Shown here: one piece after another, positions 1 through 64,000 of the stretch
Numbering within the stretch: the first letter of the stretch is position 1
How the letters are laid out: each line of letters starts with the position of its first letter
From: Hexactinellida sp. DTS-2022
Taxonomy: Eukaryota; Porifera; Hexactinellida
Reading direction: 5' to 3'
NCBI GenBank assembly: GCA_028753945.1
Contig: JAPNXP010000002.1
Span: forward strand, 3,534,001 to 3,598,000
DNA length: 64,000 nucleotides
The notes under the pieces: generated by a model
Told to the model about the DNA's origin: nothing
What the model saw: the letters and a program-made list of their open reading frames with translations, nothing else
Database searches by the model: none
Position numbers and translations under genes: made by a program

Positions 1-1127
1 GCTTGTACAGAGGCTGTAAACTTTTTTGGAGTTTTACAATCCATTTACAATTTCTTTTCGGCCTCACCTAAAAGATGGAGTATACCTACTGGAAATCTTG
101 AAAAAAGGCATATGTGGTTCAGAGTGTGTCTGATACAAGATGGTCTGCAAGAAGCGATGCTATGAGAGCCCTATTTAAGAACTACTCAGAGATTAAACAG
201 AGTCTAATTAGTATTGCTGAACATTCTGGGCAAACTCCCTCAGCGATTCAGGAAGCTAAATCCCTTGCGAAAAAACTTGACACTTTTGAAACTGCTTTAA
301 TGTGCACTATCTGGAACGACTTGCTTCAAAACTTAAATATAGTTAATAAAGCTACTCAAGAACCCGGAATTGAATTGGGTACAGTGGTGAGGTTATATGA
401 CAGTCTTCTAACATACCTCTCAGAAATCCGTACTCAATTTAACAGTATTGAGTAAAAGGCAAAAGAGTTGTCAGAATGCGACTACAATAACACACGCAAA
501 CGTATGAGGAAAAAGTTTTTTGATGAAGATTCTATCAATGCCACAGCCGACACATTATCAAATATGTGTGCGAGCGACAGATTTCGAACAGAGACGTTCT
601 ATCCTATAATTGACAAGCTTATTAAGGAGATGGATAGACGTCGAGAAGCATACTCCATGTTGGATGACAGATTTTGCTTCCTAGTTGACAAATCAATGTC
701 CAGGAGTGAATTAATTTCGACAGCAAGGAGTCTAGTAGATACTTATTCCAGTGATTTGGAGGAACACTTTATTGATGAATTTATGTTATTCTCAAACATG
801 TATCCGGAGAGGCAAACTGTAAGTGAGATGCTAAAGCTACAAATACAATATGGACTAATAGCAAGTTTTCCTAACTTACACATCGCACTTAGAATTTATC
901 TTTCAATGTTTGTGACCAGTTGTGAGGGTGAGAGATCGTTTTCCAAACTGAAGAGAATAAAAAATTGCTTAAGGTCAACTATGGGCCAAGACAGACTGTC
1001 TTCTCTCTCCTTACTTTCTATCGAGAGTGACCTGCTTAGAAAGTTGGACACTGATGTAGTTATCAGAGATTTTGCTTTGAAGAAAAGCCGTAAAGCATGC
1101 GTAAATAATAATTGTGTTATTATATAA
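1..1127 (+). pseudogene. hAT transposase, C-terminal part (ZMYM1-like), broken
   Basis: The left edge is cut by the window. Frame 1 reads NFFGVLQSIYNFFSAS, then coding moves to the frame of position 114 (VSDTRWSARSDAMRAL), so there is an indel near base 90. That frame meets an in-frame TAA at 453-455 and resumes at 468. The last third (CEGERSFSKLKRIKNCLR) is the hAT C-terminal dimerisation region. Family knowledge: these DDE enzymes cut and paste elements with 8-bp target duplications. At least one frameshift and one stop make it a dead copy. The hAT-type terminal repeat at 1333-1348 is probably its own right end. The family is clear; the exact subfamily is not. Confidence 0.8.
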
Positions 1128-1332
1128 TATATCTCGGCAGTGGGCAACTGTCTTTACTGATTTATAGTTTTAATAATTATGACAAGAAGGTATAAAAGAA
1201 TAATTTGAATTATTAACTTCGACTTTTCCTAGGTAACAAATTTTTCGTAGGTCCAAAATTTTCGTAGTCCCCAAATTTTAGTAGGCCCCAAATTTTTCGT
1301 AGGCCCTAGGCACAGTGCCTACTGTGCCTATT

Positions 1333-1348
1333 GGATAATCCGGCCCTG
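1333..1348. repeat. Right terminal inverted repeat of the hAT element
   Basis: Read on the minus strand it begins CAGGGCCGGATTATCC, a typical hAT terminus, 200 bp beyond the transposase stop. It closely resembles the left end of the hAT element at 5981 (CAGGGCCGGATTT). The left end and target duplication lie outside the window. Confidence 0.65.
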
Positions 1349-2290
1349 ATGGTGGTGTGATTTCCGAGATGTCACATAAAAATTCTTATTAAAAAATAAG
1401 CTATCACATCCTAGAAATATCAGTAATACATTTCAAGGTAAATGGTCTAATTTAGAATGTTTCAATATAATTTTGCGCATCACATAATAATTTTTGTCTT
1501 CCAAAATCTGAATTTTGGGAGAAAAGTATTCTCACAAAGTGACGTAGACGGGGTTGATTCTAGAGAAGACGCTAGAGTAGTTGAAGGTTCTAAAAATGAA
1601 ATACAAACCTACTAATGATAGTTCTATAGAATATCCGAGCTGATTTCCATTATTCGGAACAACGACATCAGGGTGTATGTTTCTATTCTCTAATTGATAG
1701 AAATCGATCATAAGATGAACAATATGTAGAAAGAATCCCGAAAAAATGAAAACTAAACTCGTAATTCGAGATTCATCACCCCAAATAATTTCAACTAACT
1801 GGGAAGAACTTAGATAGGCCTAATGAAGTATGTAGTATAACATTGAGAATGAATCCATACTACTTAGAACCATGTAACCGCCTATGGACAGTCAAATGCT
1901 TATTCTAAAACTATCTACATAGTATAATATAATTCAAAGGATTCAAAGAAAACATTTATGATCAAACTCTATTTATTTGTGATTTTTAGTACTGTTGGGT
2001 AGATTTCTGAGATCGTAGAATCCTGAGATTCCTGTACTAAAAAACCATGGATGCAATAGTAGCATAGAATCGTGAGATTCTATGGTGAATCTCGAGATTC
2101 ATTTGTGGGTAGATATTAATTAAGATGATCACAGTTCATTACGTTACTACTTACTAGGATTGAAGTATATAATCGAAAACTATGTAAATATCAGTATACT
2201 CTAATATTCTTTTCTTTTGACTTTTATTCTCTAAACAAACACTATCTGTAAAGATCTACGTTGATAATTCTTGTAACGTTGAAACTTGAA
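1349..2290. other. Non-coding stretch upstream of the integrase gene
   Basis: No reading frame or RNA gene is supported. At about 2010-2105 the motif GAGATTC / GAATC recurs several times in both orientations. The rest is plain AT-rich sequence. Confidence 0.5.
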
Positions 2291-4675
2291 ATGAATTCTA
2301 CTGAATTTGGAGAAATTGTCAAGTTCCTTGAAAGTGGTTGCATTCCTGATAAATTGAAACATTCCGCTCAAGGACAATTGAATTTCAAGAGAAGGGCAGG
2401 AAATTATACCCTCTCCGAATCTAGACAACTGTATAAAGTATGTTGATTCTCCTCAATATAATACCACTTTATAATGCACCAATCAATTATTGCCCCCATT
2501 CTCCCCAGTCTTTTGGGTAACTATGATTATCATAGTTGTAAAATTGGAATAGAAAAATAATTGATCTTTGCAATAATTTAGCAGAAACACTTCAAAATTG
2601 TTTATTGTTTACAATCCATTAATCTTGTATTAGAAGATCGTTCAGAATGAAAACGAGTTGAGGCTTCAGGTTCCTATTCATGAAGATATTAGTCAGATTT
2701 ACAAACAATATCACGATTCACTTGGTCACCCTGGGATAAATTCCACTCTACAAGCAATCAAGCAGATATACACTTGGCCCGGGATGTATGTGGATGTTAC
2801 CAATTATGTAAGTAATTTTTGATTGAATTACGATTTTGCATCTTGTGTATCTCGAAAACATCTTTAACTTCGACACAATTTTTGAAAATCCTCATGATAT
2901 GTTATTATAGGTGAAACTTGTGACATTTGTCAACAAACAGCTGTGCTACCACCTAATCCTCAAAAGAAGCTGCAACATATTCCACCTCCAAATGTTCCAT
3001 GGAATCATCTTGGGATGGATCTAATATGCGATCTCCCTGAAACATCAGATGGCTACAAACACATTCTTGTTACTGTGTGTTACCTTTCTAAGAACTTCGT
3101 CGCTCGAGCACTCAAAATAAAACAACTATTGAGGTTCTAGGTCAATTGGAAGATATCTACCTCGAGCTAGGATTACCCGATATCATTCAACACGACCAAG
3201 GGAAGGAATTTACATCTAAGGTACTTATGCTAAATTAATTAGAATTATATACAATAATATATTTGTATTACATTTAGTATAGTTCTAGTACCTAACTAAC
3301 ATATTTGTATAATTGTCATATTTTCCTAGATATTTCAGGAGTTCCATCATAGATTGTATTTTCAAAATCGCAGTACTCGAGCATACCACCCAATGGCGAA
3401 TGGATTGGTTGAGGCTCATAACAAATACTGAAAACATAAGATTTTTAGCATTTTAAATAATTTGTTTCGAGATTTATCTTTAATTATAATACAGTGGAAT
3501 CCGCTTAATTAATCGGGAGACGGATTAATAACGGGTATTCTGCTTATTCGGGACAAAGATTTAGAACGGATTCTTATCTTTGATAAGAATCCGAAATATG
3601 CTCTGAGGTGTCCCAATTATGCAGCTTCTACTGTAATACTAATTATTTCACCAGTAAGTTGAAATTGAACAAGATGCACATTCAGTGTGGAAAGGATTGG
3701 ACTCAACTCCTAAAATCCGCTGTGCTTTGCATGAACTCCACGTTCAAAAAGTCTCATGGCACTACACCATTCAGAATTATGTGGGGTAAAGATTCTCGGT
3801 ATGAAGAACTTGTCCAATCCGCCAACAATGTATCAGTGTCTGCAGAGGAGGATTTTGATGAGGAAAGCAATCTTTTCTCTATGCGACTTTCTTGCTGAAA
3901 AAGATGAGGAAGACATTTTCTCTCCCCCAACTGAACACCCAGATGATTCCATTGCTGCACTGACGGAATTTCGTGATACCACGTGCAGACTTGCTGGTGA
4001 AAATATTCTGACTGAGCAACTGAAGCAAATGAGGCAATATGATAATTAAGTGACTCAAAATAGGTTTGTTTGCAAGCACTATTTGCTTCTTTTACTTATG
4101 TAATATAGGGCATTTCGATAGAAAATGTTTCAAAATCTATTCATTTGATTGTAATAATTTGGCTTGTTCAAAGTATCTGAAATATAGTTCGAAAAATCGA
4201 TACATTCGATCAAAGTACAATATTAAATTTAGTTCACTGCTTGGTGTTAACTTGACTTGATTGTAATTATATAGATCTGAGATACACGAGGGTGATGAAA
4301 TTTTGTATACTAACATGCCCAAATTAAAGAAAATGCCTAATACTAAACAACAGGAGAAATATATCGGTCCATTTACTGTCTCGCGGATAACAGATAGCCA
4401 TGCCTTCATCCCACACACCAAAGGATTGAAAAAGGACAATAAAATTCAGATCGATCTAGTTCGACCTTACCATCAACGCGAGAATACCTTGAGTCGAACT
4501 AAATCAAGTAGAGAAAGTCGGAAGTTTCTAAGGATCAGCCAGCAAGCAAGAAGCCACAAATGGTATTTAGATTTAATTTCGGAATGAAATGTGTTGACTA
4601 CTAGTTGACGTATATATTACAAAATATTTCATCTCCTTTTAGGACATACAGCAACTGTTTGGATTCTCGAGGCAA
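2291..4675 (+). pseudogene. Integrase half of a spliced Ginger-like transposase gene, broken
   Basis: Exons with GT-AG borders are visible at 2291-2437, 2634-2807, 2911-3220 and from 3330. Exon 2 has the zinc-binding histidines (YHDSLGHPG) and exon 3 the cysteine pair (CDIC). The DDE core follows: D in GMDLICDLP, D in QHDQGKEF, E in ANGLVEAHNK. A later block (3660-3895) and a C-terminal block (4270-4570, YIGPFTVSRI) resemble the integrase tail. Two single-A losses (near 2915 and 3122) shift the frame, a TGA follows LVEAHNKY at 3429, and another shift lies near 3895. A short exon candidate at 4643-4675 is less certain. No reverse transcriptase or gag is seen. With the OTU exons downstream this fits the Ginger DNA transposons; a domesticated Gypsy-type integrase is the alternative. 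Confidence 0.7.
3492..3633. mobile_element. Possible short Tc1/pogo-type MITE inside the integrase gene
   Basis: Starts CAGTGGAATCCG after a TA and ends with a loosely matching inverted end before a TA. It falls exactly where the integrase exon loses its frame. The inverted repeats match only partly. Confidence 0.35.
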
Positions 4676-4687
4676 GTAATACTTTAA

Positions 4688-5558
4688 GGAGATAGAGGCT
4701 CAAATTGATATCTATTATTAGATAATGCAAAAATTCTTGTTGAAGCATTCCAACTATACTTTTATACACTATCTATCCAATTCCGCAAGAAAAAATCGAT
4801 TCGGACATTTTTTTTACATTTTTGACCCCACGAAAGGTCCAAATCATCTTTTTATAAAATAATATGGCCATAGAGTAGTCAATTATTGTAAATTTATGAA
4901 AAAGGAAAAATTTTAGTTTAGCCACTCCTAGTTATACTTTTACATGCCACCTATCTAGATCCGAAAGAAAAAGTTGATTCGGACATTCTTTTAACCTTTT
5001 TGACGTCACTAAAGGTCAAAATCACCGTCATTTTGTACAAATACATTCCGTAAGAATTTCTCGGGAGTGACCTTGTTTATGTAGAGGATATCTCAAAAGA
5101 TATAAGTCGAAGAAAAAAAAACTTATCCTCAAAAATGATCCTTGTCAGTAGAGCTACCAGATCCGCCGTGTCGATTTTCAACTGTAATACAAAGTTATAG
5201 AGTTAATAATTAATCAGAGCCAAATATTGGTAAAATTTGGGCAATTATATGAAAATCTATAGAAAAAAATAATTAAATTGATTCTGATAAATGTACGTGG
5301 CGGATCTGATGTAACTAATAGTAAAGAGTTAAATTGGCACTATTACAGAACTTGCGCCTAATAGAGTAAATTGCTAGCTCTTACATTATCTAGTATGGAT
5401 TCACTATTAGGCTAAAGTTTGACTATCAATATCTAATTCAAATTCTTCGATTTTAGAAATTCTGAGTTTCTACGTCCTTCTTAGAATAAGTTGTACTGTC
5501 CAAAAACGCAATAATAATTGGGGGTTATCGGGTGTCTAAAATTTGAGCCTCTATCTCC
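4688..5558. mobile_element. TTAA-flanked MITE, family G (871 bp)
   Basis: The terminal inverted repeat GGAGATAGAGGCTCAAATT is perfect at both ends, and TTAA flanks the element at 4684-4687 and 5559-5562. No ORF. Internally a segment with CGATTCGGACATT is repeated about 180 bp apart. It lies in an intron of the integrase/OTU gene. TTAA duplication is shared by Kolobok and piggyBac; the GG terminus does not fit the usual CC start of piggyBac. Confidence 0.8.
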
Positions 5559-5909
5559 TTAAAAACTTGATGACTTCAAGGTATTTAAAACACTAACTTG
5601 TCGTCTCGTAATATTTACTGTAAACAATTGTTCAATCGACTTCAAAGCATACTCACAATTCAGTGTTTTTTCACTATTTGCGCACCAATGAATAATTAAG
5701 TAATTGTCTTTTATCTCCCTTAAAGGTAATTCTACGACGAAATGTACAGGAAAACACCTTTATGACACCACTCCATGAAGAGTTGCACAATAAGCTCCAA
5801 AAATATCATGAGCACGTGCCAAACACTCTCATATTCAGTTTTCTTGATGATATTACTGAAGAAGCAATGGTAATAATTATATTTGAGAATAATGTTTACT
5901 AGCAGCTAG

Positions 5910-7552
5910 CAAGGGCCTTGCCAGAGTTTTGGATTGGGGGGTCCTGAGCGAGTGAAGCGAGTTAATAAGGGGGTCAGGGGCAGGGCCGGATTTGGGTTGC
6001 GCGGGGCCCGTGGCATATTTTTCCGCGCGGGGCCCCTTGATCATATTGCAAACGATTAAAATTGGCTTCCTTTAGCCCACAGAAAACTGATTTTTGGTTG
6101 GATCAATCATGGAGTGCTAGGGAAAATATTGCCTACTCATAAAATATTTAAGATTAACGAAGTTCCTTTTCCTCCCCATGCCATCCAGTGTATTATACAA
6201 CCATTTGTAAATACGCTCCTAATCCTGGTATGATACAATTTTCATACGCCTAAATCACAAATTAATGTTACGGTATAGGAGAGGATTCCAAATTTTCGCG
6301 CTCCTAAATTCATATTTTCCAAAAATAATACTCCAAAAGGAGCGTCTCGCGCTCCTGGATAATTCCTTGATGCCATCAACATTTCACATGTGTGTTAACG
6401 AAATTAAAACTCGATTGTTGTATGTGGGTATGTTTGTCTGGCTTGTATTCATGTGATAGGAGAATAGAAACCGCACTTATAATTGAGATAGAGGCTAGCT
6501 TCCAAATAGACATATAGGTAAACAAGTATGCTGATTCTAAACTTCGCATTTAGAAATTTCTAATATATTTACTGTTGTGGTTTTTAATAAAGTAAATAAA
6601 TTGCTGAAAATTCAAAATGAACCCAGAGGCTGGCTTCCAGTTGGTGTAATAGGTGAACGAGTGAGTGTGCTGATTCCGATTCACGCATTAAAAAAATTCA
6701 ACATGAATATTTATTGTTGTTGCTGACAAAATATGTAAACAAATCGGTGAAATTCAAAATTATGGAGTCATAAAATTATTGGTTTAGGGAGGGGTAAGGC
6801 CGCGTAGCTGCCGTTAACTTGATGTGTGTAGCACCGATCCGTCACAAAGCTACCTAGAAAGAAGGGCTCGTGTTTACGAATAAAGAAATATAGTACATCT
6901 GAATTTAGTCTGAAATTCAATACGTTTGCAGAGCCGAGGCACGGGATTAGAACCTGTCTGGCAAGGGAGTTTAAGAGCGAGCGTAGCGAGTGATTGATTT
7001 GGGATCTGGGGGCTTGCCCCCCGATTTTTTTGTAAACTTAATACTTGTTAAATTCTCAGGACAATTAGTAGAATTTGGATTAATTATTAATATTAGTAAA
7101 TAAGACCCTAGTTCATTTAGTCGAAAATCAAAGAATTAGGTCACGTTGGTATGATAGTTGCTTCATTGCGCGGGACAAAGAGACTATATAGTAATACTCA
7201 AACTATGGCACATAAAGTAGATACATCGAATTTGAACATTTTTTGTCTAAAAAAATCTACCCACCGGAGGGTCCCAAGCGCGGGGCCCCCGGCATATGCC
7301 GCATCTGCCGTATGGTAAATCCGGGCCTGGTCAGGGGGCATTGCCCCCAGCGAATTAAAGAAATTACTTTGACAAAATCCCGATTTGCGTTACGGGAAAC
7401 TCTATTGCAGTAATCTCTACTCATTTAAAAAAAACCCCACTAAATTACATTTCAATAAACCTAGTAGGCTATAGCTTGGCCTATTTTTATGTTTATTCTG
7501 ACTAATCGGGAGGTCCTAGGACCGCCAGGACCTCCCCCTCCCTACGCCACTG
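5910..7552. mobile_element. Outer hAT-type element
   Basis: The right end read inward begins CAGTGGCGTAGGGAGGGGG, a common hAT terminus; the left end is CAAGGGCCTTGCCAGAG. Flanking 8-mers are GCAGCTAG (5902-5909) and GCAGGTAG (7553-7560), one mismatch. It carries no ORF. Its body is split by the inner hAT at 5981-7329. Confidence 0.55.
5981..7329. mobile_element. Inner non-autonomous hAT element with perfect 8-bp duplication
   Basis: Ends are CAGGGCCGGATTT on the left and, inverted, CAGGCCCGGATTTACC on the right, followed by GC-rich subterminal sequence. The target duplication GTCAGGGG is exact (5973-5980 and 7330-7337). There is no transposase. A GAGCGAGCGTAGCGAGTGA ... GGGGG/CCCCC motif inside (about 6970-7025) recurs in the outer element and near 15600. 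Confidence 0.85.
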
Positions 7553-8602
7553 GCAGGTAGTTACTACTAGATCATGCCTCATAATTAAATCTAATTTATA
7601 TCTAGAAAACAGAGTTCAGGGAACTCTTACTGAGTTGGAGGACTGATCTCTACCCCGCGTTCGGAGACATTCTTGCAGCTAAATACACCTTTAAAGTATT
7701 GTATGCAGTTTTAAGTATAGTACAGTTATTATTTGATATACAATAAAATTACAAATATTTACATTGTAACTACCTTTTGATACGTATCGTCTGATAATAT
7801 ACAATTTCGATAGTTATACTAGCTATTATTTAAAAGTTATTAATTAAATACAAGTGATTAAAACTACTTCTAAAATTCTAAGCAGCACCTGATGTTACAT
7901 ACAAACACAATATTTTAGGCAATCCAATATCTCAACACGATACTTTGGGGCATCTTTCCATAAGGCTGGCCGAATAGTGGTCCGGAGTTAGTCTCAGAAA
8001 GCCCTAGTATTGCTGTTATGGATGAAAAGTGGCAGAGAGAGAAATGTACTCTATTGGGGCTGACTTTTCACTCAGCCATCAAGCAGCCGATAAGCCTGAA
8101 AGGAAAGCCTCTGAGTCAATACGCGCCATCGGAGACAGAGAGTATTGTTGGAGATGGAAATTGTCTCTTTCGGTGCTTATCGAAGATAATCACTGGAAGT
8201 CAAGAGAGTCATTTACAACTTCGAGCTATAATATCTAGATTTATAGCAAATGAGGGTACAACTCAGCTCCAGTGGTATTTTCGCCAGAAAAAGATGTATC
8301 CATCCAACTACTTACTAGATGAAAACCTGGTTAGTATAGAAGGCTCCTGGGCAGGAGATGTAGAAATCATGGCTGCTGCTTGTATCCTCCAGGCAGATAT
8401 ATTTGTTGCGAACAACGATTACATACCTGAAGGCACCTTAATTCGTGAGGTACGGTGGAGCATGCTCAGAGCTAATGATGAATCTAACACATCCATCTAC
8501 ATTACCAACTATTTGAACCATTACGAACCTGTAATTTCAATGCTTAATTCCTCAACTCTTACCTATGGAACGACATCTACTAACTTCATTAAGATCGAAT
8601 GA

Positions 8603-9564
8603 CGATTATCCACAATATCTCAATCCTCAGAATAATATTCGTTTAAACATCATTGATTTTCGAAAGCGCTCAAAGGCAAGGTACATCGAACTTTGTGGGG
8701 ACCTCTGCCCGAGGTTATTCAGGCAACGCAATGCCTATCATGGTGAGCCCAGATAATGGATACGCGACCTGCAACGACATATCCCAGTGGCGAAAACGCG
8801 ACAGAACGCTACACCAACACTCAACCATCCAAAGTGTATTGCGGGAAAGGGAACGCAACTGACGAGTCCAAGCCGGGTCGAAACACAAATAATATCAGGT
8901 GAGTTGTAATTAATTAATTGTTTTATATGTGAGTGTCTGTTTAAATTAGGGCTGAAACGAATATTCGAAATGTAACGAACGAACCTTTTTCTAAACGAAC
9001 GAATATACAAACATTCGTTCGTTTTGATGGATAAGCATTATATCAATTCAAGACTTTAATACAGAGGAAAATGGTCATTTGTTTATGTTACAATAGTTTA
9101 ATGATATTGCATTCCAAATATACTTTGTATATGAAGATTTTTATTATGTAAGGTATTTCAATCGTGTTTTCAGAAAACAATCACTAATCGTGATATATTA
9201 GGAAGTGCAATCATGAATAATTAGAATTCTTCAGAGGTACCAAAATTTTCAATTCGTGTGAACACTGTGACGCAAATCAAATAAATTATTATCAATAGTA
9301 TTACGTATTAGAGTTGATATAGTTGACAAAATATTATACATTATGGATTTTGGATAGGTATGCAAATCATCATTCTAAGCCGATTTAGTGAAATTTATGT
9401 TATTAATATATTTTCAAAAATGAATATTTTGCTTTGAAATTTACATGACAGGTTTTCATAGGTGATACAGACATGTGACTAAAAGGAAGATTTCATATAA
9501 TGAATATTTTGGAATTATACGGAAAAACCGAGGTCTAAATTTGAGCGAAAATTGCTAAGTCATC
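8603..9564. other. Mostly non-coding; possible extra gene end and a hAT-like terminus
   Basis: 8603-8860 is open in two frames, neither recognised. At 8948-9025 a GGGCTGAAACGAATATTCG stretch with several ACGAACGAA repeats resembles a hAT terminus, but no partner end or duplication was found. Confidence 0.35.
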
Positions 9565-9645
9565 TTAAGGATGCTTCGACTGAGATTTTTGGCGCTTTAG
9601 TTGCAAAATTGAAAAGCGTTTTTATACAGTACATAATATTAATAG

Positions 9646-10020
9646 ATATAGTGATAATGGATAAAGTGATATATTGGATATAGTGATAATTTTGTAGCTT
9701 TAGGTGCGCCCCCGAGCAAATCCCATACAAATTTTATTGGTTATAGTGATATCAATATTGGATATAGTGATAATTTGTGTACAGATTAGAGAAGAATATT
9801 GGATTTTTGACCTTCCTTGGACCCCATAATTTCATATTTTACGGTATAAATATCGTTACCACTTGAATTTGACTATTCTTTTCAGAATATAAGTATTGAC
9901 AATGTATACAGTCATATATTAGATGCGGTGATACAGTGGATATAGTGATATAATGTGTATAGTGATATATTGGATATAGTGATATATTGGATATAGTGAT
10001 ATATTGGATATAGTGATAAT
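9646..10020. repeat. Tandem repeat of a 17-bp unit, ATAGTGATATATTGGAT
   Basis: Degenerate copies start near 9646; the clearest run is 9946-10018, with four units. The array ends next to the MITE at 10075, and an inverted half unit sits at 10049-10065. Confidence 0.75.
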
Positions 10021-10074
10021 TTGGCCACAAATCAGATGTCCCCACCATTATCACTATATCCAATATGTACTGTA

Positions 10075-10250
10075 CAGTTGAAACCGGATATTTTTAACAC
10101 ATTCTTTACACGAAAATTTGTTAAAAATATCCGATTGTTAAAAATACCCGATTTTATAACAACAACAATAATTAATTATTTACAAGAAAATGTGATAAAA
10201 ATATCCGATTGTTAAAAATATCCGGTGTTTAAAATATCCGGTTTCAACTG
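10075..10250. mobile_element. 176-bp Tc1/mariner-type MITE
   Basis: Terminal inverted repeat CAGTTGAAACCGGATATTTT (one or two mismatches at the other end), flanked by TA on both sides (10073-10074, 10251-10252). The motif TTAAAAATATCCG repeats inside. No ORF. Confidence 0.8.
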
Positions 10251-10572
10251 TACATTGAAATGAAGCTAATATATCATAGAATTATTTGAGAAGTAAAAGT
10301 ATTTGAAATACATTCTCAAAAGTCTTCAGAATGCCAATTTAGTGACGTTATTATTGATGATTCAGCATTATTCAATATCGCAACAGACATTTTTTGATAA
10401 TCTAGGTAATATATCGTCACTTAAATAATTATATCATATAAACCTATATTAATAATCACATATATCTCAGTGGTCAGCATATATGGCCAACAATCAGTTG
10501 ATCATGGGTTGGAATCCCTGTACTGCATATATTTTTCCATTCTTATTGAATTATCAACAGATTGATTGACTA

Positions 10573-11135
10573 CACTGCCTGGCCAAAAGTATTAGTACTA
10601 CAATAATTATTTTATAAACAGTCAGGGTACCTAGCAACATACTAACGTTTCTGGGTGCTTCTACAATATTATTTTTATGAAACGATATCTTAAGTATAAG
10701 AATATAGCAATTTTTTTAAATTTTAATTTCTATAGTGGTTATAAACTCATTAACTATATAATGAGCTAATTAAATATTTAATTTCGGATAATTATGAGGC
10801 AATTAAAATATACAAATTCTGATTTCGGATTTGAATTCCTCACAATCGAACTACTCTAGGTGCTAAATATCTAATCATTACGAACATTTTATACTGCGAT
10901 ACAGCCTCATTCCCATTGATGCCACTTGCGCCACAAGTGGCACGTGGCAATTACACTATGCCACTTGATGGATATTTTTTGAAAATTTCCTGATGTCAAT
11001 TTTTTATTTATTTATATATATAGAACTAAATGTAAAGTAGTTTAGAGTATTTTGTATAGCCTTCAAAATTTTGCTAGAAGAATAATTTGTCTGCATTTTA
11101 ATACCTCTTGTTCAAATACTTTTGGCCAGGGAGTG
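10573..11135. mobile_element. Tc1/mariner-type MITE, family T, copy 1 (563 bp)
   Basis: Ends CACTGCCTGGCCAAAAGTATT and its inverse, TA on both sides. Copies 2 and 3 are at 20111 and 44568. The related family E copy at 30.9 kb lacks it, so the insertion is visible by comparison. It contains an internal GCCACTTGTGGC-type palindrome. Confidence 0.85.
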
Positions 11136-11490
11136 TATATGATATATTTCATATCAATTCAAATATATATTTAGTATATACTTACTGTATCCCAACTAGT
11201 GTAGACATATTATACATATTACAACATTAATCACCACGTTATCCCTCTATTATTCCGGAAAGGATGTCCCAAAGAAAGCGAAATCAGATAATATTGAGAG
11301 ACCTGTATGGAATTCGATTAATTATTGCAAATTATATATTTAAATGATTTAGCTAACGGTAGCTTAACGGAATATTCCAAACCGGGATGAAACACCAGTG
11401 AATCTTATCTATTGTCTGTAAGAATAATTTATGTAACTTTAGTCACTAATATCTCAAATTCCATAATTTTACACTTCGATGAATATTTTC

Positions 11491-11848
11491 CTAAGTTGTT
11501 TAATACGTTTTTATTGTCTACGTATTACGTATAATACGTATAATGTAATACGTATTATACATATACCTTACTTATAATATCGAGCTCATGGAATTTGAAT
11601 TGAATAACCTTCGGTTTAATCGTTATTCTTATATTGTTAATCGACTCGTAGTATAGTTTGTATAATACAAATATGATTATTTGTTAGATGTTGTTTTATA
11701 ACAAGAATTAGAAATATTCTATTGAATTTACTTCAAAGATATCCCTGGTTGATCATAGATTTTAGGTATAATACGTACTGGTGGATAGCGTATCACGTAT
11801 AATACGTATTATACGTATTATACGCAATACTCGTATTAAACAGCTTAG
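11491..11848. mobile_element. 358-bp MITE with 8-bp target duplication
   Basis: Inverted ends CTAAGTTGTTTAATACG / CTAAGCTGTTTAATACG and a perfect 8-bp duplication ATATTTTC (11483-11490, 11849-11856). The subterminal parts consist of repeated TATAATACGTATTATA palindromes. An 8-bp duplication suggests hAT mobilisation, though the terminus does not begin CAG. Confidence 0.7.
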
Positions 11849-12590
11849 ATATTTTCTAAACGAAAGAACACGTCTAGAGCTCTGAAATAATGGATACACT
11901 TGTATTTAGTATAAGTAAATTTATGATGCTTTGTACTGAACGTGCAATAGTTTCATATATATTTGACACAAGAAAGGAAAAATATCTCATTTTATTGAAT
12001 CTTTTTGTCAATTTCCCTTCGTTTATATATCCAGTAACATAATACTGCCTCGATTTATCCAGAAGTGCATACCTTTTTCTAACAGTTGTTAAGAAATAAC
12101 CCAGATGTTTTTAAAACTCTAGCTTCTATAGTTTCGTCAAATTAATTAAGTCAATTTCAAAACCTCAGTGTTATTGCTATGGAAGCCTTATTTCTAAAGA
12201 ATTCAATAGCTTGCCGAAAATAGAACAATGAAAGTTATGCTGATATGCGGAATCTTAGTTAGTTAACGGTAGACTTCCTAACTGATACACGTAGTATCAG
12301 GAGGAAAACAGGTATTACAAATAATTCAAATTTCCACAAAATTCGGATTTAGACATGGTTTTGTACACTATCTATTTCATTCAAAAATCAAAATTTTCAG
12401 AAATTGTTATGATGACGTAGGATAAAAGTGAACTGCTCCACTTGCCTGCCACTTGCTTTTGTAAATTCTAAATGTTATAATTTCACCGTAGAAATACCCG
12501 AAATAAGATATTAGACTAAATAATATCTATTTAGTATATTTGGTTTGACTAATACAGAGTTGTGACCAATATAACTCAGATGGTGCTAGG

Positions 12591-12765
12591 ACATCTTGCC
12601 GAAAGACATCTCGCCGAAAGACATTTTGCCGAAAGGATATCTTGCCGAAAGACATCTTGCCGAAAAGACATCTTGCCGAAAGGATATCTTGCCGAAAGAC
12701 ATCTTGCCGAAAAGACATCTTGCCGAAAAGACATCTTGCCGAAAGACATTGTGCCGAAAGCCATT
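12591..12765. repeat. Left terminal tandem array of the MULE
   Basis: About eleven units of TTGCCGAAAGACATC with length variants (GGATATC, AAGACATC). The inverted counterpart is at 14803-14910. Open frames across it are by-products of the repeat. Confidence 0.85.
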
Positions 12766-13248
12766 TAATATTAATCAGGATCGTAGCCAAGGGGTCTGAG
12801 CCCCCTGAGAATTAATACGGTCCACTTGAATTCTGTTGGCATTTCCTAGGATTTTCATAATACGTATAGCTCCCCCCTTGTTATCTATCGAATGCATATA
12901 AATTAAATATTCGGGTACTATTTATTGTTCCTGTTTTAATATTAAACAGGAGCAAAAAAGTGTCAAAAAAATGTAATCAAAAATCGTGACCCCAGGTGCA
13001 CATCTGTAACCCATGAGAAACATATCCTGAAAATTTGGGGTCTTAGTTAATAAAGATCTGTTCTGTGGAGAGGATACGGAAGGAAAATAATAACTAACCG
13101 AAGCACTAAGACCAACAGTGGGCCACTATACTATAGTATAGTCGGCACAGTAACAACTAAGTATACACGGTATCCCATTAACTAGTTTAGAGTTGAAATA
13201 AGTTTAATTAGTATATGAGAAAGAAGTGATAACAAGAAAAAAGAAATA

Positions 13249-14564
13249 TTAGAAAGATAAGTTTTGTGATATCCCGGGCAGATATTGTAGATGTGGAATA
13301 TATATATATTCATCAACCAGCTTCTCTACACGTTTATTTAATTGGAGATACTTCTTCTTTGACTGTGACAGTTGATGACCGCTTCTAACTTTTTCCAGCG
13401 TAATTTCATTGGCACTCTGTTCCATAATAATTTTACGAATTAGTTTGGAGACAGAAGGATGAGTTGTATTTATTCTAATATCGAAGGCCCTATGCCAACC
13501 CTCTACAGAATTATTCGTTCGTGGAAGAGCTCGTTCCACTCTATCTCTGACGTTCCATAGTTCGATTGAGAATAAAGGACGACGTCTTCTTCCATGATGT
13601 TCCAAACCTATCCATGTCTTCTCAAAATAATGGAGAAATCGCTTAAGTCATCAACCAGCTCATCAGATAGTGAATCTACAAGTTCTTCATAACACGGAAT
13701 TACATCGATAGCCGGTACAAACGCTAAGGCCCGAAATTGCTTCAAAATCATTGCAAATTCGTCTTCATTTTGATAGCGATGTTGAAATCCGAGGGCCTGA
13801 ATTTGTCTCCAAATCGCTTGTCCAAAGTGAAAAAAGCATCCCTGAAGTTCAGTTGTTGGGAAATTCTGTTCTAAGGCGTTTAGAGCAGCTCTTTCAAAAT
13901 CAATCATTATAGTTTCAGGCTGTAATGATGGATTATGCTCCTTCAAGATAGAGAAAATTTTCCTGTACGTCAATTCTGTTTTATATTTGGGGATGCAAAA
14001 TATTAGAGGGATTGTGACAGTCTCACTTACCAAAGCATGCACAGTGTATAATTGGTGTCCAATAGGTGCTGAATCAAATGTACCATCACAAAACCAGTTT
14101 GGATATCGAGCTAACATTCTGATATTTTCCTCTGTTCCAAGAATAAGTAAATCGATCTCTGGGTTGTTGGAGATCAAAAATTGCTGGCCCCTCGTCGTGT
14201 GTAATGGTTCATAAAAATCAACCTCTTGAAGCTTCATTTTTCGTCGCACTATTTTAGATAAGCTTTCTTTAGAGGGGAGTTTTATTGCCGCTGCAATTGA
14301 GATTGAATTGGTTGAGTTTTGTATAACCGAAGAAGTAACCTCATCAGTTAGAGTCGATCGTAATTTAATAGCTTCAACAGTTTTAACTGCCTCAATAGAT
14401 GCCAAATCGGGTTGATGACTGTGGGTTAGTGGTGACTTTTTCACTGATCCGTTCGTTCGATATGTTATCATACGACTATTACATAAGCCTCTCTTTTCGC
14501 AACGCCAATAGGTCGAATCCTCTGAGTCCTTATCTTTAATATATATGTAGCCATCATATATTAG
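13249..14564 (-). pseudogene. MULE transposase with FLYWCH finger, one frameshift
   Basis: The exon probably begins after a TAG acceptor at 14565-14567. An N-terminal FLYWCH-type zinc finger is seen (GYIYIKDKD, YWRCEKRGLC, then THSHQPD). The MULE catalytic domain follows: first Asp in WFCDGTF, second in IMIDFERAAL, the CFFHFGQAIWRQI block, and Glu in RTNNSVEGWH. At about 13625 a one-base shift moves the frame: SDFSIILRRHG ends early, while the continuation (LHYFEKTWIGLEHHG) is in another frame. A small internal duplication, ELVDSLSDELVDDLSD, is visible. The family is secure; the gene is dead because of the shift. Confidence 0.85.
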
Positions 14565-14802
14565 CTATTTTCCTCCGAAAATTGTTGAAGTTAGTTCCAT
14601 ATTTGCGATATTATTTAGTCAATTAATTGCGAGCTATTTATAGGGGTTAAACTGGTCGATTGTTTCTAAACACGTTTACTCTGATTCATTATGTTTTTGC
14701 TAGAGACAGTGCTTACAGGATTCATTATGTTTTTGCTTGACACAGTACTTACAGGATTCTCATTGTAATAACTTAGTAATCATTAAACCACATATTTTCG
14801 GA

Positions 14803-14910
14803 TGTCTTTCGGCAAGATATCCTTTCGGCAAGATGTCTTTCGGCAAGATATCCTTTCGGCAAGATGTCTTTCGGCAAGATGTCTTTCGGCGAGATGTCTT
14901 TCGGCAAGAT
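14803..14910. repeat. Right terminal tandem array of the MULE
   Basis: About seven units of CTTTCGGCAAGATGT, the inverse of the left array. Confidence 0.85.
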
Positions 14911-15552
14911 GGGCGGACACGACTCAGATATATGCATTTTTTCGTAATCCATGGTTCATCAAAAACGAATTTGTCGATTTTTTAAAATCATGTAACTTTC
15001 GTTTAGTAATCGGATTTTTTCTATTTTTGAGATCTGATAACTAATAAGATAGTCGTCATTGTTCAAGTTTAGAAACAAAGGATTACATACATGTTAACGG
15101 CGTTATATCGATTTAAACAGAAAGTATGTGTCATCACTTTTTTGGAAAATCCTCTAGTAATTTTTTCAAAAATTCTAGCATATTGATATATTATTGTGCT
15201 CTGGTTGGATTTCAAATTAATTGGTTCTAAATATTAAATACAAAGAACTACAGGGTATGCTATTTTTATGAAAATCACTCCTGCAATCTAGGGTTAAAAA
15301 GCATTTATGTTTCGATTCAAAAAGTTTACCAAAGATCAGGGAAATGAAATCTCTCTTAGATCTAATAGTGATTTCAGTCGAAGCACCCTTAATGATATAA
15401 AAGATCATTTTGCAAGCTCATTGAAGCATTCTAACCATTAGTGTGTGAGTGGAATCAAAGCAGTGGCAAAAATACAACTTTTTGGACATTTATTTGAAGA
15501 ATTTTAGGATTCGGAATAATTATTGGTTAAAGAATATTGATCTACCCCCTCT

Positions 15553-15950
15553 CAAGGGCGTAGCTAGGAGAAAGTCTCTGCGCGGTCAAATGTACAAGCA
15601 GTGAGCGTAGCGAGTGACCTAAGGGGGTTTTGGGAGTATACCCCCAGGATTCTTTTGCAGAGTTATTGTTAACTATTAATCTACATGCAGGAAGCATAAT
15701 TTGAAAACTAAAACAAAATACAATTAATTTAGAATTTGTAGTCTAGCAACATTATACAATTGAAGATATTGACGGTGTTGAATTTTATCAACAATAAACT
15801 GCCAACAATTCAAATGTCTGAATTAGGTGAGGAGCAAGTGCTCCTCCCCCCTTCCCCTGACTCCTCCTCCCTCTGCCTATAGCTCCGCGTACCACTAGAA
15901 GTAGCTCGCGTACCACAAGTGGTACGCGTACCACAGTTTGAGAACCACAG
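15553..15950. repeat. hAT-related repeat fragments
   Basis: CAAGGGCGTAGCTAGGAG at 15553 and a GTGAGCGTAGCGAGTGA plus G5/C5 block at 15600-15652 resemble the hAT pair at 5.9-7.5 kb. At 15918-15950 the inverse of the common hAT terminus GTGGTTCTCAAACTGTGG is present. No target duplications were found. Confidence 0.45.
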
Positions 15951-16017
15951 CTCTAAACTATTGATTTACTCCGGTTTTAACTTTTACCCCGGTTTTTCTT
16001 CTACTGACACCGAACTC

Positions 16018-16313
16018 CGGTTATAATGACTCCAGTTCATATTGAAGCCCGGTTAACAACGATATTTAATTAGAATTGAACTCTTTCAATATCTAACACC
16101 GCTTATAAGAAACTCCGGTTATAACATATACCGCTTATAGCGAATTCCGGTTATTTACAATTCCGCTTATGACGAAATACGTTTATAATAAACTCCGGTT
16201 ACTCCGAAATTGACCTTGGAATAAACTGTTTTAAGATCAAACTCCGATTAGAACGAACTTCGGTTATAACGAAATAAAACTACGGTCCCGAGCAATAGAA
16301 TGGGAGTTGACTG
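16018..16313. repeat. Degenerate pogo/Tc1-like repeat rich in CTCCGGTTATAA
   Basis: The phrase CTCCGGTTATAA and variants recur about ten times. The right end, read inward, is CAGTCAACTCCCATTCTATT preceded by TA, a pogo-like terminus. The left end was not identified. Confidence 0.4.
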
Positions 16314-16574
16314 TACAATAGATTGCGCGAAATGCCTCGTCATTTCAATCCCGTTTTTCTACTCTATTTTCCATGGATCGAGTATGATTCTGCAATAGAA
16401 AAAAATTCTGCAGCATTTGCAAGAAGACTAAAGACTGAAGCCGGAAGCTGAAAGAATATGAAGCCAAGCAAGTGATGTGGTCGACTGCTTGGGTGGACAA
16501 AGGATGGAGTAAGTAAGGTCGAGAAAGCTAATGGGAAAACACCAGGACAGCTCCAGTGAGTTTATACGCAGAAT

Positions 16575-16760
16575 TTGCCAAGAAGATTATTTAATCAAGC
16601 AGTAGAATTTATCTGCATATCGGGATTATCATTCCGTGGTCATTTTGATGGAGAGGGTAACTTCAGGAAACTAGTGACATTACTCGGGCAGTTTTCTACT
16701 CTCTCGAGAAATACAGTGTACTGCGTTAAGAAAGCCATCAAAATTCACTATGAAGAAGGA
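16575..16760 (+). pseudogene. hAT transposase fragment (DUF4371-like)
   Basis: Translation contains LSFRGHFDGEGNFRKLV, matching the conserved start of the DUF4371 region of ZMYM-type hAT proteins. Upstream 16400-16570 reads weakly like the preceding zinc-finger part in changing frames. Only about 60 residues survive. Confidence 0.55.
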
Positions 16761-17870
16761 TGCGTTGTAATCTTCATCATTGGTTTCACAAAGTTGCTAA
16801 AATATGCGATCATCCATTGAGTTCTTTTTGATTTTGTTCGTACAAGTAATCACGATTTGCAAAGCCTGGTGAAGATTAGCTGTTAGGTGCTTGGCGATCA
16901 AATGTTGATGATGTATGACCCAATGAATGCAGAATACATTAGGCACAGCTCTTTTCAGATGAACTATGAAACCATGATGTCGTCCAAACATAGAAGGTGC
17001 TCCACAGTAGCACACGCGATAATATTTCTTATTGGTATGTTCTTCTCTTCACAAAATTGATTACCAAAATTAATATTTTCTCACCTTTAGTATCTGTATC
17101 TAGTGGCATGGAGAAGAGCATTTCTTCTTCTGATACACCATTGTGAATATATCTGACATATGCTATAAGTAAGGCTTCATTGCCACGTATGGTTGACTCA
17201 TCAAGCTACAAAGCGAATTCCGTTGTTTGTAAACTTGACACAACTATTGTTCAACATCTACAGCCAATTCATCGATCCTCCTCAACACTGAATTATTAAT
17301 TAAGGGAATTGATCTAACTACACTAGACGCATCTTGATGCATGACAGTAGATCTAACCTCTCTTATACGTGGCTGGAACGATGAGCTTTTCAGGTATTGC
17401 ATGAGGCTTTCCACATTTGGCGATTAAAAGAGAAATATTGTAAGAAGCAACAAGGCCAACGTCATTTTTTAGTAATTTTGTTAATCATTCCATCTATGGA
17501 ACTACGATTTGCAAACTGCTTGCTCAAAGTCTGGAAATATTTGAGCTCCTGGGGCCGTATTCACTAAGAAGTTAAGTTCGAACTTAAGTTCGAACTTAAG
17601 ACTTAAGTACTAAGTTCGAACTTAAGTCGTATTCACTAAGATTGGTATTCACTAAGATTTTAGTTCGTACTTAAGTTCGAACTTAAGTACGAACTTTAAG
17701 CAAGCTAGGGAGGTTGCTTAAGTAATTTTGTATTAGACTAAATTAAGAATTTCTTCGGATTCGTAATAATAATAGTATACTTTTATGCTACTCTCTAATT
17801 TGGTAGACATAATACAAGTAAAATCGTTATATTTCTGCACACTATCTAGTCTAGCTAGTAACTAATTTAA

Positions 17871-18614
17871 TTATTTTTCTAACAGCTTCTGACGTTTCAG
17901 CCTGTAGTACTCCCTCTGCTCTTCAATTAGCTTAAGTTGTGCTGCGAATACAGCCATCTGTTGTAGCAGCACTTCCTGCTGTAAAGGGAGTAAGTCCGCT
18001 ACCTTCATTTCCGGCTGCTGCTGGGACTCCGTTGTACGTAGATAATTTGTTGGATCACGTCTTCGCTTCCTACTTTTCTTCCCATTACGATTAACGTTAA
18101 TGTTGGATTCTTCGGGAGCATAAAAAATTGACGTATCGTCTACAGTACCTAGCTGAGGAATCTGTTCGCTGCTGGTTGCTGTTGCTGGTGGTACGAAATT
18201 ATCGACAGCACCTGAGATTCCGATAAAAGCTGGGGTGTTCTCAAACATCTCTCTAATTCTACCAGAGTTATTTATACTCCTATCTGCAGCTAAAATTAAT
18301 ATATCTTCGTCTTCGACAATCCCAGCGGAGTTTGAGCCCCCTCCGGTTATTCTAGATTCCCTAAAGCTAGCATCAACTTTTGACTTGGAAGCTAACTTCA
18401 GGTTATTCCATTTCTTTCTTAAGTCTTCTACCCCTCTATTATTTCCATATACAGCGTTGACTTTGCATGTAATGGTTTTCCACAGTTCCTTCTTCTTCTT
18501 ATTGAGGTCAGCGCTGTTTCCTGAACCTCTCAATAAGTCGCCAGCAGATTCAATTTCACCAATGAGCGCGCACTCTTCTTCCTTAGTCCAATTTATCTTC
18601 CTGGATTTTTCCAT
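17871..18614 (-). CDS. Myb/SANT-like DNA-binding protein of Harbinger
   Basis: 247 residues, intact, ATG at 18614. The N-terminal 90 residues form a Myb/SANT-like domain (INWTKEEECALIGEIE ... LWKTITCKVNAVYG ... LRKKWNNLKLASKSKVD). A basic stretch GKKSRKRRRDP near residue 175 could be a nuclear signal. The C-terminus is a Gln-rich probable coiled coil (QQEVLLQQMAVFAAQLKL). In active Harbingers this accessory protein helps import the transposase and binds the element ends. The partner transposase is absent here. An unrelated host regulator is unlikely, given the flanking Harbinger ends. Confidence 0.8.
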   Translation of the reverse strand: MEKSRKINWTKEEECALIGEIESAGDLLRGSGNSADLNKKKKELWKTITCKVNAVYGNNRGVEDLRKKWNNLKLASKSKVDASFRESRITGGGSNSAGIVEDEDILILAADRSINNSGRIREMFENTPAFIGISGAVDNFVPPATATSSEQIPQLGTVDDTSIFYAPEESNINVNRNGKKSRKRRRDPTNYLRTTESQQQPEMKVADLLPLQQEVLLQQMAVFAAQLKLIEEQREYYRLKRQKLLEK

Positions 18615-18745
18615 TCCGTTTAGAATTGGTTTTGTTCAACTGCAATTTATACAAATGGGAGAAAAAACATTGATCATGAAAATTAATCTTCAATGGAATT
18701 ATATGCATTTGTTATTTTGGCATCAAAGCTACTTTGTATATGAAT

Positions 18746-18915
18746 AGAGAACTTAACTGTTTCATATATAGAGAACTTAACTGTTTCATATATAGAGAAC
18801 TTTACTGTTTCATGTATAGAGAACTTTACTGTTTCATGTATAGAGAACTTTACTGTTTCATGTAGTATAGAGAACTTTACTGTTTCATGTATAGAGAACT
18901 TAACTGTTTCATGTT
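18746..18915. repeat. 24-bp minisatellite inside the Harbinger
   Basis: Seven copies of AGAGAACTTTACTGTTTCAT plus GTAT, with one 3-bp insertion. Because 24 is divisible by three, the minus strand is open as an (H/Y)ETVKFSI octapeptide repeat, but nothing supports translation. Confidence 0.85.
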
Positions 18916-19784
18916 TCGACAGACTGACGTACGTAGACACTCCTCTAAATGTTCTTAGGATGTACTTGTCTACATACCAGAGTAGTATATTTCTTTTTTG
19001 AATTAATTAAATATACTTCAACTAATTATCTTCATTTACATATATAAATTCAATCAAAATTATGAATAGCAAATTGGTCTCTGTAATGCTTAGCAGCCCA
19101 GTGTCCCAATTCTTCAATTACAATAGGTTCATCCATAAGTTGGTCAATAGGCGAATCGTCCTGCATTGGTTTCTTCCAAACTATAGCCATATTATGTAGC
19201 CATTCTTTAATAAATAAGAGATTCACAAAACATTGTAGCCAACAAATATTTATGTAAATATTTAGGTATATTTAACTATATTATTATTTGAGGCCGATTC
19301 CAAACTCCAAGAGAATAGAAATTGAGTGAAATAAAATTAAAAGTTAAAAAGTTCATACTTAAGTTCAAACTTAACTAAGTTTGAACTTAAGTTTGAACTT
19401 AACTCTTAGTGAATACGACTTAAGTTCGAACTTAACTAAGTTTGAACTTAAGACTTAAGTTCGAACTTAAGACTTAAGTTCAAACTTAGTGCTTAACTTC
19501 TTAGTGAATACGGCCCCTGGTCTTTCTTGTCAGGGTGTTTCTTCGTCAAATAGTCGCACAAACGTGAAGGTTTCATACCATCATTAGAGAACACTTGATT
19601 GCAGAGTAAACAAAAGGGTAATTGTTGATTAGTAGGTGAAGCGATGAAAACAAATTTCAACTAATCTATGGAGTATTGACGGCACTTTTTCTTGGGGTTT
19701 TCAGCCATGATTGGATATGCAAACAGCAATATAGGTTGATAAGAAAAATAATGCATACTATTGAGGTTATTATAGTCCAGCAAT

Positions 19785-21178
19785 ATGGTGCAGGAAATGG
19801 TCGAATTGTGAATTTTCGAGATTTGGTGAGAATATTTTTTGGTTTTCCATAATAACGGTAAGAATGTGTTGAACATTCGATCTCCCAATTTGGAGTAACC
19901 ATATCGAGTGACCCCTTGTTTTTCTCGGGTATGCGTACTGAGTGCGAATATACTATTGGAATATACTATTAGATACTATTTCACCCAAATTTCAATACCT
20001 ACGTACAAGTGCGATACTAGAATATTTGAGGGTATTAATAGAAAATGTGAGCTTGAGAAAATTGAAACTCCAATAATAAACAATTCAATAAAAAATCCAA
20101 ATGTCAGATACACTAACCGGCCAAAAGTATTTGAACAATGGGGATTTTAATGCACACACAATACTCGTCTGGCAACTTATTAACGGCTATCTAAACTGTA
20201 CTCTGATATGACTATAAATATCTTAATAAAGATATACATTACAAAATATTGTGATTTCAATTCAATTTTGAAAATAACCACGAAGTGGCATAAGTTTTTC
20301 TGCCACGTGCCACTTGTGGCATAAGTGGCACAAATTGAAATGTGGCTGTATCACAGTGGAAAATATTCGGATTGGTTTGAAATTATGCACTTAGAGTAAT
20401 CAAACCATGTGGAATTCAAATCTGCTATCAGAATAAAGATATTAACATTGCATCTTAATGATAACAAATTAATTATTTAATTAGCTAATTAAATATTTAA
20501 TGAGTTTAACGCCTCCATAAAAATGTAAATTTGAAAATTTTGCTGTTTTATAATACTTAACATATCGTTTCATGTAAATAGCCATTTTGTAGCATCTACT
20601 AATGTTAATATGCTTGTATAACCTCAAATGTCTAAATGCAAATTATTGCTGTTCAAATACTTTTGGCCGGTTAGTGTATATCACAAAAGTTAACCTAGCC
20701 GGCGAGCCTCCTCCTAGCTACTGGCCTGACACAAGGAAGAATAAATGGGGGAGCATGTGCATTGCACTATGGAACTATGGCCGGTCCAAACCTGCGAAGT
20801 ACTACAAGTACAAAGACATGTTCTTAACGACTTTATATTGTCAGATTCGTGCTCAGTACTTAATTTCGAGCATCTAATACTTTTGATCTTGGATAAATCT
20901 TGGCTTTGAGCTGGAATATGATAAATGCATACTTTTGGCTTGTCAATTAATATTTAGAGTGTTTCTAATAGTATATTCGCACTCAGTACGCATACCCGAG
21001 AAAAACAAGGGGTCACTAGATATGATTACTCCAAATTGGGAGATCGGAATGTTTAACACATTCTTACCGTTGCTATGGAAAAACAAAAATATTCTCACCA
21101 AATATAGTCAATATACCTATCAAAATGCTGTAAATTAAGTGCTGAGCACGAATCTGACAATATAAAGTCGTTAATAAT
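19785..21178. repeat. Two pairs of inverted repeats around a MITE
   Basis: 19785-19985 is the inverse of about 20955-21115 (shared GAGTGCGAATATACTATT and CTCCAAATTGGGAGATCG). A second, shorter pair is 20826-20872 against 21132-21178. Between the first pair lies MITE T copy 2. I recognise no protein in the region. Confidence 0.65.
20111..20676. mobile_element. Tc1/mariner-type MITE, family T, copy 2 (566 bp)
   Basis: Ends CACTAACCGGCCAAAAGTAT and its inverse, TA flanks at 20109-20110 and 20677-20678. Opposite orientation to copy 1. The palindrome TGCCACTTGTGGCA with neighbouring half sites is at 20315-20332. Confidence 0.88.
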
Positions 21179-21179
21179 G

Positions 21180-22782
21180 CATTTGAATGAGCTATCCTGT
21201 ATTTATACGTCCGGCGATTCGATTGTGCACCAATTTTTGACCCCCTGATAAATTTGTTCTTCCAAAGATTCTGCTATGTGCCATAGCTGAAGTTGATCAT
21301 AACCCATAATACTACAATTGTGCAAAATTTGGTACTTTTATCTCGAAAATGCACAATCTTTCACCATATAGCTGGACTGCTAGATTGGAAGAAGTGGTAC
21401 ATGGTGACATCGGGTGATAATTTTCAAACAAATCAAATTGTAGTTGATTTGAAAGTTTCTAGTATGGTTAATTCGGTGGCATAGAATACGATTCTGAATC
21501 AAAAGTGGCGACATTTCATAGTATTTGCAGAACATAAGCGCTAAATATAGTCTATATCCACAAAAGATTTTGGGTTTGTTAGGGGAGTGTAAATAACAAA
21601 TTACGCATAATAAAATGATTGTTTTAAAATTAAATGCGTGTTTATAACAGAAATGACCATTCCACGCCAAAATTGATACACTAGGCTCTGAATAGTGACG
21701 AAGTTTTTAATATATATTCAAAGCCTACATGGAACTGAAAATTCGAAAGAGATTATGTAAACAATTATTTTCTTTGAAGAAATTCTGCCTGCCGCAAAAA
21801 GTAATTTTGCCGGCCGCATGCGGCCGACAAATGAGGGATTGCGGAACACTGCTATAAATGTTCATATGTATTTGTTGCAGCCCAAATGCGAATTTGGGCC
21901 GTTTGAGAATGGGCTGGCCCATTTGCAATTTGGCCAACAAATTGCTCTATTTACGAATGGGCCAAGCTAGCTTGGCCCATTTGCGAAATATTCTAAAATA
22001 TTTTCATTTTGTTTATTAATAACTAGCCGAGTGCGGTTCGCCGCGGTATACAAATTCACCGGATGTCTTATAATGAGTAAATAATCATATATACATATGT
22101 TATTGATAGTATTACTAATAGCCGAAGCGCCGCCGTCCGCCACAAAAAGCTTTCTTGAGTGGGATTTTTTTATGATTTGAAATATGACGGATGTGTTATG
22201 TGTAATATGACGGATGTGAAATGTGAAATGTGAAATATGTTAAAAATATTGTAAACAGTTGTATTAATATTACGGGGACCATAGGAATGAGACTATTGAC
22301 AACTCAATGCAAGCAGAAATTTTATTCGTAAAATCATGTCAGCTATAGCAAGGGACATCCAATTGTTGTTTTCTTTCATACACAATTGACCCATTGAATT
22401 ATAGACCAATAAAACTCGAGTCAGAATAATGTGAGAACTCTGCAATCTGATAGGTCAAGGTCGGTGCACTCGAAAGTGTTGAAAAATATGCATGTAGTAA
22501 ATTGCAAATTATGCATTATATTCACTTAAAATTTTCATATTTGGATTCCTCATACACAAAACCTAGATTGCACGTTTGAAATGTTTTCTAGCAGCACTGT
22601 GAACTTTTGATAATTCCCATTGAAATGTAAGAAGGTGGCAAAAATATCATATATTTCGAGTTAACTCCGTGAGAAATGTAGGTATCTCTTAAAGATTCCT
22701 TATTCAGGGTGGTTGGGTACCCTCTAAGTGATATACAAAATTTGGTTCAGATCTGTAGAAAACTCTCAGAGGAGATACGAGG

Positions 22783-22786
<4 letters not shown>
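21180..22786. other. No gene; palindromes and a decayed repeat
   Basis: A GC-rich palindromic patch occupies 21780-21985 and includes AATGGGCC...GGCCCATT, a perfect 26-bp palindrome at 21956-21981. From 22022 (CTAGCCGAGTGCGGTTCGCC) to the AC tract the sequence looks like the body of a dispersed repeat ending in a microsatellite. No coding signal. Confidence 0.4.

Positions 22787-22828
<42 letters not shown>
22787..22828. repeat. (AC)21 microsatellite
   Basis: 42 bp of uninterrupted AC. Confidence 0.95.
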
Positions 22829-22831
<3 letters not shown>

Positions 22832-23274
22832 AATATATGTCCATTTATTCTAGGATAAATGGACAAAATTGTCTGTTTATCTTCAAAAGTCTGATTATCC
22901 TAAAAGGATATTGGGACGATTCTCACAAAAGTAAATAATTTAGTGGTAACTCACAAAGTAAGATATAATAAATCAAATTACCTAGAGAGGGATGCCTATC
23001 CATCATACGAACCTAGAATCCAGTGTAGTTAAGTGACTAACTTATAACCAGGCTTTGAACAAATAAGGAACTTTTGACAAAGCCTGATGTTATCGTCGTT
23101 TAGATGAATGTATAATACACGTATTGGTAAATTATGTTAATTGATGGGAACAAAACAGAACTAAGTGTATCACATCATGAATACATATCCTGAATGTCTT
23201 TAAAATGACCTGAAATACCTGTGGCCTTATTTACTAAGAAGTTAAGTTTAAGTACGAACTGTAAGCAAGCTAGG

Positions 23275-23881
23275 CATAGGCGCCGATGTTGCGGTTCTGG
23301 GGGGGGTCTGGACCCCCCAGGTCGGAAGGCTGGGGGGGTCTGGGGGGGTACACTGGGGGGTCCACTGGGGGAATGTAGACTAAATTTATTAAAATTTAAT
23401 GCGCTCAGTATATAAATTGTGCAATTATGTTCGTGCAAAAGAAAATATATTAATATCATCTGTAATTGTTATGAAATTTATAATAGAAGCTATTCGATTT
23501 CACAAAGTGACATCGAATACTAGCTTCTATTTTCAATTTGAAAATTAAGATTGTATATAAGATTATATATACTACCATACGCGTAAATGTACCTATCATG
23601 GTGGGCTCTGGGAAGTCAGGATCCCCCAGGTCGTTGATATGCTCCTGTTGAGTGAAGGATTAGCCATGCCAGGTAAGTTTGTAAATTTAATGTACTATAT
23701 TTGTTTAAACCATTAGTAGTACTAGCATCATTAGCCTCCGAATGCTCAAGTCGCTCGACTTGGAACGAATTGACCTTTCTAATCAACCTTCGACCTTTGG
23801 CTGCCAAGGTATAAAAAATTGGTCCCAAATATGTCCCCCCCCCCAGGAAATACCTCACTCCTACAAAGATCGGCGCCTATG
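23275..23881. mobile_element. 607-bp non-autonomous hAT, G/C-run rich
   Basis: Inverted ends CATAGGCGCCGAT and a perfect 8-bp duplication AAGCTAGG (23267-23274, 23882-23889). Runs of 5-8 G near the left end and C9 near the right. Proline-rich open frames here are by-products of the G runs. Confidence 0.85.
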
Positions 23882-24526
23882 AAGCTAGGAATGTTACTTA
23901 AGTAATCTGGTATTAGACTAAATTTAGAATTTGTTGGATTCGTAATGTTCTCTCCATTAAATGATTTGATAGACATAATTCATGAAACTTTGATGAATTT
24001 ATTAGATTCTTCGCACTATCGTAGTCACGTTACTTCTCTAACAGCTTCTGACGTTTCAGCCTGTAGTGCTCTTCAATTAGCTGAAGTTGTACTGTGATTA
24101 TACAGCCATCTGATGTAACAGTACTTCCTGCTGTAAAGGGAGTAAGTCAGCTGCCTTCATTTCCAACTGCTTAGAATAAGTTGGACATTGATCATCTCCT
24201 GGATCACGTCTTCGCTTCCTACTTTTCTTAATTCGATATATGTTTGGCACTTTGGGAGCATCCAAACTTACGTATCGTCAACAGAATATATATGAGGAAG
24301 TTGTCGCTGCTCGCTGCTGGTGATACCAGATTATTGACAGAACCTGAGATTCCGCTAAAAACTGGGGGGTCTAAATAATTTCTCTAATAATATCAGCGTT
24401 AGTTATACTCTTGTCTGCAGCTAAAATAAACATGTCATAATCTTCGACAATTCCAGAGGATTTTGAAACCCATCCGGTCCTTCTAGATTCCCTAAAGCTA
24501 GCATCAACTTTAGACTTGGCAGTTAA

Positions 24527-25400
24527 GGTTCAGGTATACTCTAGAGCACTTCTACCAAAACTATTTACCCGAATTAATTAAAATTTTTACAGCGGATTTA
24601 CTTCATCTTCTAACCGGCAAAAATGCAATAATATTCGATCTAGGTAACTCAGTGAAAAATATTTTTTCTAGAAAATCGTATTTTGCGGAACGGATAGGTT
24701 TTTACCTGCTAATGATTAGGAGTAGATTGTTGCTGCATTGCATTAAGAAACTCCTAAACTATCATATGAGTGCAAGAATTCTTTTAAACACGTATGAGTC
24801 AAATTTTTCATCAATAAATGTGGACATCACTTTTTTCATCATCAATAAATTAAATAAAAATAAAAATAAAAGTTAAAAATGAAATCGCTGCACTCATATG
24901 ATAGAACTAATTGAGATCTGTCCAAAACTGTTGAGATTTTGTTTCTAGGTGGTATATGAGTCATAATATGACTTCCGCAATGGCAATAATTGTGTTTGGA
25001 GATAGCGAGGTTTGAAAAAAAGTGTCCCCTATGGCAGTGGCTTAGGTAGAGGACACTAAAAAGTCTGTATCATTGAGGGTTTTCAATATTCTTCCATAAT
25101 ATTTGAAATTAAGATGCGATATATGCTGTTCTATCCAAATATAAGATAAAACCTATATGTGGCAATGTCCCGAAATTATCAAGTTTCCATGGTATACTGC
25201 AACCGGCAACCAAAACCAGAACCCAATATTTCTTTCAAAACTCGAAGTGAGTCAAACTGGAGAAATAATTGGAATTTTTCTTTGAAATTTCGTCAAAGTC
25301 CACATGGGTATCCACACAATCCGAAAATGCAATAAAAACGATATTTACCATAGTTTGGGGTTTATCGAAATTTTGGGATTTTGTATAGTATACCTGAACC
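24527..25400. mobile_element. TTAA MITE, family A, copy 1 (874 bp)
   Basis: Ends GGTTCAGGTATACT and inverse, with TTAA at 24523-24526 and 25401-25404. The right TTAA is shared with the next element. Related copies at 26993 and 47685. Confidence 0.85.
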
Positions 25401-25404
25401 TTAA

Positions 25405-26988
25405 GGCCCCTCTTTGGTTAATTTGGTAATTGAGATTAGACTGTTTTCGTAGAGTACACAGTAAAGTATTGATACATTGAAAATTTCAAGTGAATCTGAG
25501 CTCTACTTTTGCTGTTAATACCAGTTTAGTGCTCAGGAATGTGTGTATCATCATGAAAATGTCAATTTTCAATTGAAAATACATTTACATTTGGTTCAAC
25601 TATTGCAAATTTGGTCTAAATAGTTTGAAACCAAGTCTAAACTGATGAAGACATATGTAATTCGGGGGGATTTTTCAAACTAACCACTAAAATACAAACT
25701 TTGTGAGTTATAGCCCTTTGAAGTCACATTTTGACTGCCAATTTTTGCATTATTCGATGTTTTATGTAAATATGCGGTCCAAGTCGAACTTCAAAGATAT
25801 AGAATTCTGAATTTCTTTATGCTAGAGGTTAGTTTGAAAAATCCCCCCGAATTACATATGTCCTCGTTAGTTTAGACTTGGTTTCAAACAATTTGGACCA
25901 AATTTGCAATAGTTGAACCAAAAATAAATGGAATTATAAATTACTTTTCACACTATTATGAGGGTATTCCGGTCAATATATAGGACAGCAATCTTTAGGA
26001 AAATGGTTTCAATTGTGATTCTAATGGGTTTGCAATATTATATGGATGTGATGGGAAATTTAGTGCTAAGCTCTAGAGTTTATAGTTTTGAAGAAATAAA
26101 TATGCTAAATCATCAAAAATGGGCACATTTTATGCCCATATATGGTCATTTGGAAGATTTTTGCGAGTTAGGGTCATAAAATGTATTATGGACGAATAGG
26201 AAACCGGGTATAGCGAGCATTTTGCACTCAAATATTTCATTATTGGTCGACGGGTTTCTGAGATTCAATGTAGAGATGTGAAAGGACCACCCAATGAGTT
26301 GAAAGGTCAGAAAGTTTAAAATGCTAAAGCGTTCACAGTTTTCATCCAAATTGTTTGAAACCAAGTGTAAACGATTGAATATATATTTAATATGGGAATG
26401 ACCCTTGATCTAAACTTTACAATACAAACTTTCAAAGTTAATGCCCTTTGAAGTCAGACTAGGGACCTTGACAGTCCAAATCTGACTTCAAATGACTATA
26501 ACTCGGAACTTAATTTTTGGAATGTTGAAAATTTAGGTTTACAACCTAAGTAGATATGCAAATATACTTTTGTATGAATAACAACTATATCGAAAACAAA
26601 TTGTGGCAGTGCCAGCCTACTAAACTTTCATTCCATTTGAAAAAGTCACCCTCCATGATGTCCTTCACATTCCTGGATCTTATAATGGTCGCTACAGCAA
26701 AACTATTAGTCAGATTCACCTGCAATTTTCAATGTGGCTTTACTTTCTGGTGTACTATCCAAAAACAATCGAATCTCAATTTATCTGACCAGCATTGTGT
26801 GGTCGTAATTTATATTACTCTCAATTTGGCCATATACAGACATTCCCCAATTTCAAATTGCTCTAGTGAGTTCAATTGTCCTCAGAATTAAGCCTAATTT
26901 TCCTATATTATCCTCCCGGGTATTATAACTAATAAAAACGAAATAAACTCAATTATTTAAATAATTCAAAATTAACCCGAGAGGGGCC
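25405..26988. mobile_element. TTAA element, family B (1584 bp)
   Basis: Inverted ends GGCCCCTCT...GGTTAATTT, TTAA on both sides (25401-25404, 26989-26992), both shared with family A copies. Open frames at 25958-26179 and 26556-26891 are not recognised. A related decayed segment is at about 34490-34870 (GGGCACATTTCATGCCCATA). Confidence 0.75.
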
Positions 26989-26992
26989 TTAA

Positions 26993-27687
26993 GGTTCAGG
27001 TATCCTCTAGAGTACTTCTACCAAAAGTATTTACCCAAATGATTTAATTTTTACAGCGAATTTACTTCATCCTCTGGATGCCAAAAATACAATAATATAG
27101 GCAAATAAACTAATAGAGGAAAAAACTTTTTTTAAATTTTACCATTTTTGCGGAATAGATCAATCAGAAAAGATAAACAATACCAATAATATTATTGATA
27201 AAATGTGTTTAGCTGGATGTAATATAACTTTTGAGTACAGGAATTGTGAATATCTACATTTTTCTGGATTTCAAATACTTTTATGTGATGTCGATTTTCA
27301 AATGAAGATTTTCCTTATCCTAAATCCAAAAAACAGATGAACTATTCATATTAGGGTAAATCGTAGCACTGAAAAGTTGTATCTTTACGAGATCTCTCCG
27401 AAACCGTTGAGTTTTTGATTCTACGACCAAAATTGACAAAATGACTTCTTCCGCAATTCTGAAAATGTTAGTATTGAGATAGCGGCTTTTGAATAAAAAA
27501 TTTACAGCAATTATTCCTAGATTGAGGTGACCAAAGTGTGTCAAACTGGAAAAATAATAGGAATCTTTCTTAGAAATCTCTGAGTGTACCCATTGGTATC
27601 AATACAATCCCAAAATGCAATAAAAGAGAAATAGACAATGATTTGGATTTATCTAAATATTCGAAATTTGTAGAGTATACCTGAACC
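26993..27687. mobile_element. TTAA MITE, family A, copy 2 (695 bp)
   Basis: Ends GGTTCAGGTAT and inverse, TTAA at 26989-26992 and 27688-27691. Nearly the same length as copy 3 at 47685. Confidence 0.88.
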
Positions 27688-27776
27688 TTAACTTTATGTT
27701 ATTCCACTTCTTTCTTATGTCATCTATACCTCTGGTATTTCCATGCACCGCATTTACATTGCCTGTAATGGTTTTT

Positions 27777-29958
27777 GATATATTTACTATTTACTGTATT
27801 TGTAATGTATAGATGCTAGTTAATAATTCAATTCAATAATATTATAATAGCCCATTTAACATTGTTTCTCAATATTTCTGATGCTGTGGCTCAGCTTGCG
27901 GCCTGCAAACAAAATAAGAAATGGGATATTACTGGGAGAGTAGAAGTATAATGTAGTGAAAATAGTGTATAACTGAAATAGTAGAAGTTAGGATTTGAAT
28001 TTGGATGAGGAATGGGGGTAGCATTTCATCGTTATTATACCTTCTTGGATCTTGATGATATTAGTATTGGAAGTTTAAGTACAATAATTGGATGAGTGGT
28101 ATATTCGTAGTTACATTGTAAATAAACATTTATCTATAAATTCCGGAATACTTGAAGAATGAGGTTTCCCATTAGAATACCGAGACACAAAGAGAACAAC
28201 TAAACATACTGAAAGTTTTTACATAATAACAATATACTATTAGTACTATTTCAACTCCTGTACTTTTGATTACTAACAAACAAAAGTTAAACATATTTGA
28301 CACTGAGTATAACAAATAATAGTAGCAAAATGAAAATTATGGATTGTGGCCAACAGATTACAATTTTGGTAATTAAGAGTGCCACATTTCAATTTCAATT
28401 TTGTCGGGCACTGGTATTTAGCACTGGCAGCCTCTAGCCTCCAGCACTAGATAAAACAAATGATAGGGAGAGGCGGTTTACTGTAGAGACAGGTAGATAT
28501 CTTAGTGTGTTCTGTTAGCTATTGGGCGACACAAGAGATAATTTACCAGTGATATTAAAGAATGTATTAATTTCTCTTGTTGATCTCATTATTACCTCCG
28601 TATCCTAATGATTAGACCAAACTTAGTGCATTACTAATTAGCTCATTCAGGATTCAGGGAGGTTGAAAATGAGGTTTCAAATACCTCATAATGCTAAGTG
28701 TAAAACTACGTTCAAAATTTTAACTTGTCATAGCCAGCCCAAAAAATCTATGTATATCAAATTCAGCTATCTATAATATATATTTCAATTGTATCTTATA
28801 AACTATTGGACAAGTAACATTTAATTGATATTGGACAAATCATTTATGAAAAATAATTGTTTTGAGATATATGGGCTATTCCAAAGGGCGCCTGCATAAG
28901 ATCAAATTCATGTTGGTTTTAGTTTGAATTTAATATGTTGGCATTAGATCGAATTCTTGAAACATTAATAAAATCGAAATTCTAAATTGGTATTAGATCG
29001 AATTTCATTGTTGCCATGAATTAGATCGAATTTTTAAAACATGCATAACATTGAATTTCTATTTTGATCTTACTTATAATTTAAGTAGTAGACTAGCAGT
29101 TCACAACATTCTGAAACTTTGGAATAAGTTTCGCATTCAAATCTTTGTGTAGTTTGTTTCAACCATGAGATAGCACTTGGAGCTTCATGCTATGCAGGCA
29201 GCAACATTGCTGCACACTTTGTAGCGAGATAATCGAAAAAGATTGAATCGAAAACCACTTGTAATACTACCTGTAGGAGCGTTATAAAGTTTAGGTTTCA
29301 AATATTTACTGATTAATCCTAGTTTCTAAGTAGACAAGTGCTATTAGTCTCTAATATTCTCTTGTTGTCATATTTCATACAGTTATTAAACATTTAGAAT
29401 TTTTGCATTTTAATAGTGCGATATAATTCCGACACTTTAATCTAGGCACGCAGAAAATTTTGCCTGGATGAAAGCCTGCACACGTATACCGATTTATGAC
29501 GTCACGTGGGAATTAGTAATACGTATTATTATTATTATTAGAATTTCTTTAAATTCACTGCACATATTTAACATATTAAATTCACTGGACTGAGGTTTGG
29601 ATTACCTGCTGACTCCACTGCATGATTTCAGTTTACTTGGTTCTATTAGTGATGTATAATAGCATATACATATGCATATTCAGATATTTAGATGTTAAAT
29701 TCCTATTTGAACTATAGATAAATCTTTTCTCAATTCTGTTTTCCACCTCACGGTGGGTAAGCCTGCGAAGCGGCGGTTAATTGTATTATATAGTGTCTAC
29801 CAATAACGAACAAAGGTTTGTGAGAGAGCGATCTGTCATGAAGCGACCGAGACCGAAGGGCTCGTATTAATTAATATGGAATACTCTATACAGCAATTGC
29901 ATATATTTTGTTCTGTTAGTCTCAATCAAGTATCTTGATTTAATCATGGTTTACTAAG
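27777..29958. other. No gene recognised
   Basis: AT-rich. TTAGATCGAATT recurs four times between 28890 and 29035. At 29750-29870 a GC-richer patch (AAGCGACCGAGACCGAAGG) is repeated inversely at 47630-47655, so it belongs to a dispersed repeat. Confidence 0.4.
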
Positions 29959-29960
29959 TA

Positions 29961-30061
29961 CAGTAGAACTCGGTTAGTACGTACGAACTTGTATTTAAAC
30001 AAAGTTTGTCAATTTCTATGTAGTATCAACTCAGATAGTACGTACTAAACGAATTCTACTA
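29961..30061. mobile_element. 101-bp pogo-like MITE
   Basis: Inverted ends AGTAGAACTCGGTTAGTACG (a few mismatches at the other end), TA on both sides. Confidence 0.6.
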
Positions 30062-30178
30062 TATTCCTTCCTATTGTGACCTAAATCAGGCAACGTCTCT
30101 ATTCACTATCCTACGGGAGGCATTGCGGAAGCCCGTGAGAAATTTTCCAACATATTCGAAGATTAGGAAAAATTTACA

Positions 30179-30520
30179 ATGAATCAAACCTCTATTTTCA
30201 TGAGTCGTAAATTGCGCAGTACAACAGCTAACATTGGAGAAATTGAGGAGGATGTAGCATCTAACATGTATAATGACATGATCAATGAAATGTTGCACTG
30301 TCTGAACGAGAGATTTGCTGAACACATAACACCATTACATCTTCCAATGTGTGCACTACACCGAAAACTCCCACTTGGAATGATAATACTAGATTCTTTA
30401 ATTGGATCAACAAACCTCTATATGAAAAGTACAACATTTATTCCAGATGACGCTTTGAAGGTTGAGATGGAGCTAAACCTTATTAAGACCACATTGAAAC
30501 ACTTCCGAAAGCAGGTGTGA
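30179..30520 (+). pseudogene. hAT transposase fragment
   Basis: 113 residues; the segment EEDVASNMYNDMINEML plus LNERF resembles the 'YR..Y.pylD.li.ql..RF' region of hAT transposases that precedes the dimerisation domain. No flanking domains are readable. The match is by eye and weak. Confidence 0.4.
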
Positions 30521-30903
30521 AACTTTCTGATGCTCGAGATGATGGAATTATCTGAAACACCAAGGGGTCACATTTTCCGCCTAGTCTTGGTTTTGTATCA
30601 ATTGCCCATTCGATCGCAGTAGCCACACCGTCAGCTGAGAGGACCATATCGTGCCTCAACCAGGTGAAAACATTTCCCCGATCACCGAGGACAGACAAAA
30701 GACTGGACCAACAAATTCTATTGTATTTTTAGTTTTGAAATAGGGGAAATTGTAGATAATTTTGCCAAAGTAAATAAAAAGTGCATACAATAATCATATA
30801 TTATTTTCATTGTGTGTTAGACGCATAATGTATATACCTCAAGTAAGAATATTCAGGAGGGACTGTAATACAATTCACTGCAATATTATTGTATGTTCGT
30901 TAA

Positions 30904-32162
30904 GGATGCTTCGGGTGAGATTTTTTGTCTTTTAGTGACCAAATTGAAAAGCGAGTTTATTCTGTGAAATGAAGCTAATATATCATTAAATTATGTGAGA
31001 AGTGAATTTTTTGGAAAAAATATTCTTCAAAGTCTTCAAAATGTCAATTTGGTGACGTCATTGTTGATGATGTAGCTTTTTTATTATCTTAATTGACATT
31101 CCTTGGTTTTATATGTACCTTATCTTGCACTTATATACTTTATGTATATAAACTAACATTAATTAGCACAAATATCTCTGTGAATAGCATATATTGCCAA
31201 AACCAGTTGATAATGGGCTAGAAAGTCTGATCTGCATATTTTTTTAATTTTTGTATGCATCATCAACAGATTAATTGACTATATTATATAATTCAACTCA
31301 ATTGTCATATAAATTAGTATATTCATACAGTATCCCAACTAGTGTATACATATTATACATATTAGAGCATTAATCACTACATAAGCCATGATTTAATTCT
31401 GATAATGATGTCCCAAAAGAAAGCGGACTCCATTAATACGACATAAACTTGCATATAATTCGATTTAATCAAGTAGTTTGTCTACTATGATGTTTCAATA
31501 CATATTTAGTATATAGTATGAAACTTATCTAGTATATTTAAACTAAATCCGGTTGTAATACGGACAAATTTAATAGACATATGTATTTCACATTCGAAAA
31601 AACTTCAGCCTTCAATTACTCAATTGTAGTTTTTTTGACATATCCAGAATTTTATCTAATAGAGTTCATAAGGGATTGCTTTCAAAAATTCAGATATAGT
31701 TCTTAATAGTATAATGATCATTTTGCAAGCTCATTGAAGCAAACTAACTATTACTGTCTGAGTAGAGACCAAGCAAGGAGCAAAAATACCACTTTCTGGC
31801 CTCTTTTTTGACGAATTTTAGGATTCGTTGGTTAAGAATTGGTTAAACTTGGGATAGGCGTCTGGTGAGCTAAGCAAATGTAGTGCTAATAGTATTGATC
31901 AATCATGCAAACTTTTGGAGCTATATCGATTATACTTTACAAGAATTAATTCAGTGAAATCTAATAAAACAGTATTAACCCTATGGGGAGGCATTTCCTA
32001 AAGAATTTAATGCTACTCGAAAAATAGTTTGGACTTAGATATGCTGTATACATTTTAAGCTTAGTTGTACAATTACAGAGCAGATTGGAGAATTACACTT
32101 CAATATCTACAAAGACGCTAAAACCACCCATACCGCTAATACATTTTTCACCCTAAGCACCC
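30904..32162. mobile_element. TTAA element, family E, copy 2 (1259 bp)
   Basis: Ends GGATGCTTCGGGTGAGA and, inverted, GGGTGCTTAGGGTGAAA, with TTAA at 30900-30903 and 32163-32166. It matches the large composite at 9.57 kb over its left half. No ORF. Confidence 0.7.
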
Positions 32163-32483
32163 TTAATTCATAAAACTATCTAAATTGTTATTAGTTGCTT
32201 AGCTGAGTGCCGTATATATTGCCAATTTTTTAATATGAATCTCCTCTCGGTAACTTGCCTGAGTCGAGTTAACATAATACATAGTATAAACAACCTTGGC
32301 ATTCTCTTTTCATATGCCTTATTCAATATAGTACGTATTAATTAAATTATCCTACTCACTAACTTGAATCTCCATATCTCAATATAGGTAGAGTTAGACA
32401 TTTTTGTTTACAGCATTTTATTAAATACAAACTCCACATTATCTCGTTTGAATTGTTTCGTTTGAGCTTTCCCAATTTTCTAG

Positions 32484-33117
32484 GTTGCTTCTTTCGATAT
32501 CATTAAATTACCGGATAACTGGACGAACGTAGCCTCTGGAGAAGTTGCACTGTTAGAAACAGTGCTCCCAGGTTCATCTGAATGGGACAGCATTATATGT
32601 AAATTTAAGCGGACACGATTAATCCCAAAATGTATTGCGAGAGTCCAGAACCGCCAGCAGTGGTACAATTACCAGCAGAACTTTCAGCGATTTATTTCAA
32701 TGAGTCAGGATCCAAATGAGTTGACATTATTTCATGGAACTGGTCTGATGGATCCGAATTAAATTGTTCGTGACATGGTTGGGCTTGATTTTCGATTTTC
32801 GAGGAGAGGTCTGTGGGGATTTGCCACCTATTTTGCCGATGATGTACGATTGGCTAATGCTTATTCTCATCAAATAGCTAGGACTAATCTCAAAAGTATC
32901 TTCCAGGTGAAGGTTATTGCAGGAACTATAATAGATATGTCAAAGGACGACAGTCTCCTATTACCTCCGATGATGCCAGGACAAGATGGAATTATTATCC
33001 CCCGAAGATTCGATACAGTATCTGGTGATCACTTTTCAGGTTTCAAAAATTATATGTTGTACTGTAATGATCGTGTATACCCTGAATATTTGATCACATA
33101 TGTTGATAATATAGTTT
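32484..33117 (+). pseudogene. PARP catalytic domain exon with one in-frame stop
   Basis: The exon starts after TTTTCTAG at 32483. It reads IKLPDNW, SSEWDSIICKF, ARVQNRQQWYNY, then the ADP-ribosyltransferase signature: His in LTLFHGTG, Tyr in GLWGFATYFADD, and Glu in VYPEYLITY. This H-Y-E triad is that of PARP/tankyrase-type enzymes, which transfer ADP-ribose from NAD to proteins. A TAA at 32760-32762 (DPN*IVRDMVG) interrupts an otherwise open frame, so this copy is probably a pseudogene, or a readthrough allele or sequencing error. Upstream exons were not found. The YR-element block starts about 150 bp downstream. Confidence 0.85.
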
Positions 33118-33261
33118 AGAGATGTGTCGTAATTACGATTTCTATATTGTTCTGTATTTTGAAAGTCGGTTCAGGGGAAACGAGTTGACATCATTACAAT
33201 AATTCTCCCTAGTGGCGGATGTTAGGAGTCGCTGTGTTGTCCGACATTAATTAATTAATTA

Positions 33262-35490
33262 TTCCATTATGGGAGGCTTTGTTTCTCAATTTGTTCAGAG
33301 TTTAACCCTCAAAAAGGTCCCTGATAAGGTCTGCTTATATAAATAACTCTTTCGAAAGAGTACGGAAGGATCTGATGTATATATCTTTTGTCTATACCTA
33401 TTTCTGCATGTATGCATCTATTTTGGGATTTAGGGTCAGGGGTTAGGAATCGACAAGGATTCCGCCCTAGCGGCGGACGTTAAGGTTCGCCGCGTTGCCA
33501 TAAATTCTCAATTGTTTTGTTTTTGTTTTGTACATTTCATTCACTATATTTGAAGTTATTTTTTGGCTTCTATCGTGGTCTATTCTTTCTCTTGTTTGGA
33601 CAATTCTACACGTGGCTTTCTCTCTTCACACCTCTTTAATTCTTACTCAGACCCCTTTCACTTTTCTTCATCACCATGCACCATGCACCATGCACCATGT
33701 GAGTATACTTTTATTTCTTTGTTTAATCAACTACGTATACTATTTTAATCAACTACGTACATACTACTATTTTAATATTTACGTATAATATCACTGTTGT
33801 CCTAATAGCATGTTAACGGAATTCTATATAGCGAATTGATAATTTAGTACTGAACATGTCTATAGATTCTCTGATTACTTCATAGTAACCACAGAGTTAT
33901 GCCAGAAGTGATATTACTAGGAATTTATTCATTCAAGTGCTTATTGAATTGTTTTGTCTAGGTATGGATTCTTTTGGAATGCAGTTATGAGCGTCTATTC
34001 AATATAACATAGATACTGCCATGGATTTACTTAGTTTATAATTGTTCTAGAATGTTCTCTATTTGTATTCAGCTATATTAATGCATAATCTAACGATTCA
34101 GTGACAGATAAGTTTGATTTTAGACTTCCATGTGCCGAATATCAAGGGACAGTGTCAGTATTGCGGATTTGTGAACATTTATTTTATTTATAAGACACTT
34201 TATATTATATTTATTGAAGTTTGGTGCTTTTGGCTTATCGAATTAATGCGAAAATACATGTTAGTGACATAGAAATTGTATAAAAATTTTGAGCTCTTAA
34301 CCGATCTTAATTTCGTCAAAATCTGTGGCAATATCTCCCTAACACCGGCATTTATATCATATTGAGAAAAAGGTTGTGAAGAAACCCAACGCGTTTAAAT
34401 TTACGAAGTAGTATATTATAACTATACCATCTAACTTAAAATGGATTATTGATGTCACTAGGAAGTTGAAACTAATTTCTAGCATGATATTTAATTTCAA
34501 AGTTCATGGTCACATCACTGAAATGACACCACCATATATGGGCATGCGAATTTATAGAAGAGTGACCATTTGGTTACTAGTCTCATTTGTTCTTCCAATG
34601 AGTTTGTAGTGGGATATTGATGTGAATAGTTGGTTAGATCTAAGCTCTAGAGTTTATACTTTCGTTGATATAAATTTTGTTGTGTCATCAAAATTGGGCA
34701 CATTTCATGCCCATATACGGATCATTTTGAAAACGGTGCATGTTGGGGTCACAAAATGTATTATGAACGGATAGGAAGTCGGGTATTGCGAGCATTTTGA
34801 GAGGTTTATAAATATTGTAGCTGCTCGGGTGTCTTAGAAATAAAATGGACCAGAAAACGTACCCTCGAATGCGATTATAGGCCATAAGTGTTTAAATTTT
34901 CACTTTTTGCGAAATTTTTTTGATCAATTGTTGTTTATTTTCGTCAGTGATTGCTAGGATAGAGTAATGGAACCACCAATCTTACCATTGTTGAGGAATA
35001 TAATAAAGAGAATCGTTCAAAGTGGAGAAACCAGTGATCCGCTGTACAAAATAGCTTATAACTCTGAAAATACGGGTGGACGAGACTCAAAACCATATAC
35101 AAACATTAGTTATGGTCCTTCGGGAGTGTTTGGTACAAAAAAAAAAAAGGGTTATGATGTCTTTTGGAGCGAAATTTCTGATTTTTCCCTTTAGAGAACA
35201 CCGTTAAACTATACTTAACTTATTGTGTGTACTTATGTTTATAGGTGCAGAGCAAATGCAAGAATTATGAGCCATCGACTATACCATTCCTACTTCTGAT
35301 GCTTACTTTCAAATTGTGGTGATTTGCAACCTATTTATTCACTTCCTAATGTCAAGATTCTATACAAACTTGATTATAACACTCATTCACTGCTCACCGT
35401 TGGACTTGTTGAAATAGTCAATTCAGATATGAACTGCAATAAATCAGTCCTTCTTTTGTCGATGGACTAATAACAGGTAATTGATTATTT
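33262..35490 (+). pseudogene. Decayed first copy of recombinase tail plus 'gene 2'
   Basis: 33262-33335 matches the last codons and 3' side of the recombinase gene (40521-40595). 33346-33740 matches the promoter and first exon of gene 2, ending CACCAT before GTGAGTATAC, with CACCATG triplicated. 35200-35490 is a decayed copy of its exon B with the same GTTTATAG acceptor. The middle (33780-35190) is replaced by unrelated repeats, including a family B relative at 34490-34870 and an unrecognised 75-residue frame at 34967. Confidence 0.7.
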
Positions 35491-35544
35491 CATATTTCCA
35501 CTTCAGATGCCGTTGACTGAATGATTTAATGTGTGTATAGCGTA

Positions 35545-36167
35545 GAAAAACTATATTTGGTGTTTTTCCGCGCAAAATCATTCATACCTTTCATGTCGTG
35601 CTGTAAATCCTCTTCTGTCAATGTCACACAACCTGTCCCGATTGTTACTGACCAGATATACCTGAGCCTAATTCTATGAACCAGTCAATGTCAGTCTCGG
35701 TAAAGTCTCATTCTGATCGCTCTGTCCACACACTTTGTCCTGAGTCAGTTATTCCCTTGGAGCCAACTTCAGTCACCCGGACTGAATTGGAATCAATGAA
35801 GGAGGATATCATTGACGAAATAAGGAAAGGTAAAGTGTCCCTGATAGCGGAGTTACAAGAGTCTATCGTTCAGCAAGTTACTATGACCATCGGGAAGCAT
35901 TTTCAGGAGGCTATTAGCCATCAGGCTGATGAGATTGCATCTCTTCAATCCCAGGTGTCATTGCTTCAGATCGGTTCCTCCATTCCCTCGCAAACAACAA
36001 TCCCCGAAGTCGAACTAGGTGCTTTGGATGACTCCATTAAGATTTCCTCCTCCATTCCTGACGTTGGAGTCCATGCTTGTTGTCATACCAATTCTCCAGA
36101 CTTGCATGACGTTACTGTGCTTAGAAATAAGAAGAAAATTCCTAAAGTTAATTTAAATAGTTATTAA
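35545..36167 (+). pseudogene. Coiled-coil protein, left copy, 5' end damaged
   Basis: Near-identical to the intact ORF at 51527-52147 (minus). The first 40 codons are disrupted by indels (one base lost in GACCAGATATACC), leaving an open frame from 35676 with 163 residues. The middle is a predicted coiled coil (LESMKEDIIDEIRKGKV ... HQADEIASLQSQVSLLQ). Function unknown. Confidence 0.65.
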
Positions 36168-37004
36168 ATAACTTTAATTATAATACATATTATATAACTT
36201 ATGTGTTCATGTTCACTTCTGAATATATGTATGTCTGCTAGTGTATTTCTTGGGGTTCAGGCATCGCCTAGGATTATTCTCCCTATGGGACGCCTACTAG
36301 GGTCCACACTATTGGTTAGTAATTTGTTAAGTTTGTCGTTTTTTGTGTTTTTTTAAAACATAGCTTTCCTTATACTTACATCACTGATTCTATTTGGTTC
36401 ATACTCCCAGGCTCCGATATCGACTATACATTTTTCTCCCCACAGAGCAACTTGTATAAATTATTCCCCAATTTTCGTCATATTCTTATAATCGCCAGCT
36501 TGTCAATATATTGGCTGGCATTACTTTTCCCTTCTTTTTGTTAATCTGAGCAATTGGTGTTAATAGATTGTCCCAACTGTTGAATAGTTGACCAATTGCA
36601 TATGTGTACTACTAAAAAGCATTCCTGAGAATATTCATTATATCGTGTAGACGGTGTAGTTTCTCTATTTGTTTTCTTTTATGCCTTAGAATATATATTT
36701 TTTCTGTTCAAATAAATTAGTTTTTTATTATCCAATATTTCCCTTTTGGCTTCTAACAGCACTTGGGTCACTCTGTCTGTCTACATCATCTATAGCCATG
36801 TATGGTCTTATCTAAGTTATGTCATCGAGTGGACTTGGTTTTCGTTGTAACATTCGGTTGACATTCCCATATTGTTAATTCAGGCGTTTCTTCCCAATTC
36901 CTTAGTTAGTGTGACTTCATTGTTTCGTTACACTTGTTTGTCATCCCCGTCCGTCCCATTATGTAGCCTTTGTCCGGATGTATTTCATCAAATATTTGAT
37001 GGAC
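36168..37004. other. 3' flank of the coiled-coil gene
   Basis: No ORF. 36168-36943 is repeated in inverse at 50755-51526; the shared sequence stops after CACTTGTTTGTCAT at about 36943. Confidence 0.6.
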
Positions 37005-37792
37005 CATGGCCTACTTAATATACGGCTATATATGTTCCCGAGAATGCCAAGAAAGAAGAAGGCCAGTTTCTAATTTTCATTTTAGGATAAACTATGCCTC
37101 CTATTGTTGTTATTTGGGTTGTATATGGGGTAATCAACCATTGCGAGTCCAATGGAACCACTTTTGAGAATCTCAGATTTGTGGTTAAGCTGTTTAGGCG
37201 CAATTTAATGATGACACCACAAATATACAAAATTATAAAATTTGAGTATAAAGAACTGCGAGAAAATGAAAATAATTTGCTAATATAATTCGAATACATT
37301 TTCCGGATATATATTGATAATGAATATATATAAACCAGCAATTATATACGTTTTATGTACGAAAATAGTAAGTTTTAATTCGGATACTACTTGTATTTTA
37401 GCATGTGGTTGCTCTATAATTTTTCATTTTTTTTAGAATGTCGCCATTTTGTGATTTAGTAGCCTTTGGGGTATGAAATATATCCCTATATTAGTATTCC
37501 TATTATAAAATTATTATAAAGTAGGAAGAAACTGAAATTAATGATATTTGAAAAAATTTCATTTTACCATAAATTGTTACCGTCATCATTAAATTGCGCC
37601 TAAACAGCTTAACCACAAATCTGAGATTCTCAAAAGTGGTTCCATTGGACTCGCAATGTTTGATTACCACATATACAACCCAAATAACAACAATAGGAGG
37701 CATAGTTAATCCTAAAATGAAAATTAGAAACTGGCCTTCTTCTTTCTTGGCCTTCTCGGGAACATATATAGCCGTATATTAAGTAGGCCATG
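37005..37792. mobile_element. 788-bp element with about 210-bp terminal inverted repeats
   Basis: 37005-37217 and 37580-37792 are near-perfect inverted copies. Flanks give a possible 7-bp duplication GATGGAC (36998-37004, 37793-37799), though the CATGG palindrome makes the border ambiguous. The paired open frames inside (MPPIVVIWVVYG...) are the same repeat read from each end. Superfamily unknown. Confidence 0.75.
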
Positions 37793-37820
37793 GATGGACT
37801 ACAGAAACTAGTAAGAGTGC

Positions 37821-37950
37821 ACCCTCACTAATCCGAACTTCTTTTCGTTCCGATTTCATTATGAAATTATTCTATCCCTACTAGTATTTATTCTACCTTT
37901 TTGTTACCCCATTTTGCTACAACATACATAGCGCTCGAATTAGTGAGGGT
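37821..37950. mobile_element. 130-bp MITE-like repeat
   Basis: Ends ACCCTCACTAATCCGAAC and inverse ACCCTCACTAATTCGAGC, resembling pogo-type MITE ends. No clear TA duplication. Confidence 0.45.
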
Positions 37951-38130
37951 TTCTCATCCGAAGGTGTTGTTAATGCCATTGGCTAACAATTTAGTTAATT
38001 CACTAGGTGCACTTTAATCCATATTTACACTTGGATATCCCAATTTCCAATCAATTTTTCTTGTGTGCTTGTTTTTATTATCTTAAACTTATTTCCCTCT
38101 TTCCGTGGTATCATTAGAGCGCTAAATCGT

Positions 38131-38157
38131 GTGTGTGTGTGTGTGTTTGTGTGTGTA
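38131..38157. repeat. (GT)n microsatellite upstream of the zinc-finger ORF
   Basis: GT tract interrupted once by TTT, about 70 bp before the ATG at 38229. Confidence 0.85.
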
Positions 38158-38228
38158 TAGGTTTTTGTGTGAGAGTTTTTTTTACTTCTCCATTCTCCTA
38201 ATTTACCAAAGTTTTCTCACACGTCTAT

Positions 38229-38969
38229 TTGGATAATATGGCGGAGGTTTCTTATCCAAATGTGTCTTCAGATGTTAATAGAAAGCCAGTCTCTATCCTC
38301 TGCAAAATATGTGACCGGCCTCGATGTTTCTCTAAATATAAACGTCACCTATTGACGCATGTGAAGAATGGAGAGATAAATCTGAAAGAGGTTCACCAGA
38401 TACTCTTTAATGTTCGAATCACTCGATTTGACAAGCGGAAGCAGGAATCTCTTCCATTGGGACACGTATGCCATTACCGTAATAATTTGGGTGAGGAGTG
38501 TCGGCACGTGGTACTCAATCTTGGACGCCATCTAGTTTCAGTACACAAGTTGGATAGGTGCTGTTCGAAATTTGAAGATCTGATCGTAGAAGCTCAAAAT
38601 GAAAAACCTTTAAAACGACCTCGTCGTGTGAAATCCAGAGAGGACACTAGCGCACATTCGAGTGATGATTTAGACAAACTCAATGAAAATCTTTCTGGGC
38701 AGCAATTGCCAGATAAGTTGACCTCGACAAGTTGTATAGATACAAGTTTGGTGAATGCCAGTTTATGTACTAGCGACGCCTACAACTTCGCGAATGACAC
38801 TAGTTCAGATTGTTCCACAGACGAAGAAGAAGTTGTAATGAGTGAACCGACTCCTCCCAATTCTAATTTTGTCAGCACTTACCAGCCGCCATACGTACGC
38901 TGTAACAGTTTAAGCTCTATTCAATTCATTGATCCTGAAAAGATTTTGGATGAATTCCACGCATTTTAA
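38229..38969 (+). CDS. C2H2 zinc-finger ORF preceding the recombinase
   Basis: 246 residues. A first finger at C25-x2-C28-x11-H40-x3-H44 (CKICDRPRCFSKYKRHLLTH) and a second, unusual one at C81, C91, H101, H106. The rest is Ser/Asp-rich. The frame stops at 38967-38969, while the -1 frame opens after a TGA just upstream (about 38951) and runs without a stop into the recombinase, so the two may form one protein by frameshift, or a single base may have been lost. It probably provides DNA binding for the recombinase (inference). Confidence 0.7.
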   Translation: MDNMAEVSYPNVSSDVNRKPVSILCKICDRPRCFSKYKRHLLTHVKNGEINLKEVHQILFNVRITRFDKRKQESLPLGHVCHYRNNLGEECRHVVLNLGRHLVSVHKLDRCCSKFEDLIVEAQNEKPLKRPRRVKSREDTSAHSSDDLDKLNENLSGQQLPDKLTSTSCIDTSLVNASLCTSDAYNFANDTSSDCSTDEEEVVMSEPTPPNSNFVSTYQPPYVRCNSLSSIQFIDPEKILDEFHAF

Positions 38970-39034
38970 AAACAAAAGGAGGAGGTGGTAGAAGAAATAC
39001 ACCCACTAAAGGTGATATAAGTTCGTTTCGTTGT

Positions 39035-40543
39035 ATGGTTAAGGAGATAGGTTGGGAAAATTTATGGGATCCCAATTTGTTAAATAAGTATGTCAGTTCA
39101 GCTAAATGTACACCATCAACAACATATTGTAGACTACGTGCCTACGAGCGATTTGTTAACTTCCTACGCATGCAATTACCCAGCTTTCTACCATCATCAG
39201 AACGTTTAAAGATGATGGAATCAATGTTGTCAAATTTGAAGGAAGCACTAGGGAAAGATCGTCATTTGAGAAGCAAAGATACGATGACAGCTAGCCGGAA
39301 ACGTATGCCCTACTCATTTAATGTGTCACGGGAGTGGCGTTCTAGGCGGGAAAGTTTCGAATTGAAGAGGTATTTTGTGTCGTTTGCTGATCAGACGGAA
39401 CATTTAAGTAAGTCGTTGTATCTACAGCTCCTAAATTATCTGATAGTGGAAATTCTTTTGGCTAATGCTCAGCGTTCAGGAATCATTGAAGGTATGCTTA
39501 TTATGGAGGTATTACAGGCTAAAGGGAATCCCAATAGTGAAAATCTTCATTATATCTATGTTGCGAATCATAAAACTGGTTATCTTCAGCCTGCAATACT
39601 TTACCTTGACGCAGAAATCTACGATTACCTTTTAACTTTCGTTTCGAGAGTTCTTCCTTTGCTACCTCCTACTCAGCACCTGCGTAGTGGGAATGATTGT
39701 CATATATTTCAGACTTGGCACTCTATTAAACTACCAGCTAGCTCTGTAAGTTATTGTTTACGAGCTGGTCTGAGACTTTTTGGCATTGACGATCCAGAAG
39801 GCTGCCCGACGCACTACCGGAAAGCTGCATCAACATTGATAAGTATGCATAATCCTTCAATGCAGGAATCGTTAAGTCAATTTATGTGTCATGCACGTTC
39901 AACAACTGAACGACATTATCGGCATAACATGTCCCATAGAACCTTATATCCCGTGTTCAATGAGCTGGCCAGATGTCAAGTAATTCTTCCTGAGGATGCA
40001 ATCACTACTACTGATTCACTTGAAGTTGATGCGTCATCTCTCAATGAGAATGTTCCTTTATGTAGTAACTCTCTCAAAGTAGTTTCTATCTCTCATGGTA
40101 GTCCCTGCAAGAATTTGTATTCACAACCTGAAGAAATAGGTCTCGATAGTGAAGTGGAGAATACTCTTGCCAATAATTTCGAGGACTCATTAAATGTTAC
40201 TGTGAGTGACTTAGAAGGAGCTGATTGTGATTGTAATTCCACCAATTCAATGCACACAATTGTAAATGGGCCCTGTTCTCACCTACCTCATGTTGACAAT
40301 CCTATTGGCGCTTCAGAAAATCAATCAACAGTACAAGAGACCCTTCTGACTATCAAACCGTCCAGGTTTGCCTGCAAAAGAAATGGCAAGAGTATTTTTG
40401 GAGGTCAACTACAAGAGGATATATTCTTCTCCACCTTCGAGAGTTTGCTTGCAAACGCGTTAGATGATAAACCCGTTAGTACTCTTGAAGTTCTCCAGTT
40501 GTCTCGGAAATCTGAACATTTTTTCCATTATGGGAGGATTTGA
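39035..40543 (+). CDS. Tyrosine recombinase (Crypton-like/YR family)
   Basis: 502 residues. The catalytic set can be placed by eye: Arg147 in NAQRSGIIEGM, Lys180 in VANHKTGYL, the HxxR-box equivalent T-H-Y-R at 259-262, His286 in FMCHARSTTE and Tyr295 in ERHYRHN. An N-terminal SAM-like helical part and a 190-residue acidic tail flank the core. YR enzymes cut and rejoin DNA through a phosphotyrosine link and move Cryptons and related elements. The 3' end is repeated at 33262, and its unit is flanked by gene 2 on both sides. The frame is open upstream of the first ATG back to about 38954. No intact second copy is in the window. Confidence 0.8.
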   Translation: MVKEIGWENLWDPNLLNKYVSSAKCTPSTTYCRLRAYERFVNFLRMQLPSFLPSSERLKMMESMLSNLKEALGKDRHLRSKDTMTASRKRMPYSFNVSREWRSRRESFELKRYFVSFADQTEHLSKSLYLQLLNYLIVEILLANAQRSGIIEGMLIMEVLQAKGNPNSENLHYIYVANHKTGYLQPAILYLDAEIYDYLLTFVSRVLPLLPPTQHLRSGNDCHIFQTWHSIKLPASSVSYCLRAGLRLFGIDDPEGCPTHYRKAASTLISMHNPSMQESLSQFMCHARSTTERHYRHNMSHRTLYPVFNELARCQVILPEDAITTTDSLEVDASSLNENVPLCSNSLKVVSISHGSPCKNLYSQPEEIGLDSEVENTLANNFEDSLNVTVSDLEGADCDCNSTNSMHTIVNGPCSHLPHVDNPIGASENQSTVQETLLTIKPSRFACKRNGKSIFGGQLQEDIFFSTFESLLANALDDKPVSTLEVLQLSRKSEHFFHYGRI

Positions 40544-40641
40544 TTTCTCAATTTGGTGAGAGTTTAGCCCTCAAGAAGGTCACTGATAAGGTTCGTACAT
40601 TTGCTCGCAATAACCGTGGCAAATTCTCTTTCCTCGTTTAA

Positions 40642-41323
40642 CCGTAGACTGCCAAATCGGCACACAGTGTGGCAGTGCCAAAAAACGTAGTAAATAAACT
40701 CCAAATTTCAAAAGATTTCCGATTTAAACATGTTTTTATATGCTCTATCGATTTCGATCATAAAAAAGTTTTTTTGAAATTTCAAGATGATGACATAGCA
40801 TTAAAGTGTAATCTGCCACTTGAATGCCACCTCAATTAGAATTAATAAAATGTAAACTTTGGCTGTGCAAAACATGTTAGTTTTGGAATTCAATGTATAG
40901 ACACTTTTTTGAATGTTTTACTCGTATATTTATAGAGTTGTGGACATAATGGAATTTTCTAACATTTTTTCGTCATCCATGGTTCAAAAAAACAAACTTA
41001 GTGGTTTTAATATATTGATGTAGATTTAGTAGAATGTGTCCGAATCGTTTGAAATATGTTATTCAAAATGGAATATTATGGCTCCACATGATGTAGTTTT
41101 CAAAGTAAGACTAACTTCCTTTATTCTCAGGATATTTCGTTTTAAAGAAAAATTGTTTGTCACCATTTTTGGGACAAAATATTGAACAGAATTTTGCAAA
41201 AAATTTCAGATGTCGGCAAAATATGAATGTCTTGATGAATTTTGAATATAAAAGTTCATTCTTTTGATTCAAAAGAATTGTAGTAAATTAGAAATTCATG
41301 AAAAAGCTTTCGGCAGTATTCAG
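40642..41323. mobile_element. TTAA MITE, family F, copy 2 (682 bp)
   Basis: TTAA at 40638-40641 and 41324-41327; ends CCGTAGACTGCC and inverse CTGAATACTGCC. It separates the recombinase from gene 2. Empty of MULE, in contrast to copy 1. Confidence 0.75.
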
Positions 41324-41397
41324 TTAATCTTGAGATTCCCTCAACTTTTTCCGCCTCAGCCCTTTTTGTGTTTCTTGGTTTGTAACTTATAGGAATA

Positions 41398-41412
41398 ACT
41401 CTTCGAAAGAGT
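41398..41412. promoter_or_regulatory. Palindrome at the recombinase/gene 2 junction, candidate recombination site
   Basis: ACTCTTCGAAAGAGT here; ACTCTTTCGAAAGAGT, a perfect palindrome, at 33346-33361; at 50725-50746 (inverted copy) a different 22-bp sequence with 9-bp inverted arms around a 4-bp centre. All three run into the same GAGTACGGAAG(A/G)ATCTGA. Function inferred only from position and symmetry. Confidence 0.35.
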
Positions 41413-44400
41413 ACGGAAGAATCTGATGCAGTATATATCGTTTGTCTATAACTATTTCTGTATGTATGCATCTATTTTGGGATTTAGCTTCAGGGGTTAG
41501 GGATCGACAAGGATCCCGCCCTAGCGGCGAAAATTAAGGTTCGCCGCGTTGTCCAAAATTCTCAAATGTTTTGTTTGTTTATATTTATTTTTATTTTGTA
41601 CAATACTTCACTATATTGGAAGTTCTTTATTGGCTTCTATAGCGGTCTATTTTTTCTCTTTTGGACAATTCTACACTTGAAAACCTTCTCTCTTCACTCT
41701 TCTTTCATTCCCACCTCGACCTATTTCATTTTTCTTCAAAAGCATGTGAGTATACTTGTAATTCTTTGTTTGATCGACTCGAATATTTTTTTATGCATTG
41801 TTTTACTTACTTTCTAGGAGCGAATCATTCCATATGTCCCAGCTGCTTTTCAATTATATTGAAAAAAAATTCCTTAGTGAATTGAATACTTTTCGTTGCG
41901 AGATGGACGATATTTCTACCTCCCTGGCCAATTCAAATTGAAGCTCGTGATTGACCACGAACGGTTTATTCGTCAATTTGAATCAACCGTCATTTCACAG
42001 GTTAATTAATTGTATGCATTTCTTTTCTAAATTTTACTTTTCTTTTAACTTATTGCACCGTATATTATCTAAAAATTGAAATACCGGTGTACTGTTCAAA
42101 GCAGCTATGATTGGGCGATGAGATTCCCCTCCACTTTTTTTATCTGTCCGATTTTTTCATGGTGATATAGACCTGGATCTAATAATCATAACACTCGATA
42201 TGAACTATCTATGAAATTAATATTAATAAGCATTTTGATTTGTAACAATTGTACTTGTCTTTGATATGTAAGATCTCTGTTTTATTCCGGAAAAATGGCA
42301 TCCTTTTATCAAGCCAGCCTGGCCAGCCTGGCCGCGCCTGATTGCGTTTGATTGGAAATTTTGTCAACTGCGACTCCTTCTTCGTCCACCAATTTACAGA
42401 GTTGTCCTATAAGCATGTTAAACTACTCAACTTATTTGTGTGTACTTATGTTTATAGGTGTCAGAGCAAATACTCGAGCTATCACCTTCAGACTATGCCC
42501 TTCTGACTTCTGATTTTGGCCAAATTTTGGCTATTTGTAACCCATTCACTTCTGATGACCAGATTTTTGTCGAACTTGATGATGAGACTCGTTCTCTGCT
42601 CATCGTTGGTATGGTAGATGTAGTGAATTCTGTGATGAATAGCGTAATTCAGTCCTTCTATTATCGTTATCCTATTAAGGATTGACCCACACCTTCACTA
42701 ATTTAGTCCCAATCAAATCCCAACTTATATCGGTTTTCGCCTTATCTATACTGATAACAAATCCGCAATCAAATTGAATTCGAATAATATTCGCTCGAGT
42801 GATTGTGTATAGTTCCATATTACGTATTATTAAATTCCTATACCAGATGATTTTATGTGCGCCCAAATTGAAAAAAATATATTGATGATTAAGAGTTGTT
42901 TAGCCTTTGGTTATTATCTAAGTATATAAACAAAGACATGTAGGCTATTTTGATGTGAATTTATATTGACAATATTGTTCAGTAACGCTTCAAAGTGAAA
43001 CTATTCAAATTTCTATGATTATCTTGCATTTTTCTGATTCAAACACTTACAACAATTATTTTCATTTATTGTGAGTATCGTAACTGGCCACAGAGCTTGA
43101 TCTATATATAATCTATATGCCTGAAGTCTAAAATTAATAAACTCATTTAAGAATTTTTCTCAAAATGGGTGCATGTATGTATAGGTTTTGACTTTGGAGA
43201 AAAATATCTGTTTATTTATATCATAATACTGTTTATCTATATATATACACTCCATTCAGCAGGAATCTTAAATAGTGGTTATATAACAATGTTAAGTAAG
43301 TATTATGCAATGGTTTAATCTTAAGTTGTTAGGTATTAAGCATTACAAATTAGATAATTTCGCTATAAATAGTGACGAAATCCCCACCAAATTTTGTATT
43401 ACTTCAGTGGCGCTAAGTGGCGCAAAGTGGTATATTTCCTAAAGTATTAGGTATTTTGGGATGAAAATTTCTGTGAATAAACCCCATCTATAGAGCATGC
43501 GGAATATGCAATAATATAACTTTAATCAATTTTCTGGGCCTCCGCCCTGAAGGTGTGGGTCGAGCCTTAACAGGTAATTAAAATTTTATTTATTTTGCCA
43601 CTTAGATTCAGTTTAGTTTATTTATTTCATTCAGTATCGAAAACAAATTAGGTATGCCCATTTGAAGCTATCCTCTAGGTTCAATATGTATTTCTATTGA
43701 TTGTTTGCAACCTAATATACTGATATATAATCGTTTGTATTCTGCATGCATACTTGATTGGTTATTATTGATCATAAAATCCAATCTTGGATTCATGATA
43801 CTGCTTATCATGTTTTGTTAAACAATTGCGCAACACTCCGCGGAACGGCCGACTAAGCGAAGCGATCTATCTGTTGGTATCCATCATCTGCGGTAAAAAT
43901 AGGAAACGTTTGCTTCTGATGATTATTATGTTTAATTTTTTTCTTTAGGTCAATTTCGCTATATTTTACAATTTTCCCCTCGATTCTCATGGAGTATCTA
44001 CCTCAGGAGGTTATTGTTATGGTGATCAATTATCTGATCATTAATCCTTTGTTAAGCCTGCATGACTGTCGTGAACTGAGAGAGGCTATTAAAACTATAG
44101 TTGAAAGTTATGTTTCTATTCCATTTCCATGTTTTGAGCGCGATCTCTTACCCTCTTATTTTGCATCCCTACAAGAACGTAGGATAGCAGCTGCCATCTA
44201 CTATGAGGATGATGCAGGAAAGATTTCAAAATTATTTAGAGCCAACTCGACACCAATGCTATGCCTCAAGTCGACTCATGCTGATGAAGTTTCGCACGTA
44301 TTTTTTCAGCCCTCTGAATCTCGCTTGAAATGCACTCGGGCAGGGTTTACCCAATTGGTGGATCACTCTAAAGATGGATTTATTTCTTCACTTGTTGCTT

Positions 44401-44543
44401 CGCACCACGTTCTGGTACAAGTATTCCCTGATTGTGTGAATATCCGAGGATTACTGCTCGATGATGTTGAGTCAGTCGAGAGAAAATTGTTAGTACACTT
44501 GCAGAAGCATGTTCTCTCTTGTGAACACATCAGCCAATCAAAG
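41413..44543 (+). pseudogene. 'Gene 2', left copy, exon B disrupted by a TTAA element
   Basis: Exon 1 ends at 41745 (GCAT before GTGAGTATAC), exon A is 41818-42000, exon B 42458-42678 plus 43571-43573, exon C 43949-44543. Splicing exon 1 to exon A creates ATG across the junction. Exon A carries a 42-codon frame from that ATG and, in the -1 frame, YLPGQFKLKLVIDHERF, which joins exons B and C in phase. Exon C begins MEYLPQEVIVMVINYL, faintly F-box-like, followed by about 180 residues I do not recognise. The 888-bp TTAA element splits exon B three bases before its end. Inverted copy at 48507. Confidence 0.65.
42679..43566. mobile_element. TTAA element, family C (888 bp)
   Basis: Inverted ends GGATTGACCCACACCTTCA / GGCTCGACCCACACCTTCA, TTAA duplicated at 42675-42678 and 43567-43570. 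The inverted gene copy has the uninterrupted site CCTATTAACAG (about 49462), proving insertion and TTAA duplication. Confidence 0.92.
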
Positions 44544-44567
44544 GTTAGTCGTCTTTTGTACATAGTA

Positions 44568-45131
44568 CACTGACCAGCCAAAAGTATTTGAACAATAGGG
44601 ATTTTTATGCTCACACAATAGTATTCCGGTAACTTATTAACGGCTATCTAAACTACTCTGAAATGACTATAAATAACTTATTATAGATATACATATGAAA
44701 ATATTGTGATTTCAATTAAATTTAGAAAATATTCACCAAGTGGCATAAGTGTTTCTGCCACGTGCCACTTGTGGCATAAGTGGCACAAATTGAAATGTGG
44801 CTGTATCTTAGTAGAAAATATTTGGATTGATTTGAAATTATGCACTTAGAGTAATTTAACTATGTGGAATTCAAATCTGCTTTCGGAATTTATATATTAA
44901 CATTGCATCTTAATTATCACAAATTAATTATTTAATGAGCTAATTATATATTTAATGAGTTTAAAGCCTCCATAAAAATTTGAATTCGAAAATTTTGATG
45001 TTTTAATATACTTTACATATCGTTTCATGTAAATAGCCATTTTGTAGAATCTACTATTGTTATAATGCTGGTGTAAACTCAAATGTCTGAATACAAAATA
45101 TTGCTGTTCAAATACTTTTGGCCGGTTAGTG
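44568..45131. mobile_element. Tc1/mariner-type MITE, family T, copy 3 (564 bp)
   Basis: Ends CACTGACCAGCCAAAAGTAT and inverse, TA on both sides (44566-44567, 45132-45133). Lies just past the end of gene 2 exon C. Confidence 0.88.
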
Positions 45132-45156
45132 TATATATATATAATAGGAGAATGTT

Positions 45157-45316
45157 TATATAGAGCTGAGCTCTAGTAGAGTTCAGATTTTCCCATACTA
45201 AAACCCCAGGCTTACTTTCTAAAGGTCAATTTCAAACCCTGGGAAAAACTGACCGTTCTCAGTGCCTGAATACACCTACTGAAATACTGAACTCTACTAG
45301 ATCTGTGCTCTATATA
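45157..45316. mobile_element. 160-bp MITE
   Basis: About 30-bp inverted ends (TATATAGAGC...CTCTAGTAGAGTTCAG) with few mismatches, in TA-rich flanks. No ORF. Confidence 0.65.
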
Positions 45317-45331
45317 AGTTATTTGTATATA

Positions 45332-45525
45332 CAGTCAGGTTCTTTTATCATGAACATTCAAGGGACCAAAAATTGTGTTCATAATAGAGAGACTTCATAA
45401 TAAGCGAACTCAACTTAATACAAACCCTATGTAAATTGTTAAATTGGGACCGTAGGGTTTGTTCATAATAAAAAATCTTCATATTAAGCAGACGAAATCT
45501 TGTTCATAATAAGCAGACCTGACTG
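45332..45525. mobile_element. 194-bp pogo-like MITE
   Basis: Ends CAGTCAGGTTCTTTTATCAT and inverse CAGTCAGGTCTGCTTATTAT, TA on both sides. Internal repeats of TTCATAATAAGC. Confidence 0.8.
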
Positions 45526-45530
45526 TATAG

Positions 45531-45553
45531 CTATCTATCTATCTATCTATCTA
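45531..45553. repeat. (CTAT)n microsatellite
   Basis: About six units directly after the MITE. Confidence 0.85.
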
Positions 45554-46402
45554 CCACTATCTCTATCTCTTGTGGGTTTCCCGTTTACTTTTGGGTTCTA
45601 TTTCAGTGGACTTCACTGACATGCATGACTTTTTTGTCATTTGAATTTTATCTGTTGAGCTGACTTAGTGATTTATATATTTACAAGCTGCTCGTCCGCG
45701 CTACGCGCGTTCTTACAACTTGCACTAGGGCCTGTGGCCCTCGCTTGTATTAATGGCAAATACCTTTTCAAATGTATGCCAGTTGTATTTAAATACTGTG
45801 GAGTGTAACGGAAATTTAACGAAAATTATACATCCCTTTCCTTACTTCAAGTTTTTTGCCATTTTGGAATAAAAAGTACGATCTGTGACATTCATAATCC
45901 TTCTCCCCCTCGAAAGCGTTACGTAACGTTCGAAAGCCTCATACGCAGGTTAATTATATTACGGGAAATCTTTTAGGAATTATAATAGCTGGCCGCTAGC
46001 CTATGTACAAATGACCGTGTATAGAGTAACCTTTAGCAGATTCTACTATACAGTATGTAGGTATCAGATCCCTACCTTATTGAGCTGTTCCCCCTAAGCA
46101 GTATATTTAAGCTGATCGACCTCGCTACGCGCGTTCTCACAACTTATTCTCGAGCCTTCGGCCCTCGCGTGAATGTACAACAATTTTGATTCCTTAATTA
46201 GATTCGACAAATTTGTTACTTCAGGAAGAAAGTAAATAGCTCAAACTTTTAGACTAAATCATAATAATATATGCTCATGAGCCTCGGTAAATTAATACGT
46301 TAATTCTTGCTAAAAAACTCATTGATACGAAAATTATTCTTAACTGACAAATACATATTTTTTCGGGTTTATGAGTAGCAAATCTGAAATCAAATTGATT
46401 AA
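45554..46402. other. No gene; a duplicated GC-rich motif
   Basis: CGCTACGCGCGTTCT followed by ACAACTT and a GCCCTCGC block occurs at about 45697-45748 and again at 46126-46172; a weaker version is near 58955. Probably part of a dispersed repeat. Confidence 0.45.
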
Positions 46403-47086
46403 CCGTACACTGCCCAGATTCTCAAAACGTGACATTTCGAAAAATGGTCGATAAAATCAATCAAATTTCGTGTAAATACGGATTTAGGGATGATTTTGTA
46501 TACTCTATCGATTTCAAACAAAAAAACAAATTTTCCAAATTTGTGATGATGACTTAGTTGAAAAGTGAAATGCTCCACTTGCCTGCCACTAGCTTTTTGT
46601 ATATAGGATTATTTAAAATTTCACCGTGGAAACAGCCATAAGAAGATATTATACAAAATAATATCTTTTTAGGATAATTGGTAGGCTATTATAGAGTTGT
46701 AATAGATATAACTCAAATAAATTCTATTTCTGGTTATCCATGGTTCATCTCAAACAGATATGTCGATTTTTGAATATCAACGTAACTCTTTTACCCTGAG
46801 GCAGAATTGTTCAAACTTTGAAGATCTGATAAGTAACCCTATAGTCGTATGTGTTCATGTTGAGAAAAAAAGTTTTATTCATATGGTAGGTCTGTTATAT
46901 TGATTTTAAGAAAAGGTATGTGTCCTCACTTTTTGTCAAATCCATGATGAATTTTTTTCCAAAAATTGTAGCATGTTTAGATATTATTGTGCTCTTTTTG
47001 TATCTCGAATCACCATTAACTAAATATTAAATACACTGAACTACAGTATATCCCATTTTGCAGAAAAAGCTTTGGGCAGTCTTCAG
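46403..47086. mobile_element. TTAA MITE, family F, copy 3 (684 bp)
   Basis: TTAA at 46399-46402 and 47087-47090; ends CCGTACACTGCCC and inverse CTGAAGACTGCCC. Gives the unoccupied version of the MULE insertion site (ACTCAAAT near 46713). Confidence 0.78.
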
Positions 47087-47239
47087 TTAATTAATCAAAA
47101 GTTTGGAAATTAAGATTTTATAAGGTGGAATGAAAGGTTTTAGTTTAACTTTTACTAAATAGACTATTTATGCGATTAATGGGACTATTAAAGTATACTA
47201 ACTTACAGGGCAAAATTTATTGGTCAAATGTATTGACCC

Positions 47240-47480
47240 AGAATTATTTGTATATATTTTTTCAGCCAATTAAATTGCAGTCTCAGTTAGGCTCTCTATA
47301 ATGCATTCTTAACAGCTGATAGTTTTGTCACCTTTTGAGAGGGAAGATATGAATATTTTTCTTAGATATTAGAACTTGATCCTAGATCCACTATTTCCCA
47401 ACTCCCTGCCAAATTTCAAGCCTGTAGCTCTTACCAGTTCCTCAATCAATTCTGAACAAACAAAAATCAAAAAAATCATC
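47240..47480. repeat. Dispersed repeat, related to 53700-53990 and 59510-59790
   Basis: Shared landmarks are GTCTCAGTTAGGC / GTCTCAGATAGGC, CTATAATGCA and TGCCAAATTTCAAG, in the same order and spacing. No coding sign. Confidence 0.6.
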
Positions 47481-47684
47481 GTGATTTAATATATAAGATA
47501 TACTATATATACAGTATAATCTATTATGAACTAATTAATAACTTGTATAATTATTTTTACATTCATTGTACAATGCTATATAATTTACGGTTTATCATCA
47601 TTTGACATCAGCTCTTAGTAGCTACCTGCCTTTCGGTCTCGGTCGCTTTACGACGGTTCATTCAACAGCTTTGGTTTCGCTTAA

Positions 47685-48382
47685 GGTTCAGGTATACTCT
47701 ACAAATTTCGTATATTTTGATCAAATCCAAATCATTGTCTATTTCTCTTTTATTGCATTTTGGGATTGTATTGATACCAATGAGTACTCTCAAGAGATTT
47801 CTAAGAAAAATTCCTATTATTTTTCCAGTTTGACACACTTTGGTCACCTCAATTTATGAATAATTGCTGTAAATTATTTTTTCAAAAGCCGCTATCTCAA
47901 AACTAACATTTTCAGAATTGCGGAAGCAGTCATTTTGTCAATTTTGGTAGTAGAATCAAAAACTCAACGGTTTCGGAGAGATCTCGTAGAGATAAAACTT
48001 TTCAGTGCTGCGATTTACCCTAATATGAATAGTTCATCTGTTTTTTGTATTTTGGATAAGGAAAATCTTCATTTGAAAATCGACATCACATAAAAGTATT
48101 TGAAATCCAGAAAAATGTAGATATTCACAATTCCTGTACTCAAAAGTTATTTTACATCCAGCTAAACACATTTTATCAATAATATTCTTGGTATTGTTAA
48201 TCTTTTCTGATTGATTAATTCCGCAAAAATGGTAAAATTAAAAAAAAGCTTTTTCCTCTATTAGTTTATTTGCCAATATTATTGTATTTTTGGCATCCTG
48301 AGGATCAAGTAAATACGCTGTAAAAAAATTAATTCATTCGGGTAATACTTATGGTAGAAGTACTCTAGAGTTTACCTGAACC
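47685..48382. mobile_element. TTAA MITE, family A, copy 3 (698 bp)
   Basis: Ends GGTTCAGGTATACTCTA and inverse, TTAA at 47681-47684 and 48383-48386. Opposite orientation to copy 2 at 26993. Confidence 0.88.
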
Positions 48383-48506
48383 TTAAAGCCAAGAGTCATC
48401 ATAAGTTATTATATAATAATGAAATATACACTGCAAATATAAAAAGAACAAAGTTGAATGGATAGGAATATTATTGTTCGTTGGGTAAATCTACACTGAA
48501 TACTGA

Positions 48507-50724
48507 TGTGTCCACAAGAGAGAACATGCTTCTCAAGTGTACTAACAATTTTCACTCGACTGACTCAACATCATCGAGCAAACATCCTCGGATATTCACA
48601 CAATCAGGGAATACTTGTACCAGAACGTGGTGCGAAGCAACAAGTGAAGAAATAAATCCATCTTTAGAGTGATCCACCAATTGGGTAAACCCTGCCCGAG
48701 TGCATTTCAAGCGAGATTCAGAGGGCTGAAAAAATACGTGCGAAACTTCATCAGCATGAGTCGACTTGAGGCATAGCATTGGTGTCGAGTTGGCTCTAAA
48801 TAATTTTGAAATCTTTCCTGCATCATCCTCATAGTAGATGGCAGCTGCTATCCTACGTTCTTGTAGGGATGCAAAATAAGAGGGTAAGAGATCGCGCTCA
48901 AAACATGGAAATGGAATAGAAACATAACTTTCAACTATAGTTTTAATAGCCTCTCTCAGTTCACGACAGTCATGCAGGCTTAACAAAGGATTAATGATCA
49001 GATAATTGACCACCATAACAATAACCTCCTGAGGTAGATACTCCATGAGAATCGAGGGGAAAATTGTAAAATATAGCGAAATTGACCTAAAGAAAAAAAT
49101 TAAACATAATAATCATCAGAAGCAAACGTTTCCTATTTAAACCGCAGATGATGGATACCAACAGATAGATCGCTTCGCTTAGTCGGCCGTTCCGCGGAGT
49201 GTTACGCAATTGTTTAACAAAACATGATAAGCAGTATCATGAATCCAAGATTGGATTTTATGATCAATAATAACCAATCAAGTATGCATGCAGAATACAA
49301 ACGATTATATATCAGTATATTAGGTTGCAAACAATCAATAGAAATACATATTGAACCAAGAGGATAGCTTCAAATGGGCATACCTAATTTGTTTTCGATA
49401 CTGAATGAAATAAATAAACTAAACTGAATCTAAGTGGCAAAATAAATAAAATTTTAATTACCTGTTAATAGGATAACGATAATAGAAGGACTGAATTACG
49501 CTATTCATCACAGAATTCACTACATCTACCATACCAACGATGAGCAGAGAACGAGTCTCATCATCAAGTTCGACAAAAATCTGGTCATCAGAAGTGAATG
49601 GGTTACAAATAGCCAAAATTTGGCCAAAATCAGAAGTCAGAAGGGCATAGTCTGAAGGTGATAGCTCGAGTATTTGCTCTGACACCTATAAACATAAGTA
49701 CACACAAATAAGTTGAGTAGTTTAACATGCTTATAGGACAACTCTGTAAATTGGTGGACGAAGAAGGAGTCGCAGTTGACAAAATTTCCAATCAAACGCA
49801 ATCAGGCGCGGCCAGGCTGGCCAGGCTGGCTTGATAAAAGGATGCCATTTTTCCGGAATAAAACAGAGATCTTACATATCAAAGACAAGTACAATTGTTA
49901 CAAATCAAAATGCTTATTAATATTAATTTCATAGATAGTTCATATCGAGTGTTATGATTATTAGATCCAGGTCTATATCACCATGAAAAAATCGGACAGA
50001 TAAAAAAAGTGGAGGGGAATCTCATCGCCCAATCATAGCTGCTTTGAACAGTACACCGGTATTTCAATTTTTAGATAATATACGGTACAATAAGTTAAAA
50101 GAAAAGTAAAATTTAGAAAAGAAATGCATACAATTAATTAACCTGTGAAATGACGGTTGATTCAAATTGACGAATAAACCGTTCGTGGTCAATCACGAGC
50201 TTCAATTTGAATTGGCCAGGGAGGTAGAAATATCGTCCATCGCGCAACGAAAAGTATTCAATTCACTAAGGAAAGTTTTTTCAATATAATTGAAAAGCAG
50301 CTGGGACATATGGAATGATTCGCTCCTAGAAAGTAAGTAAAACAATGCATAAAAAAATATTCGAGTCGATCAAACAAAGAATTACAAGTATACTCACATG
50401 GTTTTGAAGAAAAATGAAAGAGGTCGAGGTGGGAATGAAAGAAGTGTGAAGAGAGAAGGTTTTCAAGTGTAGAATTGTCCAAAAGAGAAAAAATAGACCG
50501 CTATAAAAGCCAATAAAGAACTTCCAATACTGTGAAGCAATGTACAAAATAAAAATAAATAAAACTAAACAAAACATTTGAGAATTTTGGACAACGCGGC
50601 GAACCTTATTGTCCGCCGCTAGGGCGGGATCCTTGTCGATCCCTACCCTGACCCTAAATCCCAAAATAGATACAAACATACAGAAATAGTTATAGACAAA
50701 AGATATATACGTCAGATTCTTCCG
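48507..50724 (-). pseudogene. 'Gene 2', inverted copy, premature stop in exon C
   Basis: Exon 1 ends at 50398 (ACCAT before GTGAGTA), exon A 50143-50325, exon B 49462-49685, exon C from 49086 down to about 48510. Exon lengths equal those of the left copy (183 and 224 nt). Exon B is intact here. Exon C has a TGA (DDVESVE*KLL) where the left copy has AGA, and similarity ends near 48507, before the exon's donor. The exon A to C reading frame is continuous across both splice joints. The ATG is again made by joining exon 1 to exon A. Confidence 0.65.
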
Positions 50725-51526
50725 TACTCATTTAATCAAACGAGTATGACAAACAAGTGTAACGAAACAATGAAGTCGCACTAACCATGGAATTGGGAAG
50801 AAACGCCTGAATTAACAATATGGGAATGTCAACCGAATGTTACAACGAAAACCAAGTCCACTCGATGACATAACTTAGATAAGACCATACATGGCTATAG
50901 ATGATGTAGACAGACAGAGTGACCCAAGTGCTGTTAGAAGCCAAAAGGGAAATATTGGGCAATAAAAAAACTAATTTATTTGAACAGAAGAAAAAAAATA
51001 TTCTAAGGCATAAAAGGAAACAAATAGAGAAACTACACCGTCTACACGATATAATGAATATTCTCAGGAATGCTTTTTAGTAGTACACATATGCAATTGG
51101 TCAACTAATCAACAGTTGGGACAATCTATTAACACCTATTGCTCGGATTAACAAAATGTAGGGAAAAGTAATGCCAGCCAATATATTGACAAGCTGGCGA
51201 TTATAAGAATATGAAGAAAAATTGGGGAATAATTTATACAAGTTGCTCTGTGGGGAGAAAAATGTACATTTGATATCGGAGCCTGGGAGTATGAACCAAA
51301 TGGAATCAGTGATGTAGGTATAAGGAAAGCTATGTTTTTAAACTAACAGAAAAAACGACAAACTTAACAAATTACTAACAAATAGTGTGGACCCTAGTAG
51401 CCGTCCCGTAGGGAGAATAATCCAAGGCGATGCCTGAACCCCAAGAAATACACTAGCACACATACATACATTCAGAAGTGAACATGAACACATAAGTTAT
51501 ATAATATGTATTATAATTAAAGTTAT

Positions 51527-52147
51527 TTATTCAACAATATAAATTAACTTAGGAATTTTCTTCTTATTTCTAAGAACAGTAACGTCCTGCAAGTCTGGAG
51601 AATTGGTATGGCCACAAGCATCGATTCCAACGTCAGGAATGGAGGAGGAAATCTTAATAGAGTCATCCAAAGCACCTAGTTCGACTTCGGGGATTGTTGT
51701 TTGCGAGGGAATGGAGGAACCGATCTGAAGCAATGACACCTGGGATTGAAGAGATGCAATCTCATCAGCCTGATGGCTAATAGCCTCCTGAAAATGCTTC
51801 CCGATGGTCATAGTAACTTGCTGAACGATAGACTCTTGTAACTCCGCTATCAGGGACACTTTACCTTTCCTTATTTCGTCAATGATATCCTCCTTCATTG
51901 ATTCCAATTCAGTCCGGGTGACTGAAGTTGGCTCCAAGGGAATAACTGACTCAGGACAAAGTGTGTGGACAGAGCGATCAGAATGAGACTTTACCGAGAC
52001 TGACATTGACTGGTTCATAGAATTAGGCTCAGGTATATTCTGGTCAGTAACAATCGGGACAGGTTGTGTGACATTGACAGAAGAGGATTTACAGCACGAC
52101 ATGAATGATTTGAGGATTTTGCGCGAAACTCCAAATATAGTTTTCAT
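51527..52147 (-). CDS. Coiled-coil protein of the recombinase element, intact copy
   Basis: 206 residues from ATG at 52147. The N-terminus (MKTIFGVSRKILKSF, then CC) is basic with a Cys pair; residues about 70-140 form a predicted coiled coil (ESMKEDIIDEIRKGKV, HQADEIASLQSQVSLL); the C-terminus is polar and ends KKKIPKLIYIVE. No known domain. The copy at 35545 is damaged at its 5' end. It sits directly upstream of gene 2 in this arm, in the same orientation, whereas in the left arm the recombinase genes lie between. A structural or DNA-bridging accessory role is possible but unsupported. Confidence 0.55.
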   Translation of the reverse strand: MKTIFGVSRKILKSFMSCCKSSSVNVTQPVPIVTDQNIPEPNSMNQSMSVSVKSHSDRSVHTLCPESVIPLEPTSVTRTELESMKEDIIDEIRKGKVSLIAELQESIVQQVTMTIGKHFQEAISHQADEIASLQSQVSLLQIGSSIPSQTTIPEVELGALDDSIKISSSIPDVGIDACGHTNSPDLQDVTVLRNKKKIPKLIYIVE

Positions 52148-52564
52148 ACGCTAACTTATAGATTAGATCAGATATGCGATATAACCTTAAATTATAGTTT
52201 GGGTTTTGATATTTTGTTGTGCAAAAACATTTACTATTTTTGGCGAAATATCAGATTTTATATGACTACATAAGTGGCTACAGCCAGGAGGGCTACTATT
52301 TGAACGTTTAACAGATTATATATTAGATTATATCGCTTATTAAATACAAATACAAATCTTAATATTCAAAAGATGTCAAAGGCAATGTCAAATGCAGGAA
52401 AATATGGGCAACACAACAAATTAAGCCAAATGATCTGGCAACTAAGCAAATAATCTTTGAATAGCATTATGAATAACAAAATCAAACCGTGAAACATCTA
52501 AACCTTTGATATTTTCTGCCTCAAGTTACAAAATATATACAAATACAGTCGACTCCTTTAATAG
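52148..52564. other. No gene recognised
   Basis: AT-rich. Homology to the left arm ends just upstream of the ATG at 52147. ACAGTCGACTCC at 52545 looks like a pogo-type terminus, but no partner was found. Confidence 0.4.
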
Positions 52565-53239
52565 AGCCACTGCTTAAAGAATATACCAAAGATATGTGCA
52601 TGTTCCTCTCCGAACAGTATAGATCATGCTCTGATATGTAAAAAGGGTGGTTTCGTATCGCTCCGACACAACCAGATCAGAGATTTAGAAGCACATTGGC
52701 TTTCAGAAGTATGTAAAGGAGTCGAAACAGAGCCAAAGTTGATTCCATTGACTGGGGAAACATTTGAGCACAAAAGCACTAGCACAGCACCTGAGGCCAG
52801 ACTTGATATCCTTGCCAGAGGGTTCTGGAGTAGTTTGGATAGGACATTTTTTGATGTCCGTGTTCTCCACCACGGGTGTAAGTCAAATGATTGTGGGAGC
52901 TTAGTTAAGGTATATGAGAAACACGAGACAGAAAAAAAAGATTTGTATAACCACAGAATCTTAGAGGTAGAAAAATCTTCTTTTACCCCCCTAGTTTTTT
53001 CAACCAGCGGTGGCATGGGCAAAGAAGCGGATAAATTTCACAAAAGGCTTGCATCACTCCTTGTTAGCAAAAGAGGAAACTCTTATAGTGATATAATGGC
53101 CTACATTAGAAGAAAACTCCGCTTCTCAATCCTTCGCACCACGCTAATGGCTGTTCGGGGCTATAGAGGTACACCAGGCAGCAGGGATAATGAAAATAGT
53201 GATATAAACACTATACCCTATAGCAAGCAATTTTATTAG
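52565..53239 (+). pseudogene. C-terminal piece of a retroelement-type polyprotein
   Basis: Open from 52565 (no ATG needed) to 53239. A CxC...H...C motif (CACSSPNSIDHALIC), then KKGGFVSLRHNQIRDL, ARLDILARGFW, RTFFDVRVLH, EKKDLYNHRILEVE, SFTPLVFSTSGGM and a helical end. This order is common at the C-terminus of transposon-derived proteins in corals, sponges and other invertebrates, from memory; the spaced acidic residues recall a PD-(D/E)XK nuclease. The upstream reverse transcriptase is absent, so I treat it as a truncated copy. Confidence 0.6.
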
Positions 53240-53358
53240 ATGTAGATATATTTTAATCTTTACTGTAAATATTCACTTGTCGAGTAATTTTTCCTTTTTC
53301 CTTTTTTCCTGTACGCGTATAAATTATTTCACTTATTAAACTTATTCTTCCCCGTTCT

Positions 53359-55401
53359 TATAATAACTGAATAATAACAGGGAACTTAGTTGAATTTTAC
53401 TGTAGCGAAATAAGTATTAGATTAAACTATTTACATAAATAGAAACTGATTTGTTATAATGGAGGTAGTTAAAACGAATCAGTATGCTGGAATATGGAAT
53501 ATAAATATCACTAAGGTACAGTCCAACCAGTGAAGTTCCAATATACAAATTTTTCCGCTAATGGATACTTAACTTTGTGTTTGGACCGCATATTAGGAAC
53601 CTCTGTTAAGATATTGGTGATACAAATATTCATTATCAAATAGGATAAATACGGTGTCAGAAATGCATGGCTATTCATTGGATGCATGAATTTTCTCCCA
53701 CCCATTAATAGATTACTGTCTCAGATAGGCATTCTATAATGCACACTTGACAACTGATAAAGACACTAATTTCAATTTATACTAACTAAAACATTGTAAT
53801 TTAATTGGTTTATGGTTATATAACTTTTGGGAGGGAAGATGCGAATAATTTTCTTAGAAATTTAATTCAACTAGGGCCTAGATAAGGTATTCCCTACACT
53901 TCTGCCAAATTTCAAGTTTACAGATTTTACCAGTACCTCAAATAATTCTGGACCATCAGACAAAAAAATAATTGTGATCTAATATAAAATATAATTAAAA
54001 AGTTAAAATAAATCCACTAACGAGTCAAACCACATTCATCGAATGAATAGTTAAAACCACAGGATTGGACGAGAGTTAAATAAAACTAATTTGTGTAGGT
54101 AACGGAGGAGAGAATGGGAATTCAGGTTAGAGAAATTTGCCCAATATGTACAAACAGAACTAATTATAGTACCCAGGTGACGCCTGAATAAATTCTCACA
54201 GATCACAGAAAGTTGATTGGAAATGCACATTACAAACTATTGTGAATTGAAGTTATTGAACATAGTAATAAGACATAACATTATAAGGTCCATGGTATAG
54301 TAACATTATATAACATAATTCAAACAATAACGAAACAATCAAATCATAATTCCTTACTAGAACTTCAATACCAAGTGATTAACAGTTGACAGTAATAGAA
54401 TAGAAGGTTATATTACTTATAGTATAATAGATGCAATATTATGTAAGCAGTTCTGGAGAATAGCAAATGTTTGAAAATCTGCTTCAGGGAATAGTATGGT
54501 AAGACTGATCTGGAGAAAAAAAAGAACACTGTTAACAACGTCTAAAAAAGAGTAAAACTAATAGAATATAAATACAAATGTAAGCATAGGGGTCATAAAG
54601 AAATGTCTGATTGTTAAAAAAATGTTATAACGTCTAAATATTCAAATGATAGAAAAGTTATTGAAAAGCTTCCCCAAATTTTGGACTTGGAAAAACTGAG
54701 GGTTATTTAGGTGTTACCTTTCGTAACTACACTATTAACTAAAACTGGTTTGTTGTCTAGACATCAATACCAGTTTGAAACATGGGAATAGTTAACGCAA
54801 TAAACGTGTAGACTAGTACACTAAATATAATCCGTTTGAGACATAAAGAAACATGAGCTAGCCAGCTAGGAGGTGTGAGGTTCGAAATATTGCAAGTATA
54901 AATCAATCCGTCAATAAATAAATAATAAACAAATAAATAAACCAATAAATAAATAAATAAATAAGGAACAGATAAACTTACATGATGTATAGGTGTGGAG
55001 TGGTATAAATAATACAGAAGTTGTCCAGTAGATGGAGAGGATATAACTTGATAGTCTTTGTCTGAGCAAACGGAGCTTCTCGAGAGACGACACCGGTCGA
55101 TAGATTCCATGTTATGAACCAAGCGGGATTCAGGTACGTGAAGGTAATTCTCCAATCGCATAGAGAGGAATTAATGAGCGATTTGATTTAGAATACATTT
55201 GAAATTTAGTTTTTTTGACAATGGCTTTTTAATCCCAACGGGTTTTATTGCAAGTCAAATTCTTGTGTTTACCTCAAACACGAGGAGGAAAAGATTTCTA
55301 CATAACAAAATTTAAATGATGTGCAAATAACTTTGCTGGAAGATTTTCAGTTAGTACAAATGTTATAACAACTCACTTACAGGAATACAGTCAGTAGAGA
55401 A
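53359..55401. repeat. 2-kb direct repeat, copy 1
   Basis: Matches 59161-61199 almost base for base, in the same orientation. It includes a minus-strand exon candidate ending CATCAT before GTAAGTTT (about 54989-55110; SLEKLRLLRQ or VHNMESIDRC depending on frame) and AAATA repeats. A third, diverged piece of the same exon region is at 55560-55690. Confidence 0.9.
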
Positions 55402-56891
55402 ATAAAGAGGAGACAAACATCTCACAAATTAACAGATAAATTCAGGGAGATCTCCAGGTAACAAGATTAACCGTTAGTACAAGTGTCAAACCGAATCCCA
55501 TACCTGAATAGCGTCTGTAGCTCAGATAAAAGAGCGTAAACTTTTCACAAAAAGAGGGAGAACGATCGTATGAGCAAACAGAACTTTTCGAGAGAAGTTA
55601 GAGCTTGATGGATTCCATGTTATGAACTAATTGGGATCCAGCTATGTTAATGTGTTTCTTCATTCGTATTGAGAGGAATTAAGAAGCTGATTTTATTGAA
55701 AATTAGAATACAGGCTAAATCGAGTGCTAGTGTTCTTTAGTCTCATCTGGTTTTGGGGCCGTGAAATCAATGTCTTTAAAAGTCGTAATTCCATTATATA
55801 ATTTGAAAGGTACTTGTCTTCCGATGATTTGTCATATTGAGGTTTTTTGTCTATCGGGGGATATAAATAATTGCTCAAAGAATATCAAAACAGATAGAAG
55901 GAATCATCAGGAAATGCGTTACATACCGGTCTCAGGTCAAAGGGTGTAAACATCAACTAAATTCAGGGAGACTGCTGGGCTCTGTCTGTTATCACCAAAT
56001 ACTGAAAACACCATAAATGGAAAGGTAAATAAATATAATTAGTGCAAGATTAATTAAGCACCTGTTATACTTTCATCTGGTCGGCTCTGCTCTCAAACAT
56101 ATATAATATATGTTTTCCATCACACCTACTGAACAAATATTTCCTTTGAAACTTGTGTCCTCTGCACAACCTGTGTAGCATCCTAACTCCTACGGTAAAG
56201 AGCTGAGAAGCACGGTTGAATGGAAAACCAGTTACGAAACGGAACTTACTCGAGTCAAACTTGAGAGCTATTGGTCATATCCGGACACGACACAGAATGA
56301 TCGAATGCTTCCTATGGAATGTCCTATAGAGCAGCCAGATAAGGGAGTTACGGGAGTATCAGGTAGGAGGAACATACGTACCTGATCAAATACATTGATA
56401 ACCGTCTTTACACTGTTCACTTTTGAACTGGGAAAATCTTGCATGTTGCTTTCACTTACATATCGTATTAGCGGAATATGTCGAGCTGTTTTTAATGTAT
56501 TTGTGATATTTCTCCACGTATTAAACTTTAAGACTAGTTTCTTAAATTAATCGAGTCAAACGAGTGTATATACGTATAATTCGAGTTGCTATCTAGCAGC
56601 TAGTGAAGTCGTAAGTTTTTACTAGTAAAGTGTGTTTCATGGAAATTCACCATATAAAACGAAGAAAATCTCAGGTAACCAATTACTAAATTGCGGTTGC
56701 GCTAGTGAGAGGGGAAATGCTTACTCCGCCTTTAGAGATAAACCAATAAAAGAAAAGCACAAAGTGGGGGGATTAAATAAAAATTATAATAAATTATTTT
56801 AATAAAATAGATTGTCCATTATCTAGAGGAGAAAAGGTGATGAACTACCAATGCTATAGATTGCTTTGCTATTGACATAAGGTATACTTAC
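55402..56891. other. Spacer between the direct repeats, part 1
   Basis: 55560-55690 is a diverged copy of the exon region in the flanking 2-kb repeats (GTTCATAACATGGAATCC on the minus strand). The rest has no recognised gene. Confidence 0.4.
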
Positions 56892-58136
56892 ATTAAAAAT
56901 TATCTCGAAAGAGTCTAGAGGAAAAATATAAATATAATATAATGCAAACGTGAATTCCAAGCCAGCTGATCCAGACATTTCACTGATATGACCGAATTTC
57001 CCGAAACTTGTTAAAACTAATGTCAATATACTTTACTAATCCTTACTTTGTCACTACTGGTGTCAAATGTTACAAACCTTATGCTAAAATTGATGGAGGC
57101 ACGATGATACAGTTGTTTGGGAACCAAAAATTATAGTCCAAACGTCAAACGTCAAACGATCAAATTGAGACCCCAATAAGAAAACAACGCGATTTAATGA
57201 TATGTGAATACATTGCTAATAATATTAGATTTTACTTACTTTTTGTTATCCGTTTTGAAATTCTAAAGGAAAATAATAGATGAAATGCAAAGTGATAATG
57301 CGTACGAGTTATTGGCATTTGAATTACAGTCGAAACGGGCTATTTTTTTGTTTTTTTTAAGAAAATCCAATAGTTAGAATAAACGGATTGAAAATAAAAC
57401 AAAATTGGAATTTATTATAAATTTAGAATAAATAGTTATTTAGAAAAAACCGGTTTAGACTGTACTTACTTTAATTTGGGGTCGAGTATTTTCCAATCTA
57501 GAGGGGAATAACACGAAGAACTACAATATGATATCGAGTGCAGCAATACAGCAGAATCCCGATCATCCAAAAGTTTGGATAAAATGAGGCGGCATGAAGT
57601 GGGTGGGTTATATTTGAATAAATTAATTGACTATCAACTAATACATTGTGAAGTGCAGACTAGTAGTAGAATGTGTTCAGAATAACGTAGAACGATTTAT
57701 TTATGATAGAAAATTGCTCGGATACACCGAGTTGAAATAAATCGATCGGATAATCAGGAGTCTGTTGTATTGGTTTTGAATTACTTACATTTCAAAAGCA
57801 GCATCGCCATTCTAGAAGAAATGTGATAAAACACAATTTGATTTCATTTTCCATTTCTATTCTAATTAGATTTTACTTACTTTTCTGTTCGAGATCTCTG
57901 TAGAAATAGTAGGAATAGTAAATCAACATCGCGGAGAGGAAGTAAAGTAATATTACAGGGTTTAATTGGGTTGCAGTCACGGGGCTAAAGTTTTGTCATT
58001 TCAGTTTTACAATTACAGGCGCTAAAGACTTAGGCGCTAACGATTTAAATCCTGAGATGATACATTTCCCAGTATAGGAAATTTGTCTAATTTGTACTAT
58101 CAATTACCTGGGCGCTACCGGGTTGACTCCTAGAAA
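56892..58136 (-). other. Cluster of micro-exon-like signals
   Basis: On the minus strand, short segments are bounded by a TAG/CAG acceptor and a GTAAG(T) or GTAAT donor: about 58108-58136 (22 nt), 57881-57897 (17 nt), 57789-57811 (23 nt), 57470-57497 (28 nt), 57240-57262 (23 nt), 57046-57083, and 56892-56914 (23 nt). Donors are close to consensus. No protein can be assigned, and chance matches in AT-rich DNA are not excluded. Confidence 0.3.
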
Positions 58137-59160
58137 ATAAAATGGCATAAATTGCGAAATAGGAATGTCAAAAATATAACATTTAGTTTTGAGAACAACA
58201 GCAATGATTACGTTTATTGAGTGCTGTAATACAGCAATACGATATGCGATAGTTTCATCGACATAATGCTAGCCATTTACTAGCATAATTCAATAGTTAA
58301 AACTTAAAAGTAAATAAAAGTAATTATCTCGAGCTCGGTCGGTAACCCGAATCAGGTTGAATATTGAAAACAAAACGAAAAGTATAATGCTGTGTAGATA
58401 CACCGAAGCTCAATCAAACGTGTTCATGTTGATAATGCAATAAAACTAATCCATAGTAATTCATTTCACAATGACTAGCTAGCTGAAAAATATTTAGGTT
58501 TCCAGACTTTCCACATAGCTAGGTATAAAGGAGCTATGGAGAGGAAGAAATTGTGACTCTAATCTGCAAATTAGCATAATCCCAGGTTGTAAAAACAGGG
58601 AGTGCATTGAAATTTGTATAAATATGTGAAAGGTTTTACCTCTCTACTCAATTAAACTTTTAAAGATGTTTAGTTGAATTACCATGGGTAAAGTTAAAGG
58701 CTAGAGCTAGATAATGTAACTCATACAGATACCCGAGCTAAACAATAAATATATGATAGTGAATTAGACTAACCATTACCTGAGATTGTCAAACATGTTG
58801 GGGGTCCCCCTACAAAAAATGAGGGGGACCCCTGATGTTATTGTTGTTGTTGTTGTTGTTTCCATTGCTAATAAATCAAAAATAGGACGTAGTTATAGTA
58901 TAGTGCTCAGCAATAATATTATATAGCGGGTTAGTAATTTAGAATTATTTAAACAAGCCGCTTGTTCGCACTCACATCATACACTCAAGCTTCTCAGCAG
59001 CGGCCTTCGTTTGTATTTAAAGCAAATTCCTTTACCTGTGTTGTATTTAGATAAATTTTAAATATAAACTTAAAATTTAAAGCTTTTATTGTTACTAAAA
59101 AATGAGTCAATCTAATCCTTGGATTATTGATAATATCAATTGTGATTTGAAATATCAATA
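58137..59160. other. No gene; stem-loop and TTG tract
   Basis: 58801-58832 is a perfect stem-loop, GGGGTCCCCCT / AGGGGGACCCC around a 10-base loop. (TTG)n follows at 58841-58860. The rest is featureless. Confidence 0.55.
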
Positions 59161-61199
59161 TAATAACTTGAATAATATAGGGAACTTAGGTGGATTTACT
59201 GTAGCGAAATAAGTATTAGATTAAACTATTTACATAAATAGAAACTGATTTGTTATAATGGAGGTAGTTAAAACGAATCAGTATGCTGAAATATGGAATA
59301 TAAATATCACTAAGGTACAGTCCAACCAGTGAAGTTCCAATATACAAATTTTTCCGCTAATGGATACTTAACTTTGTGTTTGGACCGCATATTAGGAACC
59401 TCTGTTAAGATATTGGTGATACAAATATTCATTATCAAATAGGATAAAAACGGTGTCAAAAATGCATGGCTATTCATTGGATGCATGAATTTTCTCCCAC
59501 CCATTAATAGATTACTGTCTCAGATAGGCATTCTATAATGCACACTTGACAACTGATAAAGACACTAATTTCAATTTATACTAACTAAAACATTGTAATT
59601 TAATTGGTTTATGGTTTTATAACTTTTAGGAGCGAAGATGCGAATAATTTTCTTAGAAATTTAATTCAACTTGGCCTAGATAAGGTATTCCCTACACTTC
59701 TGCCAAATTTCAAATTTACCGATTTACCAGTACCTCAAATAATTCTGGACTATCAGACAAAAAAATAATTGTGATTTAATATCAAATATATTAAAAAGTT
59801 AAAATAAATCCACTAACGAGTCAAACTACATTCATCGAATGGATAGTTAAAACCACAGGATTGGACGAGAGTTAAATAATACTAATTTGTGTAGGTAACG
59901 GAGGAGAGAATGGGAATTCAGGTTAGAGAAATTTGCCCAATATGTACAAACAGAACTAATAATAGTAACCAGGTGACGCCTGAATAAATTCTCACAGATC
60001 ACAGAAAGTTGATTGGAAATGCACATTGCAAACTATTGTGAATTGAAGTTTTTGAACATAGTAATAAGACATAACATTATAAGGTCCATGGTATAGTAAC
60101 ATTATATAACATAATTCAAACAATAACGAAACAATCAAAACATAATTCCTTACTAGAACTTCAATACCAAGTGATTAACAGTTGACAGTAATAGAATAGA
60201 AGGTTATATTACTTATATAATAGATGCAATAATATGTAAGCAGTTCTGGAGAATAGCAAATGTTTGAAAATCTGCTTCAGGGAATAGTATGGTAAGACTG
60301 ATCTGGAGAAAAAAAAGAACACTGTTAATAACGTCTAAAAAAGAGTAAAACTAATAGAATATAAATACAAATGTAAGCATAGGGGTCATAAAGAAATGTC
60401 TGATTGTTAAAAATATGTTATAACGTCTAAATATTCAAATGATAGAAAAGTTATTGAAAAGCTTCCCCAAATTTTGGACTTGGAAAAACTGAGGGTTATT
60501 TAGGTGTTACCTTTCGTAACTACACTATTAACTAAAACTGGTTTGTTGTCTAGACATCAATACCAGTTTGAAACATGGGAATAGTTAACGCAATAAACGT
60601 GTAGACTAGTACACTAAATATAATCCGTTTGAGACATAAAGAAACATGAGCTAGCCAGCTAGGAGGTGTGAGGTTCGAAATATTGCAAGTGTAAATCAAT
60701 CCGTCAATAAATAAATAATAAACAAATAAATAAACCAATAAATAAATAAATAAATAAGGAACAGATAAACTTACATGACGTATAGGTGTGGAGTGGTATA
60801 AATAATACAGAAGTTGTCCAGTAGATGGAGAGGATATAACTTGATAGTCTTTGTCTGAGCAAACGGAGCTTCTCGAGAGACGACACCAGTCGATAGATTC
60901 CATGTTATGAACCAAGCGGGATTCAGGTACGTGAAGGTAATTCTCCTATCGCATAGAGAGGAATTAATGAGCGATTTGATTTAGAATACAGTCGAAATCG
61001 AATGTTTTGACAATGGCCTGTTTGTCTCACTGAGTTTATTGCAAGTCAAATTCTTGTGTTTACCTCAAACACGAGGAGGAAAAGATTTCTACATAACAAA
61101 ATTAAAATGATATGCGAATAACTTTTCTGGAAGATTTTCAGTTATTACAAGTGTTTTATAACAAGTCACTTACAGGAATACAGTCTGTAGAGAAATATA
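59161..61199. repeat. 2-kb direct repeat, copy 2
   Basis: Copy of 53359-55401. On the minus strand it ends with ACTGTATTCCT between a CTACAG acceptor and a GTAAGTGA donor (about 61160-61195), an 11-nt micro-exon candidate whose acceptor is lost in copy 1. Confidence 0.9.
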
Positions 61200-61784
61200 G
61201 ATTTCAGTTCTACACGAGTGATTAGTTGGTATTTCCCCAATTTTTCAGAAGATTACAATTGTCACTATGTAGGATTGAAAGTGATTAGTAATTCAAAAAA
61301 GTAAACTATGAAAAAGAGTTTTCAATCCTCAGGTTATCCGACTGTATTAATACCAATATAGATAGGGCAAGTTCCTAGTTGTAATTGGGAAGTTTATATT
61401 TATGATAAGTTATATATGTTATGATAAGTTATAACTACCAAGCCTGCAGGGGCAGCGGAAGCGGTCAGGCCGGCCTGACCACTTTAAAACTGCTTCCGCC
61501 GGCCCTGCAAGGTCATCTTTGAGAAGGCCATTTCGATCGAGCCGAATAATCAAGAAATAATCAACGAGGTTAATACGGATTTCCGGTTTGTTTTCTAACA
61601 CAAATATTTAATTAACTAATTAATTAAGAGAAAAATAAACTTTTTCCCAAAATAATCCCGAGTAAACAACTTGTAATAATTTACAACTCAAATAAGCCCT
61701 TAATAATATCCTTTTCAAAGGATTTTCAAAACAATTGACTACAGTTAATATGAAATAAGGAAACGGTCACCCTTGGTGTTCGTA
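61200..61784. other. No gene recognised
   Basis: A GC-rich inverted pair, GCGGAAGCGGTCAGGCCGG and its near-inverse around CCTGACC, lies at 61450-61505. Otherwise AT-rich. Confidence 0.4.
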
Positions 61785-61788
61785 TTAA

Positions 61789-62494
61789 GGATAAGGTTCG
61801 CCTGGAGATGGAGAAAGTACATTGGCTTGTTATATTCAGCCCTTAAACGCTTTCGAATTATCTATTGTTTAAGACAAAGTTTGACTCTCTAGCTTATATA
61901 CTTCCCGACTTACAGCAAGGTATGTGAATATGGAACTGAATGACAAATGATTGACCACAACATTAATTGAAAATTATTCATAACTCGAGTCATAACTGAA
62001 ATTTGGGTTATTATAAATGCGATGTTAAAGTCGCTATAGTTAGTACAAAGTAAATGCTTGGGGGCGATAGAGAGCATAATATGATCAAATGTTTACTTTT
62101 CACACTACGTGGGTGATCAGTCGGAATTTTCAGGATGATGAAACATTCCTCAAAATTTCCGACCGATCACCCACGTAGTGTGAAAAGTAAACATTTGATC
62201 ATATTATGCTCTCTATCGCCCCCAAGCATTTACTTTGTACTAACTATAGCGACTTTAACATCGCATTTATAATAACCCAAATTTCAGTTATGACTCGAGT
62301 TATGAATAATTTTCAATTAATGTTGTGGTCAATCATTTGTCATTCAGTTCCATATTCACATACCTTGCTGTAAGTCGGGAAGTATATAAGCTAGAGAGTC
62401 AAACTTTGTCTTAAACAATAGATAATTCGAAAGCGTATAAGGGCTGAATATAACAAGCCAATGTACTTTCTCCATCTCCAGGCGAACCTTAGCC
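61789..62494. mobile_element. 706-bp fold-back TTAA element, family D
   Basis: Two arms, 61789-62134 and 62148-62494, are nearly perfect inverses around a 13-base centre. Ends GGATAAGGTTCGCC / GGCTAAGGTTCGCC, with TTAA at 61785-61788 and 62495-62498. No ORF. Confidence 0.9.
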
Positions 62495-62498
62495 TTAA

Positions 62499-62759
62499 CG
62501 AGGTTCTACTGTATAGAGAGAGCATAAAATAGTATGAATTGCTAGCTGATTATAAAGAGAAATAGTCATTTGGTACAATCGAAAGGCACAAAGTGTACTT
62601 AGCAATTAATGAAAGTTCTAAATTCAGTATAATTAATCAGCAAAAGTTCTTCTAATTAGAAAATAGGATGTTAGAACGTATAAGGCATCAAATATCGATA
62701 GGAAGGAGGTGGAGAATGTTTGGTTTGTTTCATCTGTAAGAGCATTGTCTGTAAAAGAG
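62499..62759. other. Spacer before the exon array
   Basis: No feature seen beyond AT-rich sequence; TTTTACAG and TCTTACAG acceptor-like sites occur on the minus strand at about 62735-62755. Confidence 0.35.
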
Positions 62760-64000
62760 TTAGCAGGTTGTAACGAAGAATTCCGATTCACACTTCACTT
62801 CCAGCGAATATCTGTGAGCAGACTGTGCACTGCTAGATCAGAGATATAAAGTTAAATTGAATGAGAGTAGCATGGACAATGGTGGACTTACATGAGCATG
62901 ATTGTGAGGGATCAGATTCAGAGCATCACAGGACTGGACACGATCCGATTCACTCTTCACTTCCAGCGATATCTGTGAGCAGACTGTGCACTGCTAGATC
63001 AGAGATATAAAGTTAAATTGAATGAGTGTAGCATGGGCAATGGTGGACTTACATGAGTATGATTGTGAGGGGGCGAGCATCACAGGACTGGACACGATGC
63101 GATTCACTCTTCACTTCCAGCGAATATCTGTGAGCAGACTGTGCACTGCTAGATCAGAGATATAAAGTTAAATTGAATGAGAGTAGCATGGGCAATGGTG
63201 GACTTACATGAGTATGATTGTGAGGGAGCGAGCATCACAGGACAGGACACGATGCGATTCACTCTTCACTTCCAGCGAATATCTGTGAGCAGACTGTGCA
63301 CTGCTAGATCAGAGATATAAAGTTAAATTGAATGAGAGTAGCCTGGGCAATGGTGGACTCACATGAGTATGATTGTGAGGGAGCGAGCATCACAGGACAT
63401 GACACGATGCGATTCACTCTTCACTTCCAGCGAATATCTGTGAGCAGACTGTGCACTGCTAGATCAGAGATATAAAGTTAAATTGAATGAGAGTAGCCTG
63501 GGCAATGGTGGACTCACATGAGTATGATTGTGAGGGAGCGAGCATCACAGGACAGGACACGATGCGATTCACACTTCACTTCCAGCGAATATCTGTGAGC
63601 AGACTGTGCACTGCTAGATCAGACATATAAAGTTAAATTGAATGAGTGTAGCATGGGCAATGGTGGACTTACATGCGTATGATTGTGAGGGAGCAGAGCA
63701 TCACAGGACTGGACACGATCCGATTCACTCTTCACTTCCAGCGATATCTGTGAGCAGACTGTGCACTGCTAGATCAGAGATATAAAGTTAAATTGAATGA
63801 GAGTAGCATGGGCAATGGTGGACTTACATGAGTATGATTGTGAGGGAGCGAGCATCACAGGACAGGACACGATGCGATTCACTCTTCACTTCCAGCGAAT
63901 ATCTGTGAGCAGACTGTGCACTGCTAGATCAGAGATATAAAGTTAAATTGAATGAGAGTAGCCTGGGCAATGGTGGACTCACATGAGTATGATTGTGAGG
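62760..64000 (-). CDS. Tandem exon array of an unknown gene, partial
   Basis: Eight exon-like segments on the minus strand: 62892-62972 (81 nt), then 63053-63127, 63208-63282, 63363-63437, 63518-63592, 63673-63747 and 63828-63902 (75 nt each), and a partial one from 63983. Each has a CTGCTCACAG acceptor and a GTAAGTCC or GTGAGTCC donor, with an 80-nt intron between. A related last exon may lie at 62775-62811. Translation gives SLEVKSES(H/D)RV(L/Q)SCDA in every unit. Exon lengths are all multiples of three, but two units (62892, 63673) are open only in phase 0 and the others only in phase 1. No known domain; the array continues beyond the window. Confidence 0.5.
62780..64000. repeat. 155-bp tandem repeat, at least 7.8 units
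   Basis: The CTGTGAGCAGACTGTGCAC marker starts at 62812, 62973, 63128, 63283, 63438, 63593, 63748 and 63903, giving a period of 155 bp (161 for the first). Units are very similar to one another, with blocks of shared variants. Confidence 0.95.

What the first reader, a model, noticed from the sequence alone, without database searches (positions are those of the whole stretch)
33262..44543. Multigene tyrosine-recombinase element in tandem arrangement
Seen: the order is recombinase tail, gene 2 (decayed), coiled-coil ORF, zinc-finger ORF, recombinase, gene 2 again, all on the + strand, with duplicated junctions at 33262-33361 and 40521-41412. Known: YR enzymes move elements through circular intermediates and readily make tandem copies; described Cryptons are usually small and encode one protein. 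Inferred: this is a larger YR element of about 7 kb carrying a spliced gene of unknown function and a coiled-coil protein. I know of no described family with this gene set.
Basis: partly seen in the sequence, partly recalled or inferred. Interest (0 to 1): 0.82.

Follow-up and report, generated by a model that had tools for sequence, protein, structure and literature searches.

The report
Recombinase element carrying a PARP gene
In what is probably a glass-sponge genome, a DNA-recombinase gene recurs beside an ADP-ribosyltransferase (PARP) gene and a coiled-coil gene, and these genes share an unusual double-hairpin sequence just behind them, which suggests a multigene mobile element of a kind I could not find described.

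Summary
On the + strand lie a recombinase tail (33259-33345), decayed gene 2, coiled-coil ORF, zinc-finger/tyrosine-recombinase (YR) ORFs and gene 2 again. Corrections: zinc finger and YR are one frame-shifted gene. Gene 2 is the N-terminal part of a spliced gene ending in a PARP catalytic exon; such an exon (32484-33119) precedes the first recombinase tail. A third, inverted copy (48503-52153) has coil and gene 2 but no YR.
Genome-wide, PARP stands upstream of YR, same strand, at 5 of 26 YR places (C1: gene 2-PARP-coil-YR, with an uninterrupted 815-aa YR). One branch separates these YRs from seven YR-only copies. One YR and one PARP homologue from another assembly share a contig length.
New: a ~58-nt double hairpin with covarying stems and hexaloops follows PARP, YR and some coil genes. 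Of 36 genome matches to its core (reversed-pattern control 2), 28 lie within 500 bp behind such a gene, same strand; nine YR-only loci lack it.
Best reading: an old YR-linked multigene element whose genes share a structured 3' element. Ends and movement by the YR are not shown; some arrays lack the YR. An integron-like system is not excluded, but poorly supported.

The parts
32484..33119 (+). PARP catalytic exon, one in-frame stop; last exon of an upstream copy of gene A (gene 2 + PARP)
   Evidence: PF00644 22.2 bits for 32763-33116 (below the 26.7 cut-off); 40% over 201 aa to the open C6 copy
33180..33238 (+). weak copy of the double hairpin behind the PARP stop (site C)
   Evidence: model R1 19.8 bits
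33259..33345 (+). remnant of the recombinase C-terminus, stop at about 33345
   Evidence: 33259-33330 is 89% to 40520-40592;
33439..33496 (+). double hairpin (site A) between recombinase tail and gene A
   Evidence: model R1 76.9 bits; row of alignment A1
33351..35478 (+). decayed N-terminal exons of gene A (copy 1), interrupted by repeats at about 33813-34951
   Evidence: 78% and 75% matches to copy 2; repeat matches in L040 and L046; exon limits by eye
35541..36167 (+). coiled-coil ORF
   Evidence: 82% to the protein of the inverted copy
36253..36313 (+). weak copy of the double hairpin behind the coil gene (site D)
   Evidence: model R1 14.0 bits, E 0.06 with filters off, 0.22 over all loci
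37004..37793 (.). pair of inverted repeats (arms of about 212-240 bp), probably an inserted element
38202..38969 (+). zinc-finger N-terminal part of the recombinase gene (zinc finger judged by eye)
   Evidence: 40% to residues 51-267 of the C1 protein
38954..40543 (+). tyrosine recombinase catalytic part (R174, K207, R289, H313, Y322 of this ORF)
40519..40641 (+). recombinase C-terminus in another frame, with its stop
   Evidence: 78% over 36 aa to the C1 protein
40593..41401 (.). about 800 bp that the first junction lacks
41493..41550 (+). double hairpin (site B)
   Evidence: model R1 73.0 bits
41746..42679 (+). N-terminal exons of gene A (copy 2); exon at 42458-42679, earlier exon by eye
   Evidence: 42458-42679 is 31% to the C6 exon, E 2e-8
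42675..43570 (.). repeat inserted in gene A at TTAA, many genomic copies
   Evidence: absent from the inverted copy
43923..44573 (+). gene 2 exon, third known exon of gene A
   Evidence: 30% to the C6 gene A exon
48503..50732 (-). third (inverted) copy of gene A exons, without the TTAA repeat
   Evidence: 98-99% to copy 2
50593..50650 (-). double hairpin (site A3), upstream of the inverted gene A copy, at the place where the YR is missing
   Evidence: model R1 70.1 bits
51530..52150 (-). coil ORF of the inverted copy, 207 aa
   Evidence: 96% DNA identity

Best explanation
This is a degraded tandem of an old multigene element, built of gene A (a spliced gene: N-terminal exons including 'gene 2', then a PARP catalytic exon), a coiled-coil gene and a zinc-finger tyrosine recombinase, all on one strand. 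PARP and YR genes, and some coil genes, are followed by the same double hairpin. SHOWN: the recurring order and orientation, the split of the YRs on a tree, the YR fold, the conserved and covarying hairpins and their close association with these genes. INFERRED: the YR excises and integrates element DNA (by analogy with Cryptons, via a circle), which would give head-to-tail tandems; the PARP and coil proteins are accessory products. For the hairpin I think a structured RNA element in the 3' ends of the element's messages likelier than a recombination site, because stem sequence changes while pairing and the hexaloop pattern stay, and 6 G.T but no A.C cells occur on the sense strand.
For: Order gene 2-PARP-coil-YR on C1 with an uninterrupted 815-aa YR ORF. 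PARP upstream of YR, same strand, at C6:1.15, C11:6.45, C11:6.60 and the window. Tree: 5 PARP-linked and 7 YR-only copies separated by one branch, SH-aLRT 91, 0 of 500 label shuffles as low (three of the five are near-copies). The YR homologue P0005 and the PARP homologue P0031 each lie on a contig of 189,405 bases. Hairpin: 95.5% of cells paired, 22 cells changed on both sides, 0 of 500 shuffles; 11 strong local matches, 10 behind PARP, coil or YR genes and one (A3) where the YR is missing; genome-wide 36 matches against 2 for the reversed pattern, 28 of 36 within 500 bp behind a listed gene hit on its strand.
Against: 21 of 26 YR places (my grouping of the 42 matches) have no PARP, gene 2 or coil near; 12 of these were judged by coordinates alone. 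The C6:2.10-2.15 Mb array has gene A and coil but no YR hit. The identical PARP copies on C3, C4, C4 and C6 share longer flanks with a repeated transposase-like ORF, in inverted pairs at C3, at one of the two C4 places and at C6, so their spread is not evidence for the YR. No element ends, target duplication or circle was seen. In the inverted copy the YR block is missing at a point that is not the hairpin. By the core pattern only 19 of the 38 PARP hits have a site within 500 bp; most of the rest are more distant PARPs, but two 38% copies on C1 have one only at 2.1 kb. The YR has T where most YRs have H (T286; the usual H is recalled).
Confidence: 0.58

Rival explanations
1. Gene A and coil form a host gene family in tandem clusters, and Crypton-like YR elements insert beside or between its members by target preference; the hairpin is a 3' element of the host family that the YR genes have captured or use as a landmark.
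For: An array of gene A and coil without a YR hit; spliced gene A; YR-only copies elsewhere; in the inverted copy of the window coil and gene A abut without the YR.
Against: Order and orientation PARP then YR is the same at 5 of 5 linked places; hairpin also behind YR at C1, C6:1.15 Mb and the window; linkage follows the YR tree and may recur in another assembly.
Confidence: 0.28
2. The double hairpins are recombination sites (two inverted arms around 6 bp, as duplex core sites or folded single strands) at which the YR excises, inserts and shuffles single-gene cassettes, an integron-like system in an animal.
For: A site behind PARP, behind YR and behind some coil genes, in the gene's orientation in all 28 cases; arm-6 bp-arm layout recalls YR core sites as described in PMC3212892 (passage seen: arms of 11-13 bp, 6-8 bp apart; here arms of about 5-11 bp); in C6 the coil gene sits between two site repeats and is missing at the array end just beyond such a repeat; in L031 versus L044 coil and the PARP 3' half switch at the left edge of the site.
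Against: The other breakpoint in L031/L044 lies inside PARP; the YR loss in the window's inverted copy is not at a site; 3 of 8 C6 coil copies lack the second site; plain homologous recombination between the repeats explains C6; arm sequence varies between sites.
Confidence: 0.12
3. Ordinary segmental duplication: the genes were neighbours once and the linked places are copies of one ancestral locus, with no element at all.
For: Inverted 96-99% copy inside the window; L031, L040 and L044 are near-identical partial copies.
Against: Window, C1 and C6 YRs are deeply diverged (59% and 49-68% to the window) and lie on three contigs, yet keep order and hairpins; 18 of the 42 YR matches hold stops, as in decaying transposons.
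Confidence: 0.1

Closest known systems
Crypton transposons (PMC3212892; passages read)
   Same: Eukaryotic element with a YR and no reverse transcriptase seen; at least one described Crypton carries a second product (C48 peptidase in CryptonF-2_PS)
   Different: Here a spliced PARP gene and a coil gene upstream of the YR, shared 3' double hairpins; no Pfam DUF3504 match; T instead of H in the second catalytic box
Integrons (integrase structure 2a3v among the fold matches; otherwise recalled)
   Same: YR fold; a structured inverted repeat behind single genes in the gene's own orientation
   Different: Animal genome, spliced genes, two adjacent hexaloop hairpins in place of one long attC hairpin, no shown cassette exchange
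Starships (recalled; listings only)
   Same: YR element that carries other genes
   Different: No DUF3435 match, YR last in the gene order, far smaller, not fungal
DIRS/Ngaro retroelements (recalled)
   Same: YR, tandem-like junctions
   Different: No reverse transcriptase match among the ORFs scanned between 33 and 45 kb

Membership tests
tyrosine recombinases | Cre/Xer-type fold | tested here: met
tyrosine recombinases | R-H-R-Y catalytic residues | tested here: inconclusive
   R174, R289, Y322 in 21 of 22, 20 of 21 and 22 of 22 letters; the H position reads T286 in 21 of 22. Assignment of positions is by motif, recalled
Crypton | YR related to the Crypton/DUF3504 profile | tested here: inconclusive
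   No Pfam family for the window YR at E up to 1, none for the C1 YR, and none matched by more than one of 25 homologues; DUF3504 itself describes the domesticated form. No Crypton YR was aligned here
Crypton | short direct repeats or defined ends without inverted repeats | not testable with these tools
Starship | DUF3435 captain at the 5' end | tested here: not met
   no Pfam match; YR is last in the gene order on C1. The definition is recalled
DIRS/Ngaro | reverse transcriptase and RNase H with the YR | tested here: not met
   no such Pfam match among the ORFs scanned in 32-45 kb; decayed fragments under 90 aa were not scanned
integron | gene cassettes exchanged at structured sites by the integrase | tested here: inconclusive
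   sites found; exchange at sites suggested at C6 and L031/L044 but equally explained by homologous recombination
PARP (ADP-ribosyltransferase) | PF00644 catalytic domain above cut-off | tested here: met
   open C6 copy 38.5 bits, cut-off 26.7; the window piece 32763-33116 alone scores 22.2, below cut-off

The most novel reading that the evidence does not exclude
A eukaryotic analogue of an integron: an animal tyrosine recombinase that recognises folded double-hairpin sites behind single genes and assembles arrays of spliced gene cassettes, among them PARP-type ADP-ribosyltransferases.
Probability: 0.1. Interest if true: 0.95.

Novelty: new variant of a known kind. Interest (0 to 1): 0.68.

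Why it matters
A recombinase lineage that keeps company with a PARP gene over deep divergence, with a private structured element behind its genes, would widen what animal YR elements are known to carry and gives a defined sequence whose role (message processing or recombination site) can be tested directly. It also offers a natural case of recently amplified PARP genes in what is probably a sponge.

Tried and rejected
Simple insertion reading: after the inverted copy was found without the YR I took the YR block for an unrelated insertion between coil and gene 2. The C1 locus with the same gene order and the recombinase tail before copy 1 spoke against it. Spread of identical PARP copies by the YR: dropped when one search showed longer shared flanks with a repeated transposase-like ORF. 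Presence or absence of a whole coil cassette in half of the C6 units: reduced, since one search shows three coil copies present but without the second site. Rfam: no match in 30000-53000 at E up to 1. PDB by sequence: none. Viral contigs: no relative of the YR (one pattern). Phages: no relative of gene 2. Fold of gene 2: useless, pLDDT 33. PF12012 search of the own genome: nothing, but its controls rang nowhere either, so it shows nothing. Hexaloop scan: 10 GNNWAG hairpins of 8 or more pairs, third of 128 loop classes (mean 1.2; two classes had 12 and 13), some of the ten being near-copies and three looking unrelated, so the evidence rests on covariation and location instead. An extended outer stem of hairpin 1 is not well supported (66.7% of helix-1 cells paired). 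Rows left out of the tree for too few residues: L045, L046 and P0026. Papers: searches listed no paper that I recognised as describing a YR element with a PARP gene; listings only, except passages of PMC3212892, PMC10282587 and PMC10280926.
Full report
Setting. The window is contig C11, 3,534,001-3,598,000, of an unnamed 112.4-Mb, 18-contig genome. The only named relative of the recombinase is a hypothetical protein of the glass sponge Oopsacas minuta (P0006, 55%), so I infer a glass sponge; this is not tested.

Observation. 33259-33345 encodes the last residues of the recombinase; the same stretch in copy 2 runs 40520-40641. Both are followed by the same gene-A upstream sequence (33334-33747 against 41386-41793, 78%). 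The second junction carries about 800 bp more. A third, inverted copy at 48503-52153 holds coil and gene 2 at 96-99% identity, with neither the YR block (36951-41405) nor the 42675-43570 repeat.

Co-occurrence. One search gave 42 matches that I group into 26 YR places. For 14 of them I read about 10 kb or more. Gene A/PARP lies upstream of YR on the same strand at 5 of these 14: the window, C1, C6:1.15 Mb, C11:6.45 Mb and C11:6.60 Mb. Nine of 14 have none. The other 12 places have no PARP, gene 2 or coil hit near them by coordinates. Within this genome the five linked and the seven unlinked YRs with enough residues fall on two sides of one branch (SH-aLRT 91; 0 of 500 label shuffles as low); L031, L040 and L044 are near-copies, so these are three independent linked lineages. 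Homologues from other assemblies lie inside the linked side, and so the five alone are not a clade (AU test rejects it). Of the 26 YR homologues and 21 PARP homologues, one pair, P0005 and P0031, shares the contig length 189,405; P0005 falls on the linked side. Identity of the contig is inferred from its length.

The double hairpin. Behind the genes lies a stretch of about 58 nt: two adjacent hairpins, mostly with 6-nt loops of the form GNNWAG (H has a 5-nt loop in hairpin 2; B and A3 depart in one loop). On eight sequences from four places (the window three times; C1 twice; C6:1.15 Mb twice; the C6 array once) 95.5% of 112 cells pair, 22 cells changed on both sides, 0 of 500 shuffles reach the observed covariation score, and slid structures score lower. 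Non-Watson-Crick cells are 6 G.T/T.G and 5 others, none A.C; two of the six are shared by close relatives. Model R1 finds 11 strong matches in 237 kb: 10 behind PARP, coil or YR genes, and A3 at the place where the YR is missing; sites C and D in the window are weak (19.8 and 14.0 bits). The eight model sequences are among those 11, so only location is new there. In the whole genome the core pattern with up to one mismatch has 36 matches, 24 exact, against 2 for the reversed pattern. 28 of 36 lie within 500 bp downstream, same strand, of a listed hit; two more (C6:2104701, C12:1210756) lie beside DNA matches to the PARP end; two on C1 lie 2.1 kb behind PARP; four are unassigned. Seen from the genes, 19 of the 38 PARP hits have such a match within 500 bp; C6:1.15 Mb has one by the model only. 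The YR-only loci L033, L037, L038, L039, L041, L042, L043, L045 and L046 have no strong match in their 10 kb; several of these copies are decayed or cut short.

Rearrangement. In C6 a site repeat of about 142 bp follows PARP and again follows coil (one base differs by eye); at the array end PARP and one repeat lead straight to about 70 bp like the start of gene A, without coil. In L044 and L040 PARP reaches its C-terminus and runs into the site; in L031, otherwise about 94-97% identical, coil replaces the PARP 3' half up to the left edge of the same site. Both fit recombination at the site, by the YR or by homologous pairing. Against a site-specific role: the other L031 breakpoint is inside PARP, the YR loss in the window's inverted copy lies elsewhere with a short filler, and three of eight C6 coil copies lack the second site. 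The identical PARP copies on C3, C4 (two) and C6 share longer flanks, with inverted copies of a repeat that encodes a 570-aa ORF, transposase-like by eye, at C3, one C4 place and C6; their spread is better laid to that.

Verdict. I file it as a new variant of YR elements, with mobility by the YR inferred. The role of the hairpin is open: RNA element about 0.5, recombination site about 0.25, other 0.25 (my estimates).

Noticed in passing
window 48503-52153 (-) against 35538-44533 (+): Large inverted near-identical copy (96-99%) that lacks the YR block and the TTAA repeat; a natural empty site for the repeat and perhaps for the YR.
   Followed up: partly
window 42675-43570: About 896-bp repeat at TTAA with inverted ends, at 30 or more other places (a capped list) at about 76-97%; looks like a non-autonomous TTAA-type DNA transposon.
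   Followed up: partly
window 44566-45136, also 20109-20681 and 10659-11141: Repeat with inverted ends starting TACACTGACCAGCCAAAAGT; Tc1-like non-autonomous element (name recalled).
   Followed up: no
C6:2099926-2147439 (L050, L051): Array of nine PARP exons with identical search scores and open frames, mostly 3.8-5.5 kb apart; very recent amplification of a PARP gene.
   Followed up: partly
C3:2469261-2488320, C4:2265073-2284186, C6:2096980-2163793: Pairs of inverted, practically identical copies of a repeat with a 570-aa transposase-like ORF bracket the PARP genes, about 16-62 kb apart; perhaps a large composite mobile unit.
   Followed up: partly
window 52565-53239: C-terminal fragment of a non-LTR retrotransposon-like ORF at the edge of the inverted copy (judged by eye).
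   Followed up: no
window 7964-8602: ORF with an OTU-like cysteine protease motif (GDGNCLFRCL; recalled motif).
   Followed up: no
window 61785-62498: Stretch of 716 alignment columns that matches its own reverse complement at 98%.
   Followed up: no
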